The translations under genes and the position numbers were made by a program. From contig PNKV01000004.1 of NCBI GenBank assembly GCA_013822685.1, positions 1 to 64,000 on the forward strand: DNA of 64,000 nt, written 5' to 3'. The DNA comes from Leptothrix sp. (in: b-proteobacteria). GTDB taxonomy: Bacteria > Pseudomonadota > Gammaproteobacteria > Burkholderiales > Burkholderiaceae_C. The notes beneath the pieces were generated by a model that was not told the origin of the DNA, ran no database searches, and saw only the letters and a list, made by a program, of their open reading frames with translations. Below, piece by piece: positions 1 through 64,000 of this stretch. The first letter of the stretch is position 1. The number at the start of each line of letters is the position of its first letter.

Positions 1-7
1 TAAGGAA

Positions 8-28
8 GTCCCGCTTGAAAAGCGGGAC
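8..28. terminator. Perfect hairpin, possible transcription terminator
   Basis: A 9-bp perfect stem (GTCCCGCTT / AAGCGGGAC) closes a 3-base loop. There is no clean T-run on either side, although the minus-strand flank is TTCCTTA. It lies about 90 bases beyond the stop of the minus-strand hybrid kinase, so it could end that transcript or belong to a gene left of the window. The remaining bases up to 115 show nothing else I can support. Confidence 0.3.
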
Positions 29-115
29 CACCAACACGAAGCCCTGCCGGATACCCACCCAGCCCTCGCCCCGCGCTCTACCCAACGCGACCCAACAAGG
101 GCCGCAGTAAGTAAG

Positions 116-1759
116 TCAGGAGTTCAACGGCGGCGCCGCCTGCGTGCTCGGCAGCGCAGCCAAAATCGTCAACAACCGATTGATCTGCAACGGCTTCACC
201 AAATACTGGTTGAACCCCGCCTGCAACGCCCGCGCAATGTGGTCCGGCAAAGCATCACCGCTCAGCGCAATCAAAGGCAGCTTCTTAAACGCCGCCTTGG
301 CCCGCAACTGGCGGCACAGATCCAACCCACTGCCATCGGGCAGATTGATGTCCACCAAGGCCACATCCGGCTGCATGGATTCGATGCACGCCAGCCCATC
401 GGCGGCCGTGTCAGCCGACAACAAACGCACTTGCGGGTACGTGGCGAACAGCGCCTCGACCAAACTGCGGTTCAACGCGTTGTCCTCGATGTGCACCACG
501 CGCAGCGGTGGCAGCATCACCAAAGGCTCGGAAGGCCGGGCGCTGGTCGGCGTGGTGGTGTGCGTGCGCTCAGCCAGTGGCAGCTTCAAGCCAAACACGC
601 TGCCTTCGCCCAAGGTGCTGTGCACCTCGATGCGGCCATGCATCAACGCGGCCATGCGTTGTGCCACCGCCAAGCCCAGGCCATGGCCCTCACCGGTGTC
701 GGCTTCGGTGGCGCGGTCCAGGCGGGTGAAGGGGTGGAAGAGCTTGGGCAAGTCGCTTTGGTCAATGCCGGCGCCTTGGTCGCGCACTTCAACGATGCCC
801 ATGCGCTCTTCGGTCACCTCACGCGCGCGCAGCCACACGGTGGAGCCTGCGGGGCTCACGCGGATGGCGTTGTTCAGCAATTGCACCAGGATGTCTTTGG
901 TGGGCTGGGGGTCGGCCCAGACGGTGTGCGGTGCGCAATCGACCACCACCGTGACGTTGTGCGCCCTGGCCAAAGTTTCTTGCGCCGAGCAGACCTCGCG
1001 CAGCAGGCCGGTCATGGCCAGGCGCTGAGGCCGCAGGGTGACCGAGGGCTCGTCCAGGCGGGCGAACTCCAGGGCCTGGTCCAGCAGGCTGAGCAGTTGC
1101 TGGCCAGCCGTGCGGATGTGGCCCAACTGGCGCTGCAGGGATTCGGGCATGCCGGTCTGGTCCTGCATGTCCAGCAATTGCGAGAAGCCCATGATGGCGT
1201 TCAAGGGCGAGCGCATGCTGTGCCCCATGCGCGCCAGGAAATCGGCCTTGGCCACCAAGGTCAGTTCGGCCTGCAGGCGGCGCGTGTGCTCGGACTCGGC
1301 GCGGCGCTGGGCGCTGACATCGCGCATCAACTCGATGTAGCGGGTGACCTGGCCATCGGCATCCGGCAAGGGGTGCACGGTGCGCGCCACCCAGAAGGGC
1401 TCGCCATCTTTGCGGTGGTGGCAGATCTCGAGGTTTTCAACGGCGTGGCCTTGCGCCAGCGTCTGGTTGATCCGGGTGATCAGGGCCGCCTCGGTGTGCG
1501 GGCCGCTGAGCAGTTCTTCGGGCTGCTGGTCCAGGCTTTCCGACAAGGAAAAACCGGTCAGCCGGGAGAAGCTGGGATTGACCCACCGTATGCAACGCTG
1601 CGCATCGCAGATCATCACCGCGTCACTGACCCGGTCGGCCAGCAAGGCCAGTTCCTGGTTGGTGGCTTGGGCGCGTTGCAGGGCGGCCTGGATTTGTCTC
1701 ATGGGCAGACCTTGCTCAGTCGTGACTGGCAGGTCGGCCTCAATGGTGTTTTGGGGCAT
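116..1759 (-). CDS. PAS-domain hybrid histidine kinase with C-terminal receiver (soluble)
   Basis: This 547-residue cytoplasmic sensor kinase has no signal peptide or membrane segment. In order it has a PAS domain (about residues 37-150), a HisKA dimerisation helix around His180, a HATPase_c domain with an N box (NNAIRVSP) and G box (DQGAGI), and a receiver domain from about residue 420 with the phospho-Asp in VALVDINLPDG. The HisKA motif reads GHSMRSPL: the phosphoacceptor His is kept, but the acidic residue that normally follows it (HE/HD) is Ser, which could lower autokinase or phosphatase activity. No partner regulator gene is adjacent. It is transcribed away from gpx across a 132-base intergenic region. 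The signal sensed is unknown. Confidence 0.85.
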   Translation of the reverse strand: MPQNTIEADLPVTTEQGLPMRQIQAALQRAQATNQELALLADRVSDAVMICDAQRCIRWVNPSFSRLTGFSLSESLDQQPEELLSGPHTEAALITRINQTLAQGHAVENLEICHHRKDGEPFWVARTVHPLPDADGQVTRYIELMRDVSAQRRAESEHTRRLQAELTLVAKADFLARMGHSMRSPLNAIMGFSQLLDMQDQTGMPESLQRQLGHIRTAGQQLLSLLDQALEFARLDEPSVTLRPQRLAMTGLLREVCSAQETLARAHNVTVVVDCAPHTVWADPQPTKDILVQLLNNAIRVSPAGSTVWLRAREVTEERMGIVEVRDQGAGIDQSDLPKLFHPFTRLDRATEADTGEGHGLGLAVAQRMAALMHGRIEVHSTLGEGSVFGLKLPLAERTHTTTPTSARPSEPLVMLPPLRVVHIEDNALNRSLVEALFATYPQVRLLSADTAADGLACIESMQPDVALVDINLPDGSGLDLCRQLRAKAAFKKLPLIALSGDALPDHIARALQAGFNQYLVKPLQINRLLTILAALPSTQAAPPLNS

Positions 1760-1891
1760 GGCGTTTTCCTCTCGGCACCTGGGGTGCGGATACTCACCTG
1801 TCTCTGGCGAGCAAAGGGATACAGCTAGGAACTCATGATGTCAGAATGGGCGCTTCATGTGTAGGTACTTTTGAGAAAGTTCTAGGCCATC

Positions 1892-2377
1892 ATGACCCAA
1901 TCGATTTACGAATTTAATGCGCTTTCCACGGACGGGGTTCCCGTCAAGCTGGAGCAGTATCGCGGCCGTGTGCTGCTCATCGTCAACACTGCCAGCAAGT
2001 GTGGTTTTACGCCACAGTTCGAAGGCCTGGAACAACTGTGGAAAGACTATGCAGACAAAGGTTTGCAGGTGCTGGGTTTTCCGTGCAACCAGTTTGGCGG
2101 ACAAGACCCTGGTGCCGACGCAGAGATCGCGTCGTTCTGCCAGCTCAACTACGGCGTCAGCTTCCCGATGATGGCCAAGATCGAGGTCAATGGTGCCGAG
2201 GCGCACCCGCTGTACCAATACCTGGTGAAAGAGGCGCCCGGCATCCTGGGCACCAAGGCCATTAAGTGGAACTTCACCAAGTTCTTGGTGAATCGCGAAG
2301 GCACGGTGCTGGGCCGCTACGCACCCACCGACACCCCCAAGAGCCTGCGCGCCGACATTGAAAAAGCACTCGGTTGA
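1892..2377 (+). CDS. gpx: Glutathione peroxidase (thiol peroxidase, GPx family)
   Basis: A 161-residue cytosolic peroxidase that reduces hydrogen peroxide and organic peroxides using glutathione or thioredoxin. It shows the family signatures in order: the peroxidatic-Cys segment NTASKCGFTPQ (Cys about 37), the FPCNQFGGQ motif with the candidate resolving Cys, and WNFTKFLV near the C terminus. Gln and Trp of the catalytic tetrad are therefore visible. Cys replaces the selenocysteine of animal enzymes, as is usual in bacteria. The length is typical. The ATG start at 1892 follows the promoter-length gap from the divergent hybrid kinase, and tyrB begins 17 bases after the stop, so the two may be co-transcribed. 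Confidence 0.93.
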   Translation: MTQSIYEFNALSTDGVPVKLEQYRGRVLLIVNTASKCGFTPQFEGLEQLWKDYADKGLQVLGFPCNQFGGQDPGADAEIASFCQLNYGVSFPMMAKIEVNGAEAHPLYQYLVKEAPGILGTKAIKWNFTKFLVNREGTVLGRYAPTDTPKSLRADIEKALG

Positions 2378-2394
2378 ATTGAAAGTTGCCTGAC

Positions 2395-3588
2395 ATGTTC
2401 CAACACGTTGACGCCTACCCGGGCGACCCCATCCTCACGCTGAACGAGGACTTCCAGAAAGACCCGCGCACCGACAAGATCAACCTCAGCATTGGTATCT
2501 ACTTTGACGATGCGGGCAAGCTGCCCGTGATGGCTGCCGTGCGCGAGGCCGAAAGCGCCATGCTGGCCACCGTGGGCGCCAAGCCCTACCTGCCGATGGT
2601 GGGCGCCAGCAACTACCGCGAGGCGGTGCAACACCTGCTGTTCGGGGCCGAGCACGAGGCCGTGAAAAGCGGCCGCATCGCCACCTTGCAGACCATCGGT
2701 GGCTCGGGCGGCTTGAAGGTGGGCGGCGATTTCCTCAAGCGCTACTTCCCGGATTCGCAGGTGTGGGTGAGTGACCCCACGTGGGACAACCACCGCGCCA
2801 TGTTCGAAGGCGCCGGCTTCAAGGTCAACACCTATCCGTATTACGACGCGGCCACGGGTGGTTTGAGCTTCGACAGCATGCTGGCCACGATCAGCGGCCT
2901 GCCCGCCCACAGCATCGTGCTGATGCACGCCTGCTGCCACAACCCCACGGGCGTCGACCTGAGCGCCGCGCAGTGGGCGCAGCTGATCCCGGTGCTGAAG
3001 AGCCGCCAGCTGCTGCCTTACCTGGACATCGCCTACCAGGGCTTTGGCGATGGCATCGACGAAGACGCCCACGCCATCCGTGCCCTGGCCGATGCGGGCG
3101 TGAGCTTCTTCGTGGCCAACTCGTTTTCCAAGAGCTTCTCGCTGTACGGCGAGCGCGTGGGCGGCCTGAGCGTGGTCTGCCCTGACAAGGCGCAGGCCGG
3201 CACGGTGCTGGGCCAGTTGATGTCGGCGGTGCGCCGCAACTATTCCAGCCCGCCGACGCATGGCAGCCAGATCGTGGCGCGCGTGTTGCAAACGCCGGCT
3301 TTGCGCCAGGTGTGGTCGGACGAGTTGGGGGCCATGCGCACCCGCATCCAGGCCATGCGCAAGCGCTTGCACGCAGGCTTGGTGGCGCGTTTGCCGGGCC
3401 GCGACTTCCAGTATTTTTTGGACCAGCGCGGCATGTTCAGCTACACCGGGCTGAGCGCCCAGCAGGCCGACACCCTGCGTGAGGTGCACGGCGTGTATGT
3501 GCTGCGCTCGGGCCGCATGTGCGTGGCCGGCCTGAACGCGGGCAATGTGGACCGCGTGGCCGAAGCCATGGCCGCCGTGCTGGCTTGA
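2395..3588 (+). CDS. tyrB: Aromatic amino acid aminotransferase (class I, PLP-dependent)
   Basis: A 397-residue cytosolic PLP enzyme of the aspartate/aromatic aminotransferase fold. It would interconvert Tyr, Phe or Asp and their 2-oxo acids with glutamate/2-oxoglutarate. I place the start at the ATG of [14 protein letters not shown], where TyrB/AspC proteins begin; an in-frame TTG nine bases upstream is less likely. Visible motifs are [11 protein letters not shown] (the Asn-Pro-Thr-Gly loop), a [11 protein letters not shown] segment carrying the pyridine-binding Asp, and [14 protein letters not shown] with the Schiff-base Lys. The C-terminal [12 protein letters not shown] matches the substrate-carboxylate Arg region. 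Substrate preference (Tyr versus Asp) cannot be settled from sequence alone. Confidence 0.92.
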
Positions 3589-3604
3589 CGGAGGTGTCCT
3601 GAAA

Positions 3605-3626
3605 ACAAGGCATGGCATGGCCTTGT
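3605..3626. other. Short inverted repeat in the tyrB-fadD gap
   Basis: ACAAGGC and GCCTTGT form a perfect 7-bp stem around an 8-base loop, followed about ten bases later by a GGGG-CAT-CCCC hairpin. Neither has a T-run, so this is not a classic intrinsic terminator. It may slow or process the transcript between the two genes. Confidence 0.25.
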
Positions 3627-3713
3627 GATCGGGGGCATCCCCTGAGTCGGGGGGTGGAAGTTCCGTAGAAGAATGTGGCCAGAACAAAAGGTCACGAGGA
3701 AGCTTCCGCCGCC

Positions 3714-5387
3714 ATGGACAAAATCTGGCTCAGGCACTACCCCAGCGGGGTGCCGCACGAGATCGACCCGTCGGTGTACCGATCGCTGGTGGAACTGATG
3801 GACGAGGGCTTTGCCGCACACCGCGACAAGGCCGCCTACAAGTTCATGGGCCAGACCTGGAGCTTCGCCCAGATCGACCGGCTTTCGCAGGCTTTTGCCG
3901 CCTACCTGCAGGGCCTGGGCTTGCCCGCGGGCGCGCGGGTGGCGGTGATGATGCCCAATGTGCCGCAGTACCCGGTGGTGGTCACGGCCATCCTGCGGGC
4001 GGGGTTCGTGGTGGTCAACGTCAACCCGCTGTACACGCCGCGCGAGCTGGAGCACCAGCTCAAGGACTCGGGCAGCCAGGCCATCGTCATCATCGAGAAC
4101 TTTGCCGGCACTTTGCAGGCGGTGATCGCGCAGACGCCGGTCCAGCACGTGGTGCTGGCCAGCATGGGCGATTTGCTGGGCGTGCTCAAAGGCAGCTTGG
4201 TGAACCACGTGGTGCGCCGCGTGCGCAAGCTCGTGCCGCGCTTTGCATTGCCCGGCGCCGTGCGTTTCAACGCGGCCTTGGCCCAGGGGCGCGGGCGCAC
4301 TTACCAACCGGCCCGGCCGGGCCCGGATGACATCGCGGTGCTGCAATACACGGGCGGCACCACGGGCGTGAGCAAGGGCGCCATGCTGCTGCACCGCAAC
4401 ATCATCGCCAACCTGCTGCAGTCAGAAGCCTGGAACGCGCCCATGTGGAAGCAGGTGCCAGAGGGCGAGCAACCCACCACCGTGTGTGCCTTGCCGCTGT
4501 ACCACATCTTCGGTTTCACGGTGAGCATGATGGTGGGCCTGCGCCTGGGCACCTGCAACATCCTGATCCCCAATCCGCGCGACCTGGCGGCCACCTTGAA
4601 GGAGCTGTCCAGGCACCGCTTCCACAGCTTCCCGGCGGTCAACACGCTGTTTGGCGCGCTGGCCCGCCACCCCGATTTCAACAAGGTCGACTGGAGCCAT
4701 CTGCGCTTGTCAGTGGGTGGTGGCATGGCGGTGCAGCAGGCCACGGCCAAACTGTGGAAGGAGAAGACGGGTTGTGCGGTGTTCGAGGGCTATGGCCTGT
4801 CCGAGACCTCGCCTTCGGTGACGTGCAACCCGGTGACCAGCACAGGCTACTCGGGCACCATTGGGCTGCCTTTGCCATCGACCGAGGTGTGTGTGCTGGA
4901 CGACGCGGGCCGCGAGGTGGCGCTGGGCCAGCCGGGCGAGCTGGCGGTGCGTGGCCCGCAGGTGATGGCCGGCTACTGGCAGCGGCCCGACGAGACCGCC
5001 AAGGTGATGACCGCCGACGGATTCTTCCGCACGGGTGACATCGCCACGATCGACGACCGGGGCTACGTCAAGATCGTCGATCGCAAGAAGGACATGATTT
5101 TGGTGTCGGGCTTCAACGTGTACCCCAACGAAGTAGAGGACGTGGTCACCCAGATGCCGGGCATCCTGGAATGCGCGGCGGTGGGCGTGCCCGACGAGCA
5201 TTCGGGCGAGGCGGTGAAGCTGGTCATCGTGCGCCAGAACCCGGCCGTGACCGAGCAGCAGGTGCGCGACTATTGCGCCCAGCACCTGACCGGCTACAAG
5301 CGGCCCAAGGTGGTGGATTTTCGCGGCGAGTTGCCCAAGACGCCGGTGGGCAAGATCCTGCGGCGCGAATTGCGAGAGCCTGCCTGA
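3714..5387 (+). CDS. fadD: Long-chain fatty acid--CoA ligase
   Basis: A 557-residue ANL-superfamily adenylate-forming enzyme that activates long-chain fatty acids to acyl-CoA via acyl-AMP, feeding beta-oxidation or lipid synthesis, and probably acts at the inner face of the membrane. Motifs seen are the P-loop YTGGTTGVSKGAML, the YGLSETSPS adenine-binding motif, FRTGDIATIDDRGYVKIVDRKKDMI with the hinge, and the C-terminal PKTPVGKILRRELR with the catalytic Lys. The start is set at ATG 3714 (MDKIWLRHYPSGVP, typical of FadD), preceded by GAGGAAG, rather than an upstream GTG at 3675. It is convergent with the hybrid kinase gene, with only 9 bases between stops. Confidence 0.92.
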   Translation: MDKIWLRHYPSGVPHEIDPSVYRSLVELMDEGFAAHRDKAAYKFMGQTWSFAQIDRLSQAFAAYLQGLGLPAGARVAVMMPNVPQYPVVVTAILRAGFVVVNVNPLYTPRELEHQLKDSGSQAIVIIENFAGTLQAVIAQTPVQHVVLASMGDLLGVLKGSLVNHVVRRVRKLVPRFALPGAVRFNAALAQGRGRTYQPARPGPDDIAVLQYTGGTTGVSKGAMLLHRNIIANLLQSEAWNAPMWKQVPEGEQPTTVCALPLYHIFGFTVSMMVGLRLGTCNILIPNPRDLAATLKELSRHRFHSFPAVNTLFGALARHPDFNKVDWSHLRLSVGGGMAVQQATAKLWKEKTGCAVFEGYGLSETSPSVTCNPVTSTGYSGTIGLPLPSTEVCVLDDAGREVALGQPGELAVRGPQVMAGYWQRPDETAKVMTADGFFRTGDIATIDDRGYVKIVDRKKDMILVSGFNVYPNEVEDVVTQMPGILECAAVGVPDEHSGEAVKLVIVRQNPAVTEQQVRDYCAQHLTGYKRPKVVDFRGELPKTPVGKILRRELREPA

Positions 5388-5396
5388 GCGGCGGTT

Positions 5397-7535
5397 TCAG
5401 GCCGGGTGGGCGCGGGCCCAGTCGTTCAGCAGGCGCTGCAAGGCCTCGCAGTCGGCGGGTTTGACCAGGTGGTGGTCAAAGCTCGCCTCGGCTGATTTCT
5501 GGCGGTCGGACAACTGGCCATAGCCGGTGAGCGCGATGAGCAGGGCATCCTGGCCCGTGGGCAGGCTCCGCAGCCGGCGCGCCAGCTCGGTGCCGGCCAT
5601 GCCGGGCAGGCCGATGTCCAGGACGAAAGCATCAAACGATGAGGTGCGGGCCAGGGCCAGCGCGGAGGGGCCATCGTGGCTGACCTCCACGCTGTGGCCT
5701 TCCAGAGAAAGCACCTGGGCCAGGCTGTGCGCGGCGTCCACATTGTCATCGACCACCAAGACGCGCAACTTGCCCGCGGTGGTTGCGGCCACGGGCGCGG
5801 CGATGGCAGCTACGGGCTGCGAGGCGGCCAGCCGTGGCAGGCGAACGGTGAAGGTGGCGCCTTGGCCAATGCCCGGGCTGGCGGCGGCCACGGTGCCGCC
5901 ATGCAGGGCCACCAGGTGCTTGACCAAAGCCAGGCCCAGCCCCAGGCCGCCTTCGCGCCGGTCAGAAGCCCGCTTGCCTTGCGTGAACAAATCAAAAATT
6001 TGCGGCATCAGGTCGGGGGCGATGCCGGCGCCGTTGTCCTGCACCTTGATCACGGCTTCGTCGGGGCTGGCGGTCACCTCGACCCAGACCTGGCCGCCCG
6101 GCTTGGTGTAATTGGCGGCATTGGCCAGCAGGTTGCTGACCACCTGGATCAAGCGGGCCCGGTCGGCCATCACCATCAGCGGCTCGGGCGCCACCGTCAC
6201 GGTCAGTCGGTGCTGGCGGGCATCCATCAAGGGCCGCACTTGCTCGACCGCGCCAGCGATCACTTCGGCCAGATCGAGTTCGGTGTTCTCCAGCGTGACC
6301 ATGCCGCGTGTGACCCGCGACACGTCCAACAAGTCATTGATGATCTTGGTCATGTGGCCGACCTGCCGGCTGATCATCTCGCAGGTGCGCAACACGCGGG
6401 GATCGGTGTCGGGGATGCGGCGCAGCAACTCGGCGCCGGCACTGATGGGTGACAAGGGATTGCGCAACTCGTGGCCCAGCATGGCCAGGAAGTTGTCTTT
6501 GTTGCGGTCAGCGGCCTGCAGCACTTCGGTCAGGGCCGTCAGCTTTTCGCGCTCGCTTAGCAGGTCGTCGTGTTGCTCGTGCAGCCGGTCCAGCATGTCG
6601 TTGATGGAGCGGGCCAGGCTGGCCACTTCATGGCTGTCGCCCTCGGGGGCGCGTTCGGTCCTCAGGCCGCGGCCAAATTGCTGGCGGGCAAACGCCTCCA
6701 GGCGCTGAAGGTCGAGCGTGAGCAGCCGGGCGAGCAACATGCCGGCCAGCACCACGGCGCTGAACAAGGTCAGGGAGATCAGCCAGATGTGCAGGTAGGG
6801 CACCTGCAGCTTCATGCTGGCGTCGGTGCCCGAATGCTGGCTCTGCAGCCGCAGGTGCAAGGGCTCGAACACCTTGGGGCTGGGCACCAGGGTGTCGGGT
6901 TCGTCCTGGCGAGGGGCTTGGCCGGTGTCCCACACCAGGCGCATGCCGGGCCCGGCCTTGATGTGGCGAAGGTCCACCTTGTAGAGCACCGCGCCTTCAG
7001 GCGAGGTGGTGCGGGGGTACATCAGTGGTTCGATGGCGACCAGCTCGTTGCCCTGGGGCGAGGCAAAGACCCGCGCCACGGCCCGCCCGGTTTCCAGGTG
7101 GGTGCGCAGCCAGGCCATTTGTTCCGGTGAAAACTGGGCGCCCGAGTTGCTGGCGATTTCGCTGCCCTGGAAGTCGGTGAACATCACTTGCACCGGGATG
7201 CCGTTGATCTGGCGGATGCTGTCCAGGAAGGGGCCCAGGTAGGTCTCCCGCCCGATGCTGTCAACCAGGCCGGTGGCCAGGATGGTGCTGGCGGCGATCT
7301 CGGTCATGCGGCTGGCCAAGGCGTTCAGGTCGGCGCCCACGGTGGCCGCGCGGAACTGCCGTTCGTTGGCGGTCAAGGCCTTCAAGGCCTGATCGTGCTG
7401 CTCGTTGATCAGCCACCAGGACGTCAAGGTGGTGACCACCAAGGCCACTGCCGCCAGCGCGGCCGCCGCCAGGGCGAACCGGTGCGCCAGGCTGCTTGGA
7501 AACCACCGCGTCCACCGCATGCCCAAAAGTTTCAT
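5397..7535 (-). CDS. Membrane hybrid sensor histidine kinase (CACHE-like sensor, HAMP, receiver)
   Basis: A 712-residue inner-membrane kinase. The first membrane helix (about residues 20-42) is followed by a roughly 210-residue periplasmic region that looks like a CACHE-type sensor, then a second helix (WLISLTLFSAVVLAGMLLARLL), HAMP, HisKA with canonical FLAMLGHELRNPLSPI, HATPase_c with DNGAGIAPD and GLGLGLALVKHLV, and a C-terminal receiver with VLDIGLPGM. The ATG at 7535 lies one base beyond the stop of the upstream binding-protein gene; upstream in-frame starts would overlap that gene. The tight coupling suggests the binding protein could present its ligand to this kinase, as LuxP does for LuxQ; that link is inference. 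Confidence 0.88.
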   Translation of the reverse strand: MKLLGMRWTRWFPSSLAHRFALAAAALAAVALVVTTLTSWWLINEQHDQALKALTANERQFRAATVGADLNALASRMTEIAASTILATGLVDSIGRETYLGPFLDSIRQINGIPVQVMFTDFQGSEIASNSGAQFSPEQMAWLRTHLETGRAVARVFASPQGNELVAIEPLMYPRTTSPEGAVLYKVDLRHIKAGPGMRLVWDTGQAPRQDEPDTLVPSPKVFEPLHLRLQSQHSGTDASMKLQVPYLHIWLISLTLFSAVVLAGMLLARLLTLDLQRLEAFARQQFGRGLRTERAPEGDSHEVASLARSINDMLDRLHEQHDDLLSEREKLTALTEVLQAADRNKDNFLAMLGHELRNPLSPISAGAELLRRIPDTDPRVLRTCEMISRQVGHMTKIINDLLDVSRVTRGMVTLENTELDLAEVIAGAVEQVRPLMDARQHRLTVTVAPEPLMVMADRARLIQVVSNLLANAANYTKPGGQVWVEVTASPDEAVIKVQDNGAGIAPDLMPQIFDLFTQGKRASDRREGGLGLGLALVKHLVALHGGTVAAASPGIGQGATFTVRLPRLAASQPVAAIAAPVAATTAGKLRVLVVDDNVDAAHSLAQVLSLEGHSVEVSHDGPSALALARTSSFDAFVLDIGLPGMAGTELARRLRSLPTGQDALLIALTGYGQLSDRQKSAEASFDHHLVKPADCEALQRLLNDWARAHPA

Positions 7536-7536
7536 C

Positions 7537-8760
7537 TCACTGGTCGGACGGGACAATCACGCCAGCTTCGTTGAACCGGGCCATGCGCAGTTCGCTGGTG
7601 CCCAGTGCCTCATGCCGGTTGGGGGTGAAGGGCGGCGCATAGCGTTTGACCAGGCCCTCGTGCACTTGCACTTTCTCAAGGGCGTCGCGGATGGCCGTGC
7701 GGTCGGTGCTGCCGGCCAGCGCGATGGCTTTGGCCAGGATGTGGGTCATGTCATAGGCGTGGGCGGTGCCCACCGGGCTTTCGATGTCTTCGATCCGCTG
7801 GATGCCGAACTTGGTCGCGGTGGCCATGAACTTGGCAAGCGCGGGCTTGTGGGCCTGGAAGAAGCTGAAAGTCTGGATCACGTTGAAATCAACCTGCTTG
7901 AGCGAAGCGCCGGCCTGTTGAAAAAACTTGCCGCCGGTGATGCCCCAGTGGCTGTAGATCGGCACCCGCTTGTCGGCAGGCAGGGCGGCCATCTCGTTGA
8001 CCAGCACGGCGGCCTCGTCGTCGTTGGCCACCAGCAAGATGGCCTGCGCACGGGCCTCCTGCAGCTTGAGGTACTTGTCGATCAGGCTGCGTTCCTGCCA
8101 GTTGTACCAGGCGGTACCGACCACCTTGGGCGTGGGGTGGGCGGCGGTGTATTTCTCAACAGCCGCCAGGTTGCTTCGGCCCCACGAGGTGTTGGTGAGC
8201 AGCAGCCCGACGCGCTCGAGTTTGCGCTCGCGGACCTTGTCCAGCATGAAGGGCATGGCCAGGCTGTCGCGCAGGGACAGGCGGAACGCGTAATTGGGCG
8301 TGCTGCCGTTGTCGACGATGGCATCGGCGGCCGACCACACGGCCAGGAACGGCACCTTGGCGGCCTTCAGGGTGGGCAGTTCCTCGATCACCACCGGGCT
8401 GAATCGCCCGCCGAACACGGCCACCAGATCGGGCAAGGCGGCCAGCTCGGTGATGTTGCGGATGCCGCGGGCCGGGATGGAACGGTGGTCTTTGGTCACG
8501 ATCTGCAGCGGGCGCCCGCCCAACACGCCGCCCTGGGCGTTGATCTGGTCGACGGCGATTCGCACGCCCAGTTCAACGGCCTGGGCCGAGGTGCTGTTGA
8601 GCAGGCCGAACTCGGCATCAATGCCCAGCAGCACGGGTTTGGGGTCGGCGGCCAGCGCCAGCCAGGGCGTGCTCAGGCAGGCCAGAGCGGAGCCTTGAAG
8701 AAGGAGCCTTCGGCGGGATACGCTGCGCACATTGCGCGGAACCGGCGGTTGGTTTGCCAT
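7537..8760 (-). CDS. Periplasmic substrate-binding protein, Leu/Ile/Val-binding type
   Basis: A 407-residue exported protein of the type I periplasmic binding fold (Peripla_BP_6, LivK-like). The N terminus SRRRLLLQGSALACLSTPWLALA looks like a twin-arginine-type or long Sec signal peptide. The mature chain begins PVLLGIDAEFG, typical of urea or branched-chain amino acid binding proteins, and has the usual two-lobe pattern (INAQGGVLGGRPLQIV, AVFGGRFSPV, LLLTNTSWGRS). The start is the ATG at 8760; a longer reading frame upstream adds unrelated residues. No ABC permease or ATPase gene is nearby. It is followed without a gap by a sensor kinase and preceded 14 bases away by an esterase, so a sensory role is as plausible as transport. 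Confidence 0.87.
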   Translation of the reverse strand: MANQPPVPRNVRSVSRRRLLLQGSALACLSTPWLALAADPKPVLLGIDAEFGLLNSTSAQAVELGVRIAVDQINAQGGVLGGRPLQIVTKDHRSIPARGIRNITELAALPDLVAVFGGRFSPVVIEELPTLKAAKVPFLAVWSAADAIVDNGSTPNYAFRLSLRDSLAMPFMLDKVRERKLERVGLLLTNTSWGRSNLAAVEKYTAAHPTPKVVGTAWYNWQERSLIDKYLKLQEARAQAILLVANDDEAAVLVNEMAALPADKRVPIYSHWGITGGKFFQQAGASLKQVDFNVIQTFSFFQAHKPALAKFMATATKFGIQRIEDIESPVGTAHAYDMTHILAKAIALAGSTDRTAIRDALEKVQVHEGLVKRYAPPFTPNRHEALGTSELRMARFNEAGVIVPSDQ

Positions 8761-8774
8761 GGCAGGGCCTTGTG

Positions 8775-10421
8775 TCAAAGGTGAGGTTGGGGCAGGGGCA
8801 CGGTGTCCCAGAACGGGCACTGCGCACCGGCGTCGCCCGCCCTCAGCTCAGGGCCGCCGTCCAGCCAGAGGAAGCGATCACCCCGCCACGTGGGCGGCCA
8901 GGCCAGGCTGCCAGCATGGGGCAAATGGCCGTGGTGGGCCAGCCGGGTCCACCGGGGCACCATGGCCTGCTGCAATGCCAGGTCTGAGGCGTTGGGCTGG
9001 TAGGTGCCTTGCCAGGCAAAGAAGAACACATGCTCCAGGGTGTGCACCGACTCCAGCGCACTCAGCGCGGGGTCGTTCTCCAGACGGTGGGCGAACAGGT
9101 AGCGGTAGACCGGCGCTGTCTGGTGGCGCGACAGCAAGCGCGCCACCCTCAGGCTCTGGCAGGTGAACAGGGCGTCGGTCGTCAGCTGGACCAGGGCGCG
9201 CCGTGGCGATGGGTAGTTGGCGGCGGGGTAGGCGGCGAGGATGCGCTGGGTGGCGGCTTCGCCGAACACCCGCCCAATGGCCGCTTCATACGAGGCCGCG
9301 TCGGTGATGGGGCCCACCGAATCGACGAACTGCATGGTCTCTTGCGCATTGCTGCCAATGATCACGGGCATGGCCGCGTGGTCGCCGCGCGCGATGACCT
9401 TGTTGGGTTGATCGGGGAAGACGTGCCCATCGACATTGGGCCCGTACAAACGTGGCAGCACGCCAAAGGTGCCGGGCACGGCCCGGACCACATCGGCCGC
9501 GGCCTTGCTGCGCAAGCAAGCTGAGGTGGTGCTGGCGCTGCAGCCCAGCTCCTGTGCCACGCGGGTGCCGGTGCCTGCCTGTGCCTGGGCCAGTGTGGGC
9601 AACTCGCAACCCGTGGGCACGCTGGATTGCATGGCCGCGCGCTGGAAGAGGCCCTTGGCGGCCGGCGCCGTCATCAGCGCACAAATGTTGCCGCCGCCTG
9701 CCGAGGTGCCAAACACCATGACCCGGCGCGGATCACCGCCAAACGCGGCGATGTTGTCCTGCACCCAGCGCAGCATGGCGATCTGGTCCAGGCTGCCGTA
9801 GTTGCCCGAGGTACCCCGGGGCTGCTCTGCGCTCAAGGCAGGGTGGGCCAGAAACCCCAGCGCGCCGAGCCTGTAATTGAAGCTGACGTGCACCACGCCC
9901 TCGGTGTTCAGCTTCTCGCCGTTGTACTGCACGCCGCCGAAGCCGGCGGTGCCCTGGCCGGAGAATGAATGGTTGCCGCCCCCGGTGAAAAACACCATCA
10001 CCGGCTTGGGTTGGCGCGTGGCCGCCCTGGGCTTCCACACATTGAGGGTCAGGCAGTCCTCATCGCCGACCACTTCATTGCCGGCCAACTGCGGGCACAC
10101 GGGGCCAAACCGGGATCCATCACGCAGGCCCGCCCAAGGCGTGGGGGCCGCGGGGGCTTGCCAGCGCAGTGGGCCCACTGGGGCCTGGGCATAGGGGATG
10201 CCCTTGAAGGCCACGCTGTCGCGCTCTACGATGCCTTTGACGGCCCCTTGCGCCGTGCAAGCCACCAACTCGTCTTGCGCCTTGCAGCCTGGATCGCGGT
10301 CGGGGCGCCCTAGAGCATGGGCCTGCGAGGCGAGCAAGGCGCCTGTGAGCATCACGGAGAAGACGGCGCCTGGACTCGTGCGGAAATCAGTGGACATGGT
10401 TCTCAGCTTGATGGTTGACAT
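8775..10421 (-). CDS. Secreted type-B carboxylesterase
   Basis: A 548-residue alpha/beta hydrolase of the carboxylesterase type B / cholinesterase family, which hydrolyses carboxylic esters. A signal peptide (about residues 10-36, ending SQAHALG) implies export. Family marks are FKGIPYAQAPVGPLRWQ, EDCLTLNVWKP, the oxyanion-hole GGGNHSF, the nucleophile elbow FGTSAGGGN (Ser), and a C-terminal VHTLEHVFFF carrying the likely catalytic His. Substrate is unknown. A second in-frame ATG at 10397 is an alternative start that would shorten the signal peptide. The gene lies 48 bases after yaeQ and 14 before the binding-protein gene, consistent with a polycistronic unit. Confidence 0.87.
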   Translation of the reverse strand: MSTIKLRTMSTDFRTSPGAVFSVMLTGALLASQAHALGRPDRDPGCKAQDELVACTAQGAVKGIVERDSVAFKGIPYAQAPVGPLRWQAPAAPTPWAGLRDGSRFGPVCPQLAGNEVVGDEDCLTLNVWKPRAATRQPKPVMVFFTGGGNHSFSGQGTAGFGGVQYNGEKLNTEGVVHVSFNYRLGALGFLAHPALSAEQPRGTSGNYGSLDQIAMLRWVQDNIAAFGGDPRRVMVFGTSAGGGNICALMTAPAAKGLFQRAAMQSSVPTGCELPTLAQAQAGTGTRVAQELGCSASTTSACLRSKAAADVVRAVPGTFGVLPRLYGPNVDGHVFPDQPNKVIARGDHAAMPVIIGSNAQETMQFVDSVGPITDAASYEAAIGRVFGEAATQRILAAYPAANYPSPRRALVQLTTDALFTCQSLRVARLLSRHQTAPVYRYLFAHRLENDPALSALESVHTLEHVFFFAWQGTYQPNASDLALQQAMVPRWTRLAHHGHLPHAGSLAWPPTWRGDRFLWLDGGPELRAGDAGAQCPFWDTVPLPQPHL

Positions 10422-10469
10422 GGCCTGAACAAAGGATTGCGGACACGAGGTTATATCAAGATGCCGGCC

Positions 10470-11030
10470 TCATTGTTGCGGCCCCATGAGTTTGATGGGC
10501 GTGACCTCGACCGTCTCCTGGCCATCGTTGACCCAAATGGTGCCGTCTTGCACGGTGATCTGCAATTGCATGGTGCGCTGCGCCAGCTTGGCCAGCGCCT
10601 GGCTTTGCTCGGAGGGCACTTGCCACACGGTCAGGTTGCGCGCCCGGGTCAGCTTGGTGGCGATGCCATCCCACCACACATTGGTGCTGCTTTGAAAGGC
10701 CCACAGGCTGACCTGGTGGGCGCGGCCGCTGGCCTTCATCAGGCGCTTGTCGTCGGGCTGGCCCACGTCCACCCAATGCAGGATCTCGCCGGAGTAGTTC
10801 TTTTGCCACAGGGCGGGCTCGTCGGTGTCCCACATGTCCTTGGCCAGCTCGATGGTGCCTTCTTGCGTGTTCGAGGGCCAGCCCAGGGCCAGGGCCAGCA
10901 CGCGGATCATCATGCGTTCGTCGGCCTCGGAGGGGTGGCGCGCGATCGTCAGGGCGGGGTCGGCATAGACGTTGCGGTCCATGTTGGCCAATTGCAACTG
11001 GGCCTTGTAGATGGTGGCTTTGATCGCCAT
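10470..11030 (-). CDS. yaeQ: YaeQ family protein
   Basis: A 186-residue cytosolic protein of the YaeQ family (PD-(D/E)XK-like fold, molecular role not firmly established). Recognisable features are the start MAIKATIYKAQLQLANMDR, the segment HPSEADERMMIRVLALAL, the WDTDEPALWQKNYSGEI stretch and the closing ETVEVTPIKLMG. The length equals the family norm. It sits 12 bases after the alpha/beta hydrolase gene and 48 bases before the esterase, in one minus-strand run. Confidence 0.9.
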   Translation of the reverse strand: MAIKATIYKAQLQLANMDRNVYADPALTIARHPSEADERMMIRVLALALGWPSNTQEGTIELAKDMWDTDEPALWQKNYSGEILHWVDVGQPDDKRLMKASGRAHQVSLWAFQSSTNVWWDGIATKLTRARNLTVWQVPSEQSQALAKLAQRTMQLQITVQDGTIWVNDGQETVEVTPIKLMGPQQ

Positions 11031-11042
11031 GGGATGTTCTCT

Positions 11043-11918
11043 TTAGTGGGGTTCGGGTTCGAAGGTGTCGAGCCAGCGGGCCAGGTCGGCGAAGACCTGT
11101 GCCTGGTCGGGCTCGTTGAAGATTTCATGCGCCATGCGCGGGTAGGCGTGCGTGGTGACCACGGTATGTGCGGCGGCGGCGCCAAAGCGCGCGCTGCCGG
11201 CGGGCCGCACGCAGCGGTCGGCGCCAGCGTAGATCAGCAATGTGGGCGTGGTCCAGTGGCGCGCACGCTGCAAGACATGTTCGGCCGCGTGGACGATGAA
11301 GTGGCTGAGGCGGCCTGTGGCGCGGTCGTGCACCAGCGGATCGGCGAGGTAGGCCTTGACGACGGCCGGGTCGCTGCAAATCCACTCGGCCTTGAGGCCA
11401 TTGGGCACGGCCAGGTCGGGCGTCAGCCTGCCAAAGGTGGCCAACAGCGCTTTCTGGAACCAGCTCAGGCCGGGGTCGAGCGCCGGGGATGACATGACCA
11501 GCAAATCCACCGGCCGGGCCCAGGGCGCGGCCTCGGGTGGGTGAGCTTGCGCAGCCACGAAGCGCCCGGCGACCAATCCGCCCAGGCTGTGCCCGACCAT
11601 CAGCAGGCGCTGGCCAGGGTAGGTGGCGCGCACGGTGTCCACCACCGAGGCCAGGTCGTGCAGCAGGTCGTCGCCGTGGGCCAGGCGGCCTTGGGCGCCG
11701 GGTGATCGGCCGTGACCACGGTGGTCGTAGGCCACCACGGCCCAGCCCCAGTTGTTCAGGTGGTGGGCCACGTGCTCATAGCGGCCGGCGTGCTCGCCCA
11801 GGCCGTGCACCAGCAGCGCCACGCCGCGCGGGGCGACCTTGTCGGGCAAGGGCCAGTGGCGGGTGGCCAGGGCCAGGCCGTCGCGGGTGGTGATGGTGGC
11901 GGGGATCTTGGCGATCAT
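11043..11918 (-). CDS. Alpha/beta hydrolase, monoacylglycerol-lipase-like
   Basis: A 291-residue hydrolase of the serine-aminopeptidase S33 / lysophospholipase type. It has LLVHGLGEHAGRY (oxyanion strand), AYDHRGHGRSPG, the nucleophile elbow MVGHSLGG, and a C-terminal PRMAHEIFNEP with the catalytic His. These are the marks of bacterial monoacylglycerol or lysophospholipid lipases; the true substrate is unknown. No signal peptide is present. The ATG at 11918 overlaps the TGA of the upstream hyi gene by 4 bases (ATGA), so translation is probably coupled. The longer open frame upstream is the hyi gene read in another frame. Confidence 0.88.
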   Translation of the reverse strand: MIAKIPATITTRDGLALATRHWPLPDKVAPRGVALLVHGLGEHAGRYEHVAHHLNNWGWAVVAYDHRGHGRSPGAQGRLAHGDDLLHDLASVVDTVRATYPGQRLLMVGHSLGGLVAGRFVAAQAHPPEAAPWARPVDLLVMSSPALDPGLSWFQKALLATFGRLTPDLAVPNGLKAEWICSDPAVVKAYLADPLVHDRATGRLSHFIVHAAEHVLQRARHWTTPTLLIYAGADRCVRPAGSARFGAAAAHTVVTTHAYPRMAHEIFNEPDQAQVFADLARWLDTFEPEPH

Positions 11919-12754
11919 CGGGGGCCTTTTGATGCGGTCGGGTCGGTGGCGGCGTGCAACCAGTTCAAGCCGGCGGAGGTGCCGCCCGGGCCGGCTTGAC
12001 GCGGGCGGTATTCGCAGCCGATCCAGCCTGGCCATTGCAGGCCGCGCAGTTCGGCGAAGACGTGAGGGTAGTGCAGTTCGCCGGCATCGGGCTCACCCCG
12101 GTCGGGCACCGCGGCGATCTGCAGGTGGCCGACCCGGCCGGTGGGCAAGGCCTGGCGCAACTGTGTGCTGATGTCGCCCTCCACGATCTGGCAGTGGTAC
12201 AGGTCGAGTTGCACCTGCAGGTGGGGCGAGTTGATGCGCTGCACCAGGGCGTGGGCCTCGGTCTGGCGGTTGAGCAGGTAGCCGGGCATGTCGCGCGGGT
12301 TGATGGGTTCGATGAGCAGGGTGCGGCCGGCCAGGCGGGCCTGTTCGGCGGCCCACGCCAGGCGCTGCTCGTACGTGGCCAACGCGCGTGCGCGGTCTTG
12401 GGCGGCGCCGGGGCACAGGCCGGCCATCACGTGCACGCGGGGGCAGTCCAGGGCTTGGGCCAGGGCCAAGGCGGCGTGCACGCTGGCTTGGAAATCACCC
12501 TCGCGATCATCCAGGCAAGCCAGACCGCGCTCGCCGCCGGCCCAGTCACCGGGGGCGGCGTTGAACAGCACCAGCGCCAGGCCCAGGTCCTGCAGGCGGG
12601 CCCGGATCTCGCTTTCAGGGTGTTCGTGCGGGAACAGGCACTCCACGCCTTGGAAGCCATCGTCCGCGGCGGCCTGGAAACGGTCCAGGAACGGGCGGTC
12701 GGTGTAAAGCCAAGACAGGTTGGCCGCGAATTTCAGTGGAGATGTGGGGTTCAC
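11915..12754 (-). CDS. hyi: Hydroxypyruvate isomerase / 2-oxo-tetronate isomerase (Hyi/OtnI family)
   Basis: A 279-residue TIM-barrel isomerase of the xylose-isomerase-like family. It would convert hydroxypyruvate to tartronate semialdehyde, or a related 2-oxo-tetronate. Diagnostic segments are FAANLSWLYTDRPFLDRFQAAADDGFQGVECLFP at the N terminus, LLIEPINPRDMPGYLL with the metal-binding Glu, QLDLYHCQIVEGD with Asp and His ligands, and GCEYRP near the C terminus. The length is slightly above the usual 258-270 because of a short tail. No glyoxylate-carboligase or tartronate-semialdehyde-reductase gene is beside it, so the pathway assignment is open. It is the first gene of the minus-strand run and diverges from tpsB. 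Confidence 0.88.
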   Translation of the reverse strand: MNPTSPLKFAANLSWLYTDRPFLDRFQAAADDGFQGVECLFPHEHPESEIRARLQDLGLALVLFNAAPGDWAGGERGLACLDDREGDFQASVHAALALAQALDCPRVHVMAGLCPGAAQDRARALATYEQRLAWAAEQARLAGRTLLIEPINPRDMPGYLLNRQTEAHALVQRINSPHLQVQLDLYHCQIVEGDISTQLRQALPTGRVGHLQIAAVPDRGEPDAGELHYPHVFAELRGLQWPGWIGCEYRPRQAGPGGTSAGLNWLHAATDPTASKGPR

Positions 12755-12805
12755 GTCGGGTGTTCCTACCCCCAGGGCTTAGGGAGTGCGCAAACGGGTG
12801 GCGAC

Positions 12806-12815
12806 GGTTATAACC
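12806..12815. promoter_or_regulatory. Perfect 10-bp palindrome in the hyi/tpsB divergent promoter region
   Basis: GGTTATAACC is fully self-complementary and sits about midway between the divergent starts of hyi and tpsB (12755-12890). It contains TATAAC, a fair -10 element on either strand, but I see no good -35 at 16-18 bases. It could be an operator or simply the -10 region. Confidence 0.25.
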
Positions 12816-12890
12816 TGCCGTTGGGTTGGATTCGCGGCGCCAGTCGAGGGCGGTCAGCAGTACCCGCACTCATTTTGAAGGATCTCAACT

Positions 12891-14624
12891 GTGCGTTTGC
12901 CGAGCGTTTTGATGCGGGGCCTGGCCCTGGTGTTGTCTGTGTCGCCCTTGGCAGCCTGGTCTCAAGCCGCGCCTGCGGAGCCCGCACCCGGGGTGATCCC
13001 TTCGGCCCAGACGCTCCAGCAAGGCCGCGAGGCCACCGTGTCGCCCCTTGAGAGCGCCGCCGAGGTGCCTGCGCCCGCGCCCGTGCCCAAAGAGCTGGGC
13101 AAGCCCGCCGACGACATCACCCTGGATGTGGCGGCCTACGAGGTCGATGGCCTGAACGAGGTGCCGCGCGATGTGCTGGCCAAGCTGACCGCCCCCTACG
13201 CGGGCAAGGGCCGCAGTTACGAAGACATGGTGGACGCCGCCGCCGCGGTGTCGCGCTACATGCAGCGCGAGCTGGGCTATTACCTGGGCCACGCCTACCT
13301 GCCCGAGCAATCGCCCAAGGATGGCGTGGTCCACATCGCGGTCATGGAAGGCCGGCTTGACCAGGTCTTGCTGCAATGGCCCGACAAGATGATCGTGCAG
13401 CGGGAGGTGGTCGAGCGCTACCTGGCCCGGCTGCGCCCCGGCGAGATCCTGCGCGTGCGCGATGTCGAGCGCGTGGTGTTCATGGTCAATGACCTGCAGG
13501 GCATCCGCGCCCGCTTTGAGGTCAAGGCCGGGCGTTACCCGGGCACCGCTTCGCTGGTGGTGTCGCCGCAAAGCGAGGCGCGCTTTTCGGGCAAGGGCGA
13601 GTTTGACAGCCATGGTTCGCGCTACTCGGGCACGGGCCGGCTCAACCTGGTGGGCACCTTTGCCAGCCCGCTGGGGCGTGGTGATGGCCTGGTGCTCAAT
13701 GCGATGAGCACGGTCACGGGTGGCATGGGCTTTGGCCTGGTCAGCTATGTGCTGCCCTTGGGCTCGGATGGCTTCAAGCTGGGTGCCTCGGCCTCGAAGG
13801 TGCGCTATGAGCTCGACAAGGAAGACTTCCCCGTGGGCTTGAACGGCGAGGCCACCGCGGCCAATGTGTTCGGCCTGTATCCGCTGGTGCGATCGCGCAA
13901 CCTGAACGTGTTCGCACTGGCCAGCTTCGAGCACAAGCAGTTTGAAGACCGCCGCGAGATCGGCCTGAACACGCGCAAACGCAGCGATGACTTGCAGGTG
14001 GGCCTGGTGGGCGATTTCCGCGACAACATGCTGACGGGCGGCGTCAACACCTATGAGTTGAGCGTGCTGCAGGGTGAGCTGACCTACCAGCAAGGCTTTG
14101 TGCCCAGCGACACGCCCAAGCGCTACCAGAAGGTGACGGCCGGCTATTCGCGCCTGCAGAACCTCGTGAGCAACCGCCTGTTGCTGTACGTGCGCTACAA
14201 GGGCCAACGCTCCTTCCAGAACCTGGACACCACCGAGCGTTTCAGCCTGGGCGGCCCCACGGGCGTGCGGGCGTTCGCACCGGGCGAGGCCACGGGCGAC
14301 GAGGGCGATCTGCTCACCGCCGAGTTGCGCTTCCTGCCTTTTGAATCGTGGTTTGGCCGCGCCTCGCGCGAGATGGTGTTCAGCGCCTTTTATGACGTGG
14401 GCCGCGCCACCTTCCGCCACGACCCGAGCCTGCCCTCGCTCAACGCCTTGCCCGGGGCGGCCAACAATGCCACGCTCACGGGCGCCGGGGTGGGCGCGAT
14501 CTGGGATCGGTCGCAATCGTTCGGGCTGCGCCTGAACCTGGCCTGGCCGCTCACCGGCGTCGGCACCAGCGATCCGTCCAAGAAGATGCCCCGCGCCTAC
14601 GCGGTGATGACCAAGTATTTCTGA
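12891..14624 (+). CDS. TpsB outer-membrane transporter (ShlB/FhaC/HecB family)
   Basis: A 577-residue outer-membrane beta-barrel of the two-partner secretion (type Vb) system, an Omp85-superfamily protein that recognises and exports the TpsA encoded 13 bases downstream. A signal peptide (about 1-25, ending AWSQAA) is followed by a Pro/Ala-rich stretch, a POTRA_2 domain (about 80-165: YEVDGLNEVPRDVLAKL to VVHIAVMEGRLDQV), a second POTRA-like part, and a ShlB-type barrel ending in aromatic KYF. The GGPTGVRAF segment matches the conserved loop L6 VRGF/VRAF motif that enters the pore. The start is a GTG at 12891, supported by GAAGGA nine bases upstream. Confidence 0.92.
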   Translation: MRLPSVLMRGLALVLSVSPLAAWSQAAPAEPAPGVIPSAQTLQQGREATVSPLESAAEVPAPAPVPKELGKPADDITLDVAAYEVDGLNEVPRDVLAKLTAPYAGKGRSYEDMVDAAAAVSRYMQRELGYYLGHAYLPEQSPKDGVVHIAVMEGRLDQVLLQWPDKMIVQREVVERYLARLRPGEILRVRDVERVVFMVNDLQGIRARFEVKAGRYPGTASLVVSPQSEARFSGKGEFDSHGSRYSGTGRLNLVGTFASPLGRGDGLVLNAMSTVTGGMGFGLVSYVLPLGSDGFKLGASASKVRYELDKEDFPVGLNGEATAANVFGLYPLVRSRNLNVFALASFEHKQFEDRREIGLNTRKRSDDLQVGLVGDFRDNMLTGGVNTYELSVLQGELTYQQGFVPSDTPKRYQKVTAGYSRLQNLVSNRLLLYVRYKGQRSFQNLDTTERFSLGGPTGVRAFAPGEATGDEGDLLTAELRFLPFESWFGRASREMVFSAFYDVGRATFRHDPSLPSLNALPGAANNATLTGAGVGAIWDRSQSFGLRLNLAWPLTGVGTSDPSKKMPRAYAVMTKYF

Positions 14625-14637
14625 GCGAGAGCCGACC

Positions 14638-17600
14638 ATGAAACGCAGCACTTTGAACCGCACCCGTCGCCTCGCTCAACGGGGGTGTTTTGCCTTGCGG
14701 CCTTTGCCGCTGGCGGCCGCCTTGCTCATCCTGGCGGAAGGGGCCATGGCCCAGACGGCGGCGTTGCCTTCGACCGGCACGGTGGTCTATGGCAACGTGA
14801 CGACCACGCAACCCAATGCCAACACGCTCAACATCCACCAGACCAGCGACAAGGCCTACGTCCAGTACGACAGCTTCTCGATCGGCTTGGGCAACAAGGT
14901 GGTCATCCAGCAACCGACCAGCACCTCGGCCTTCCTGGGGCAGGTCACCGGGTACGACCCCAGCTTCATCCTGGGCCAGCTGCAGGCCAATGGCCGGGTG
15001 TTCCTGATCAACCCCAACGGCATCGTGTTCGGCGAGCATGCGCGCGTGGACGTGGGCAGCATCGTGGCCACCACGATGAGCTTGTCGCTGGGCGACTTTT
15101 TGAACAACCGCATCCTGCTGACCTCCAACCCCACCGATGGGCACGGCGCTCTGGCCGGCGTGGTGCGCAATGACGGCACCATCACCGCCAAAGATGGCTT
15201 CGTGGTGCTGGCCGGCCGCCAGGTCATCAACACCGGCCAGATCCTGGCTGAAAACGGCCGCGTGGGCTTGGCCGCCGCCAGCAAGCTGCTGGTCGATGTG
15301 GAAGGCGATGGCCTCTTGTTCTTCGAAGTCGAAGGCAAGGATGCGGGCGCACGCTTGGCGCAACTGGGCCGCATCGAAGCCAATGGTGGCTCGGTGGAAA
15401 TGATGGCCGATGCGCGTGGCCAGTTCGCCGACACGGTGCTCAACATGAGCGGCGTGGTGCAGGCCCGCAGCCTGGGCACCAAACAAGGCCGCGTGGTCAT
15501 TGATGGTGGCAGCAGCGGCATCACCGACGTGTCGGGTTCGGTGGACACCACAGGTGTGGCATCCGGCCAAAAGGGTGGCGACATCACCGTGACGGGCGAC
15601 CGCGTGCTGGTGCGCGACGGTGCCAGCCTGGATGCCTCCGGCGATGCGGGCGGCGGACGCCTGCTGGTGGGTGGCGACTTCCATGGTGCCAACCCGGCCG
15701 TGCGCAATGCGCAGGTGACGGCGGTGGGGGCGGGCGCGCGCCTGCGGTCCAACGCTTTGCAGAGCGGTCAGGGCGGCGATGTGGTGGTGTGGGCGGATGA
15801 CACCACGCGCTACTTCGGCAGCATCGAATCCAAGGGCGGCGCTCAGGGGGGCAACGGCGGCGCGGTGGAAGTGTCGGGCAAGCAGTCCCTGGCCTTCCAG
15901 GGCGCGGTCGACACCTCGGCGCCCAAGGGCCAGGTCGGCACCTTGCTGCTGGACCCGCGTGACATCAGCATCACCGCCAATGGCGCGGCCCTGGACTGGA
16001 CGGCAGCCGCCGGTGTGGCCGCGCCGGGCGATGCCGAGGTCAACGTGGCGTCCATCAACGCGGCCACCGCCAACGTGAGCTTGGTGGCCACGCGCGATGC
16101 GTCGGTGGATGCCGCCATCAACATCACCAACGCGGGCACGGGCTTGTCGATCACGGCGGGGCGTGACCTCACGGTGGCCGAATCGGTGAGCACCAACAAT
16201 GGCGCGGTGCAACTGGTCGCCACCACGGGCACGATCAAGCTCAACAACGACGTGAGCGCGGGCACGGCCGATGTCACCATGACCGGCGCCTTGACCTTGG
16301 GCGGTGCGGGTGCCACCCGCAGCTTGACCGGCGGCAATGTGTCGGTGGGCGCCGTGACGGGCGCGGGCAAGAACCTGACCTTGGTCGCAGGCACGGCGGC
16401 CACGCTGGGCGGCGCAGTGGCGGGCGTGGGCACGCTGGACGCTTCTGCTTCGGCCACCACGGCGATCAATGCCGATGTGACCACGACGGCAGGCCAAAGC
16501 TATAGCGCGGTGACCTTGGGCGGCGCGGGCGCCACGCGCACTTTGTCGGGCACGACCGTGTCGGTGGGGGCCGTGACGGGCGGCACCAAGAACCTGACTT
16601 TGAGTGGCAGCACCTCGGCCACGCTGGGCGGCGCAGTGGCGGGCGTGGGCACACTGGACACTTCTGCTTCGGCCACCACGGCGATCAACGCCGACGTGAC
16701 CACCACGGCAGGCCAAAGCTATGGCGCCGTGACCTTGGGCGGCGCGGGCGCCACGCGCACCTTGTCGGGCACGACGGTGTCGGTCGGTGCCGTCACGGGC
16801 GGTGCCAAGGACCTGACCTTGATCGGCAGCACCTCGGCCACGCTGGGCGGCGCAGTGGCGGGCGTGGGCACGCTGGACGCTTCTGCTTCGGGCACCACGG
16901 CGATCAACGCCGACGTGACCACCACGGCAGGCCAAAGCTATGGCGCCGTGACCCTCGGTGGCGTGGGCGCCACGCGCACCTTGTCGGGCACGACGCTGGC
17001 CTTGGGCGCCGTCACGGGCGGTGCCAAGAACCTGACCTTGAGCGGCAGCACCTCGTCCACCCTGGGTGGCGCGGTGGCCGGCGTGGGCACGCTGAACGCA
17101 TCCGGCTCGGCCACCACGGCGATCAATGCCGACGTGACGACCACGGCGGGCCAAAGCTATGGCGCCGTGACCCTGGGTGGCGCGGGCGCCACGCGCACCT
17201 TGTCAGGCACGACGCTGGCCTTGGGCACCGTCACCGGAGGGGCCAAGAACCTGACCCTCACGGCCACCACCTCGGCCACCCTGGGCGGCGCCGTCAGCGG
17301 CGTCAACACCCTGGACGCCACGGGCGCCTTGGCCACGTCGGTGGCCGCCGACGTGAGCACCACCGCGGGCCAAAGCTATGGCGGCGCCGTCACCTTGACG
17401 GGGCCCAGCACCTTCACCGGCACGTCGGTGGGCTTCAACAACCTGGTGGCCGCCGCCAACAACGTGGCCATCCACGCCAATGCCATCACGGTGGCGGGCG
17501 CTGCCACGGGCACCGGCACCCTGGGCCTGGCGGGGGCCACCGACGCCGCCTCGATCGGCGTGAACTCCGCCGTCGTCACCGACCTGTCGATCAGCACGGC

Positions 17601-20600
17601 GCTGCTGGCCAAGTTCAGCGGCTTCAGCACCTTGATCATTGGCACCAACACCGGCGTGGGCAACATCAGCTTCGGCGACATCACCTTGCCGTTCAACACC
17701 CTGGTGCGCAGCAGCTCCGGCGATGTCAGCTTCGCCAAGGTCGATGGCGCGCACAGCCTGGGCGTGCAGACCACCACCGGCACGATCGAGTTGAACGACC
17801 TGATCGGCGGCACCACGGCCCTCACCGGCCTGGACCTGAACGGGCCGGTTACGGTCAACACCAGCCTGGTCAAGACCGCAGGCGACCAGACCTACGGTGG
17901 TGCAGTCACCCTGGCCGCCACCACTTCGCTGGAATCCGGCGCGGGCAAGATTTCGCTGGCCAGCGTGGATGGTGGGGGCGCGAATGACCTCACGCTCAAG
18001 AGCGCCAATGGCGCGGCCGATGCCATCAAGACCACGGGCACCATCAGCAACCTGCGCGCCCTCAGCGTGGAGGGCGCGGCCACCTTGGGTGGCAACGTCA
18101 CCACCACGGGCGATCAGACCTACACCGGCATGACCACGCTGGCCAGCAACGTCACCCTGGATGCCACGGCGGCCAAGGTGAGCCTGGCGGGCGTCACCGG
18201 GGCCACCAACGACCTGACCGTCAAGAGCAGCAATGCCGCGGCCGATGCCATCAAGACCACGGCCGCGATCAGCGGCGTGGCCGCCTTGAACCTGCAAGGC
18301 AAGACCACGCTGGGTGCCAACGTGGGCAGCACCGGCGCGCAGGACTACGCTGGCGCGGTGACCCTGGCCAGCGCCGTGGCCGTGACCAGCTCGGCGGGCA
18401 ATGTGCGCTTTCAAAGCACCGTGGATGGCGCGCAGGCGCTGACCGTGAATGCTGCAGGGGGCAATGTGCGCTTCGATGGCGCGGTGGGCAGCGGCATGGC
18501 CTTGAGCAGCCTGGGCGTGACGGCCGGCTCGGTCAACGTCAATGCGGGCGCCATCACCACCACGGGTGGGCAAACCTACACCACCCCCAACGTGACTTTG
18601 GAAAGCGACACCACGTTCACGGCCAGCAGCTTGACCGCCACAGGCAATGTGGATGCGGGCGTTCACGACGTGTCGGTGTTCGCGGATGCCATGAACGTTG
18701 CGGGCGTTATCGCCAGCACGGGCGCGGGCAATGCCAGCATCGCCGGCCGCCTGGCCAGCACCACGATCGGTGTGGCGGGCGGCGCAGGCACCTTCCAGGT
18801 CACCAGCGCCTTGCTCAACAAGTTCTCCAACTTTGGCTCGGTCACCGTGGGGCGTGATGCCGGCACCGGCAACATCACCTTCGGCAACATGACCGGCGGC
18901 ACCGCCTTGAACCGCAGCCTGCGCGTGCGCAATGGCTCGGGCGACATCGTGTTCGGCCAGATCGACACCACGGTCGATGGGTCTTTCAACCTCAACGCGG
19001 CCACGGCCACCGGCACCGTTCGCCTGAACGGCGACGTGGGTGGCATCAGCCGCTTGAACAGCCTGACGCTGGGTGGCCCCACCCGCATCGCGGCGTCCAA
19101 CATCTTCACGGCCGGCTTCCAGCGCTACAACGGCCCGGTCACCTTGGTCTCGGATGTGAGCATGAACGCCACCTCCGCCACCTTTGGCAGCACGGTGAAT
19201 GGGGCGCACCACCTCACGGTCACCCCGCTCGGCGGCGGTTACGCCTATTTCATCGGCGCGGTGGGCGGCACTGCGCCTCTGGCCAGCCTGACCGTCAATG
19301 GCACCACCTACGTTGAGAACAACGTGACCACCTCGGGGGCGCAGTATTACGGTGGCACCACCGTTTTGTTCAACGACGCGACCTTCACGGGCACCGCGCT
19401 GACCTTCAATGGCAACCTGGCGGCGGGTACGCATGACCTGGGTTTGCTGGCCGATTCTTTCGTGGTCAATGGCACTGTGTCGGGCACCGGCGCAGCCCAG
19501 ATCGCCGCGTACACAGCCGGGCGCAACACCGTGGTGAAGGCCACTGGCGGCATCGGCGAACTGGTGGTGGGAGACGCCACCTTCACCCAGTTCTCGACCT
19601 TTTCCAGCGTGACCGTCGGTCGTGCCGATGGCACCGGCTCGGTCACGCTGGGCACCAGCGGCGACAGCTTTGCCTTGCCGACCAACTTGACCCTGCTCAG
19701 CGGCACCGGCGACATCAGCGTGCTGTCGGACATCAGCGGCGCGCACAGCCTGAACCTCAACACCAGCGGCACCACCCGCATCAACGCATCGGCATCGGGC
19801 TTGACTTCGCTGGCCACCGATGCTGGTGGCACGACGCGCCTGGGTGCATCGGTCACCACCTCCGGCACGCAAACCTATGGTGATGCGGTGATCCTGGACG
19901 CCAGCGTTGGTTTGTCCGCCAGTGATGTGCATTTTGTCGGCAAGGTGGACGGAGCTTCGGCCGGAGCCCAAAGTCTGACCATTGGCGGCAACGCGCGATT
20001 TGGTGCTGCGGTGGGGAGCACGCAGTCGCTGGGTAGCCTGTACCTGACCAGCCTGGGTGCCAGCGTGCGGTTCGACAACGGCGGGGCGCACACCAGCGGC
20101 TACCAGTACTACTCAGGCGTCACTACGCTGGGGGCTGACAGCGCCTTCACGTCCGACACCAACTATGTGTTCTTCGGGGGGGCGCTCAATGGGGCGCATG
20201 CCTTGACCACCAGTTCAGCGTCGGCCACTTACTTCAACAGCGCGGTGGGCAACACCTCGGCATTGACATCGGTGAATGTCACAGGCCAGGCGCGGCTCAA
20301 TGGCGGCAGCGTGACCACCACTGGCGCGCAAACCTATGCAGGCTCCGCCAGCCTGGGCGCCGACACCACGCTCACCGGGACCGACATCGCCTTGAATGGC
20401 GCAGTGGATGGCGCCCGCGCCCTGGCCATCAACGCTTCCGGCACGACGACTCTCGGCGGAATTGTGGGCGCGCCCACGGCCCTGACCAGCCTGAGCACCT
20501 CCGGCGCCACCAACCTCAACGGCGGCAGCATCCGCACCACCGGCGCGCAGTCTTACGGCGGCGCGGTCACCTTGGGGGCCAACACCACCGTCACTGCCAA

Positions 20601-23600
20601 CACGGTCGATTTCAACGGCACCGTGAACGGCTCGCGCGCGCTGGTCATCAACGACAGCGGCACCACCACCTTCCACGGCAACGTGGGCAACACCGCAGCC
20701 CTGGGCAGCCTGGTCACCACCGCAGGCGGCAGCACGGTCTTGCCCGCCCAAGTGACCACCACCGGCGCGCAGGTCTATGGTGATCCGGTCACGCTGTCGG
20801 CCAACACCACCTTGAGCGCCAACAGCGTGAGCCTGGCCAACCTGATCGGCGCCAACCACGCCTTGGCCATCGCCACGCCGGGCCTGGTCGATTTCAACGG
20901 CACCATCGCGGGCCTCACCGGCTTGGACAAGACGGGCACGGGCACCGTGCGCTTCATCGGGGCCCAAGGGCTGACTACCAGCGGCGCGCAAAGCTATGGC
21001 GGCAACGTGCAGGTGTTCAGCGGCAATGCGGTCTTTGACGGCGCGTCGCTCAACTTCGCGGGCGACATCACGGGGGCCAACAACCTGAGCCTGAGTTCCG
21101 ACGTCATCAGCGTGGCGGGCGCCATCACGGGCTCGGGCGCCGGCACCTTTGCCATCGCCCCCAAGAGCTTGGGCACCACGATCGGCTTGAGCGGCGGCAC
21201 AGGCGCCCTGCAGGTGAACCTGAACACGGTCTCGGGCTTCACGCAGCGCGTGATCGGCCGCGCCGATGGCACGGGCACGGTCAACGTGGGCGCGTCCACC
21301 CTGAGCGCCAACACCACGGTGCAAAGCGGCACCGGTGCCATCAACTTTGGCGCGCTCGATGGCGCGCAGGCCTTGACGGTGAACACCGCGGGCGTCACCA
21401 GTTTCAATGGCAACGTCACCGGCCTGACCACCTTGAGCACTGACGCGGCGGGTAGCACGAACTTCAATGGCAGCTCGGCCAGCGCGACGACGGCCTTGAG
21501 CTTTGGCGATGCCGTGGTCTATGGCGGCAACGTCAGCTTCACGGCCCCGTCGATCACGCTGGGGGGCGGCGCCAGCGGTGGTGCCAACCTCACCCTGGCC
21601 ACCAACACCCTGAGCCTGGGCGGCGACCTGTCGGGCAGCGGCGAGCTGACCCTGCAACCCACGGCGGCTGGCACGACCATTGGTCTGGCCGGTGGCGTGG
21701 GTGACCTGCAGATCACGCAAGCCACCTTGAACCGGGTCACTGGCTTCACGTCGCAGACCATCGGCCGCACCGATGGCACGGGCGCCATCAACGCCAACGC
21801 GATGACCCTGGCGCGCGACACCAAAGTGCAAAGCGCCACGGGCAACGTGGCGTTCAACGGCACCGTGGATGGCGCGCGGGCCCTGGTGGTCAACACCGCC
21901 GGTACCACCGCCTTCAATGGTGACGTGGGCGGCACCACTGCCCTGGCCAGCCTGAGCACCAACGCGGGCGGCACCACCGCCATCAATGCCAGCCAGGTGC
22001 GCGCCACGGGCGCATTGCACTTTGGCGATGCCGTGACCACCACCGGCGACACCACCTTCAGCAGCAACTCGCAGCAGTTCGACGGGGGCGTCACCGGCGG
22101 CGCCAACCTGACCCTGGTGGCCAACACGCTGACCTCGGGCGGGCCGATCTCCGGCTCGGGCATCCTGAGCATCCTGCCCTTGAGCGCCACCACCATTGGC
22201 CTGGCCGGTGCGGGCGGTGGGGGCGACCTGCTGATCAGCCAAGCCTTGCTGGATCAGACCAGCGGCTTCACCCAGCTCGTGATCGGCGCCAACACCGGCG
22301 CCGTGAACATCGAGTCGGGCGCCCTGACCCTGGGTGTGGACACCACGCTGCAAAGCGGCACCGGTCAGGTCCACTTTCAATCCACGGTGGATGGCGCCCA
22401 TACCTTGACGGTGAACACCGCCGGCCTGACGCGCTTCCAGGGCAATGTGGGCTCAACCACGGCCTTGGCCAGCGTGACCACCGACGCCCCGGGCAGCACG
22501 CAGATCGACGCCAGCGCCATGCGCACCACCGGCGCGCAAACCTACAACGACCCGGTGACCACCAGTGGCGTGTTGTCGCTGGCGGCGTCCACCGTCACGC
22601 TGCACACGGTGGGCAACCTGCGGCTGGGCCTGGTCAACCTGGGTCTGGGTGGCGACATCAGCACCGACGGCGTGCTGACCCTGGAAGACTCGCTCAACCT
22701 GGGCGGCGGCACGCTGACCTTGCAAGCGGGCGGTGGCCCTGGCGCCGGCATCGCTTTCAACGACAGCGAGTTGAGCGGCCGCCCGGGCCTGATCTCCGGC
22801 AACCTGTTGGTCAAGGAAGCCGCAGCGGCCATCCTGCAAACCAACGGCACGATCACCACGGCGGCCAGTTCCACTTTGGACCTGAAAGCTGTGAACCGCG
22901 GCTCCATCCGCATCGACCACACCACCAACGAGATCGCGGGCAACCTGAAGGCCGTCAGCGGGCCTGAGGGCGACACCAACACCGGGCGCTTCAGCGGTTC
23001 GGGCACCTTGCCGCTGAGCTTCGTGCGCGTGGACTCCAACCAGATCCGCTCGGCGGGCATCGAGGCCGACGCGGTCAAGCTCACGGCCAACAGCCTGAGC
23101 ACCAACCCCGGAACCAAGATCCGCGCGCGCCTGCCCTACATCAACGCCCAGGGCATCGAAAGCTCGGTGGCGGCGCTCACCATGGTCCTCAAGCAACCCA
23201 CGGTGATCAACCAGTTCGGCACGCCGGCCACCAGCAGCTGGATCCAGGTCGACGTGGGCGACAGCCTGGGCGGCTACCTGACCGTGCGGCCCAAGGGGGC
23301 GGGTGCGGGCTCATCGGCCGTGTACGTGGGCGGCTCGGAGGGCAATGTGCCGTTCTACGATGGCACCAGCAAGGCCAGTGAGATCCAGGTGTATTACAAC
23401 GGGCGCGTGCCTTCCACGCCGCAAGAAGTGGGCGCCTTGAGCGCCGTGACCGCCGTGATCGAAGAGTCGCGCCGCGCGCGCTTTGACGAGGCTGTGCGCA
23501 CCGAGAACGTGTCGTCGCGATTGCGCACGGGCGTGATCGCCGAAGTGGGCGCAGGCCGCCCCGCCACCGAAGGCTCCGAATCCATCCGCATGCCCGCCAC

Positions 23601-23634
23601 CTGCACCCCCACGGCCACGCTGGGTTGCCAATGA
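14638..23634 (+). CDS. TpsA giant exoprotein with filamentous-haemagglutinin-type secretion domain
   Basis: A 2998-residue secreted protein, cargo of the upstream TpsB. A long signal peptide (cleavage near AMAQ, residue 39) leads into the TPS/haemagglutination-activity domain (about 40-300), with NPNGIVFG (NPNGI at 125-129) and an N-terminal beta-helix cap. The rest is predicted right-handed beta-helix: five 73-residue tandem repeats (about 553-918), then dozens of looser repeats of the type TTTGAQTYGGAVTLGANTT. The composition is Thr/Gly/Ala/Ser/Val-rich and essentially lacks Cys until the end, where two Cys flank seven residues (CTPTATLGC). I see no VENN motif or toxin-like C-terminal domain, so an adhesin or biofilm matrix role is likelier than contact-dependent inhibition. 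The role is inferred from the family. Confidence 0.9.
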   Translation: MKRSTLNRTRRLAQRGCFALRPLPLAAALLILAEGAMAQTAALPSTGTVVYGNVTTTQPNANTLNIHQTSDKAYVQYDSFSIGLGNKVVIQQPTSTSAFLGQVTGYDPSFILGQLQANGRVFLINPNGIVFGEHARVDVGSIVATTMSLSLGDFLNNRILLTSNPTDGHGALAGVVRNDGTITAKDGFVVLAGRQVINTGQILAENGRVGLAAASKLLVDVEGDGLLFFEVEGKDAGARLAQLGRIEANGGSVEMMADARGQFADTVLNMSGVVQARSLGTKQGRVVIDGGSSGITDVSGSVDTTGVASGQKGGDITVTGDRVLVRDGASLDASGDAGGGRLLVGGDFHGANPAVRNAQVTAVGAGARLRSNALQSGQGGDVVVWADDTTRYFGSIESKGGAQGGNGGAVEVSGKQSLAFQGAVDTSAPKGQVGTLLLDPRDISITANGAALDWTAAAGVAAPGDAEVNVASINAATANVSLVATRDASVDAAINITNAGTGLSITAGRDLTVAESVSTNNGAVQLVATTGTIKLNNDVSAGTADVTMTGALTLGGAGATRSLTGGNVSVGAVTGAGKNLTLVAGTAATLGGAVAGVGTLDASASATTAINADVTTTAGQSYSAVTLGGAGATRTLSGTTVSVGAVTGGTKNLTLSGSTSATLGGAVAGVGTLDTSASATTAINADVTTTAGQSYGAVTLGGAGATRTLSGTTVSVGAVTGGAKDLTLIGSTSATLGGAVAGVGTLDASASGTTAINADVTTTAGQSYGAVTLGGVGATRTLSGTTLALGAVTGGAKNLTLSGSTSSTLGGAVAGVGTLNASGSATTAINADVTTTAGQSYGAVTLGGAGATRTLSGTTLALGTVTGGAKNLTLTATTSATLGGAVSGVNTLDATGALATSVAADVSTTAGQSYGGAVTLTGPSTFTGTSVGFNNLVAAANNVAIHANAITVAGAATGTGTLGLAGATDAASIGVNSAVVTDLSISTALLAKFSGFSTLIIGTNTGVGNISFGDITLPFNTLVRSSSGDVSFAKVDGAHSLGVQTTTGTIELNDLIGGTTALTGLDLNGPVTVNTSLVKTAGDQTYGGAVTLAATTSLESGAGKISLASVDGGGANDLTLKSANGAADAIKTTGTISNLRALSVEGAATLGGNVTTTGDQTYTGMTTLASNVTLDATAAKVSLAGVTGATNDLTVKSSNAAADAIKTTAAISGVAALNLQGKTTLGANVGSTGAQDYAGAVTLASAVAVTSSAGNVRFQSTVDGAQALTVNAAGGNVRFDGAVGSGMALSSLGVTAGSVNVNAGAITTTGGQTYTTPNVTLESDTTFTASSLTATGNVDAGVHDVSVFADAMNVAGVIASTGAGNASIAGRLASTTIGVAGGAGTFQVTSALLNKFSNFGSVTVGRDAGTGNITFGNMTGGTALNRSLRVRNGSGDIVFGQIDTTVDGSFNLNAATATGTVRLNGDVGGISRLNSLTLGGPTRIAASNIFTAGFQRYNGPVTLVSDVSMNATSATFGSTVNGAHHLTVTPLGGGYAYFIGAVGGTAPLASLTVNGTTYVENNVTTSGAQYYGGTTVLFNDATFTGTALTFNGNLAAGTHDLGLLADSFVVNGTVSGTGAAQIAAYTAGRNTVVKATGGIGELVVGDATFTQFSTFSSVTVGRADGTGSVTLGTSGDSFALPTNLTLLSGTGDISVLSDISGAHSLNLNTSGTTRINASASGLTSLATDAGGTTRLGASVTTSGTQTYGDAVILDASVGLSASDVHFVGKVDGASAGAQSLTIGGNARFGAAVGSTQSLGSLYLTSLGASVRFDNGGAHTSGYQYYSGVTTLGADSAFTSDTNYVFFGGALNGAHALTTSSASATYFNSAVGNTSALTSVNVTGQARLNGGSVTTTGAQTYAGSASLGADTTLTGTDIALNGAVDGARALAINASGTTTLGGIVGAPTALTSLSTSGATNLNGGSIRTTGAQSYGGAVTLGANTTVTANTVDFNGTVNGSRALVINDSGTTTFHGNVGNTAALGSLVTTAGGSTVLPAQVTTTGAQVYGDPVTLSANTTLSANSVSLANLIGANHALAIATPGLVDFNGTIAGLTGLDKTGTGTVRFIGAQGLTTSGAQSYGGNVQVFSGNAVFDGASLNFAGDITGANNLSLSSDVISVAGAITGSGAGTFAIAPKSLGTTIGLSGGTGALQVNLNTVSGFTQRVIGRADGTGTVNVGASTLSANTTVQSGTGAINFGALDGAQALTVNTAGVTSFNGNVTGLTTLSTDAAGSTNFNGSSASATTALSFGDAVVYGGNVSFTAPSITLGGGASGGANLTLATNTLSLGGDLSGSGELTLQPTAAGTTIGLAGGVGDLQITQATLNRVTGFTSQTIGRTDGTGAINANAMTLARDTKVQSATGNVAFNGTVDGARALVVNTAGTTAFNGDVGGTTALASLSTNAGGTTAINASQVRATGALHFGDAVTTTGDTTFSSNSQQFDGGVTGGANLTLVANTLTSGGPISGSGILSILPLSATTIGLAGAGGGGDLLISQALLDQTSGFTQLVIGANTGAVNIESGALTLGVDTTLQSGTGQVHFQSTVDGAHTLTVNTAGLTRFQGNVGSTTALASVTTDAPGSTQIDASAMRTTGAQTYNDPVTTSGVLSLAASTVTLHTVGNLRLGLVNLGLGGDISTDGVLTLEDSLNLGGGTLTLQAGGGPGAGIAFNDSELSGRPGLISGNLLVKEAAAAILQTNGTITTAASSTLDLKAVNRGSIRIDHTTNEIAGNLKAVSGPEGDTNTGRFSGSGTLPLSFVRVDSNQIRSAGIEADAVKLTANSLSTNPGTKIRARLPYINAQGIESSVAALTMVLKQPTVINQFGTPATSSWIQVDVGDSLGGYLTVRPKGAGAGSSAVYVGGSEGNVPFYDGTSKASEIQVYYNGRVPSTPQEVGALSAVTAVIEESRRARFDEAVRTENVSSRLRTGVIAEVGAGRPATEGSESIRMPATCTPTATLGCQ
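16294..17391 (+). repeat. Five tandem 219-bp repeats inside tpsA
   Basis: Units begin at 16294, 16513, 16732, 16951 and 17170. The spacing is exactly 219 bp (73 codons) for four intervals, and the last unit is 222 bp. Each starts ACCTTGGGCGG-type and encodes TLGGAGATRTLSGTT, AVTGG.KNLTL, ATLGGAVAGVGTL, TTAINADVTTTAGQSYGAV. The middle units are nearly identical at DNA level, a sign of recent duplication or gene conversion. The minus strand carries open frames of the same period, which are shadows. Confidence 0.92.
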
Positions 23635-23698
23635 TTGTTGAAGACGGCAGCGCGCCAATAGCATACAGTTTGAAGTTCGATCACCTCCGAGCCCGACC

Positions 23699-25087
23699 GT
23701 GAAATCAACCGTGAACCGCCGCCAAGTCATCACCTTACCGCTGGCCCTGGGCTTGCCCGCGGTGACCTTGGCGCAGGGCTATTCCTACGGCAACAGCCCC
23801 AGCGCGGCGGCGGCCCCGGCGGTGGCTTCGGGCAAAGCATCCAAGCGTTTTGCCCTGCTGGTGGGCAACCGCGCCTACCCCTCGCCGTTCGACCTGCCGC
23901 CCGTTCACAAAAACCTGCGCGACATGCAGGCCGTGCTTGAAAAGCGGGGCTTTGAAGTCACCGTGGTGACCGACCAGGACGTGAAGGTGCTGCGCGACGC
24001 CATGCAGTCGTTTGCCAAACGCGTGCAGGGTGCGCCCGCCGATGCGACCGTGCTGTTCTACTTCACCGGCCACGGCATGCAGGTCGATGCCGAGAACCTG
24101 CTGCTGGGCGCGGGCACCAACCCCAGCGGCAAGGAAGACTCACTGCTGGGCAATGGCCTGATGCTCAAGCGCGACCTGGTCGATGCCCTGCCGCACCGCC
24201 CCAAGGGACTGAGCATGGTGGTGATCGACGCCTGCCGCACCTCGCTGCGCGCCGAAGGCGGCCTCAACCAGGTCGAGGCACCGCTGGGTTGCCTGATCGC
24301 CTTTGCCACCGGCGCCGGCAAGCCGGCCATCGCCCCGGCGGTTGAAACGCAGAACACCTTCTACACGGCCTCGCTGGTCAAGGTGATGCAATCGGCGTCG
24401 GACGACACCACCTTCTCCGACCTGTTCCGCCTGGTCAAGCTGGACGTGCAGCAGACCATGCTGAACCACCCCGTCCAGGCCATCCGCAACGTGGCGCAGT
24501 TTCCCTTCATCGCCGAGAACACGCAGATCCGCACGCGCCTGGCCCTCAAGCCGGCCACGCCCGGCGGCGAGGTGGCGTTCGAGAGCGTTGACGAGAAAAC
24601 CCTGTGGAAGCAGGTGGAAGAAAGTTACTGGCCGGGCGACGTGGTCAAGCGCGCCGATGAATACCTCAAGCGCTTTCCGAGTGGCAAGCTGGCCGGCTCG
24701 GCGCAGGTGGCGCGTGAAGGCGCGACGGACGCGGCCAAGGCCATGCAGCGCAACGATGTGCGCTTGTTCAAAAGCGCCTTCAGCCCCAAACCCGAAAGCC
24801 CCGACAGCCTGCTGCGCGAGTTGCGCAAGGCGGCCTGGGGTGACAAGGACGCGGCCGCGCGGATCGCGCGCATGTACCGCCAGGGCCAGGATGGCCTGAA
24901 CACCGATGCCAACCGGTTTGAAGGCTGGATGCAGTTCGCCTCGGCGCTGGGCAACGGGATCGCCAGTTACGAGCTGGCCTTGTACTACCGGGGGCAGGAC
25001 CAGCCCTTGCTGGCCGCGCAGTTCGAGTCACGCGCGCGCGAGCTGGGCTACACGCCACCGCCCACGCTGGACCACTACCGCAAGTAA
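23699..25087 (+). CDS. Exported caspase-like (peptidase C14) protein with Sel1-like tail
   Basis: A 462-residue protein. The N terminus NRRQVITLPLALGLPAVTLAQ is a signal peptide with a twin-arginine look, so the enzyme is likely periplasmic or secreted. The caspase p20-type domain (about 48-260) has the start KRFALLVGNRAYP, the catalytic His in FYFTGHGMQ (His125) and the catalytic Cys in VVIDACRTS (Cys179). A C-terminal part (about 370-455) resembles Sel1/TPR-like helices (AARIARMYRQGQDG, YELALYYRGQ). Metacaspase-type enzymes cleave after Arg/Lys. The GTG start lies 65 bases after the tpsA stop on the same strand, so it may act on the TpsA/TpsB system; that link is inference. Confidence 0.85.
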   Translation: MKSTVNRRQVITLPLALGLPAVTLAQGYSYGNSPSAAAAPAVASGKASKRFALLVGNRAYPSPFDLPPVHKNLRDMQAVLEKRGFEVTVVTDQDVKVLRDAMQSFAKRVQGAPADATVLFYFTGHGMQVDAENLLLGAGTNPSGKEDSLLGNGLMLKRDLVDALPHRPKGLSMVVIDACRTSLRAEGGLNQVEAPLGCLIAFATGAGKPAIAPAVETQNTFYTASLVKVMQSASDDTTFSDLFRLVKLDVQQTMLNHPVQAIRNVAQFPFIAENTQIRTRLALKPATPGGEVAFESVDEKTLWKQVEESYWPGDVVKRADEYLKRFPSGKLAGSAQVAREGATDAAKAMQRNDVRLFKSAFSPKPESPDSLLRELRKAAWGDKDAAARIARMYRQGQDGLNTDANRFEGWMQFASALGNGIASYELALYYRGQDQPLLAAQFESRARELGYTPPPTLDHYRK

Positions 25088-25108
25088 GCGGGCCTCAAGC
25101 CGGGGTGC

Positions 25109-26983
25109 TCACTGCACCTCGTCAGACGAGAAACGGGCCGCGCCGTATTCGTCATCGCACCCCGGGCCGCCTTGGCACTGAACCGCGCCAGCGAAGGCTG
25201 AGCCTGCGCCGGTGTGCCGCTTGGCGATGTCCAGCGCGGCGTCGGGCTTGGGGTACATGCCAAAGCCGCCATCGTTTTTCAAACCCGCCGCGTCGAAATT
25301 GCGCGGCTGGCTGGAGACGATCACCAGGAAGTGATCGGTGCCCGCCGGGCCGGCCACGTCCATGGGCCAGGTGGCTTGCGGCAGGTTCAAGGTCTGGCCG
25401 GCCTTGATGCGGTTGTTGCGCGCCATCTTGTTGGGAAAGAGCTGCATGAACTCGCCCTCGGTGCTTTGCAGCAGCACATAGACATGCCCCTCACGCGCCG
25501 ACTTGACGGTGAAGGCCAGCCGGTCCCGGCCAATGCGGAATTGCGGCTTGGCAGGGGCGGCCTCCACGGTGAAGCCGGGTGTTTGCGCCGCCAGGATGCG
25601 GTCGAACTCGCGCAGGGCGTTGAACGGGCCCTCGACCACCGGTGGGGCCGCCACCTCCACGGGTGGGGGCACTGGCGCGGGCGCCACGGCCGGTGGTGGT
25701 GCGGCCACCGGTGCCGCCGGAGCTGCGGTGGATGGCGTGGTGGATGGCGTGGCCTGGGTCGCGACCTCGGGGGCCGGCGCTGGCGGTGCCGATGAGGGGG
25801 TCAACAGCCAGAAGGCCGCGCCACCCAGGCCGGCCAACACCAGTGCGCCAGCACCGATCATCAGGCCCGTGCGCGAGGGCGCGGGTGCCGTGCTGGGTGA
25901 TGTTGCCTTGGTGTTGGCAGGCGCTGGCGTGGGTGCGCCTGCGCGCGCGGTAGTGGTCGCGGCACCTGGCGGTGCCAGCTTCACCGGCTGCGTCACCATG
26001 GGGTTGAAATCCACGCCGCCCAGGCCGAGGTTGGCGCGCAACTCCGCCACGCTTTGCGTGCGGTCTTCGGGCTTGACGACCAGCGCCCGGTCCATGGCGT
26101 TGAGGAAGCGTTCGCTGTACTTGCCCGCCAGTTGCTGGGACAGCGGCGTGTAGTTGTCGCTCATCAGCCGGCCCACGGCGGGCGGCGGCGTCTTGCCCAA
26201 AATCGCGTAGTGGATCGACGCGGCCAAGGCGTAAATGTCGGTCCAACCGCCTTGCTTCATGCCGGGCACTTCGGCGTATTGCTCCACCGGCGCGTAGCCC
26301 GGCTTCAGGATCACCGTGAGCGCCTGTGTCATGTCGCCGATCACGCGGCGCGCGGCGCCGAAGTCCAGCAGCAGCGGGCGGCCACTGCCTTTCAGCAGGA
26401 TGACGTTGTCGGGCGCGATGTCACGGTGAAAGCACTGCTCGGCGTGGATCACCTCCAGCGCCTCGGTCAGCGGGGCGAGCATGCCCATCAGCCAGGCCTC
26501 GTCGGGCGGGCCGTTCATGTCCTTCAGGGCCTGCTTGAGCGTCTGGCCTTCGTAGAAGGGCATGATCATGTAGGCCGTGCCATTGGCTTCCCAGAAGCGG
26601 TACACCTTCACCAGCGAGGCGTGGTCGAACTGGGCCAGCAGCTTGGCCTCGTTCACGAAGCTTTTCAGGCCGGCCTCAAAGGTGTCGCGGTGTCGCTCGG
26701 ACTTGACCGACACCTGCGTGCCGCCACTGCGCGCGGCCAGGGCCGAGGGCATGTACTCCTTGAGGGCCACGCGGCGTTCCAGCGAGTGATCCCAGGCCAT
26801 GTAGACGATGCCGAATCCCCCCTCGCCCAGCATGCTCGTGATCTCGAACTCGCCCAGGTAGGTGCCGACCGGCAGCGCATTGCCGTGGTCGTCCTGGGCT
26901 GGCGTGGGCGCGGCGGCGGGCATTGGCTGCGTGCGGTTGACCGGCTTGATGACAGTGCGGTCGTCGTCGGGGTGATCGCTCAT
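25109..26983 (-). CDS. ppkA: T6SS-associated Ser/Thr protein kinase (PpkA/TagE) with DUF4384 periplasmic domain
   Basis: A 624-residue inner-membrane kinase. The cytoplasmic kinase domain (about 42-310) has the glycine loop LGEGGFGIVY, VALKEYMP with the ATP-binding Lys, CFHRDIAPDNVILL (HRD) and LLLDFGAARR (DFG). A Pro/Ala-rich linker, one membrane helix (LMIGAGALVLAGLGGAAFWLL) and a DUF4384 domain with YVLLQSTEGEFMQLFPN follow. The start is the ATG of MSDHPDDDRT; a much longer open frame upstream reads through tagF in another frame. The tagF start-side neighbour is 41 bases away. PpkA phosphorylates T6SS components to trigger assembly, with PppA (46.6 kb) as the opposing phosphatase. Thr10 lies in DDRTVIKP, a motif shared with TssL and TagH. 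Confidence 0.87.
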   Translation of the reverse strand: MSDHPDDDRTVIKPVNRTQPMPAAAPTPAQDDHGNALPVGTYLGEFEITSMLGEGGFGIVYMAWDHSLERRVALKEYMPSALAARSGGTQVSVKSERHRDTFEAGLKSFVNEAKLLAQFDHASLVKVYRFWEANGTAYMIMPFYEGQTLKQALKDMNGPPDEAWLMGMLAPLTEALEVIHAEQCFHRDIAPDNVILLKGSGRPLLLDFGAARRVIGDMTQALTVILKPGYAPVEQYAEVPGMKQGGWTDIYALAASIHYAILGKTPPPAVGRLMSDNYTPLSQQLAGKYSERFLNAMDRALVVKPEDRTQSVAELRANLGLGGVDFNPMVTQPVKLAPPGAATTTARAGAPTPAPANTKATSPSTAPAPSRTGLMIGAGALVLAGLGGAAFWLLTPSSAPPAPAPEVATQATPSTTPSTAAPAAPVAAPPPAVAPAPVPPPVEVAAPPVVEGPFNALREFDRILAAQTPGFTVEAAPAKPQFRIGRDRLAFTVKSAREGHVYVLLQSTEGEFMQLFPNKMARNNRIKAGQTLNLPQATWPMDVAGPAGTDHFLVIVSSQPRNFDAAGLKNDGGFGMYPKPDAALDIAKRHTGAGSAFAGAVQCQGGPGCDDEYGAARFSSDEVQ

Positions 26984-27024
26984 GCGCTGCTGGAGACCTC
27001 TGGCTGGTGATGCGTGCGGTGATT

Positions 27025-27741
27025 CTAGGCGGCGGCGCTGCCCAGCAGGGCGGCAAATCCGTCGCCCCGTGGCAAACCACGCGAAACCAGGCTGCGTGGC
27101 GCGCCCTCGGCCGATTCGGCCCACCAGAAGGCCAGGCCTTGCGCGGCGGTTTGCCATTGCGTGGCGGCGCTCAGCTCCAGCAAGATGCTCAGGTGGTGGC
27201 GGCTGGGCAGGGGCAAGGTGGCGTGCGGCAGCCGGCCCTGGATCACATCGCTCAGGGCGTTCAGCGCTGCGCACGGCGCGCTGTGTGGCGTGTTCATGGG
27301 CAGGCGCTCCAGTTCGGCTTCGAGCTGGTCCACGCTCCAGTCCTCGTGCAGGGCGTCGGCGGCGGTGTCGTCAAGCTGATGCAGCCAGGCCTGGAGGTCA
27401 TCGACCTGGGCCATGGACTGCGGCACGGTGCCCAAGGGCGCGGCCAGCGTCAGCGGAAAGTAGCGCCCCACGCGGTCAACCGAGGGCATCAGCACGCCCG
27501 CCATGGCGGTGTCCAGGCCGATCACGCCGGGCATCAGCACGAAGCGCCAGACCGGGCTGGCCAGGTAATGCGCCAGCCAGGCGTCTTCCGCCTGGGCGCG
27601 CAGCCCGGCGATGCCTTCGGCCAGCCAGGCATCCCAGGGGGTGATGAAGCCGGGTTCGAGCCGGCGTGAGGCGAAGTCGCCCAGGGTGGGCAGCTTGCCG
27701 TACCAGCCGGGGATGGGGTGCTGTGCGGTCATGGCTGGCAT
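27025..27741 (-). CDS. tagF: T6SS-associated protein TagF
   Basis: A 238-residue cytosolic protein of the TagF/SciT family (DUF2094). In the threonine-phosphorylation pathway of T6SS, TagF is a post-translational repressor that binds Fha. Family features are the N-terminal GWYGKLPTLGDFASRRLEPGF and WDAWLAEG, the PVWRFVLMPGVIG segment, the VGRYFPLTLAAPL motif and the C-terminal LAFWWAES. Two in-frame ATGs (27741 and 27732) are possible starts; neither has a strong ribosome site. It is directly upstream of ppkA in the same direction, which supports co-regulation. Confidence 0.9.
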   Translation of the reverse strand: MPAMTAQHPIPGWYGKLPTLGDFASRRLEPGFITPWDAWLAEGIAGLRAQAEDAWLAHYLASPVWRFVLMPGVIGLDTAMAGVLMPSVDRVGRYFPLTLAAPLGTVPQSMAQVDDLQAWLHQLDDTAADALHEDWSVDQLEAELERLPMNTPHSAPCAALNALSDVIQGRLPHATLPLPSRHHLSILLELSAATQWQTAAQGLAFWWAESAEGAPRSLVSRGLPRGDGFAALLGSAAA

Positions 27742-27834
27742 GATGACCGAAAAATAGAGAGCGCTTTAAACCAACCCTTCGACGCTCATGCTGTGTTCTG
27801 CCAGCCAGGCCATGGGCCTGCCCTTATCGGCCGA

Positions 27835-28197
27835 TCACATCTCCACAATGCTTTTGAACCCACCAAAGAACATGCGCGCGCCGTCGAAGGGCATTTTGTC
27901 GGGCGACATCATGTCCTTCAGGCGTGGGTCTTCCATGACCTTGGCATTGATGGTGTCGCGCTCTTCGCGCGAGTTGTAGATGATCCAGGAGAACACCACG
28001 ACCTCGTCGTCCTTGAGCTGCACGCTTTGCGGGAAGGACGTGAGCTTGCCGGGTTTCACGTCGTCGGCCACGCATTCCCAGTACTCCAGCGCGCCATGTT
28101 CCTTCCAGACCTTGCCGGCGGTTTCAGCGATCTGGCGGTAGTCGTCGAGCTTGGCCTTGGGCACGGGGAGCACGAATCCGTCAACGTAGTGAGCCAT
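27835..28197 (-). CDS. DUF1428 family protein
   Basis: A 120-residue small cytosolic protein of the DUF1428 family (E. coli YbaA type, dimeric alpha-beta barrel fold, function unknown). It begins MAHYVDGFVLPVPKAKLDDYR, has the conserved ALEYWECVADDV and VVVFSWIIYNSREERD, and ends FDGARMFFGGFKSIVE, matching the family over its full length. The ATG at 28197 is preceded by AAGGAGAA, a strong ribosome site. The open frame continues upstream without family similarity. It is divergent from the GNAT gene and has no evident T6SS link. Confidence 0.9.
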   Translation of the reverse strand: MAHYVDGFVLPVPKAKLDDYRQIAETAGKVWKEHGALEYWECVADDVKPGKLTSFPQSVQLKDDEVVVFSWIIYNSREERDTINAKVMEDPRLKDMMSPDKMPFDGARMFFGGFKSIVEM

Positions 28198-28302
28198 GTC
28201 ATTCTCCTTGCGGGTGAGTGGGTTCTGCAGTTTCGCAAACTGGGCTAAGGTGGGGCCCGGCGCAGGGGCGATGACCCCATCACTCATCAGGGAAGCCATC
28301 AC

Positions 28303-28875
28303 ATGATCAGAACCGCCACGGCCGCGGACGAAGCCGCCGTCATCAGTGCCCTCGTGCTCGCGTTCAGCACCGACCCCGCCGTGCGCTGGACCTGGCCCGA
28401 TCCGCAGCAATACCTGCGCAACTTCCCGCCCTTCGTCAAGGCGTTTGGCGGGCGGGCGTTTGCCCTGGGCAGTGCCCACGTGGCACCCGACTTCGCAGGG
28501 GCGGCACTGTGGCTGCCACCTGGTGCCGAGATGGACGACGAGGGCGTGACCGACATCGTGGAAAGCACCGTGTCCCCGCAGGCCGAGAACGATGTCTTCC
28601 CTTTGCTAGAACAGATGGGGCTGCACCACCCCAAGGAGCCGCATTGGTACCTGCCCTTGATCGGCGTGGACCCGGCCCGGCAGAACCAGGGCCATGGCGC
28701 GGCCTTGATGAAGCATGCGATGACCGCGTGCGACCGCGACGGCCAGCTGGCCTACCTGGAATCGACCAACCCGCGCAATGTGCCGCTGTACGAGCGGCAC
28801 GGCTTCGAGATGTTGGCGCGCTTGCAGGTGGGCAGCTCGCCGCCCATCTTCCCGATGCTGCGCCGGCCTCGCTGA
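28303..28875 (+). CDS. GNAT family N-acetyltransferase
   Basis: A 190-residue acetyl-CoA-dependent N-acetyltransferase. The GNAT core is visible: an N-terminal strand/helix (MIRTATAADEAAVISALVLAF), HWYLPLIGVDPARQNQGHGAALM with the Q/RxxGxG/A pyrophosphate-binding motif A, and LESTNPRNVPLYERHGFEML as motif B. The substrate is unknown. It stands alone between two minus-strand genes and ends 21 bases from the convergent opgH stop. Confidence 0.9.
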   Translation: MIRTATAADEAAVISALVLAFSTDPAVRWTWPDPQQYLRNFPPFVKAFGGRAFALGSAHVAPDFAGAALWLPPGAEMDDEGVTDIVESTVSPQAENDVFPLLEQMGLHHPKEPHWYLPLIGVDPARQNQGHGAALMKHAMTACDRDGQLAYLESTNPRNVPLYERHGFEMLARLQVGSSPPIFPMLRRPR

Positions 28876-28896
28876 GCCCGGCTCACTACACAGCGA

Positions 28897-31041
28897 TCAG
28901 GCGTGCGAGGTGGCGCGCCGCTCCTGGTGGCTGGGAAAGAGCACGGCCGCCCGCAGTTGCTGCAAGGTGCCCGGCTCGCTCAAGAAGCGCATGACTTCGG
29001 CCGGCGTGGGCTTGGCGCCCTGGGTGGCCAGTTGCTCGATGCGCGCGCGGCGGGCGTGGCCACGCAGGCCTTGCGAGGTGCGGCGCGAGCCCATGGCCCC
29101 GCTCACCACCGCGCACAGGCGGGGGTTGTCCAGCACCTCGTTCCAGCCCAAGGGTTGGGCAGGTTGCTCGGCGTAGTTCCAGGCACGGCGCAGCACCGAG
29201 GGCGTCCACGATTCTTCGGGCACCAGCAGCAGTTCCGACTGGCGAACCTTCTCGCCCAATGCCGTGCGGCTGGTCATCACCGTGAAGGGAATGGCCAGCA
29301 ACAGCGGCACACCCACGGGCAGCAACCACAGCAGGGCGGGCGGGTGCACCAGGGCCAGCACGGCGGCGATCGCCACCACGCCCAATCCGGCTTTCGCAAA
29401 GCTTTGGCGGGCTTCTTTCCAGCTCACATCGGTGGCCTCGCGCGGGGGCGATTTCCACTCCAGCTTCAAGCCGGTGAGCGCGGCCACCACGAAGATCGAA
29501 TGCGCCACCATGCGCAGCGGTGCCTGCATGGCCGACAGGCCGAACTCGATGAAGGCGCTCTTGATCAGCTTGGGTGTGCCGCCATAAAAACGTTGCTCGT
29601 CTTTCATGACCACGGCCAGCACGCCCAGCAGGCGCGGCAGCACCAGCATCGCGATGGTGCCGGCCCACAGGCCCATCACGCCCACCGTCAAGTCGCCTTC
29701 AGGGGTGAAGAACACATTGCCACCGACCAGCCACAGCATCGCGCCCAAGGCCACGTAGACCAGCCACAGCGGGGCCGACAGGTAAGCCATGGCGCCGGTG
29801 ACCAGCATGCCGCGGTGCACTGCGTGCAGGCCGGGTTCCGTGATCAGGCGAGCGTTCTGCAGGTTGCCCTGGCACCAGCGGCGATCGCGTTGCAGCTCGG
29901 CCAGGATGTGGGGCGGTTGTTGCTCGTAGCTGCCCACCAGGTCGGGCACCAGCCACACGTGGTAGCCGGCGCGGCGCATCAGCGCGGCTTCGACAAAGTC
30001 GTGCGACATGATCTCGCCGCTCAAGCCGCCGGTGCCGTCCAGAGGCGCCAAGGCGCAATGCTTCATGAAGGGCTCGATGCGGATGATGGCGTTGTGGCCC
30101 CAGTAGTGGGCCTCGCCCAGCTGCCAGTACTGCATGCCGGCGGTGAACAGGCGGCCCGTCACGCGGGACGAGAACTGTTGGCCACGCGCGTGCACGGTGT
30201 TCAAACCCACGCCTTGCGGCGCGGTCTGCAGGATGCCGGCGGTGGGGTGGGTCTCCATCAGGCGCACCAGGGTCACCAGGCAATCGCCGCTCATCACGCT
30301 GTCGGCATCCAGCACGACCATGTAGCGGTAGCTCTTGCCCCAGCGGCGGCAAAAATCGGCCACGTTGCCGGCCTTGCGCTTGGTGCGGCGTTGGCGCCAG
30401 CGGTAGAAGATGCGGTCGCTGTTCAGGGTGCCACGCAGCTCGGACCAGGCGGCCAGCTCGGCGGCGCGCACGGCGGGGTCGCTGCTGTCCGACAGGATGA
30501 ACACGTCGAACAAGCGATCAGCGCCCGTGGTGGCCAGTGATTCGCACGTGGCGCGCAGGCCGGCGAACACCGTGCTCACGTCTTCATTGCAGATCGGCAT
30601 GATGACGGCGGTGCGCGCGCTGGCGCTCAGTGGCCGGTTGCTGACCGTGTTCTTGGACAGCGCGTGCTTGTCGCCCTTGACCAGCACCCAGAAGCCCATG
30701 ACAGCGGTGATGCAGCCGGCCGACACCCACGCGAACAGCAGCGCGAACAGACCAATCTGCATCCACTGCAGCAAAGGGTGTTCGTAGGTGGGTTGCGACC
30801 AGGCCAACACGGTGGTGGCCAATGCCGTGCTCAGAGCGATCAAGACCATCAACACGCGGCGGCGTGCGCGGGCGGCCTGTTCCCAGGCGGCCATGGCAAT
30901 GCCGGTGTTGGCGCCAGCCTCCAGCGCAGGGCCCTGGCCCTTGACGGCGTCGACCAGGCCGCGCGTGAAGCCGCGCCAGGGCCGGGCCACCATCGCGCCA
31001 CGGGCGTGAGGCGGCATGCTGGGTCCGAAGACACTGCTCAT
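28897..31041 (-). CDS. opgH: Glucans biosynthesis glucosyltransferase OpgH (MdoH)
   Basis: A 714-residue inner-membrane family-2 glycosyltransferase that polymerises UDP-glucose into the beta-1,2 backbone of osmoregulated periplasmic glucans and passes it through the membrane. It has two N-terminal helices (about 60-120), a cytosolic GT2 domain with MPICNEDV, VVLDADSVMSG (DxD region), SHDFVEAALMRRAG and the RDRRWCQGNLQ motif, then several C-terminal helices. The ATG at 31041 overlaps the opgG stop by 4 bases (ATGA); another ATG at 31065 would add eight residues. Gene order opgG-opgH is the standard one, so both should follow the same promoter upstream of opgG. Confidence 0.95.
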   Translation of the reverse strand: MSSVFGPSMPPHARGAMVARPWRGFTRGLVDAVKGQGPALEAGANTGIAMAAWEQAARARRRVLMVLIALSTALATTVLAWSQPTYEHPLLQWMQIGLFALLFAWVSAGCITAVMGFWVLVKGDKHALSKNTVSNRPLSASARTAVIMPICNEDVSTVFAGLRATCESLATTGADRLFDVFILSDSSDPAVRAAELAAWSELRGTLNSDRIFYRWRQRRTKRKAGNVADFCRRWGKSYRYMVVLDADSVMSGDCLVTLVRLMETHPTAGILQTAPQGVGLNTVHARGQQFSSRVTGRLFTAGMQYWQLGEAHYWGHNAIIRIEPFMKHCALAPLDGTGGLSGEIMSHDFVEAALMRRAGYHVWLVPDLVGSYEQQPPHILAELQRDRRWCQGNLQNARLITEPGLHAVHRGMLVTGAMAYLSAPLWLVYVALGAMLWLVGGNVFFTPEGDLTVGVMGLWAGTIAMLVLPRLLGVLAVVMKDEQRFYGGTPKLIKSAFIEFGLSAMQAPLRMVAHSIFVVAALTGLKLEWKSPPREATDVSWKEARQSFAKAGLGVVAIAAVLALVHPPALLWLLPVGVPLLLAIPFTVMTSRTALGEKVRQSELLLVPEESWTPSVLRRAWNYAEQPAQPLGWNEVLDNPRLCAVVSGAMGSRRTSQGLRGHARRARIEQLATQGAKPTPAEVMRFLSEPGTLQQLRAAVLFPSHQERRATSHA

Positions 31042-32591
31042 TGGGGAGGAATGACGTTGGTCCATGTTTCGCTCACTGTGTCGTTGCCGTGTTGCAAGAA
31101 GGCGCGCAGCTCGACGGGCTGCGTGTCCTTGATCTGTTTGACCTTCAAGGTCATGCGCCAGGTGCGGTTGCCCCCGTTGCGGTAAAGGTTGCGTTCCACG
31201 ATCTCGCCGTTGGCATCGCTGCTGACCACGGCCTTGAGGGCCGCATTGGCGGGCAGCTTGTCCAGCGCCGGGCCGGTGAATTCCACCAGGTACTGGTGCT
31301 CGTTGGCGCCCAGCGCATCCAGGCCTTGGCCCACGCGCGATTGCGTCACCCAGGCGGTGGGCGGGCGTTGCTGCTGCTGGCTTTGCCAACGCATCTGGTA
31401 AGACAGCTTCAGGGGCTGGCCGATGGCGGGCAGTTTCTCGGGAACCCAATAGGCGACCACGTTGTCGTGGGTTTCGTCGGGGGTGTTCAGTTGCACGAGT
31501 TCGACGCGGCCCGGGCCCCAATCGCCTTGGGGCGTGATCCAGGCACTGGGCCGGCGGTCGTAGCGCGCCTCGGCGTCTTCGTAGCTGGCAAAACTGCGGT
31601 CACGCTGCATGAGGCCAAAGCCCTTCAATGACTTCATCGCGAACGAGGTCGTCAAGGTTTGCTTGGGGTTGATCAGCGGGCGCCACAGCCATTCGCCTTC
31701 GCCAGTGGCCACCATCAGGCCATCGGAGTCGTGCACCTCGGGGCGGAAATCGCCTCGGCGCGGTTGGTTCTCGCCCGACAGGAACATGCTGGTCAAAGGC
31801 ACCGCCCCGAAGGTGGCGACCGGGCCGCGCAGGTACAACTGCGACTGCACGTCGGTGACGGTGTCGGTGCCGGGCTTGACCTCGAAGCGGTAGGCGCCCG
31901 TGGCACGGGGCGACTCCATCAGCGCATAAACCACCAGCGATTTGGCGTTGGCCTTGGGCTTTTCGATCCAGAACTCCGAGAAGCGCGGGAACTCCTCTTT
32001 CTCGCCGCCCACGGTGTCGATGGCCAGGCCGCGCGCCGACAGGCCGTAGTGCTGGTTCGCGCCGATCGCCCGGAAATAGCTGGCGCCCAGGAAGACGATG
32101 ACTTCGTCTTTGTAGTTGGCCGTGTTCACCGGGTAATGCACGCGAAAGCCCGCGTAACCGACATCACCCCAGCTTTGGGGCGACAGCTTGTTGCGGCCGT
32201 AGTCGAAATCGTCGCGGTTGAAGGCCAGGTGGCGCACCTCGCCCTTGGGCGTGATCTCGTTGATCAGGACGGGCTGGTTCTGCAGCTTGCCCAGGTGGAA
32301 GAACATCAGCTCGAAGGGCAGCTTGTCCTGGCGCCACAGTGCGCGCTCGGGCTTGAAGCGGATGTCGCGGTATTGGTCGTAGCTGATGGCCTTCAGCTCG
32401 TCGGGCAAGGTGGACGGGCGGGGCTCGTAGGGCTTGGCCGCCAGTTGCTGGGCCTGCGTGGCCACATCCTGGAAGTCAAAAGCCCGGGCAGGACCCCAGC
32501 CTGCCAGCAAGGCCACGCCGGCCAACAGCCAGCCGGACAGCGTCTTGGCTGCCAAGGTGGTGGAGGGGGTTTGGGCGGTGCTCATGCCCAT
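31038..32591 (-). CDS. opgG: Periplasmic glucans biosynthesis protein OpgG (MdoG)
   Basis: A 517-residue periplasmic protein needed for branching and release of osmoregulated periplasmic glucans. The signal peptide (GWLLAGVALLAGWGPARA, cut before FDFQDV) is followed by the family N-terminal domain (PYEPRPSTLPDELKAISYDQYRDIRFKPERALWR) and the conserved SYFRAIGANQHYGLSARGLAIDT. The start is uncertain: ATG at 32591 or 32585, or a TTG at 32618. A sigma54 promoter match at 32597-32612 predicts transcription starting near 32586, which would exclude the upstream starts and make the 32585 ATG nearly leaderless. OPGs affect envelope stress, motility and virulence in proteobacteria. Confidence 0.94.
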   Translation of the reverse strand: MGMSTAQTPSTTLAAKTLSGWLLAGVALLAGWGPARAFDFQDVATQAQQLAAKPYEPRPSTLPDELKAISYDQYRDIRFKPERALWRQDKLPFELMFFHLGKLQNQPVLINEITPKGEVRHLAFNRDDFDYGRNKLSPQSWGDVGYAGFRVHYPVNTANYKDEVIVFLGASYFRAIGANQHYGLSARGLAIDTVGGEKEEFPRFSEFWIEKPKANAKSLVVYALMESPRATGAYRFEVKPGTDTVTDVQSQLYLRGPVATFGAVPLTSMFLSGENQPRRGDFRPEVHDSDGLMVATGEGEWLWRPLINPKQTLTTSFAMKSLKGFGLMQRDRSFASYEDAEARYDRRPSAWITPQGDWGPGRVELVQLNTPDETHDNVVAYWVPEKLPAIGQPLKLSYQMRWQSQQQQRPPTAWVTQSRVGQGLDALGANEHQYLVEFTGPALDKLPANAALKAVVSSDANGEIVERNLYRNGGNRTWRMTLKVKQIKDTQPVELRAFLQHGNDTVSETWTNVIPPQ

Positions 32592-32596
32592 TGATT

Positions 32597-32612
32597 TGCA
32601 ATGTGCGTGCCA
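32597..32612 (-). promoter_or_regulatory. Sigma54 (-24/-12) promoter of opgGH
   Basis: Read on the minus strand this is TGGCACG-CACA-TTGCA, a full match to the sigma54 consensus TGGCACG-N4-TTGCW, including the invariant GG and GC. It lies directly upstream of the opgG start, in the right orientation, and 156 bases beyond the stop of a sigma54 activator gene of the NtrC/GlrR type. The predicted transcription start is about 32586. Confidence 0.72.
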
Positions 32613-32630
32613 CGCCAAAAATCTCTTTTA

Positions 32631-32643
32631 AATCAAACACTTA
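32631..32643 (+). promoter_or_regulatory. IHF consensus site 1 upstream of opgG
   Basis: AATCAAACACTTA matches WATCAANNNNTTR at every defined position. It lies between the sigma54 promoter and the GlrR-like sites, where IHF usually bends DNA at sigma54 promoters. It forms one arm of a perfect 14-bp inverted repeat (32629-32642 with 32735-32748). Confidence 0.5.
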
Positions 32644-32695
32644 AGGCGGAGTTGTCACCAAATTGGCCGCCAGTGCCGCAATGCAGCAGCAAAAC

Positions 32696-32713
32696 CGTCG
32701 GGCCAGCCCGACG
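32696..32713. promoter_or_regulatory. GlrR-like half-match site (CGTC-N10-GACG)
   Basis: A perfect inverted repeat (CGTCGGGC-CA-GCCCGACG) keeps the GTC-N10-GAC core of the TGTC-N10-GACA site described for enterobacterial GlrR. It is centred about 118 bases upstream of the predicted opgG transcription start, a typical enhancer distance. It could also be a simple hairpin. Confidence 0.35.
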
Positions 32714-32733
32714 AGCACCCCGGTAAAGCGTGC

Positions 32734-32746
32734 CAAGTGTTTGATT
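32734..32746 (-). promoter_or_regulatory. IHF consensus site 2 (inverted copy)
   Basis: On the minus strand this reads AATCAAACACTTG, again matching WATCAANNNNTTR at every defined position. It is the opposite arm of the 14-bp perfect inverted repeat and lies between the two GlrR-like sites. Confidence 0.4.
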
Positions 32747-32753
32747 TATAACG

Positions 32754-32783
32754 AAAAAAGCTTGTCGCTATTCGGCGACAGGC
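32754..32783 (-). terminator. Intrinsic terminator of the glrR-like gene
   Basis: On the minus strand a 9-bp stem (one G-T pair) with a 6-base loop is followed by six T residues. The glrR stop codon falls in the loop. The same sequence contains an exact TGTC-N10-GACA. Confidence 0.6.
32763..32780. promoter_or_regulatory. GlrR-type binding site TGTC-N10-GACA
   Basis: This is an exact match to the enterobacterial GlrR (QseF) operator consensus, centred about 186 bases upstream of the predicted opgG transcription start. It overlaps the terminator hairpin of the glrR-like gene, so its symmetry has an alternative explanation. Confidence 0.4.
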
Positions 32784-34132
32784 CCGTCGGCGCGGAACAC
32801 CCCGGGGGTCAGGCCGTGCTTTTGCAGCAGGCGGTAAAACTCGGTCCGGTTGCGGCCGGCCAAACGGGCAGCGTCGGCCACGCTGCCGTCGGTCAGCTTG
32901 AGCAGATCGACCAGGTATTCGCGCTCAAAGCGCAGGCGCGCCTCTGTGAAAGTAAGCACTTCCACACTGGGCACGCGAAGCGCACGTTGCACCAGGGCCA
33001 AGGGGATCAAGGGCGTGGTGGCCAGGGCGCTGACCTGCTCGACCACGTTGTGCAACTGCCGCACATTGCCCGGCCAGGGCGCGGTGGCCAGGGCCTTCAC
33101 CGCCTCGGGCGCGAAACCGTTGACGCGCTTGTTGTACTTCAGGGCCAGCTTGGCCAGGAAGTGGTTGGCCAACAGCGGGATGTCTTCGCGGCGCTCGGCC
33201 AGGGTGGGCAAGGTCAGCGACACCACGTTCAGGCGGTAGTACAGGTCTTCGCGGAACTCGCCGGCGGCCATGGCCGCGTCCAGGTCGCGGTGGGTGGCCG
33301 ACATGATGCGCACGTCGATCGGGATCGCCTGGCTGGCCCCCACCGGCCGCACCACGCGCTCTTGCAGCACGCGCAGCAGCTTGACCTGCAGGGCCACCGG
33401 CATGTCGCCGATCTCGTCCAGGAACAAGGTGCCGCCATTGGCCGCCTGGAACAGGCCGGCGTGGTTGGCCACCGCGCCCGTGAAAGCGCCCTTGATGTGG
33501 CCGAACAATTCGGATTCGAGCAGGCTTTCGGGGATGGCGCCGCAGTTGACGGCGACGAAGGGCTGCGAGGCGCGCGGGCTGGCACGGTGGATGGCCTGGG
33601 CCAGCACCTCCTTGCCGCTGCCGCTTTCGCCCCGGATCAGCACGCTGGCGTCCGAGCCGGCCACCAGCTTGGCCTCGGCCAGCAGCTCGGCCATCACATT
33701 GGAGCGGCTGACGATGTCTTCGCGCCAGGATTCGTTGGCACTGGCGCTCTTGCTGTAGTCAGTGGGCGAGCCCAGGGCCAGGGCCTGGCCGATGGTCTCG
33801 AGCAGCGCCTTGCCGTTGAAGGGTTTGGTCAGGTAGGTGTAGACACCACGCGAGGTGGCCTCGACCGCGTCGGGGATGGTGCCGTGCGCGGTCAGCAAAA
33901 TCACGGGCAGCGAAGGGTGCTTGGCGCGGATGGCGTCGAACAGCGCCAGGCCATCCTTGCCGGGCAATTGCACGTCGCTGAGCACCAGCTGGGGCCGCTC
34001 CACGGCCAGGTGCGACAAGGCGGCTTCGGCCGATTCAACCGCCGTGACGCGGTAGCCCGCGGCCGTCAAGCGCATGGACAGCAAGCGCAGGATGTCGGGG
34101 TCGTCGTCGACCAGCAGGACGTGGGCGCTCAT
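32768..34132 (-). CDS. glrR: Sigma54-dependent response regulator, GlrR/QseF type
   Basis: A 454-residue NtrC-family activator. It has a receiver domain (1-120, VLLVDDDPDILRLL, phospho-Asp in LVLSDVQLPG, Lys in YLTKPF), a central AAA+ domain with Walker A GESGSGKE, the sigma54-contacting GAFTGA loop (IKGAFTGAVANHAG), Walker B GGTLFLDEIGD and the R-finger region, and a Fis-type helix-turn-helix (SVADAARLAGRNRTEFYRLLQKHGL). The C-terminal NRTEFYRLLQ form is typical of GlrR/QseF. The ATG overlaps the upstream qseG stop by 4 bases. With GlrK and QseG it forms an operon. Its likely target opgGH is immediately downstream. Confidence 0.92.
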   Translation of the reverse strand: MSAHVLLVDDDPDILRLLSMRLTAAGYRVTAVESAEAALSHLAVERPQLVLSDVQLPGKDGLALFDAIRAKHPSLPVILLTAHGTIPDAVEATSRGVYTYLTKPFNGKALLETIGQALALGSPTDYSKSASANESWREDIVSRSNVMAELLAEAKLVAGSDASVLIRGESGSGKEVLAQAIHRASPRASQPFVAVNCGAIPESLLESELFGHIKGAFTGAVANHAGLFQAANGGTLFLDEIGDMPVALQVKLLRVLQERVVRPVGASQAIPIDVRIMSATHRDLDAAMAAGEFREDLYYRLNVVSLTLPTLAERREDIPLLANHFLAKLALKYNKRVNGFAPEAVKALATAPWPGNVRQLHNVVEQVSALATTPLIPLALVQRALRVPSVEVLTFTEARLRFEREYLVDLLKLTDGSVADAARLAGRNRTEFYRLLQKHGLTPGVFRADGPVAE

Positions 34133-34779
34133 GGCCGTTGTGCAGGTTTGGCGGACGAGGCCTGCGGTGCGGCCGGGCCCGGCGCGGGCGTGCTCCGGCT
34201 GTTCAGGCTGCGCTCGATGGACTTGAGCGCTTCCAGCTTTTCATTGAGCTGATCGAGCTTGCGCTGGTTGTCTTTTTGCGTGTCGCGCAGTTGCTGGTTG
34301 ACTCGCTCGATCTGGTCTTCGGCGCGGCGCTGCTCGGCATAGCGGCTGGACAGCAGGCGTGCCAGGCCGTGCCAGGCTTGCGCTTCGAGCGAGGGATTGC
34401 CGATGACCTGGTCCAGCAGGCTCTGCGCTTTGGCCAGGTCGCCATTGGCGCGCGTGTAGCCCAAGGCCAAGGCCAGGTCCATGGTGGCCTGGACCGAACT
34501 GGCGCCATCCCCCAGCCGGGTCAATTCGCGTGACAGATCAGGCGGAGGCAGCTTGGCCAGGGTCTCCTGGTAGGCCAGCAGGTGGCGCGCGGCGGTGTCC
34601 ACCGGCTCCAGGGTGGGCACGTAGACGATGGCGGGGGCGGGCGGCAGCTCGACCACCTTGGGCTCGGGCGGCGGTTGCAGTGGCGCGCAGGCCATGAGGG
34701 CCCCGGCCACCACCAGGCACGCCGCGGTGCAGCGTGGTCGGGAGCGGGCCAGCCAGGGCTGGAAATCACATGACGGCAT
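34129..34779 (-). CDS. qseG: QseG-like outer-membrane lipoprotein
   Basis: A 216-residue lipoprotein. The signal peptide ends in a lipobox LMAC (Cys about 32), and the mature part is Pro-rich and then helical, with a C-terminal coiled coil (about 150-205: DQIERVNQQLRDTQKDNQRKLDQLNEKLEALKSIE). In Enterobacteriaceae QseG is encoded between the kinase GlrK/QseE and the regulator GlrR/QseF and activates the kinase from the periplasm; order and topology here match. The start ATG at 34779 overlaps the end of glrK by 14 bases. Identification rests on position and architecture more than on conserved residues. Confidence 0.75.
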   Translation of the reverse strand: MPSCDFQPWLARSRPRCTAACLVVAGALMACAPLQPPPEPKVVELPPAPAIVYVPTLEPVDTAARHLLAYQETLAKLPPPDLSRELTRLGDGASSVQATMDLALALGYTRANGDLAKAQSLLDQVIGNPSLEAQAWHGLARLLSSRYAEQRRAEDQIERVNQQLRDTQKDNQRKLDQLNEKLEALKSIERSLNSRSTPAPGPAAPQASSAKPAQRP

Positions 34780-36190
34780 TCGGAAGCTCGATTCGAAAAT
34801 GGGCGCCCGGTCCTTCGGGCAGCAGATCCACGCGCCCGCCATGCGCCTCAACGTACTCGCGCACGATGGACAGGCCGATGCCGGTTCCGCGCACGGCGCC
34901 CTCGGGCTGGCGTTCACCACGGTAAAAAGGTTCAAACACCCGCGCGCTGTCGCTCTCGGCGACACCGGTGCCTTGGTCCACGATGTCGATGCGGGCCAGG
35001 CCGGGCAAGCGGGTCAATGAGAATCGGATGGTAGCGCCGGGCGGGCTGAAGCGTATGGCGTTGGACAAAAGGTTACCCAAAGCGGTGCCCAATTTTTCCG
35101 GGTCAACCTCGACGTGCAAGGGACCGCCCGCCACGTTGATGTGCAATTGGCGCGCTTGCCATTGCAGGCGCTGCGCATCCACCAGGCTTTGGATCAGCTC
35201 GGCCAGATCGGTCTTGCGGCGGCTCAGGCGGCGGGCATCGAAGGCGGCGGCATTGAAGCGCAGCAGGTCTTCGATCTGGCTTTGCAACGCCGCCGTGTTG
35301 TGCCCCAGGATCTGCGCGATCTCGCGCTGGTCGGCACTGAGCTCACCCGCCACGCCATCTTCCAGCAAGGCCACGCCTTCGCGCAGCGCGGCCAGGGGCG
35401 TCTTCAGCTCGTGCGAGACGTGGCGCAAGAAGCGCGACTTGTCGTCGTCGAGCTCTCTCAAGCGCAGGCGCAGCCACTCCAGGCGCTGGCCGAGCGAGCG
35501 CAAGTCGCTCGGCCCCTGGATGTTCACGGGCACGTCCAGCCGGTTCTCGCCCAGGCCCACGATGGCGCGCTCCAGCCGCTTCAAGGGCCGGGTCAGCCAC
35601 ACGCCAAAGCCCAGGGCCATCACCACCGCCAGCGCGATGGCGCCCAGCACCTGCCGGGCCAGGGCCGCGCGGCCGGCTTCCAGTTCATCTTGCAGGCGGT
35701 GATTGCGCTGCTCGCTGTCTTTGCGCACCTGTTCGGCGATGGCCGCGTTGGTGAGGTCCAACTCGCGGAACTGCTGGGCCAGGGCCAGCTCGCGCAGGTG
35801 CCCAGTGGCCTTGGGGCCCTTGAATTGGTCGGTGATCACCGTCAGCTGGCCGCGCCATCGCGCCACCAGGGCCGGGGGCAATTGCTGCGCCTGCAGTTCT
35901 TCCAGCACGCGGTTGGCGTCCTTGGTGGCGTCTTCAAAGCGGCGCAACAGCACGGGGTCGTCCAGCACCAGGTATTGGCGCGCGGCGCGTTCCATGGCCA
36001 CGCTGCGCTCGGCCAGGTGCTGCGTGCCGGCGCTTAATTGCACGGCGCGCTCGGCGGCGGCGCGGCTTTGCACCATCAGCCGTTCCAGCGTGAACAAGCC
36101 GCCCAGCGAGGCGGCGGCCAGCAAGCCGGCTATCAGCAGGAAGGCGGCCAGCAGCAGCTGGCGGAATGACGCGCGGTAGAAGGTCAACAT
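34766..36190 (-). CDS. glrK: Sensor histidine kinase, GlrK/QseE type
   Basis: A 474-residue inner-membrane kinase. It has a membrane helix at about 12-34 (LLLAAFLLIAGLLAAASLGGLF), a helical periplasmic sensor of about 140 residues, a second helix (VLGAIALAVVMALGFGVWL), HAMP, HisKA with FLRHVSHELKTPLAALREG, and HATPase_c with LGNLLSNAIRFSP, DQGTGV and GTGIGLSIV. The sensor and the KTPLAALREG helix are of the GlrK type. It phosphorylates GlrR. The start ATG at 36190 is 50 bases beyond the tssM stop, so the trio could be read from the T6SS transcript. Confidence 0.88.
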   Translation of the reverse strand: MLTFYRASFRQLLLAAFLLIAGLLAAASLGGLFTLERLMVQSRAAAERAVQLSAGTQHLAERSVAMERAARQYLVLDDPVLLRRFEDATKDANRVLEELQAQQLPPALVARWRGQLTVITDQFKGPKATGHLRELALAQQFRELDLTNAAIAEQVRKDSEQRNHRLQDELEAGRAALARQVLGAIALAVVMALGFGVWLTRPLKRLERAIVGLGENRLDVPVNIQGPSDLRSLGQRLEWLRLRLRELDDDKSRFLRHVSHELKTPLAALREGVALLEDGVAGELSADQREIAQILGHNTAALQSQIEDLLRFNAAAFDARRLSRRKTDLAELIQSLVDAQRLQWQARQLHINVAGGPLHVEVDPEKLGTALGNLLSNAIRFSPPGATIRFSLTRLPGLARIDIVDQGTGVAESDSARVFEPFYRGERQPEGAVRGTGIGLSIVREYVEAHGGRVDLLPEGPGAHFRIELPNAVM

Positions 36191-36240
36191 GCCCAGGGAG
36201 TCGAGGATCGGTCCGTGGACTTTAACGGTTGACTGGCTTT

Positions 36241-39200
36241 CTAAAACGCCCCCGGGCACCTGAACTGCTGGATCTCGCGCAACCTGAACGGGTTGAACGC
36301 GCTGCTCGATGTCACCTCCAGTTTGGCCCGTTTGCCATCCACATTCACCACCACGGTGAAGCGCTCCGGCTGCCCTGAAGGCTGAACCTCAAAGCGATCA
36401 AACATCCGGAACAGCGCCCAGGGCCCATCGAAGGTCATGCCCGCGCCACCGGCCGACAGCTTGATCTGCGAGGCCACGCGCTGGCCCGGCCAGTTGACGG
36501 TGACCGGTGTGGTGTTGCCCGGTGTGAACTTGGTGACTTGGCCATCGATGTCCAGCGCCACTTCCTTGGCGCCATCCAGCAACTCCAGCGCGCGGATGTC
36601 GACCCGGAACGAGGGCGCCTTGCCGCCATTGCGGAAGAACACATCCTTGATGCGCGCGGCCCGCTGGAAGTCGGCCAGCGACGAGGGGGACGGCGGCTTG
36701 GTGCCATCGGTCAGCGGCTTGAGGGACCAGGGGTTGGTGCCTGTGTCCACCAGGTTCACCAGCTTGCGTTGGTAAAAGTCGTCGATCAAACCACCCTGGC
36801 CGAAGAACTGGCCGAAGTCGTCCGGCATCACGTTGGCCTGCGAGCTGGCGCTGAAGGGATAGCGGCCCGCGATGGCGCGCGCGCAGAACTCGGCGATGGG
36901 CTTGATCTCGTCACTCAGGCTGGCCCGCTCGGCCACGCGGCTTTGCGAGGCGCCGGCATCCGAAAGCGCCGTCAGCATGGACTTGATGGGCTCGGGCTGC
37001 TGGCCGGCAGCGGCCTTGATGCGGTCGGCGCCACCGGCGGGCGGTGGGGGCGACTTGCTCTTGGCGGCGGCGTCCACGGCCGACAGTTGCACGTAGACCT
37101 CGTTGAACATCTTCAGCGTTTCATCAATGGGCGCGGGCTGGCCGGTGACCTGGCGGCGTATGTCGGCGAAGTGGTCGTCCACGATGCGCTCGATCGGGCC
37201 ATTGGCCGCATCGGCGGCGGGCAGGGGCTGCGCACCGCTGAGCGCGGCCAGCTCCTTGCGGGCGGCCTCGGCTTTGTTGGCCACGTCGGTCAAGGGATTG
37301 GCCCCCGCGGCCGCAGCCGGCGCGGGCACCAGCGTGGTTTCGCGGGCCACGGCGCGCAGGTAGGCGGCCAGCGGCGAATCCACGGCCGACACCACGCGCG
37401 CCACCTGGATGCTGCGGTCCAGGCCGGTCAGCTTCACCAGGTGCACATCGGCCAGGTAGGCGTCCCAGGTCTTCACGTAATCCTCAAGATACAGCCGGCG
37501 CACGCGCTTGGGCAGCTCACCGGTCAAGGCGATGTCTCGCAGCTTGGCAGGGTCCGTCTTGGTGCCCAGGATCCAGCCTTCTTCGGTGGCCAGTTGCAGC
37601 GTGGCTTTCTCGACCGATTTCTGGAAAGCCTTTTGGTAACCATCGCGCGTGAACAGGCCCGGGATGCCCTTGGTCAGCGGCTGGCCGCTGGTGCGCTCGA
37701 ACACCTGCGCGGCGTTCGGCCCAGCGGCGCTGGCCACGGTGAACTCGGGGATGTCGGCGCCGGTCTGCGCGCGCTTAAGGCGGCTGTAGACGCGGTATTC
37801 CAACGGGTAGGACACCAGCATGTCGCGCACGCTGGCCACCAGGGCCGTGTCCATGGCCACGGTGGGTTGTGGCGCGCCTTGCGCCAAGGCCGCGTCCAGG
37901 TGCGAGTTCAAGGCCGCGCGCTGCTCAGGCGTCAAGCTGTTGGCCAGGTTCACTTCCCAGTCGATGCTGATCCAGGCCTTGAGTGTGTCGGCGTCGAACT
38001 TGTCGGGCGTGTACAGCATCAGGTAGGCCTTGAGCGCCTCGTAGGCGAACTCCAGGTTGTCCTTGTTGGCGCCACGCAGGCGCTCTTCCAGGCGCTTGGC
38101 CACACGCGGCATCAGCGCGTGCTGCAGCAGGTGGTTGAAGCCTTGCTGCGCGCCCGCGTCCAGTTTGTCGCCCTGGTACAGGCCCAAGGTGTTGAGCAAG
38201 GGGGGGTGGGCGATGTCGAACTCGGCGGGGTGGGCGGCATTGCGCACCAGGTCGAGGATGGCGGGCAGCGGCGTCACGTCGCCCGTGTTGGCGGGCGGGA
38301 TGGCGTTCACGGCCTGCTGCAGCTCCGGCAGCTTGCCCTGGATCTGCGCGATGTAGGCCTTGTTGCGGCTGTAGCTCACGGCCCAGCCCACCAGCAGCGC
38401 GGTGGCCAGCACCCCAATGCCAGCCAGGGCGGCGATGCGCAGCACCGTGCGGCGTTGCTCTTCCTTCTTGTTGACGCCGACCAGGCCTTGCTCGGCGAAG
38501 ACCACGTCGCGCAGCAGGCGGTGCAGGAAGAAGCTCTTGCCTTTGCCGCTGGACAGCGAGGCCACCTTGCGCTCCACGCCAAAGGCGCGGGCCAGCGCGC
38601 CCATGACGCGGTCGATGGGCGTGCCCTCTTGCGTGCCGCTGGTGAAGTAGATGCCGCGCAGCAGCGGGCGTTGCTCGAACTGCCCGCCGCCGGTGAAGAC
38701 CTGGGTGAGGAAGTCCGACAGCACAGGCTTCAGGCTGGCGAACTCTTGCGGGAATGCGAACACGGCGGCGCGCTTGAGCACCTCGCGCTCGGCATCCATG
38801 CGGTCGATCAGGCGGTCACGCAGGCGCTGTTCCAGCGCGGTGAACTCGCCCATGAAATCACCCAGGGGCGTCTCTTTGTCTTGCAAAGGGGCATCCGCGT
38901 TGTAGGGCAGGCTGAAGCCCCACACTTGGTCGCGCTCTTCCTTGCTCAGTTCACCAAAGCTTTCGTTGAAGCCGGCGATCAGGTCGGCCTTGGTCACCAG
39001 CACGTACACGGGCACACTCAAGCCCAGCTTGTCGTGCAGCTCTTGCAGGCGGGCGCGCAGCTTGGCGGCGTGCTCCTGCCGTTCATGCACGCCTTGCTGC
39101 AGCAGGTCCTGGATGTTGACGGTCAGGATCACGCCGTTCAAAGGGCGGCGTGGGCGCGTCTTCTTCAGCAGGGCGAGGAAGCCATCCCAGGCGGCGGCGT

Positions 39201-39780
39201 CGACCTTGCTGTCGGATTCTTGCGTGGTGTAGCGGCCGGCGGTGTCGATCAGCACGGCCTCGTCGGTGAACCACCAGTCGCAGTTGCGCGTGCCGCCCAC
39301 GCCCTTGACGGACGCCTGGCCCAGCTTCTCGGCCAGCGGGAAGTTCAGGCCCGCGTTCATCAGGGCCGTGGTCTTGCCCGAGCCCGGGGCGCCAATGAAG
39401 ATGTACCAGGGCAGCTCGTACAGGTGCTGGCTGCGCTTGAACAGCGAAGGCTTGCGAGAAGTCTGAAGCACGCCCATCGCTTGCGTGAAGCGCTCGTTCA
39501 AGGTGGCCACTTCGCGGTCAGACGCCGAAGGCCCGCCCGTCATGCCTTGCACCAGCGCCGCGTTCGTGCGCTTGCGCTGCCAGGCGCCATAGGCCACCTT
39601 GGCGGCCAGCAGCAGGAACAGCACGGCGATGATCGCCACGCGCACCCACACCGAATCAAAAGGGCGCGACTCGCCAATGGCGATCAAGGGCCCGACCCAC
39701 CAGACGATGGCCGACAGTGCGAGCAAACCCAGCACGGCCAGGAACACGGGGTGCAAGAGCACTTGCAGCAGCTTTTTCAT
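36241..39780 (-). CDS. tssM: T6SS membrane-complex protein TssM (IcmF)
   Basis: A 1179-residue inner-membrane core subunit of the T6SS TssJLM complex. There are two N-terminal helices (about 10-32 and 47-66), a cytoplasmic GTPase-like domain with an intact Walker A GAPGSGKT (130-137) and DTAGRY (switch/Walker B), a third helix around residue 455 (IAALAGIGVLATALLVGWAV), then the large periplasmic IcmF-related and DUF1215 region ending in the C-terminal beta domain (VVNVDGKRAKLEVTSSSAFNPF), which contacts TssJ and the outer membrane. The length is typical. It is preceded by tssL (19-base gap) and tssK. Confidence 0.96.
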   Translation of the reverse strand: MKKLLQVLLHPVFLAVLGLLALSAIVWWVGPLIAIGESRPFDSVWVRVAIIAVLFLLLAAKVAYGAWQRKRTNAALVQGMTGGPSASDREVATLNERFTQAMGVLQTSRKPSLFKRSQHLYELPWYIFIGAPGSGKTTALMNAGLNFPLAEKLGQASVKGVGGTRNCDWWFTDEAVLIDTAGRYTTQESDSKVDAAAWDGFLALLKKTRPRRPLNGVILTVNIQDLLQQGVHERQEHAAKLRARLQELHDKLGLSVPVYVLVTKADLIAGFNESFGELSKEERDQVWGFSLPYNADAPLQDKETPLGDFMGEFTALEQRLRDRLIDRMDAEREVLKRAAVFAFPQEFASLKPVLSDFLTQVFTGGGQFEQRPLLRGIYFTSGTQEGTPIDRVMGALARAFGVERKVASLSSGKGKSFFLHRLLRDVVFAEQGLVGVNKKEEQRRTVLRIAALAGIGVLATALLVGWAVSYSRNKAYIAQIQGKLPELQQAVNAIPPANTGDVTPLPAILDLVRNAAHPAEFDIAHPPLLNTLGLYQGDKLDAGAQQGFNHLLQHALMPRVAKRLEERLRGANKDNLEFAYEALKAYLMLYTPDKFDADTLKAWISIDWEVNLANSLTPEQRAALNSHLDAALAQGAPQPTVAMDTALVASVRDMLVSYPLEYRVYSRLKRAQTGADIPEFTVASAAGPNAAQVFERTSGQPLTKGIPGLFTRDGYQKAFQKSVEKATLQLATEEGWILGTKTDPAKLRDIALTGELPKRVRRLYLEDYVKTWDAYLADVHLVKLTGLDRSIQVARVVSAVDSPLAAYLRAVARETTLVPAPAAAAGANPLTDVANKAEAARKELAALSGAQPLPAADAANGPIERIVDDHFADIRRQVTGQPAPIDETLKMFNEVYVQLSAVDAAAKSKSPPPPAGGADRIKAAAGQQPEPIKSMLTALSDAGASQSRVAERASLSDEIKPIAEFCARAIAGRYPFSASSQANVMPDDFGQFFGQGGLIDDFYQRKLVNLVDTGTNPWSLKPLTDGTKPPSPSSLADFQRAARIKDVFFRNGGKAPSFRVDIRALELLDGAKEVALDIDGQVTKFTPGNTTPVTVNWPGQRVASQIKLSAGGAGMTFDGPWALFRMFDRFEVQPSGQPERFTVVVNVDGKRAKLEVTSSSAFNPFRLREIQQFRCPGAF

Positions 39781-39799
39781 GCAGCGATCCTGAAGAAAA

Positions 39800-41158
39800 T
39801 CATTGAGCCGCGGCGGCGGGTTGCACGAAGAGCGTGACTTCCACGCGGCGGTTCTTGGCGCGGCCCGCGGGCGTGGCGTTGTCCTCGACCGGTTCGGCGT
39901 CGGCCCGGCCTTCTGCGCGCATGCGCTCGGGCTTGACCTTGTTGGTGGCCAGCATGGCCTTGACCGAGTTGGCCCGTTCTTGCGAGAGGTGCCAGTTGGA
40001 CGGATAACGGACCGATCGGATCGGCTGGTTGTCGGTGTGGCCGGTGATCAAGACCTGTCCTGGCACGCCGTTCAAACCATCGGCGATTCGCACCAGCAAA
40101 GGCTTCACGCGGTCGGCGATGTCGGCGCTGCCGGGCTCGAAGAAACCATCGCCCTTGATGACCACTACCGAGCGGTCGGCCAGGTCGGTCACGGCCACCA
40201 GGCCTGCCTCGATCTCGGGCTTCAAGAAGCCGGCCAAGCGCGGTGCAGGCGCGGCCACCGGAGCCGGCGGCGGTGCCGTGACTGGCGCGGCCTTGACGTC
40301 CAGGCTTTGCAACGCCGAGAAGGTCGCATCGGACTGGCTGTTGATGCCAAAGCGCAGGCCGATGAAGGCGAACATCAGCAGCACGCCGACGATGGCGCCG
40401 ACCACCCACATGGGCAGGCCGTCGCTCAAACGCGCGGTCTGCGCGGGCACGCCCTGCCAGTGCGGCGACAAGGTCTTGTCGTAGCCGCCACGGCTCTTGC
40501 GCAACAGGTCGGCCAGCCGCACGCGCACGCTGTCGAGCTGCGCGCGGCCATCGGTCTGCACCTTGTAGCGGCCTTCGAAGCCGAAGGCCAGGCACACGTA
40601 CAACAGCTCCAGCAAGTCGCGGTTGGTTTCGATGTTCTCGGCCAGCTTGGACATCAGCTGGAAGACCTTCTCGCCCCCCCAGGCTTCATTGTGGAACTGC
40701 ACCAGCAGGCTCTGCGCCGACCACGCACCCGAGCTGCCCCAGGGCGTGCTCGCGGCCGATTCGTCCAGCAGCGTGCACAGCACATAGCGCGCGGCGATCA
40801 CCTGTTCATTGGGCAGGCCGCGCTGGCGGCATTGCGCCTCGAATTTGCGGAGGCCGTCGGCCAACGCGTCTTTCAGGCCGGCGGGATTGGGGTGCTGCGC
40901 CATGGCCCGGATGCGCGGCGCGGCATTCAGCAAGGGCGCGGCGGCCGAGACCAGCGGGTTCAGGCTGGCGCTCATCAGCGCGTCGAGCGTGACCGAGCCG
41001 GCACCCGGCGGCAATCCACCAATGGGCGCTGACGACGATGCAGCAGCAGACGCAGGCGCAGCAGCACCGGCAGCAGGTGCCCCCGGCTTGCGCCCTGCGC
41101 TGGGCTTGATGATGGTGCGGTCGGATTCGAACGCGGCGAACGGATCTTCTTCGCTCAT
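39800..41158 (-). CDS. tssL: T6SS protein TssL, long form with OmpA-like domain
   Basis: A 452-residue inner-membrane subunit. The cytoplasmic DotU domain (about 60-240) is followed by one membrane helix (WVVGAIVGVLLMFAFIGLRFGI) and a C-terminal OmpA/Pal-type peptidoglycan-binding domain (ITGHTDNQPIRS, SQERANSVKAML, GRADAEPVEDNATPAGRAKNRRVEV). Evolved TssL proteins with this domain anchor the complex to the cell wall. The N terminus carries FESDRTIIKPSAGRKPG; in Agrobacterium the equivalent Thr (Thr14) is phosphorylated by PpkA and bound by the Fha FHA domain, and here the candidate is Thr15. The Ala/Pro/Ser linker (25-55) is low complexity. Confidence 0.95.
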   Translation of the reverse strand: MSEEDPFAAFESDRTIIKPSAGRKPGAPAAGAAAPASAAASSSAPIGGLPPGAGSVTLDALMSASLNPLVSAAAPLLNAAPRIRAMAQHPNPAGLKDALADGLRKFEAQCRQRGLPNEQVIAARYVLCTLLDESAASTPWGSSGAWSAQSLLVQFHNEAWGGEKVFQLMSKLAENIETNRDLLELLYVCLAFGFEGRYKVQTDGRAQLDSVRVRLADLLRKSRGGYDKTLSPHWQGVPAQTARLSDGLPMWVVGAIVGVLLMFAFIGLRFGINSQSDATFSALQSLDVKAAPVTAPPPAPVAAPAPRLAGFLKPEIEAGLVAVTDLADRSVVVIKGDGFFEPGSADIADRVKPLLVRIADGLNGVPGQVLITGHTDNQPIRSVRYPSNWHLSQERANSVKAMLATNKVKPERMRAEGRADAEPVEDNATPAGRAKNRRVEVTLFVQPAAAAQ

Positions 41159-41222
41159 GGCAACCTCAGGAACGCAAGGTCAAGGGGACCGCTTGAATGA
41201 ATGATTCGGCTTGGCGCCCGCC

Positions 41223-42560
41223 TCAAGAGCGGATGGCCCAGAACTGCAACTCCAGGCCCGGGAACTCGCCAGCGATGTGCATGGCCAAGCCGCCCGAGGT
41301 TTCCAGCTGCTTCCACATGTCGTTGCCACGCGTGTCCAGCTCGAAATAGTTGAAGCCCGCGTGGTACGGGATCTGGCGCGGCGCCACCGGCAGCGGCCGC
41401 AAAGTGACGCCCGGCAGTTGCAGGTTCACCAGGTCGCGGATGCGTTCGACCGTGCCGATCTTGACCTGCGTGGGGAAGCGCACGCGCAGCGCATCGGCCG
41501 GCATCTGCGCGCCCACGGCCAGCACGAAGCTGGCGTTGCGTTGCAGTTCGACATCGGGGATGGTGGCCACGCGGATGCCGTACTTGCGGTCCTGCAGCTC
41601 GATCGGGATGGCGGTCTGCTCCATCACCATCGACAGCGATTGGCGCAGGTCCTGCATCACGGCGCGGAAGCAGGGCGCCAGGTCGTCGTGCTTGTACTCG
41701 GGCAGGCTGGCGGGGCGGCGCTTGTCGCGGAAGGTGGACAAATCGCCGGCCAGGCTCAGACAGGTTTCGTAAAGGCGCTCGGGGTGCAGCACCGACAGCT
41801 TTTGCAGGTGCACGAACACGGGCTCGTTGCGGTTCACGGTTTCCAGCAGCAGGAAGTCGGCGATCTCGCCGACGCCGCCGCGGCCACCCTGGCCCATGCG
41901 GGCGGCCAGGGCCTCGCCGCGCTGGTGCAGCATGCCGTGGATCTCGCGCACATAGCCATCCAGGATGGCGTTGTTGGGCGCGTGCAGGGTGGGCGCCACA
42001 TAGGTGGTGTCCAGGATCAGTCGGTTGTCGGCGCGGCGCTCGACGATGCGGGCGGCGCCCAGGTGCGTGTAGCCCTCGCTGGCGTCGCGGGCCAGGATCA
42101 GGCGCAGGTTCAGGCGGCCGATCTGCAGCGGTGCTTCGCGTTCGGCGGCAGCATTGGTGTCGGCCACGTCGACCTCGGCCACGCGGAACCGTGGCGGCAT
42201 GGAGCCACCCGAATCTTCGGCATCGGATTCGGCCACGCCAGGGCGGGCCAGGGACACGGCCAGCACGACCAGTTCGTTGCGGGCGTCCAGCGGCACATCC
42301 AGTGCGGCGGGGGCGGCGTCATGGCCGGGGATGTGGAAAGCGGTGCCATCGGGCAGCACGCCGCTGGCTGAGGCGAGGGCGATCTTGCCCTGGGCCAGGG
42401 CGGCTTCATCAAGCACCAGAGAATAGAAGCCCCAGCCATAGCCCAGGCTGGAGGCGAGTCGGGCATCCAGCTGATGCGCCAGGTAACGATCGTGTTGCTG
42501 GAAATGTTGCGGCTGGAGGAACATGCCCTCCGTCCAAACCACCTTGTTGTGCCAGGTCAT
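41223..42560 (-). CDS. tssK: T6SS baseplate protein TssK
   Basis: A 445-residue baseplate subunit that links the TssFGE wedges to the TssLM membrane complex. The family start MTWHNKVVWTEGMFLQPQHFQQHDRY is clear, as are GYGWGFYSLVLDEAALAQGKIAL, the central LLLETVNRNEPVFVHL, and the C-terminal FNYFELDTRGNDMWKQLETSGGLAMHIAGEFPGLELQFWAI, the part that binds TssL. It is the first gene of the tssK-tssL-tssM run; a 171-base gap upstream is shared with a divergent small gene and probably holds the promoter. Confidence 0.96.
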   Translation of the reverse strand: MTWHNKVVWTEGMFLQPQHFQQHDRYLAHQLDARLASSLGYGWGFYSLVLDEAALAQGKIALASASGVLPDGTAFHIPGHDAAPAALDVPLDARNELVVLAVSLARPGVAESDAEDSGGSMPPRFRVAEVDVADTNAAAEREAPLQIGRLNLRLILARDASEGYTHLGAARIVERRADNRLILDTTYVAPTLHAPNNAILDGYVREIHGMLHQRGEALAARMGQGGRGGVGEIADFLLLETVNRNEPVFVHLQKLSVLHPERLYETCLSLAGDLSTFRDKRRPASLPEYKHDDLAPCFRAVMQDLRQSLSMVMEQTAIPIELQDRKYGIRVATIPDVELQRNASFVLAVGAQMPADALRVRFPTQVKIGTVERIRDLVNLQLPGVTLRPLPVAPRQIPYHAGFNYFELDTRGNDMWKQLETSGGLAMHIAGEFPGLELQFWAIRS

Positions 42561-42731
42561 ATCCGAATCGTGTGTAGGGCTGATCTTGAACTGTACGTTA
42601 CAGATGGGGCATTGCAGGGCGGGGAGACCCCCCTAGCAACTCAAAAATCGCGTGCAGTTTCAATTCTGTCGGCGCAAAATCACCACAGGTTGACTCGTGG
42701 CCCGCGGGCCGGTTTTTCATGGAGGGACGCC

Positions 42732-42995
42732 ATGGACATCAAGCTTCACCGACTGGAATCGTTTTCTGCCCAGGACGCCCAGGGCAAGCCGTACAAGGTT
42801 TACGGCTACGAACGCCTGGCGCGCGCCTATCCCTGGCTGGACGCTGCGGCGCAATGGGAGCCCACCGGGGTGGTCGAATACAAACTGGCCAATGGTGAGC
42901 ACCTGGACATGGCGCGCGATGGCACCTTGCAAGGCGCGCACAGCGGGGTGCGTTTGCACCGCATGCATTTCGCCAACTCAGACACATCGCACTGA
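42732..42995 (+). CDS. Small hypothetical protein (87 residues)
   Basis: I do not recognise this protein. It starts MDIKLHRLESFSAQDAQGKPYKVYGYERLARAY with a good ribosome site (GGAGGG, seven bases before the ATG). It is soluble, has no Cys, and reads like a small beta-rich domain (VVEYKLANGEHLDMARDGTLQ). It is divergent from tssK and 112 bases before an OmpA-like gene. A longer open frame upstream has no coding feel. There is no evidence that it belongs to the T6SS. Confidence 0.6.
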   Translation: MDIKLHRLESFSAQDAQGKPYKVYGYERLARAYPWLDAAAQWEPTGVVEYKLANGEHLDMARDGTLQGAHSGVRLHRMHFANSDTSH

Positions 42996-43107
42996 GCCTT
43001 CCCCCGCGATTCAGGGCGGACATGGCCCGCTGAAGTCTCTATGATGTCAGCTTGAGCCCCCGGCGTGCCCGGGGTGCGCCCATTGTTTGACCTCGGGAGA
43101 TTGCCCA

Positions 43108-43653
43108 ATGAAATTCGCTCAATTCGCAGTCCCCGCTGTGGCCGCCCTGATCGTGCTGGCCGGCGGCGTGGCTTCTCCAGCCCGGGCCGACGGCGCCCAG
43201 GACATCGGCTCCAAGGTGCCCGATGCCAAGGCCATCAAAGAAGGCCTGTTCCCCGAAGACGCCTGCAAGGAGCTGGAAGCCAGTGGCTTCAAGTGCATGG
43301 GCTTCAAGCCCGCGATCCGCTATTCGCTGCCAGCCTCGTCCTTCCAGTTGGGTTCGGCCGAAGTGCCCCCGGTGCTGAAAAAGCAGTTGGACGTGTTCGC
43401 CGAAGTGCTCAAGTCCAAAAAGGGTTCGGGCAGCGTGGTGAAGATCGAAGGCCATGCCGATGCCTCCGGTTCGGCCGAAGCCAACCTGGTGCTGTCGCAA
43501 CGGCGCGCTGACGCGGTCAAGAGCTACCTGGTCAACCAGGGCGTTGATCCAGCGTTGCTGGCCTCCGTTGGCGTGGGCACCAAGGAGCTGAAAAACGCGA
43601 GCAACCCGTTTTCGGGTGAAAACCGCCGCGTCGAGATCGGCCGCCAGAACTGA
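43108..43653 (+). CDS. OmpA family periplasmic/outer-membrane protein
   Basis: A 181-residue exported protein with a signal peptide (about 1-27, VAALIVLAGGVASPARA) and a C-terminal OmpA-like peptidoglycan-binding domain: VVKIEGHADASGSAEANLVLSQRRADAVKSYL, with the usual conserved Asp and Arg, and a closing NRRVEIGR. A short N-terminal region holds two Cys (Cys52 in EDACKEL and a second in FKCMGF) that could form a disulphide. The start ATG at 43108 is supported by GGGAGA eight bases upstream. It is convergent with the MCP gene. It could tether an envelope structure to peptidoglycan, but no specific partner is evident. Confidence 0.85.
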   Translation: MKFAQFAVPAVAALIVLAGGVASPARADGAQDIGSKVPDAKAIKEGLFPEDACKELEASGFKCMGFKPAIRYSLPASSFQLGSAEVPPVLKKQLDVFAEVLKSKKGSGSVVKIEGHADASGSAEANLVLSQRRADAVKSYLVNQGVDPALLASVGVGTKELKNASNPFSGENRRVEIGRQN

Positions 43654-43689
43654 TCTGACGGCGCTGATGTGGCGGCCGTGAGGGCGCTG

Positions 43690-45231
43690 TCAGGCGCGGT
43701 TCAACTGGAACACGCTGACGGCCCTGACCAACTCGGCCGCCTGGTGCTTCAGGCTTTCGGCCGCTGCGGCTGATTCTTCCACCAGGGCCGCATTTTGCTG
43801 CGTGACCTGGTCCAGCTGGGCCACGGCCCCGCTCACCAGTTCGATGCCGCTGGTTTGCTCTTGCGTGGCGGAGCTGATCTCGCCGATCAGGTCGGTCACG
43901 CGGCGCACCTGGGCCACGATGTCGTCCATCGTTTGCCCGGCATCGTCCACCAGGCGCGAGCCGGTTTGCACCTTCTCCACGCTGTCATTGATCAGGCCCT
44001 TGATCTCCTTGGCGGCGTTGGCGCTGCGTTGCGCCAAGCTGCGCACCTCAGAGGCCACGACCGCGAAGCCGCGGCCTTGTTCGCCCGCCCGGGCGGCTTC
44101 CACGGCGGCGTTCAGCGCCAGGATGTTGGTCTGAAAAGCGATGCCATCGATCACGCCGATGATGTCGCTGATCTTGCGGCTGGAATGGGTGATCTCGGCC
44201 ATGGTGTTCACCACCTGCGCGACCACGCTGCCGCCCTTGGCAGCCACATCGCTGGCCGAGCTGGCCAGCTGCGAGGCCTGGCGCGCGGTGTCGGCGTTGT
44301 GGCGCACCGTGCTGCTGAGCTCTTCCATCGAGGCGGCGGTTTGCTGCAGGTTGCTGGCCTGGGTTTCGGTGCGGTGGCTCAGGTCGGTGTTGCCGATGGC
44401 GATCTGGCTTGAGCCGGTGGCGATGTTCTCGCTGCTTTGGCGCACGGTGCCCACGGTCAGGATCAGGCTGTCGTTCATGGCCTTGAGGGCCGTCAGCAAC
44501 TGGGCGGTCTCGTCGGTGCCGCTGGTGTCGATGTGCGAGGTCAGGTCGCCGTTGGCCACGGCTTGCGCCACCTTGACGGCGCGGCCAATGGGCAGCACCA
44601 CGCCGCGGCTGACCACATGGCCCATGCCGAAGAACACTGCGCCCGCGATGAGGGCCGTGACGACCATGACCGCGCGGGCAATGGTGGCGGTTTGGTCGCT
44701 GGCGGCCTGGGCCGTCTTGGCTTGGGATTCGATCAGGTCACCCAGGTCGCCCATGGATTTTTCAAGGCTTTCAAAGGCCTCTTTGAAGGCAGGCAGCTTG
44801 GCTTGCGCCGCATCGCGGTCCGTGAAGGCCAGGTTGATGACCTCGGTCGCGCTGGCCAGGTAGGCGGTCAGCGCGGGGCGAACGCGCGCGGAGGCGCTCA
44901 CGATCTCGGCGTCCAGTGGCAGTTCGTCCAGTGTCTTGAACGACTCTCGGAAGCTCTCGATGTGCTCGGTGAGGGCCGCTTTCGTGTTTTTCTTTTCCAC
45001 CGCGTCGTGTTGCAGCGAGGCCAGCATGGCGCTGAGCACGTCGGCGCGCAGGGCGTCGTGCATCATGTCGGCCTGCATCTGGGCGCGCAAAGCCGTGCCG
45101 ATGGTGGCGATCTTGGCGTTGTCCGACGACAGCTTGTAGACCGCCGAGTAGCCGGTGATGCCGATCAGCACCATCAGGATCAGGCCCGTCAGGCTGAAGC
45201 CCAGCAGCTTTTGTTGGATGCTCAGTTTCAT
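43690..45231 (-). CDS. Methyl-accepting chemotaxis protein
   Basis: A 513-residue chemoreceptor. It has a membrane helix at about 9-31 ([23 protein letters not shown]), a roughly 150-residue helical periplasmic sensor of the four-helix-bundle type, a second helix ([22 protein letters not shown]), HAMP, and a long MA domain with the hairpin tip [48 protein letters not shown]. It lacks a C-terminal CheR-binding pentapeptide. The ATG at 45231 has GGGAGAG upstream. It lies 23 bases after the outer-membrane-type protein gene and may be co-transcribed with it. The ligand is unknown. Confidence 0.93.
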
Positions 45232-45254
45232 GTGGTCTCTCCCTGGGCTGGTGG

Positions 45255-46040
45255 TCAGAACTTGACGGACAAGCCGACCGTCCACTGCCGGTCAGGTGTG
45301 CGCTCGTTGGCGCCAATGGAGATGGCGGTGTCCACCTGCAAGGTCGGGGTGATCAGGTAGGCCATGCCCACGTCGTAGGTGATGACGGATCCGCCGTTTT
45401 TGGCCGAGGTCAACTGGTGGCCGGCCACTTCCACGAAGGATCGAAAGGCATCGGTCCACGACTTGCCGAGCACCACCGCGAGCGAGCCCGCCACATAGTG
45501 CTTGCCGTCGTCATTGGTGTCGGCCAGCGCACCGGGCATCACGCCCACCGACCAGTCTTGCGGCAGCTCCCATTCGGCCACCATGCGCACAGAGGGGCGC
45601 ACGCCGTGGCCGCGGAAGGCTTGCGAGCCACTGTCCAGGTCAGCGTGGAAGAGCCAGCCCACCGAAGGTCGGCCGGTGGCGTCATCGCCATCGTGCGTGT
45701 GCCACTTCAGGCCCACAGAGACGTCGGCAAAGCCGCGCTCGCCGCTTTCGCGCATGAAGCCGTCGGTCTCCAGCCGCAACTCGGTGTTTTCGGTGAGGCC
45801 GTAGCGCAGCAGGGTGGGCGTCATGCGGGTGGTGGTCTTGACGCCATCGACCTTGTTGCTTTCAGACGCGAAAGAGGTCTCTATCTGGAAGCGGCCTTGG
45901 CCCACCACATTGCTGGACTCGACCACATCGGGGCGGTCGGTGGCCATGGGCTCTTCTTCGGCGTGCGCGGCCAGGGGCAGCAACAGGCCAGTGGCCAGGG
46001 CGGCCGAGATGATCGTGAGGGTGATGCGTTGCGCAGCCAT
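45255..46040 (-). CDS. Outer-membrane beta-barrel protein, phenol-degradation MetA/transporter type
   Basis: A 261-residue exported protein with a signal peptide (about 1-27, ending LAAHAEEE) and a beta-barrel pattern of alternating residues. Segments such as [42 protein letters not shown] and a final aromatic GLSVKF resemble the MetA-pathway-of-phenol-degradation/transporter family (PF13557). Its real substrate is unknown. The start is set at ATG 46040, the first residue of the signal peptide; the frame extends 13 codons further upstream. Confidence 0.75.
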
Positions 46041-46191
46041 GGCGGCTCCTGAGGGTGCTGATGGAAAGGGTGACTTCACATCAGTCAGTACTTCAGGATT
46101 GATGCACTGCTCATAACGTCAACTGCGGGGCCACATGTAGGGCCACGGTGGTGCATTGCCCAGGTTTTGGGAAATCGCCCACGGTTTCGTG

Positions 46192-46220
46192 AAAAACGAC
46201 CGGATTGAGCGGCCGGGTCG
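46192..46220 (-). terminator. Intrinsic terminator after the DUF4280 gene
   Basis: On the minus strand a 7-bp GC-rich stem with one bulged base and a 9-base loop is followed by five T residues, just downstream of the DUF4280 stop. It would end the tagH-pppA-DUF4280 transcript. The rest of the 46041-46224 gap shows nothing else I can support. Confidence 0.45.
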
Positions 46221-46224
46221 AGTG

Positions 46225-46611
46225 CTAAGGAATCATGTGCGTGGTCTGCCCCGCGTTCGCGAAGGTGATCACGCCGCCCCAGATGCAGGTGAGCATGGAG
46301 ATGTTGTCCAGCGCCGGGAAGTTCTGGAGCATCACGGTGGCCGCGCCCGGCGCCCAGGGCGCTGGCGTGTTCGGGAGGCAAGGCATGGGCGTGAGCACGC
46401 CCAAGGCCGCAGCGGTGGCGGCGGCGACCATGGGGTTGCCCGGGCAGGTGCACATCCCGAAGGGCGGGATGTTCATGATGGGCACGTGGTCCATGATGTT
46501 GGCCGCGATCATGTGGCTGGTCATGATGGGCTTGGGCGTGGGCACCAGCGTGCTGGGCGCCAGGCCGAACGTGCACTTCATCGTGGCGCCCATGCAGGTT
46601 TGTTGAGGCAT
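46225..46611 (-). CDS. DUF4280 PAAR-like T6SS spike-tip protein
   Basis: A 128-residue protein of the DUF4280 family, which replaces classical PAAR as the sharpened VgrG tip in some T6SS. It has six Cys in the family pattern (CMGATMKC, FGMCTC, MPCLP, LTCIWGG), ANIMDHVPIMNIPPFGMC, NPMVAAATAAALGVLTPMPC and a final GGVITF. Cysteines probably bind a metal, as His/Cys do in PAAR tips. No toxin domain is attached. It follows pppA by 10 bases. Confidence 0.85.
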   Translation of the reverse strand: MPQQTCMGATMKCTFGLAPSTLVPTPKPIMTSHMIAANIMDHVPIMNIPPFGMCTCPGNPMVAAATAAALGVLTPMPCLPNTPAPWAPGAATVMLQNFPALDNISMLTCIWGGVITFANAGQTTHMIP

Positions 46612-46621
46612 GTGGGGCTCC

Positions 46622-47380
46622 TTAATCGGCAGGCGTGGCGCTGGTCCACACGGTCAGGGCGCTGAAGTTGTCGTGGCTGGGCTTGTGGGCGGCGTTGGCC
46701 AGCACCGTCGTTTCCAGCACGTCCAGCCAGGCTTGCGGCGAGTGCGCACCGATCAGCGATTGCTCGAGCACCTCGTCATCCACGTATTCCCACAGGCCAT
46801 CGGTGCACAGCAGGAAGACATCGCCATCTTCAATGGCCACGGCCTGTTCGGGCACGCCCACTTCCAGGTATTCGGTGGGGGTGCCCAGGGCCGATTGCAG
46901 CTCGCTGCGCTTGGGGTGGGTGCGCATGTCCTCGGGCTTGATCAGGCCGCCGTCGGCCAGGGCCTGAACCAGGCTGTGGTCGCGCGTGCGGGCCTGGATG
47001 CGGCCCTGGCGGAACCAGTACACGCGCGAGTCGCCCACGTGGGCCCACAGCGCGGTGTGGTCGATGAAGTCGATGGACAGCATGGCCACGGTGGTGTGCA
47101 TGTTGGCCTGCACGGTGCCTTCGATGCGGTGGTCCAGGATGACCTGGTTGGTGCCGACCACCAGTTCGCGCAACTGCGGCGAGGTGATGGCGGGCTGCGT
47201 GACGAAGCTGTTGAGCACGTTCTGCACCGCCAGCTTGGAGGCGATGTCACCGCCGCCATGGCCGCCGGCCCCATCGGCCATCACGCAGCACAGGTGGCGG
47301 TCGGAGTTCCAGTGGCCGCAAGCATCCTCGTTGTAGTTGCGGCCGCCTTGCTTGGAGATGATGGCGATTTCAAGTTCCAC
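46622..47380 (-). CDS. pppA: T6SS Ser/Thr phosphatase PppA (PP2C family)
   Basis: A 252-residue cytosolic PPM/PP2C phosphatase that removes phosphate from PpkA substrates and so resets T6SS firing. The metal-binding motifs are intact: GRNYNEDACG, VMADGAGGHGGGDIAS, AHVGDSRVYWFR, LLCTDGLWEYVDD and HDNFSALTV. The gene lies 14 bases downstream of tagH in the same direction, the usual pairing with the Fha gene. The kinase ppkA is about 20 kb away in this window, so the circuit is split between two loci. Confidence 0.92.
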   Translation of the reverse strand: MELEIAIISKQGGRNYNEDACGHWNSDRHLCCVMADGAGGHGGGDIASKLAVQNVLNSFVTQPAITSPQLRELVVGTNQVILDHRIEGTVQANMHTTVAMLSIDFIDHTALWAHVGDSRVYWFRQGRIQARTRDHSLVQALADGGLIKPEDMRTHPKRSELQSALGTPTEYLEVGVPEQAVAIEDGDVFLLCTDGLWEYVDDEVLEQSLIGAHSPQAWLDVLETTVLANAAHKPSHDNFSALTVWTSATPAD

Positions 47381-47394
47381 GGGCGGGGCTTCTT

Positions 47395-49152
47395 TCAGTG
47401 CTGGCCGTCTTTGAGCTGGTCGATGTGGGCCTCGTAGGCGCGCAGGAATTCGCGGCCGAACAGGTCGTGGAAATCTTCGGCGGCTTCTTCAGAGATCTGG
47501 CCGTACAGGTCTTGAAAGACCTCCCAGAGCTTGGCCTTGCGCGTGGCCGGCAGCAGGCTGTTGATGACTGACTTCTGCGTGAGCTTGCCTTCCAGAATGG
47601 CTGGGTCGAAGCGTTTGAGCACGCCCTCCAACGCGGCCTTCATGCCAGCGACGAAGCCGAACTGGTGGGCGCGCAGGTCGTCATACGCATCGCGCATGGC
47701 GGGGGCCGGTTGCATGAAGCCGCGCGCGGGCGGGGTCAGCAGGTGCGTCAGTGCCACCTCGACCGAGGGCGAGAACTTCAGGGGGTTGTTCTCGCGCGCG
47801 ACGATCATGGTGACCTCGGCGCGGATCTCGCGCTTGAGGGCGGCGCGCGCCACCAGCAGGTCGACCGTGCCCTTGGCCGATTCATGCAGCAACTGGCCGA
47901 TGAGTTTCATCAGCTCAGGCGTGAGCGCGTCAATCTGCAGGCTGGGCACGCCCAGGCCTTCGCGGAAGGCGGCCAGCAGGGCCTGGACATCGGCGCTGCC
48001 GGCCAGGGCCGCGCTGGTGGCGGGGCGCGGTGGGGCGGCGGGGATGGGCGGCGTGTAGGCCGGTGCGGGGATGGCCACGCTGGATGGCGCGGCGGGTGCC
48101 GTTGGCGGCTTGCTGGCCGGCCGGATGATGGTGCGGCCTTCGGCGCCGCCGGCCTGGTCGCCCCAGGACAGCACTGCGCCTTGTGGGGCGGGGCCGCTGG
48201 CGGGGGCGATGGGCGCCGCCGGTGGGGGCGCCACTGGCTTGGGCGCGGCCACCTTGGGCGGGATGAAGGGCGTGTTCAGCTCGGACACGTTGTCGGCCAT
48301 GGCATCGCTGCCGGCCGAGGCCGGGCCGCTCATGAACGACCGCAATGGGTCGGCGTTTTGCGCGGTGTTGGGCCGCGCAAGCGGGTCTTGGAAAGGCGAG
48401 CCCGCGAGCGGATCACCGCTGCGGTTGCTGGCCGGGCCCAGGCCGAACAGGCTGTCGATCGAGTCTTCTGCGGCTGTGGCGCGGATGCCCACATCAGGCA
48501 CCAGGGGCGCGGCAGAAGGGCCGCCCAGGCCCAGACCGAAGTCGTCGGGGATGGCGGAGGGTGCAGCGCCCAGGCTGCGGCCCAGGTCGTGGGCCGGTGC
48601 CGGATCGGGCGCGAAGGGATCCCAATCCAGGGGGATGCCGCCAGCCGGTGCGCTGGTGGCGGCCGGGCTGGGCGTGCCAAAGGGTGAGGGCGCCGGGCTG
48701 CCCCATGCCGATCCGCCACCACCCGATCCCAACGAGGCAAACGGGTCCATCGGCGCGGTGGGCGCGAACGCGGGCGGTGCGCCTGCCAGGCCACCGCCGA
48801 AACCGGCCAGGTCCGCGAAGGGATCGACGGGCGCGGCGGCCCCAGCGCTGGCTTCCACCGACAGCACATAGCCGCCGATCTGCACCTGGTCGCCTGCCTT
48901 CAAGGGCGCTTCGGCGCCATTGCCCAAGGCCCGGCCGTTGACCAGCACCGGGTTGCTGCCCCGGTCGACCAAGGCAAAGCCGCCATTGCGAAACGCGATC
49001 TGCGCGTGCACGCGCGAGATGGTCCGTTCTGGGTCGGGCAGGATCAACTGGTTGGTGTCGGCCCGGCCGATGGTGCCGCCCAGCTCGTCGAAGGACGCGG
49101 ACAGGCGCTCGGTGGGGCCGCCATTGAAGGTGAGGATGGTCAATGTGATCAC
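47395..49152 (-). CDS. tagH: T6SS FHA-domain scaffold protein TagH/Fha
   Basis: A 585-residue cytosolic protein. The N-terminal FHA phosphothreonine-binding domain (about 1-100) has GGTIGRADTNQLILPDPERTISRVHAQI (Gly-Arg and Ser-xx-His) and the NGR Asn. A long Pro/Ala/Gly-rich disordered linker (105-385) follows, then the T6SS Fha C-terminal helical domain (about 390-580, VPSLQIDALTPELMKLIGQLLHESAKGTVDLLVAR). The linker contains EGRTIIRPASKPP (Thr341), the same motif as at the N termini of TssL and PpkA. The start is a GTG at 49152. Phosphorylated Fha or phospho-TssL bound by Fha triggers secretion in other systems. Confidence 0.92.
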   Translation of the reverse strand: MITLTILTFNGGPTERLSASFDELGGTIGRADTNQLILPDPERTISRVHAQIAFRNGGFALVDRGSNPVLVNGRALGNGAEAPLKAGDQVQIGGYVLSVEASAGAAAPVDPFADLAGFGGGLAGAPPAFAPTAPMDPFASLGSGGGGSAWGSPAPSPFGTPSPAATSAPAGGIPLDWDPFAPDPAPAHDLGRSLGAAPSAIPDDFGLGLGGPSAAPLVPDVGIRATAAEDSIDSLFGLGPASNRSGDPLAGSPFQDPLARPNTAQNADPLRSFMSGPASAGSDAMADNVSELNTPFIPPKVAAPKPVAPPPAAPIAPASGPAPQGAVLSWGDQAGGAEGRTIIRPASKPPTAPAAPSSVAIPAPAYTPPIPAAPPRPATSAALAGSADVQALLAAFREGLGVPSLQIDALTPELMKLIGQLLHESAKGTVDLLVARAALKREIRAEVTMIVARENNPLKFSPSVEVALTHLLTPPARGFMQPAPAMRDAYDDLRAHQFGFVAGMKAALEGVLKRFDPAILEGKLTQKSVINSLLPATRKAKLWEVFQDLYGQISEEAAEDFHDLFGREFLRAYEAHIDQLKDGQH

Positions 49153-49161
49153 GGTGGCAGC

Positions 49162-49986
49162 TTATCTCAACACGTAGAACTGTCCATCCACCACCGCGAG
49201 CCGGATAGGCCAGGCGTGGCTGCTGCCCGACTCGGTGGGCAGGGTGCGCAAGATGGGTTGGCCGGCAGGGTTCAGACACTCCAGCAGTCGGCCATCGGCC
49301 ACCGGGCGCAAGACCAGGTCGGCGGCGGTGGGCGGCGCAATGCGCAAGGTCTTGCTGGCGCTGAGTTGTTGCACATGGGCCCTGAAGCGGCCGACATCGC
49401 TGGCAGCGTCGCGCTGGTAGGCCAGGGCCAGCTCTTCAAAGCGCAGGCGGGCGGCGGCGATGAAGCCTTCCGGGTCACCGCGCGTCAGGTCGATGGCCAG
49501 GCGTTGCAGAAACGCCAAAGCTTGCATCTTCAAGGCGGGCGTGGTGTCGACCACAGGGGCGTCCAGCCAGCGCCAGCGCGGGAAGGTCACGGGCAAGTCC
49601 ACGGTTTGGGGCAGCAGCAGCGGGGTCTCGTAGACCTCGTTCTCGGCCAGGGCCCAATCCAGTTGGGCCAGGGTGCGCGCTGAGTTCTCGCTGGCGGGCT
49701 GGCCTTGCCGGGGCAGCAGCAAGCGCAGCTTCACCCAGGTTTGCCCGTCGGCCACGTTGGGGGTGAGCGGCGGTGGGGGTTGGCCGGGCGGCAGGTTGAT
49801 CGGGTGCGGGTTGACCACCAGGCCCAGGCGGTTGCCGCCAGCCAAGGTGTATTCGTGCACGGGCACGCAGGCCACGTGGGTGCCGGGCGCGGAGCGCGCA
49901 TCCACGTTGGCCACGGGCACGCCGTTGAGCACGGCCTCGGCCTGGCAGCCGGCCGCTTCGATCCGCAATAACAGCAAGCGCTCCAT
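49162..49986 (-). CDS. Hypothetical protein in T6SS locus (274 residues)
   Basis: I do not recognise this family. It is a soluble protein without signal peptide. The N-terminal half reads as beta-rich (LLLLRIEAAGCQAEAVLNGVPVANVDA, THVACVPVHEYTLAGGNRLGLVVNP, with a Pro-rich loop), and the C-terminal half is helical, then ends in a small beta hairpin (WPIRLAVVDGQFYVLR). The ATG shares one base with the stop of the next upstream gene (TGATG), so the two are coupled. It ends 9 bases before tagH. The position inside a T6SS operon suggests an accessory or effector-loading role; this is inference only. Confidence 0.7.
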   Translation of the reverse strand: MERLLLLRIEAAGCQAEAVLNGVPVANVDARSAPGTHVACVPVHEYTLAGGNRLGLVVNPHPINLPPGQPPPPLTPNVADGQTWVKLRLLLPRQGQPASENSARTLAQLDWALAENEVYETPLLLPQTVDLPVTFPRWRWLDAPVVDTTPALKMQALAFLQRLAIDLTRGDPEGFIAAARLRFEELALAYQRDAASDVGRFRAHVQQLSASKTLRIAPPTAADLVLRPVADGRLLECLNPAGQPILRTLPTESGSSHAWPIRLAVVDGQFYVLR

Positions 49987-51695
49987 CAGCCCAGGCTCCA
50001 GTCCAGCAAGGTCATGGCGGGCAGCAGCGGGCGCGCTTGCCGCGAGGTGCCCAGCACCGGGTCGTGGATGGCCAAGGTGGTGGCCACCGGCTCGATCCGC
50101 AAGTTCAGGAAGAGCTGCACGCCGCCGTTGCCGGGTTTGGCGCGCAGGCCGGCTTCGCCCACGATGGCGCCGGTGGCAGGCATCGTGGGGTGCAGCGCGA
50201 CGTGGTCGGGCGTGACGATGGGGTCCATCTCCAGCTCGAAGGGGTAGCGCAGTTTGACCACGGTGGGGGCCAGCACCTCGGGCAGCGCGGGGAGTTGGCT
50301 GTCGCTCAGGATGCGGGTGCGCAAGGGCGTGCTGCCTTGGGCGCGAAGGCGCAAACGGGCGCGCGCCCCGGCCAGGCTGAGTTCGCCGCTGAGTTGCAGT
50401 TGCAAGGCGCAAGCGACCATGTCGAGCCAGCCTTCCAGCCGCATGACGGGCTCGTCGGCCAAGCCCTGAGGGCCTTCGCGCCAGCCCCAGCTGAAGCCGG
50501 CCTGGCCCGCCATCAGCGAGGGCTCGATGTCCAGTTGCGCGGCGGTGGCGCCGCTGGTGCGCTCAAAGGCCAGCAGCAGTTGGTCGGTGCTGGCCTTGAA
50601 ATCGTCGTGCAGGCGAGCAAAACCGCGTTGCCAGGCGCTGCCGTCTTGCGCGATGCCGTCGCGCTCCAAGCGGCAGGTGGCGGGCTTGGTGGTGTGGCGC
50701 AGCTCCAGCAACCATTGGTCGGCCGGGTAGCTCAACACTTGGGTGGACAACTCGCCCAGCGGGGCACCGTGGTCGCGCAGGCCGCAGCTGGCAATCTGCA
50801 GGGTGTGCCATTGCGGGGCGCCTTCATGGGCGATGCCGGCCACCAGGCCATCCGGCACGGGCAAGGCGGGCGGTGCGTGGACGGGCCAGCTCACGGCGGT
50901 GGCTTCGTGGCCACGCCATTCCCACAGGCCATGCCCGCCGGTGAAGGCGACTCGGGGATGGGTGTGTTCGCCACAGCCGCCCAAGGCGCGCACCTTCACT
51001 TGCAGGCTGGCCGCCGGGCCTTCGCCTGGCGCGTGGGTCAGCACGTGGAGCCTGGCTGGCGGCAAGGGCTGGGTGGTGTCGATGCGCAGGCGGGGCGGGA
51101 CTGCGGGGCCGGGCACGCGTTGCCAGTCCTTGTCGGTCAATCGGTATTCTTGGCGCCAGGCGGTGTCAATGGTGCCCAGGTCGATGGCGTCCAGGTCGCA
51201 ACTGAGGCGTGCCACCTGCACGTGGCTGGGCACGACGTCGCCCAGGCGGCCAAGGTCGGCCAAGTCGGCCACCACGCGGGCATCGGCGGCTTCGAAATCG
51301 GCGGGCGGCAGGCCGGTGTGCGGCCGGCCGGCGCTGGCGGCGTGCAGGCGCTGCAGTTCATCGAGCGTGCGGCGCACCAGTTGGTGGGGCTTGATGAACT
51401 CGCTGCGGCGGGCGTCGGCCAGGATGTCCTTGGCCCATTCGAAACCAGGCTTGTCTTCAAAGGCCGGGCCCCACACGAACCACAGGTTGACGTACCTGGC
51501 CACGCAAGGCCCCTCGGCCAGTTGGTGCTTTTGTGCGTGTTGCACGGCCAGGTCGATGAAGGCACCGTAGCGCTCGCCCAGGCGCTCCAGCATGGCGGGC
51601 CACTGCAGCGCGAAGTAAGCGGCCACGCGGTGCACGAAGCGTTCGCGGGCCACCTGCGCGAGCAGGTCCATTTGTTGGGGGCTCAGTGACAGCAT
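49986..51695 (-). CDS. Hypothetical protein in T6SS locus (569 residues)
   Basis: I do not recognise the whole protein. The first 110 residues are helical (LSPQQMDLLAQVARERFVHRVAAYFALQWPAMLERLG), with conserved-looking aromatic VARYVNLWFVWGPAFEDKPGFEWAKDIL. The remainder is beta-rich and low in Lys, with a Trp-containing stretch and a final FELEMDPIVTPDHVALHPTMP. There is no signal peptide, membrane helix or enzyme motif. It lies 7 bases after the DUF4123 gene and is coupled to the 274-residue unknown, so it probably works with effector delivery. Confidence 0.7.
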   Translation of the reverse strand: MLSLSPQQMDLLAQVARERFVHRVAAYFALQWPAMLERLGERYGAFIDLAVQHAQKHQLAEGPCVARYVNLWFVWGPAFEDKPGFEWAKDILADARRSEFIKPHQLVRRTLDELQRLHAASAGRPHTGLPPADFEAADARVVADLADLGRLGDVVPSHVQVARLSCDLDAIDLGTIDTAWRQEYRLTDKDWQRVPGPAVPPRLRIDTTQPLPPARLHVLTHAPGEGPAASLQVKVRALGGCGEHTHPRVAFTGGHGLWEWRGHEATAVSWPVHAPPALPVPDGLVAGIAHEGAPQWHTLQIASCGLRDHGAPLGELSTQVLSYPADQWLLELRHTTKPATCRLERDGIAQDGSAWQRGFARLHDDFKASTDQLLLAFERTSGATAAQLDIEPSLMAGQAGFSWGWREGPQGLADEPVMRLEGWLDMVACALQLQLSGELSLAGARARLRLRAQGSTPLRTRILSDSQLPALPEVLAPTVVKLRYPFELEMDPIVTPDHVALHPTMPATGAIVGEAGLRAKPGNGGVQLFLNLRIEPVATTLAIHDPVLGTSRQARPLLPAMTLLDWSLG

Positions 51696-51702
51696 GGGGT
51701 GC

Positions 51703-52242
51703 TCATCCTGCCAGGGTTCGGGTGTCGGTCATCAACTGGCCGACGCTTTCACGCCACCACGTCCACGCTTTGGGCGTGGGCTGGGCAATGGCGGTGATGG
51801 GGCCGAAGAACTGCAGCAACTGCGGGCCGGACAAGCTGGGCAGCAGCACGCGCAGGATGCGCCGGTCGTACCAGCGCAGGGTGAAGCGCTGGCCTTGGGG
51901 CGTTTGCGCTTCGTTCAGGTCGCGCAGGTGCTCGCGCAATGGGCGCAGGCCCAGGGCGCTGACGACCAGCACGCCCCAGTTTTCCATGGTGGCGCTGGCC
52001 TCAAGCAGCAGCCAGTCGGTGAAGGGCGAGTTGGGTTTCAGCTCGACCAGGTAGGGCGCTTTGGCGGCTTCATCGGGCGGCAGGGCGCCACGGTGCAGGC
52101 AATCCCAGCCCAGGATGTCGGCCTTGAGCAGCAACTCGGTCAGGCCGGGCACCTGCGAGGCATCGATCACCGCGTAGACGTGCGCGTCGGACTGGGTCCA
52201 CAAGGTGGCTTTTTGCTGGGGCAAAGAAGACGGTGCGGACAA
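51703..52242 (-). CDS. DUF4123 T6SS effector chaperone/adaptor
   Basis: A 179-residue cytosolic protein of the DUF4123 family (Tap-1/TEC), which binds a specific effector and loads it on VgrG. It has the family opening YAVIDASQVPGLTELLL, the YLVELKPNSPFTDWLL segment, the central WGVLVVSALGLRPLREHLRDL and RWYDRRILRVLLPSL, then FFGPITAI. It is separated from vgrG by the effector and immunity genes. The 123-base gap upstream (52243-52365) has no gene I can support. Confidence 0.87.
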   Translation of the reverse strand: MSAPSSLPQQKATLWTQSDAHVYAVIDASQVPGLTELLLKADILGWDCLHRGALPPDEAAKAPYLVELKPNSPFTDWLLLEASATMENWGVLVVSALGLRPLREHLRDLNEAQTPQGQRFTLRWYDRRILRVLLPSLSGPQLLQFFGPITAIAQPTPKAWTWWRESVGQLMTDTRTLAG

Positions 52243-52365
52243 GGGGACACTCCAAATGACAGTGCCCCCGAGGGTATCGAAAAAAACGCGACTTTTGAGG
52301 GGTGTTTGCGCCTTCAGCGAAGCATGTTCACGCGCGGGCTGGCCAACGCCTAAGCGCCACCTTGC

Positions 52366-52782
52366 TCAGCAGGGCACGACCTTCAAGGTTTGCTGGGTGA
52401 TCTGCTGCGCGTCCAGCGCGTCCAGGATGGTGTCGATGAGGTCGCGGCCGGTGGAAGTGACGAAGTAGTTGGACAGGTCGGAGATGTCCTTGGCGATGTT
52501 CGCTCCCCAGGGAGGCGACTTGCTGCGGTCTTCGTAGTCCCAGATCACCCTGGCCGGTGGCAGCCGCCGCAACTCTTCCTTGACGATGTTCACCTCGCGC
52601 AGGCAAGTCTGATTCTTGTCCGCGGTCAGCGTGCCTTGGTACAGGTCGTTCATCAAGGCTGGGAATCTCGATCCCCAGCCCTTGGGCTCCAGGTTTCCGG
52701 AGATGGTGGAAAAAAAGGCGTGGAAGAAACTGGACGCGCCCATTTCGCTGGTGATGTTCGCAACTTGCAGGCCAATGGGCAT
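52366..52782 (-). CDS. Probable immunity protein, Imm70-like
   Basis: A 138-residue soluble protein resembling the Imm70 immunity family from memory: SSFFHAFFSTISGNLEPKGWGSRFPALMNDLYQGTL, VIWDYEDRSKSPPWG and DLSNYFVTSTGRDLIDTILDAL. The ATG at 52782 has GGAG at a good distance; a TTG 18 bases upstream is less likely. It begins 4 bases inside the end of the preceding gene's region and belongs to a lower-GC run of small genes. No matching toxin gene is next to it, so it may be an orphan protecting against another strain's effector. Confidence 0.62.
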   Translation of the reverse strand: MPIGLQVANITSEMGASSFFHAFFSTISGNLEPKGWGSRFPALMNDLYQGTLTADKNQTCLREVNIVKEELRRLPPARVIWDYEDRSKSPPWGANIAKDISDLSNYFVTSTGRDLIDTILDALDAQQITQQTLKVVPC

Positions 52783-52786
52783 GGCA

Positions 52787-53251
52787 TCACTCCGGTTCAA
52801 TCAGCTTGGACAGGTCCAGTTTGCATGGTGAAAGTTGAGAGACATACGCCTTGTTGATCAAGCCGGGTGTCTTTTTCAAGATGAATGCCCGGCAAACAGA
52901 CACGGGTGCGAACTCCGTCTTGCTGGCGCCATGGCCGATGACGACGGGTTGGTTGAAGTTGATGTTTTTGGGGTCATCCAAGGGAAGAAACCAACGTCCC
53001 TGGTGGTTCTGAGTCATCACCTCGCCAAGATAACGGCCACAAGTCACCGCCAGGCTTTTGACATCCGGGTTTGATTTCGAGTTCCAAACTTTCAGGATGA
53101 ATTTTTCGAGGGTGTCGAGACTGCTGTCCGACATGTCCAGGTTCAGCTGATAGCCCTCTGCCTCTTGCTGCAGGCCTTCGATGCGGTCATCCATCTCCAT
53201 CAGGAATTGTTGGAAGGCATCTTCTGCCTTTGCTTGGTCAAGCTGGTTCAT
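52787..53251 (-). CDS. Hypothetical protein in immunity gene cluster (154 residues)
   Basis: I do not recognise it with confidence. It is soluble, acidic at the N terminus (EDAFQQFLMEMDDRIEGLQQEAEGYQLNLDMSDSSLDTLE), with a central SLAVTCGRYLGEVMTQNHQGRWFLP that resembles segments of small uncharacterised or immunity-type proteins. There is no signal peptide. It is spaced 11 bases from the PoNi-like gene and ends just before the Imm70-like gene, and has the same lower GC. An immunity role is inferred from company only. Confidence 0.65.
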   Translation of the reverse strand: MNQLDQAKAEDAFQQFLMEMDDRIEGLQQEAEGYQLNLDMSDSSLDTLEKFILKVWNSKSNPDVKSLAVTCGRYLGEVMTQNHQGRWFLPLDDPKNINFNQPVVIGHGASKTEFAPVSVCRAFILKKTPGLINKAYVSQLSPCKLDLSKLIEPE

Positions 53252-53262
53252 GGCAGACGTAT

Positions 53263-54015
53263 CTATGCTCGCGCAAATTCCACCAAATCTTCGGGGTAGA
53301 AGGGCATGTCACGGATGGGCCCGTCGTCGATGCCGAACAACGTGGCCACGCCTGCCACTTCCAGAGCCCAGTATCCGAAGAACCCTCCGCCATCCGGGCC
53401 TTTGTGGTTGTCGTGCCAATAAAGCTCGCTCCTGCTGCTGTACCAAGCGCTCAAGAATTGACGAAGGTGGCTGGCTTTATCCTGTTGCGTGGCGGCTTGA
53501 GTGGCTGCATACAGCGGTTGAACGAGGTTGGCGTGCTTTAACTGAATGGTTGCTTGCTCCGCGGCAGGTACCAGTTTTTTGATCATGGCATCCAGCAAGG
53601 CATCCTGGCCCGTGCTGTTGATCAGTCGCACCAATTGTTCGTTCAGCGCCGCCGGTGCTTTCAAAACCGCTGCCAATGACACCAGCCAAAGGGCCGTTTG
53701 ATAGTCATCAGCCGCGGCCAGGTTGAAGGGCTCATGCAACTCTTCCGCCTGGTACAGCGCCAAGGCTTCGATGACGGGGGGCAGCATGGCAGGTAGCTCT
53801 GCGACCGCATCGCCGCGCGAATAGCGGCTGATGATCAGATGGAGTTTCTTCTTGAACAGCGCATAGCGCAGCCGAGCCCGCTGTTTTTTGTCGGGGACTT
53901 CGCCAGAGAGTTTTTTCTCGAACTTCGGAATGCCTTCTGTTTGCTCGTAGGCAATGCTTTTGTCGAAGTAGTCGAGCGTGAGCAGAGGCTCCCGTTTTGT
54001 TCGGTGTTCAGTCAT
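53263..54015 (-). CDS. PoNe-type immunity protein (DUF1910/DUF1911, PoNi-like)
   Basis: A 250-residue soluble, mainly helical protein. The C-terminal segment GGGFFGYWALEVAGVATLFGIDDGPIRDMPFYPEDLVEFAR fits the DUF1911 (PoNi) signature, and the N-terminal half has the DUF1910-like RDYFDK-type start (LLTLDYFDKSIAY). PoNi proteins neutralise PoNe DNase toxins of T6SS and other antibacterial systems. I see no PoNe toxin in the window. GC is clearly lower than in the core T6SS genes. Confidence 0.75.
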   Translation of the reverse strand: MTEHRTKREPLLTLDYFDKSIAYEQTEGIPKFEKKLSGEVPDKKQRARLRYALFKKKLHLIISRYSRGDAVAELPAMLPPVIEALALYQAEELHEPFNLAAADDYQTALWLVSLAAVLKAPAALNEQLVRLINSTGQDALLDAMIKKLVPAAEQATIQLKHANLVQPLYAATQAATQQDKASHLRQFLSAWYSSRSELYWHDNHKGPDGGGFFGYWALEVAGVATLFGIDDGPIRDMPFYPEDLVEFARA

Positions 54016-54125
54016 GGCAATCTGACTTGGTCAGGGTAAGGCTGAGGGCGTGACTGCATCAGCTTCATTGGCGCCTTTGCAGCAACCACCATGGCTTCAG
54101 CACTTTCCCGCAGCACTCCATCCAT

Positions 54126-54518
54126 TCACTTTGACAACACTTCACATCGCAACTCGGGAGCCTGCTGCAACGCATCTCCACGAATCAAGATAGCGGCGAT
54201 CAGCTCGGCAGTCTTTCTCTCCAGCACGTATGCGGCTGGATAGTCGCCATGCTGCCCTCCCACCATCACCTCGATGAAATCATCGGCGGATTGATCAGAT
54301 AGAACATTCACAATCTCTTTGTTGTTCTCGCTGCTGCAAATGAACAAGCTAGGCCCTCCTCCAATCATGGTGCGATGATCTTGAGCCTCAATCGTGATCA
54401 TGGATACGGACTGGCCATCCAGTTGATCAATGGCGTCCATGATCTGAAGTGGTGAGGCGTCACTTACTTCTTCGATTGAAGCTTTGACGCCTTGCCGATG
54501 CTCAATGAGTAGTTTCAT
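54126..54518 (-). CDS. Imm1-like immunity protein for the deaminase toxin
   Basis: A 130-residue soluble protein resembling Imm1 (PF14430), a family that pairs with deaminase-type toxins. It has AIDQLDGQSVSMITIEAQDHRTMIGGGPSLFIC and a C-terminal MVGGQHGDYPAAYVLERKTAELIAAILI, the GGQ..YPA pattern of Imm1. Its ATG overlaps the stop of the toxin gene by 4 bases (ATGA), the classic coupling of effector and immunity genes. GC here is near 50 percent. The 110-base gap to the PoNi-like gene holds nothing I can support. Confidence 0.72.
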   Translation of the reverse strand: MKLLIEHRQGVKASIEEVSDASPLQIMDAIDQLDGQSVSMITIEAQDHRTMIGGGPSLFICSSENNKEIVNVLSDQSADDFIEVMVGGQHGDYPAAYVLERKTAELIAAILIRGDALQQAPELRCEVLSK

Positions 54519-55699
54519 GGTGATGGCGGATAAAAGATTTGAGTGCCACTGGGTGAATGTACCGTGATCGCGTCTACGCCCAGTCCTTTTGCCAGGGATC
54601 CTATCCCGTTGTACGGCCCGCAAGCTGAACAAGGATCACGGTCTATCCACAGCTCGGCTTGAGTGGCTTTGCCTTTCATCCCAGCATCCAGGGCAGCTTG
54701 AGCTGCATTGCCTTCTGCATGATATTTGGTGATGTTATTGATAGGGCTGCCTGTATAGGGATTTTTTGGGTTTTGTAGCGAGCCATTCAAGCCATAAAAC
54801 TCTTTGTCATTTATCTTGAGCAAAGCAACAGTAGCTTTGTCGTTTGGACTGCCTGCTTCAGGTAGGCCAAGTTCTTTGCGTTTTGCGGCAAGCTTTTCAA
54901 GCGGTGGCGGTGGCGGTGGCGGTGGCGGTGGCGGTGGCGGTGGCGGTGGCGGTGGCGGTGGCGGTGGCGCCTCCTCCTTTGGCCGATTCGCCAACCGGCT
55001 CGGCGATTGCGCCTCCGACACCACCTCTTTGCCCGCCGAGCCCTGGCCCCTGTGCGGCTTGAGCCTCGGATCCCGCATCAAGGTCGCCGCGTTTTCTTCC
55101 ACCCAGGCCGCAAATCGCGGCCCCAGTTTGCTTTTGCGCAACTCGGCCACCAGCTCGCCGATCTTGTTGACGCCTTTCTGGGTCAGCCACATGGCAATGC
55201 CTTGCAGCACCAGTCGGATCAGGATCGCACCGCTGCGGGCGAAGTCTTTGCCCGCCAGTCGGATCTGCACGCGCGGTTGCGGCGAATTGGGGGCATCCCA
55301 GGCACGGCGCACGGCCAGCTCCAGCAGGGCCGTGAGTTCGCCCAGGCTGTGGCCAATGGAGTAGGCCAGGAAGCCCAGCCCCAACCAGCCCAACACCGCC
55401 AGCCCCAGGTCGAAACCCACGGCGGCACCACCCACCGCACCCGGAATGGCGCCCGCCCCGCCAAAGAAGGCCCCGACCACGGCGCCGATCGCACCGCCCA
55501 GCGCCGTGCTGGCCGCCAGCGCGATCAAGGCCTGGATCAAGCCCGGGATCAAGGCGTCCAGGAACTGATTGAGCTGGTAGCCGGTTTCCTTGTAAACCTC
55601 GGCGGGCATCTCCATCACCCCGATCTCATAAGCCTCTTTCAAGGCCTTGAGGTTGTCGGTGCAATCCAGTGGCCCCAGCCAGTTGGTCCAGCGGCTCAT
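54515..55699 (-). CDS. T6SS effector: glycine-zipper N-terminal region, poly-Pro linker, deaminase-like toxin domain
   Basis: A 394-residue predicted effector encoded 6 bases after vgrG. Residues 1-130 contain a long hydrophobic glycine-rich stretch (about 50-115, GGAIGAVVGAFFGGAGAIPGAVGGAAVG), like membrane-inserting N-terminal regions of other T6SS toxins. A charged helical part and 22 consecutive prolines (245-266) follow. The C-terminal domain (267-394) has the nucleoside-deaminase pattern: KYHAEGNAAQ (His327, Glu329) and DPCSACGPYN (Cys357, Cys360), the zinc ligands and catalytic Glu of the family that includes DddA. It would therefore deaminate a nucleic acid base, target unknown. The toxin part has much lower GC than the N-terminal part. 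Confidence 0.8.
   Translation of the reverse strand: MSRWTNWLGPLDCTDNLKALKEAYEIGVMEMPAEVYKETGYQLNQFLDALIPGLIQALIALAASTALGGAIGAVVGAFFGGAGAIPGAVGGAAVGFDLGLAVLGWLGLGFLAYSIGHSLGELTALLELAVRRAWDAPNSPQPRVQIRLAGKDFARSGAILIRLVLQGIAMWLTQKGVNKIGELVAELRKSKLGPRFAAWVEENAATLMRDPRLKPHRGQGSAGKEVVSEAQSPSRLANRPKEEAPPPPPPPPPPPPPPPPPPPPPPLEKLAAKRKELGLPEAGSPNDKATVALLKINDKEFYGLNGSLQNPKNPYTGSPINNITKYHAEGNAAQAALDAGMKGKATQAELWIDRDPCSACGPYNGIGSLAKGLGVDAITVHSPSGTQIFYPPSP
54901..54966. repeat. Hexanucleotide microsatellite (GCGGTG)11
   Basis: Eleven perfect copies of GCGGTG lie inside the effector gene and encode, on the minus strand, alternating CCA/CCG proline codons. Slippage by whole units changes the linker by two prolines and keeps the frame. 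It coincides with the GC drop between the delivery part and the toxin part. Confidence 0.95.
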
Positions 55700-55705
55700 G
55701 GTGGA

Positions 55706-57703
55706 TCAGGACGCCAGCGGGTCCGCGAAGTCCTTGGGCGCAGCCGGGTCGGCCGGGGCGGCCGGCGCCACGGGCTGTGCACCGCTGCCACCACCGCCGG
55801 AGTTGATGTTCACCAACGGCGCGCCCACGATGGACACCCCAGCCGGACCCAGAACGATGGAACTGCCACCGGCCTTCAGCGTGAGCATCATGCCGGCCTC
55901 CAGCGTGATGTTCATGCCACCCTTGATGTGCACATCGGTGCCGGCCTTGAAGGACACGCCGGTGCCCGCTTCACCCGCCAGGTCCTTGGCCGACTTGAGG
56001 CTGTACTGGCCGCCCGACTTGATCATCAGGTCGGTGGCGGTTTGCAGGTGCATGTCGCCACCGACCTTGTGCTTGAAGTCCTTGCCCACGTCCAGCTGGT
56101 GGTCGTTGCCGACCTTCTCGGTCAGGTCGTTCTTGATGGTCACGAACTCGTCATGGCCCACCGAGTGGGACGAGTCGTTCTTGACGTTGCGCAGGAAGTC
56201 TTTCTCGGCCTGCAGCCAGACGTGCTCGCTGCCCTTCTTGTCTTCGAAGCGCAGCTCGTTCGAGGTCGATGTGCTGCCGCCCTTGCTGGATTGGCTCTTG
56301 AGCGTGCTGACCGTGGCGTGGTCGGGCAGCTTGTAGGGCACCGTCTGTTCAGCGTTGTAGACGCGGCCGGTGATGAGGGGCTGGTCCGGATCGCCCTCCA
56401 AAAAGTCGACCACCACCTCTTGCCCGATGCGCGGGATGTTGATCATTCCCCAGTTCTTGCCGGCCCAGGGCGATGACACGCGCACCCAGCACGAGCTGTT
56501 CTCGTTCTTCTTGCCCTCGCGGTCCCAGTAGAACTGGATCTTCACGCGGCCGTATTCGTCGGTGTGGATCTCATCGCCGCTGGGGCCGACCACGATGGCG
56601 GTTTGCGGCCCGGCCACGCGAACGCGCACGGCGCGATCGGGCGAGCGGAACACTTCGCGGCTGTCCAGCGCGGTGAACTGGCACGTGAAGTAAGGAGCCG
56701 ATCCGCTTTGGCCTTCGTACTCGCCATAGCCCATCTGGATGCGGGTGGACGTGACGATGTGCTCGCGGTTCTGGTCTTCGCGCGGGAACTCGTTCAGGGT
56801 GAAGCGGTGGCCCGTGGCCAGGCCTCGCACATTGCCTTCGCCAAAGACCTGGGCGTGCAGTGACTGGAAGCCTTCCAGCTTCAAGTTGGCATAGCGCTCG
56901 CCATCGGCCTTGACCAGGTGCCGGCCGGGGTAGTCGTAGACCTCGCCGGTGGCGTGCGAGTGCGAACGCGCCAGCTCGGCGCTGGCCAGCAGGTTGGTCG
57001 AGGGCGTGGTGAAGTTGTAGTCGGTCAGCGAGACCTTGCCGGTGCGGATCTCGTGGTTGAACTGCCAGCGCGTGATGGCCTCCAGGTCAATCCCTCCTGA
57101 CAAGGTCTCGCGGTAGACCATGTCGGCATGGCCAGGGTAGGGCGTGTGGGCACTGTCCTTGTTGGCCAGCACCAGGGTGTGCTTGCCGTCCTTGTGCTCG
57201 AAGTAGTAGTAGATGCCTTCTTCTTCCATCAAGCGGCTGACGAAGTTGAAGTCGCTCTCGCGGTACTGAACGCAATACTCGCGCACCGGGTGGCTGCCAG
57301 TCAGCTTGTCCGAGAAGTCAGAGGAGTACTTTTCAAAGATCTGCTTGAGGATGTCGGGCACCGACTTGTTCTGGAACACGCGGCAATCGTGCGTGCGCGT
57401 GAGCAGCCACAACCAGGGGCAGACCACCAGCTGGTATTCGACCAGGCGGCCCACGAAGCCCACCTGGCCAAAGCGCGTGACGATGCCGCTGAACTCGCGC
57501 TCGCCGCCATCGGCCAGCTCCAGCTTGACGGTGATGGGCTTGCCCAGCAGGTCGTTGACCGCGATGGTCTTGTCGTCGGACAGCGCACTGATGTTGAACT
57601 CGTAAAGCTGGCCCAGCGACTCAGTGGCCGACATGGATCGCATCAGCAGCACGTCGTTGCCCAGCGGCGTGCTGATCTCCATCAGACGGGGTGGTACGGG
57701 CAT
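55706..57703 (-). CDS. vgrG: T6SS spike protein VgrG (TssI)
   Basis: A 665-residue trimeric spike. It has a gp27-like N-terminal region (YEFNISALSDDKTIAVNDLLGKPITV, VCPWLWLLTRTHDCRVFQNKSVPDILKQIF), a gp5-OB domain (HTDEYGRVKIQFYWDREGKKNENSSCWVRVSSPWAGKNWGM, PRIGQEVVVDFLEGDPDQPLITGRVYN) and a C-terminal DUF2345-type beta-needle, closing with a short Pro/Ala/Asp tail that could dock a tip or adaptor. No C-terminal toxin domain is fused. It is directly followed by the deaminase effector gene (6 bases) and preceded by the TPR-methyltransferase gene (15 bases). Confidence 0.96.
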   Translation of the reverse strand: MPVPPRLMEISTPLGNDVLLMRSMSATESLGQLYEFNISALSDDKTIAVNDLLGKPITVKLELADGGEREFSGIVTRFGQVGFVGRLVEYQLVVCPWLWLLTRTHDCRVFQNKSVPDILKQIFEKYSSDFSDKLTGSHPVREYCVQYRESDFNFVSRLMEEEGIYYYFEHKDGKHTLVLANKDSAHTPYPGHADMVYRETLSGGIDLEAITRWQFNHEIRTGKVSLTDYNFTTPSTNLLASAELARSHSHATGEVYDYPGRHLVKADGERYANLKLEGFQSLHAQVFGEGNVRGLATGHRFTLNEFPREDQNREHIVTSTRIQMGYGEYEGQSGSAPYFTCQFTALDSREVFRSPDRAVRVRVAGPQTAIVVGPSGDEIHTDEYGRVKIQFYWDREGKKNENSSCWVRVSSPWAGKNWGMINIPRIGQEVVVDFLEGDPDQPLITGRVYNAEQTVPYKLPDHATVSTLKSQSSKGGSTSTSNELRFEDKKGSEHVWLQAEKDFLRNVKNDSSHSVGHDEFVTIKNDLTEKVGNDHQLDVGKDFKHKVGGDMHLQTATDLMIKSGGQYSLKSAKDLAGEAGTGVSFKAGTDVHIKGGMNITLEAGMMLTLKAGGSSIVLGPAGVSIVGAPLVNINSGGGGSGAQPVAPAAPADPAAPKDFADPLAS

Positions 57704-57718
57704 GGTGGGGTCCTGAGG

Positions 57719-59065
57719 TTAAGGGTGTTGCGCGGTGAAGAGCCAGCCTGGCACCGGCACGCCGCCTTCGTTGCGAAGGTGAATGGATTCGGCGCCAATG
57801 TGCGTGAAGCCCGCCTGGCCGAGCACGTGCTCGACATGGGCCTTGCGGTGGCTGTAGCGTCCGTGGGGGTTGAGGTGGTACTGCTCTGAAGCATCGCCGC
57901 CTTCCAGGCTCTCCACGGTGAAGACCAGCCAGCCGCCGGGGGCCAGGGCGCGCCGTGCGGCTTCGGACACCGCTTCCAGCTTGCCAAAGTAGCACAGCGT
58001 GTCGGCCGACACAATCAGGTCAAAGGCCTGGTGTTGCGCCTGCAGAAAAGCCGTCAGCTCGGCCTTGATCAGCTCGTCGTACACCTGCCGGGGCTGGGCC
58101 TTGGCCAGCATCTGGCCCGACAGGTCGATGCCGACCAGGCGCTGCGCATAGGGCGCGATCAGCGGGCCGCACAGGCCGGTGCCGCAGCCGGCGTCCAGCA
58201 CCTGCCATTGCTTGGCGGGCGTGCCGCCCAGGCGCTTGACCACATCGCCCACATGCTGCGGCGCGCGGTAGGTGAGCATCTCCAGGTTGGCGTCGAAGCT
58301 GTCGGCGAACTCGTCGAAGGTGTTGGCCACGTAGGCATCGTCGGCGCGGTCGGGCACGTCCTGCCCGGTGCAAGCGGCCAGGTAGTGCTTGGGCACAGGG
58401 TTGTCGGGCTCTTCAAGCAACCACTCGCGGTAGACCTTGGCGGCCTCGTCAAAGCGCCTGAGCGTGTAATACGCGATGCCCAGCATCTTGCGCGCATGGT
58501 GCTGCTTGGGGTTGAGAATCAAGGCTTCGCAAAAGTGCTGCAAGGATTCTTGCGTGCGGCCCTGCAGCCGCAGCAGGTTGCCCAGGTTGTTGTGGGCCTC
58601 GGGGCGCGTGGCGTCCAGGGCCAGGGCCTTGGTGTAGGCCACCTCGGCCTCGTCAAAACGCTCTTGCGCGCGCCGCAGGGCGCCCAGGTTCGTCAGGATG
58701 GTGGCGTTGCCGGGTGACATCTCGGCCGCTTGCTCATAGGCATCGGCGGCCTCGGCCACGCGCTTGGATTCGAGCAGCACATTGCCCAGGTTGTTGTGCC
58801 AGTCGGGCACCTTGGGGTCGAGCTCGATCGAGCGGCGGATGTGCTTGACGGCCTGCTCACTGCGGCCCATCTGGTGGTGCAGCACGCCCAGAAAGTGCAC
58901 GGCGTTGGCTTGCCGCGGTGTGAGCCGCAGAATGCGCTCGTACATTTGCTGCGCCGCCTCCATGTGGCCGTTTTGATGCAACTGCATGGCGATGGGCAAG
59001 GCGTCTTTCAAGCTGACATGTTGAAGCGCTTTTCCAGGCAAACTTGAGTGTCTTTTGGCGGGCAT
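57719..59065 (-). CDS. TPR protein with C-terminal SAM-dependent methyltransferase domain
   Basis: A 448-residue cytosolic protein. Residues 20-235 hold about six tetratricopeptide repeats (AQQMYERILRLTPRQANAVHFLGVLHHQMG and similar), and the C-terminal 200 residues are a class I methyltransferase with motif I VLDAGCGTGLCGPL and IDLSGQML, then FDLIVSADTLCYFG and LAPGGWLVFTVE. The substrate is unknown; TPRs suggest a protein partner. The position directly upstream of vgrG on the same strand and divergent from a sheath-like gene suggests a T6SS-related modification. A promoter is expected in the 36-base divergent gap, but no clear one is visible. Confidence 0.85.
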   Translation of the reverse strand: MPAKRHSSLPGKALQHVSLKDALPIAMQLHQNGHMEAAQQMYERILRLTPRQANAVHFLGVLHHQMGRSEQAVKHIRRSIELDPKVPDWHNNLGNVLLESKRVAEAADAYEQAAEMSPGNATILTNLGALRRAQERFDEAEVAYTKALALDATRPEAHNNLGNLLRLQGRTQESLQHFCEALILNPKQHHARKMLGIAYYTLRRFDEAAKVYREWLLEEPDNPVPKHYLAACTGQDVPDRADDAYVANTFDEFADSFDANLEMLTYRAPQHVGDVVKRLGGTPAKQWQVLDAGCGTGLCGPLIAPYAQRLVGIDLSGQMLAKAQPRQVYDELIKAELTAFLQAQHQAFDLIVSADTLCYFGKLEAVSEAARRALAPGGWLVFTVESLEGGDASEQYHLNPHGRYSHRKAHVEHVLGQAGFTHIGAESIHLRNEGGVPVPGWLFTAQHP

Positions 59066-59101
59066 GTCCCATTATGTCGGCAATATTTCGGAGGTGGGGT
59101 C

Positions 59102-60451
59102 ATGACAGGACGATTGGATTTTGGTTTGCACGACGGGCCCTTTCGGATCGTGGTGCTGGGTGACTTCAGCGGCCACGGCCTGCGGGGGCAGGCCCACCCC
59201 AAGCCCTTGGCTCAACGGGCGCCTCAGCGCGTCGACATCGACAACCTTGAGGCGGTGTTCACACGCCTGGCACCCGCCTTGTCCTTGCCTTGGCCGGGCG
59301 CGGTGAATGATCGGCTTGATTTGATGTTTGGCGCCCTGGACGACTTCCACCCCGACCAGCTGGCCGGGCGCTTGCCCACGGTGAGCGCAGCCGCGCCGGT
59401 GGCAGCCTCGCCATCGGCCGCACCGGCTTCGGCCCCGCGCGAGAACGATGCCTCAACGCTGGAGCGCCTGCTGGGCCGCAAGCCCGAGCCCTCAGTCAGC
59501 ACGGGCCTTGATGCCTTGATCCAGCAAATCGTGGCGCCGTCGCTGGTGCCCGAGGCACCCGCAGGCCATGCCCAGGCCGTGGCCGCGCAACAGGCCGCTC
59601 AGTTCGAGCTGATGCGCGCGGTCTTGCACCACCCGGCCTTCCAAGCGCTGGAAGCGGCCTGGCTGGGCGTGCAGCAACTGGTGCGCAGCCTGGACCTGGA
59701 TGGTGACCTGCAGTTGTACCTGTTGGACGTGAGCCTCGCCGAGTTGCAGGCCGATGCAGCCGTGGCCCCGGCCAGCCTGGCGAACGCGCTCCAGCGCCTG
59801 GCCGAGCCGGATGAAGACCAGCCCACCGTGTCGCTGATTGTGAGTTTGCAGGCCTACGGGCCCTCTGAGGCGGACCTGCGCCTGCTGGCCGCGCTGGGCA
59901 CCTTGGCCCGACAGGTGGGCGGTGCTTTCATGGCCGCCGCGCAACCGGCCGTGGTGGGCCTGGCTTCCTTGGCCGATGGTGTGGACCCTGCTCAATGGCC
60001 GGGCATGGGCGCAGACGATCAAGCGCGTTGGGACGCCTTTCGGCGCACGCCCGAGGCCGCCCGTGTGCATCTGGCCTGGCCGCGCATCCTGTTGCGCCTG
60101 CCCTATGGCCAAGCCACCGATCCCATCGCGGCCGGGCCCTTTGAAGAAATGGCCCCCGCCTTCGCGCACGAACACGCCTTGTGGGGCAATGGCGCGCTGG
60201 CCTGCGCGCAACTCATCGGCCAATCCTTCATGGACCGTGGCTGGAACATGCGCGTGGGCGACCTGCGCGATGTCGAAGACCTGCCCGCCTACGTGCTCGA
60301 ACGCGATGGCGAGAAGCACTTGTTGCCGTGTGCCGAGGCCAACCTGAGCGAGACCGTGGGCGACCGCCTGCTGGCCTTGGGCCTCATGCCTTTGCTGAGC
60401 TACAAACACCGCAACGCGGTGCGCGTCATGAGTTTCCAGGCCCTGGGCTGA
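59102..60451 (+). CDS. TssB-TssC fusion-like contractile sheath protein
   Basis: A 449-residue protein. The N-terminal about 80 residues match TssB: FRIVVLGDFSGHG, VDIDNLEAVFTRLAPAL and LDDFHPDQLAGRL. After a Pro/Ala linker (85-120), the rest matches TssC: MRAVLHHPAFQALEAAWLGVQQLVR, LYLLDVSLAELQAD, FMAAAQPAVVGLASL, PRILLRLPYG, WGNGALACAQLIGQSFMDRGWNMR and LLALGLMPLLSYKHRNAVRVM. It ends there, so the TssC C-terminal handshake region (roughly the last 100 residues) is missing. It therefore probably does not build a normal sheath and may cap, nucleate or regulate it. The ATG follows GGAGGTGGGGTC. The 3' end overlaps the convergent gene by 26 bases. Confidence 0.82.
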   Translation: MTGRLDFGLHDGPFRIVVLGDFSGHGLRGQAHPKPLAQRAPQRVDIDNLEAVFTRLAPALSLPWPGAVNDRLDLMFGALDDFHPDQLAGRLPTVSAAAPVAASPSAAPASAPRENDASTLERLLGRKPEPSVSTGLDALIQQIVAPSLVPEAPAGHAQAVAAQQAAQFELMRAVLHHPAFQALEAAWLGVQQLVRSLDLDGDLQLYLLDVSLAELQADAAVAPASLANALQRLAEPDEDQPTVSLIVSLQAYGPSEADLRLLAALGTLARQVGGAFMAAAQPAVVGLASLADGVDPAQWPGMGADDQARWDAFRRTPEAARVHLAWPRILLRLPYGQATDPIAAGPFEEMAPAFAHEHALWGNGALACAQLIGQSFMDRGWNMRVGDLRDVEDLPAYVLERDGEKHLLPCAEANLSETVGDRLLALGLMPLLSYKHRNAVRVMSFQALG

Positions 60452-61319
60452 CGCTTGATTCGGTGAGGCTGGCCGCGCCGACGACGCCGTTGTCGCGCTC
60501 CGGCAGGTGCCGGCTCCAGTGGTCCTGGCGGCGCTGAACCACCACCACGCCGCGCAGCGCAGGGGCTTCGTCCAGGCGCCCTTGCAGTTCTTTTTGTGAG
60601 TCGCACAGGTAGCGGTTGCAGACGTCCGAGCGCATCTCGCGCGGCAGGGCGCAGCCACCGGCCGTGTGGTTGATGCACGAGCCCGCCTGCGTCTTGGGGG
60701 CCAAGCGATCGAGGTAGGCCGACATCACCTCTTCAGGCCGCCAATGCGGTTGTTGCGCCATGACGCGGCGCACCGTGTCGGCCGACAGGTAGGCAGTGTC
60801 TCCGCCGCGGGTGCAGCAGCCACCACGGCACAGCGCGCAGACCTGGCCAGGCAGTGTTGACCCACTCGCGGTGGCCACCACGTCCGCGGGCGGCGCTTCA
60901 TCGTTGGGCAAGGTGGCCTGCGCGATGATGTCCTTCAAGTGATCGCGGTAGTTGTGTCGCCGGCCTTGCGCCGGCTTGCGTTGGCGCGCGGGGCCACTGG
61001 GCAGGGCCAGGCGGATGAATTGATCGGCTTGGTGACTGGGCAAATGGGCCTCGACCGCGGCCCACTGGGCCAGGTTCTCCGCGGACTCGGATGCGGTCAA
61101 GGTGCGCAGGCGTTCGTCCTCGGCGCGGGCCCGGGCGCGTTGCTCGCGCGTGTTCCTGGCCCGCCAATGCAGATGCTGGCGGAATGCCGCCTCGCCCAGC
61201 GTGGCACGCTGGTCCAGCACCATGCGGCAGGGCACCGCGTGGCAGATGGGATAAGGCCCCACCGCGCCGGGCGATCGCGTGGTGAGCAAGGTGCCGCACA
61301 CCACGCATTCCAGAGGCAT
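60426..61319 (-). CDS. Cysteine-rich protein with YkgJ-like CxxCxxxCC cluster
   Basis: A 297-residue soluble protein I cannot assign beyond motifs. The N terminus has CVVC...CHAVPC, a zinc-finger-like set. A middle helical, Arg-rich part (ARNTREQRARARAEDERLR) follows, then CALCRGGCC, SCINHTAGGCALPREMRSDVCNRYLC, the pattern of YkgJ/UPF0153-type metal or Fe-S cluster binding proteins. The start is ATG 61319, where the Cys motif begins; the open frame goes further upstream into the next gene. It is 7 bases downstream of the 335-residue gene and tail-to-tail overlaps the sheath-like gene by 26 bases. Confidence 0.72.
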   Translation of the reverse strand: MPLECVVCGTLLTTRSPGAVGPYPICHAVPCRMVLDQRATLGEAAFRQHLHWRARNTREQRARARAEDERLRTLTASESAENLAQWAAVEAHLPSHQADQFIRLALPSGPARQRKPAQGRRHNYRDHLKDIIAQATLPNDEAPPADVVATASGSTLPGQVCALCRGGCCTRGGDTAYLSADTVRRVMAQQPHWRPEEVMSAYLDRLAPKTQAGSCINHTAGGCALPREMRSDVCNRYLCDSQKELQGRLDEAPALRGVVVVQRRQDHWSRHLPERDNGVVGAASLTESSVSPGPGNS

Positions 61320-61326
61320 GGGGTGC

Positions 61327-62334
61327 TCAGGCCAGTTTGGCCACCTTGCGCCTGACCGACGCGAAGAAGCCCTTGCTCTTGTGCGTGGCCTTGTTCTGCG
61401 CCAGCCCTTCCAGTTGGATGCGCGATTCACCGATGTTCTTGCGCGCGATCTTGAGCATCGGGTCCATCTGCGTCTTCTTGAGTTGCTCGACCTTGTCCAT
61501 CCAGCCGGGCAGGCCGATGTCGGCCACGAAGAAGTTGGCCACGGACGAGGTGTCGGCGCAGGTCAGCAGGTAGCAGCCCAGGATGGGGCAGTCTTCGAAC
61601 ACGGTCAGGTCCAGTGTCTCAGGCGTGGCCAGGCGGCGGTTGCCGGCGCGCAGGTCCTTGATGGTCAGGCCCAGGTAGAACAACTCCAGGCCCAGGGTGG
61701 CCAGCGAGTTGGCCAGGCCGATGGCCGCCGTGGTGCCCGTGCCCATGTCGGCAAACAGGCCGGCGATCTTGGCGCCCGTGGCCGTGGCCTGTTGCGCCAA
61801 CTGCACCGAGTGCTTGGCCAGGTCCCGCTTGATGATCGCCTGCACGGCATTGGCCGCCGCCACGGGGTCGCCGCGCAAGAAGCCCTTCTTGTAGTCGCCG
61901 CATTTGTAGAGGTTGTAGCCGTCTTCGGCGACCGCCTTGCCCGCCTTGGCAAGCTTGCCGCCACTGACCAGCACGCCGATGACGGGCAGCACCTCGGCGA
62001 CGATGTCCGCCACCACGGCCGAGGTCAGGGCTTCGATCACGTCATCGATGCCATCGAGGTCGGCGCATTGGGCGATGAAGTCCTTCACGGCCTTGTCCAG
62101 GCCGGGGATGGAGGACGCCGTGCTGGTCGCGGTCTTGGCAGGGTTCAGCAGCTTCTTGCCGCTGGACCGGGCCTCTTTGGCCGAGCTGATCAGGTTCTTG
62201 GCAACGGCGGCCCGGTCGGTGGAGCCAAATTTGAGCGTGGTGCCTTTGAACGTCTGCTGCAGCAGCTCGCGGCGGGCGTTGGCGATGGCGCCCATGCCGA
62301 TGTAGTCGGCGCGGGTCAGGGGGGTGGTGGCCAT
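61327..62334 (-). CDS. Hypothetical protein with hydrophobic helices (335 residues)
   Basis: I do not recognise this protein. It begins MATTPLTRADYIGMGAIANARRELLQQTFKGTTLKFG and has at least two hydrophobic helix pairs (about 92-120, VVADIVAEVLPVIGVLVSGG; about 190-215, GTTAAIGLANSLATLGLELFYLGLTI), several Cys (KCGDY, DCPILGCYLLTC) and a basic C terminus. No signal peptide is visible. Its place between a Cys-rich protein and a lipoprotein/peptidase pair in T6SS DNA makes a membrane-acting effector or effector carrier possible, but there is no motif proof. Confidence 0.68.
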   Translation of the reverse strand: MATTPLTRADYIGMGAIANARRELLQQTFKGTTLKFGSTDRAAVAKNLISSAKEARSSGKKLLNPAKTATSTASSIPGLDKAVKDFIAQCADLDGIDDVIEALTSAVVADIVAEVLPVIGVLVSGGKLAKAGKAVAEDGYNLYKCGDYKKGFLRGDPVAAANAVQAIIKRDLAKHSVQLAQQATATGAKIAGLFADMGTGTTAAIGLANSLATLGLELFYLGLTIKDLRAGNRRLATPETLDLTVFEDCPILGCYLLTCADTSSVANFFVADIGLPGWMDKVEQLKKTQMDPMLKIARKNIGESRIQLEGLAQNKATHKSKGFFASVRRKVAKLA

Positions 62335-62360
62335 GGGTGTTGCTGCCTTGAAGGGTTGCG

Positions 62361-62822
62361 TCAGGGGGCCGGAGTGACCGCGTGGCTCGACAGGTTGACC
62401 AGGAAGCGCTTGCCGGCTTCGTTCTCGATCGACAGTTGTTGCTGGTCGGGCGTCAAGGCCATCTGCTTGAAGTACACATCCTGGACATCCTTTTCCAATG
62501 CCGCGTCGTACTGCACCTCGTAGACCTGGGCGGTCCACAAACGCTGGCCGGACGCGATATCCGTGGCGCTCAGGTAGCCATTGCGGTGCGGCAGGCCTTG
62601 GCGGATGCCGTTCATCACCTGTTCGTAGCGAACACCTTGGTGAACGATGGCGGGCACCTGGGGGGGAATGCTTCTGCTCATTTGAATCATGGGTTTCTCC
62701 TTGGGGGCCGGTGAAGGCGTTGAGGGCGCATCGGCCATGACTGCACAACTCTGCAGCGCCATGCTCAAGGCCGCGACCATGAGCATGGATCGCGGTGGCT
62801 GGGCGCGCCGAGGCCGTGTCAT
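62361..62822 (-). CDS. Small lipoprotein, candidate immunity protein of the M35 peptidase
   Basis: A 153-residue exported lipoprotein: signal peptide SMLMVAALSMALQSC with lipobox LQSC (Cys26), then a Pro/Ser linker and a small domain (YEQVMNGIRQGLPHRNGYLSATDIASGQRLWTAQVYEVQYD, VYFKQMALTPDQQQLSIENEAGKRFLVNL). An Ala after the Cys would direct it to the outer membrane. Its ATG overlaps the peptidase stop by 4 bases (ATGA), as effector-immunity pairs often do, and a periplasmic location would suit protection from a periplasm-delivered protease. The family function is unknown; the role is inferred. Confidence 0.75.
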   Translation of the reverse strand: MTRPRRAQPPRSMLMVAALSMALQSCAVMADAPSTPSPAPKEKPMIQMSRSIPPQVPAIVHQGVRYEQVMNGIRQGLPHRNGYLSATDIASGQRLWTAQVYEVQYDAALEKDVQDVYFKQMALTPDQQQLSIENEAGKRFLVNLSSHAVTPAP

Positions 62823-63886
62823 TTCAGGGCCGAGGTGCGGTCACCCTCGGTCAGCGCGCCGCCTGCGTCGGCACAGAAAAAGGCCCAGCTTTCCGCGTTG
62901 ACGCTGGCATCCGCGAACGAAAATCCAGGGCCGGGCTTGATGCCTTCCCAGGCGTAGAACTTGTCCTGCGTGCCCACGTCCAGGTGGGTCAGCTCGTGCA
63001 CCAGGATGCGTGTCCAGTTCTTCAAGCCTTTCAACAGGTTGTTGTTGCCGAAGAACTGGTTCTCGATGTAGACCACCTCGATCTTTTCGCGGTTGGGCAG
63101 GGCCCAGACAAAGGCTTCGGAGTTCTCGAGCGACTGGCCTCGGTACTCGGGGTGGTCGGTCATCACCAGGTGGCCGCTGCCCAGCTTGGCCGCGATCTTC
63201 TTGAAGCCGGCCTGCAGGTCGCTGATCAGCAGGGTCAACTGATCAGGCGTGTTGCTGCCATCGTCGAACCAGCGCTTGACCACGACCAGTGCTTTGGCCT
63301 TGGCCGATGAGTCTTTCTTGGACGAGGCATTGCCCAGCAGGATCAGTGTTTTCTGAACCCACTTCATGGCCTCCTGGGTGGCATCGGACAGGTTCTTCTT
63401 GTCCTCTTCGCTGAAGCGCTGCGACACATCGGCCAGGCGCGAACGCAGCTTGGCCACGTCCGCACCGGCCAGGTCCTTGGAGGGCCAGCCCGCGGCACTG
63501 GCTGGCAACGAGCAGATCCACACCTTGTGGCTGCCCCGCTTGCGCAGCAGGTAGAGGTGGCGCAGCAGCTTGAGTGCGGCCGCCTTGTCGCGGGTGGCAT
63601 CGTTGATGCCGCTCACGGCGGTGGGCTTGGCGTGGTCGTAGTCGCCCGTGGCCGACAAGATGCCTTCGGCCTCGTCGGTGAGCTTCTTGCTGCCTTTGAA
63701 CACGCCCTGGCTCTCGCCCTCCAGCACCCGCTTGCGCAGGTCGGACAAAGCCGAGGCGCCGTTGTCGCTGGGGCCATCGGCAGAAAACACCTTCTTCAGC
63801 TCGCCGACCAGCTTGAGCCAGTCTTTGTTGAAGGTGCGCCCTTTGATGACTTCCTGGGCTTTCTCGAATTCTTCGGTGAAAAACAT
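62819..63886 (-). CDS. M35-type (aspzincin) metallopeptidase, candidate T6SS effector
   Basis: A 355-residue protein without signal peptide. The C-terminal domain (about 235-345) carries the aspzincin motif HELTH (297-301) with GTQDKFY seven bases... residues downstream (Asp308, third zinc ligand), then NAESWAFFCAD (330-340), as in deuterolysin/lysine-specific metalloendopeptidase (M35). The N-terminal 230 residues are mostly helical and of unknown type (LWK/KK-rich, no Cys apart from WICSL). Lack of its own export signal, T6SS context and an overlapping lipoprotein gene together suggest an effector cut-off peptidase delivered by VgrG. An alternative is a housekeeping protease. Confidence 0.8.
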   Translation of the reverse strand: MFFTEEFEKAQEVIKGRTFNKDWLKLVGELKKVFSADGPSDNGASALSDLRKRVLEGESQGVFKGSKKLTDEAEGILSATGDYDHAKPTAVSGINDATRDKAAALKLLRHLYLLRKRGSHKVWICSLPASAAGWPSKDLAGADVAKLRSRLADVSQRFSEEDKKNLSDATQEAMKWVQKTLILLGNASSKKDSSAKAKALVVVKRWFDDGSNTPDQLTLLISDLQAGFKKIAAKLGSGHLVMTDHPEYRGQSLENSEAFVWALPNREKIEVVYIENQFFGNNNLLKGLKNWTRILVHELTHLDVGTQDKFYAWEGIKPGPGFSFADASVNAESWAFFCADAGGALTEGDRTSALK

Positions 63887-63908
63887 GGTTGCTCCGATGC
63901 TGGCTGGT

Positions 63909-64000
63909 CAGGCAAAGTCGTAGCTGAACTCGCCGTTGGTCACGCCAACGCTCACGCCCTTGATCTCCTGGCCTTCCATCATGCGTGTGAGGAACTCGCG
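63909..64000 (-). CDS. 3' end of a gene running off the window
   Basis: The last 30 codons and the TGA (63909-63911) of a minus-strand gene whose start is outside the window. The visible C terminus reads REFLTRMMEGQEIKGVSV and then GVTNGEFSYDFA. It lies 22 bases upstream of the metallopeptidase gene and would be co-transcribed with it. I cannot name the family from this fragment. Confidence 0.6.

Follow-up and report, generated by a model that had tools for sequence, protein, structure and literature searches.

The DNA region separating the glrR-like gene from opgG in the 64-kb stretch of Leptothrix sp. DNA analyzed here (hereafter the window) very probably constitutes an enhancer-dependent GlrR/sigma54/IHF promoter, driving the transcription of opgG and opgH; judged from the sequence, we assign this reading a probability of about 0.88. 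According to the proposed mechanism, phosphorylated GlrR, produced from the operon located just upstream, would bind to two dyads approximately 118 and 185 bp upstream of the transcription start. IHF would bend the DNA at about position -51 (and -154), bringing GlrR to the sigma54-RNA polymerase at the -24/-12 element, where ATP hydrolysis by GlrR would open the promoter and permit transcription of opgG-opgH. An envelope signal sensed by GlrK/QseG could in this way directly raise the synthesis of osmoregulated periplasmic glucans. We infer the GlrR binding, the transcription start, the signal and the leaderless translation considered below from nucleotide sequences.

Genes and predicted control elements of the glrR-opgG region

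The genes from the kinase gene to opgH are all located on the minus strand. The gene for the sigma54 activator (32768..34132) encodes a protein composed of a receiver domain, an AAA+ domain containing the GAFTGA motif and a helix-turn-helix (HTH) domain, as is the case for GlrR orthologues. It shares 267 identical residues with GlrR of E. coli K-12 (444 aa), including an identical HTH stretch (GRNRTEFY). The best NCBIfam model is GlrR, but the score (625 bits) is below the curated cut-off (763), and therefore the protein is referred to as GlrR-like, the name GlrR being based on best match and synteny. The label is nevertheless well supported by these comparisons. The labels of the two preceding genes are weaker. 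The putative QseG-like lipoprotein (34129..34965, putative start) matches the NCBIfam QseG model with an E value of 9e-4 and a score of 18.4 bits (cut-off 234), and a C-terminal likeness was noted by eye. The GlrK-like sensor kinase (34766..36259), whose real start may be situated more downstream, shares 162 identical residues with E. coli GlrK (475 aa); its best NCBIfam model is CreC, with a score under the cut-off. On the other side of the control region, opgG (31038..32585; MdoG match, E value 7.5e-197) begins at the ATG at 32585 (+2) or, alternatively, at the ATG at 32591 (-5), and is followed by opgH (28897..31338, putative start; MdoH match, 1078 bits).

A search of the source genome revealed the presence of sigma54, IHF alpha (above cut-off) and one close GlrR. 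Two matches to the sigma54 DNA-binding domain were detected, corresponding to two rpoN-type sigma54 genes (G000:C26:3192-3656 and C1:31748-32221).

The sigma54 promoter consensus consists of GG-N10-GC in a TGGCAC/TTGC context. The minus strand of the window contains an element, TGGCACGCACATTGCA (32612->32597), with 12/12 consensus letters; with the C of the -12 GC counted as -12, the inferred transcription start is located at about 32586. Upstream of it are two dyads, considered putative GlrR sites. UAS1, of the form TGTCGC-N6-GCGACA (TGTC-N10-GACA), occupies positions 32763-32780 (10th base at -185) and overlaps the stop codon of glrR; it is found at the same position in the relative L004, and in the clade of the window it is followed on the minus strand by a T-run, which in the window reads TTTTTT. 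UAS2 (32696-32713; 10th base at -118) is a variant, CGTCGGGCTGGCCCGACG (CGTC-N10-GACG). UAS1 agrees exactly with the TGT-N12-ACA consensus of GlrR sites and UAS2 (CGT..ACG) departs from it. The two dyads are separated by 67 nt in the window and by 68-69 nt in two loci of the same genus (L088 and L089), in which the second dyads are of intermediate sequence and the promoter is placed more downstream than in the window. The IHF consensus is WATCAANNNNTTR, which in an IHF-assisted promoter is expected between the UAS and the promoter, and this is the arrangement found in the window: the proximal site, AATCAAACACTTA, lies on the plus strand at 32631-32643 (centre at about -51) and the distal site, AATCAAACACTTG, on the minus strand at 32746->32734 (centre at about -154). 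Thus, the sigma54 string, two IHF sites and two dyads claimed in the sequence-only reading of this DNA are all present at the positions given there, as is the claimed adjoining GlrR-like gene, which runs from 34132 to 32768 and has UAS1 overlapping its stop.

The window was scanned for each motif separately. The full sigma54 string has one exact match; with two mismatches allowed, six matches were found compared with 15.2 in shuffles, and therefore only the exact match stands out. The IHF consensus occurs three times (0.26 expected), two of these being in the control region, and TGTC-N10-GACA also occurs three times (0.67 expected), which is weak when taken alone. Genome-wide, there are three exact sigma54 strings (reversed control, one) and two places with an exact TGTCGC-N6-GCGACA (reversed control, one). 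The second of these places (L102) lies between genes labeled by eye as outer-membrane-protein-like and HPr-like, and inspection of it by eye for a sigma54 element revealed none. Since the single motifs are weak, conservation had to decide; on the sequence evidence it is the cluster of motifs together with its conservation that is decisive, and no single motif.

Conservation among linked loci and association with GlrR

The relatives examined comprise 63 loci of related Burkholderiales in which a GlrR gene adjoins opgG: 61 of the best 80 (of 180) opgG relatives, a proportion that refers to these best 80 and is not a population frequency, plus L088 and L089. Neither the window itself nor the loci duplicating its nearest kin (L001, L084-L087) were counted. 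The named loci represent 11 named genera. The linked loci are related, and the 63 are therefore not independent, so that 16 representatives with <70% identity in the first 260 nt were also defined.

The sequence-only reading had made its proposal depend on conservation in relatives, and this comparison bears it out, as the elements do not vary freely and are placed at matching positions. A sigma54 element with at least 10/12 consensus letters is present in 62/63 linked loci (2.0% of 2520 shuffled versions of these regions), the sole exception being L042 (9/12). All 63 loci contain the TGTCGC-N6-GCGACA dyad when one mismatch is allowed (0.16% of the 2520 shuffles); it is exact in 56, and 53 contain two or more such dyads. 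A proximal IHF-like site (at most one mismatch) is situated 49-54 nt upstream of the inferred +1 in 57/63 loci, 46 of these sites being exact, and six loci lack a proximal match. Proximal and distal IHF-like sites occur together in 46/63 loci.

Where the positions of the dyads vary among genera, they do so in steps of approximately one helical turn. UAS2 is located near -98, -109, -119, -129 or -139 in 57 loci, and UAS1 mostly near -163, -186, -195 or -206, with two off-series cases at -177 and -179. In a Rayleigh test of the 16 representatives (13 scorable per site), taking dyads at -80 to -215 only, a period of 10.5 bp gave p values of ~6e-5 for UAS2 and ~0.009 for UAS1. The values were 4e-5 and 0.007 for 10 bp, and 5e-4 and 0.02 for 11 bp; since p is low at all three periods, the exact period is not fixed by the test. 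Three loci (L041, L088 and L089) have at least one dyad more than 215 nt upstream, outside the range of the test. Between loci, the dyads thus tend to be displaced by full turns of the helix, as far as can be read from the sequences.

Among 30 control loci in which no GlrR match adjoins opgG, some of which are probably the same place in two collections (identical matches), an exact dyad plus a sigma54 element of at least 10/12 was found in only one (L006) and the element alone in four more; these loci were scanned for exact dyads, compared with at most one mismatch for the 63 linked loci. GlrR was then searched for in 14 whole genomes. All three with a dyad and element at opgG carry GlrR elsewhere: 80% identical in both G159 and G320, which have the strict composite at opgG, and 63% identical in the genome of L006, in which the spacing is longer. 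Among the 11 genomes without sites at opgG, nine gave no GlrR match at E 1e-120, an absence that is not certain given that several are metagenome assemblies, that 12 of the 14 have no completeness figure and that only 120 candidates were scored in 5/14. The remaining two contain a 58% identical GlrR-like gene with an opgG devoid of the sites, and constitute evidence contrary to the preferred explanation. In the cases examined, the sites appear to go with the presence of a GlrR gene. A scan of 450 nt at the second OpgG paralogue of the source genome (L098, G000:C6:181088-182545, 41%) revealed no sigma54 element and no dyad.

A strict composite pattern (dyad plus sigma54 element) was detected in 34/399 genomes of the family, once in each, and its reversed version in none. 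The 365 genomes without it include the source genome, which is missed because its UAS2 is a variant. Of the 34 hits, 30 were examined: 18 lead into opgG, 10 into opgH and two into small BON-domain proteins, and 28 of the 30 adjoin a GlrR gene. At L113 and L119, the composite promoter comes after a GlrR-like gene (67-69% identical) and leads into a small BON-domain protein (over cut-off), the start of which resembles a secretion signal.

At class level, the pattern was found in 8/369 genomes compared with 2/369 for the reversed control, and therefore only hits with a GlrR neighbour (L136, L138 and L143) are trusted, as a lead; the other five (L137 and L139-L142) have no GlrR in view. Since dyad plus sigma54 element occurs with no GlrR in view, a dyad does not by itself prove the presence of GlrR. 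Small EF-hand-like proteins are encoded downstream of the dyad and element at L136, L138, L140, L142 and L143, the EF-hand match being over cut-off at L136, marginal at L143, below cut-off at L138 and recognized by eye at L142. At L141, the two sites precede an acyltransferase-like gene, which presumably resembles the autoinducer/PEP-CTERM-type acyltransferases. The opgG gene of an Acidovorax locus (L049) retains the sigma54 element; no exact dyad was found there and no close GlrR match in its genome, and its promoter is possibly decaying.

Alternative readings and the predicted opgG start

The dyads might instead be intrinsic terminators of the glrR operon. On the minus strand of the window each dyad forms a stem-loop with a T-rich stretch behind it, and both were classified as terminator-like; four terminator-like sites occur in 701 bases compared with 1.1 expected. 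This role, applicable to the window, was rejected as the conserved function of the dyads on the basis of the relatives: a T-run follows UAS1 in only 4/59 of them and UAS2 in 2/57, and in many cases (by eye) A's follow instead. Moreover, the dyads keep helical phase with the promoter, for which a terminator has no need, and in many loci UAS1 is placed (by eye) ahead of the glrR stop. We consider terminators a very improbable explanation, but UAS1 may additionally end glrR transcription in the clade of the window. It is scarcely credible that the 17-nt inverted repeat containing the IHF sites closes a structured, riboswitch-like leader RNA of opgG. This idea is attractive on the window alone, where the minus strand from 32760 to 32612 is predicted to fold at -57.8 kcal/mol (z -4.71), but it was rejected on the orientations of the IHF-like pairs in relatives: these are parallel in 35/46 linked loci and so cannot pair with each other. 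Among the 11 inverted pairs, the four spacer bases are shared in only three, although the IHF letters are kept. In addition, the inverted-repeat region lies upstream of the inferred transcription start, and no Rfam family reached its gathering score within 32400-32900 (three matches, E value 2 or worse).

A further possibility, which is compatible with a real sigma54/GlrR promoter and not exclusive of it, is that this promoter only tops up opgG expression, the main work being done by a sigma70-type or sigmaE-like promoter with a normal leader. An extra weak sigma70 promoter has been described for E. coli glmY (PMC6075780), and RpoD and RpoE-like promoters have been predicted for mdoG of P. syringae (PMC3247240). 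A scan of 32300-33000 revealed no sigma70-like site, a result of little weight given the GC-rich DNA of this organism. We regard such a main promoter as rather unlikely.

The GlrR/sigma54/IHF promoter would place the start of transcription at the start codon itself. In the window, the first opgG ATG follows the -12 element after a gap of 5 nt, and the second ATG begins 1 nt after the inferred start, so that the two ATGs lie at -5 and +2. In 54/63 linked loci an in-frame ATG is situated at +2 to +5 relative to the inferred start (9/63 are without it), and 23 of the 54 offer no other ATG, GTG or TTG that would leave 15 or more residues ahead of the aligned mature protein. Analysis of the 30 composite loci, which by eye partly come from the same genomes as the 63, revealed an in-frame ATG at +1 to +3 in 13/18 opgG-first loci; of the opgH-first loci, 9/10 have one at +2 or +4. 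Because the start codon is at +2 to +5 in most linked loci, a nearly leaderless opgG mRNA is predicted. Sigma54-driven leaderless mRNAs may already be known elsewhere. A codon-position count (single-change codons: 407 synonymous, 384 not) was not relied on, as the 30 loci were picked by residues 3-4 and a third-position excess is therefore partly built in.

Likeness to known GlrR-dependent promoters

In E. coli, QseF binds to three UAS with the consensus TGT-N12-ACA and, aided by IHF, directs sigma54 transcription of glmY (PMC6075780). The sites of glmY were read from the annotated K-12 record: one dyad, at -188, has the same twelve arm bases as UAS1, a second is at -125 with one mismatch and another at -221; IHF-like sites are present at -171, without mismatch, and at -52, with one, and the sigma54 element has 10/12 consensus letters. 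The layout of the window is close to that of this known GlrR/sigma54/IHF promoter. Shared features are the dyad arms TGTCGC-N6-GCGACA, the dyad positions (-118/-185 in the window, -125/-188 in glmY), the proximal IHF-like site (-51 and -52, respectively), the sigma54 element and the linkage of glrR with glrK and qseG, which in the window are putative. However, the targets differ: opgGH are protein genes located downstream of glrR, whereas glmY specifies a small RNA and lies upstream of glrK. The -52 IHF-like site of glmY also contains one mismatch and is in the opposite orientation, the distal site is at -154 in the window and -171 in glmY, there are two dyads rather than three, and in the window a start codon is placed at the inferred transcription start.

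Two other systems bear comparison. The sigma54/GlrR promoter of E. coli rpoE provides a GlrR-driven output in envelope homeostasis (PMC6075780), and, in a further source, GlrR is listed as a regulator of rpoE and RpoE as a regulator of opgG, in separate table entries, this being the one paper in which GlrR and opgG were found together (PMC10100675). These sources suggest that E. coli has an indirect GlrR-RpoE-opgG counterpart: the envelope output is shared, but the route to opgG is indirect there and predicted to be direct here. The mdoG (opgG) gene of Pseudomonas syringae is the same target gene, with no mention of sigma54 or GlrR in the accessible part of its description (PMC3247240). A literature search, with subscription papers largely outside its range, found no report of GlrR/sigma54 wiring to opgGH, and queries combining GlrR with Burkholderiales and QseF with periplasmic glucan returned nothing.

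The proposal of the sequence-only reading that the GlrK-QseG-GlrR system directly controls periplasmic glucan synthesis thus gains support from conservation, co-occurrence with GlrR and the likeness to glmY. If it is true, this synthesis would possess a dedicated, direct envelope-stress switch in many soil and water bacteria, and the E. coli links GlrR-rpoE and RpoE-opgG would have a shorter wiring elsewhere. It would also suggest that the output of GlrR outside enterics is envelope sugar synthesis and not small-RNA control, and would provide a sigma54 promoter at which near-leaderless translation can be put to the test. We give about even odds to a broader model, in which a movable GlrR cassette (paired phased dyads, IHF at -52 and a sigma54 element) is kept beside glrR and placed before an envelope target that differs from one lineage to the next: in enterics glmY, in Burkholderiales opgGH or opgH alone, and elsewhere BON-domain or small EF-hand periplasmic proteins. 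In this model the Burkholderiales mRNA would be nearly leaderless, with the sigma54 start rigidly fixed at the start codon whichever of two unrelated genes comes first.

The glrK-qseG-glrR-opgGH genes are situated within a type VI secretion cluster (window positions 25109-42560), flanked on one side by TssM and TssL and on the opposite side by TagF and a Ser/Thr kinase. The reading frame of the GlrK-like kinase overlaps the end of tssM, and co-expression with the type VI secretion system is therefore possible. The cluster also includes a neighbour gene (41223-42560) that we take to be tssK. Another part of the window (14638-23634) is occupied by a very long, repetitive ORF encoding a secreted-looking protein of 2998 aa.
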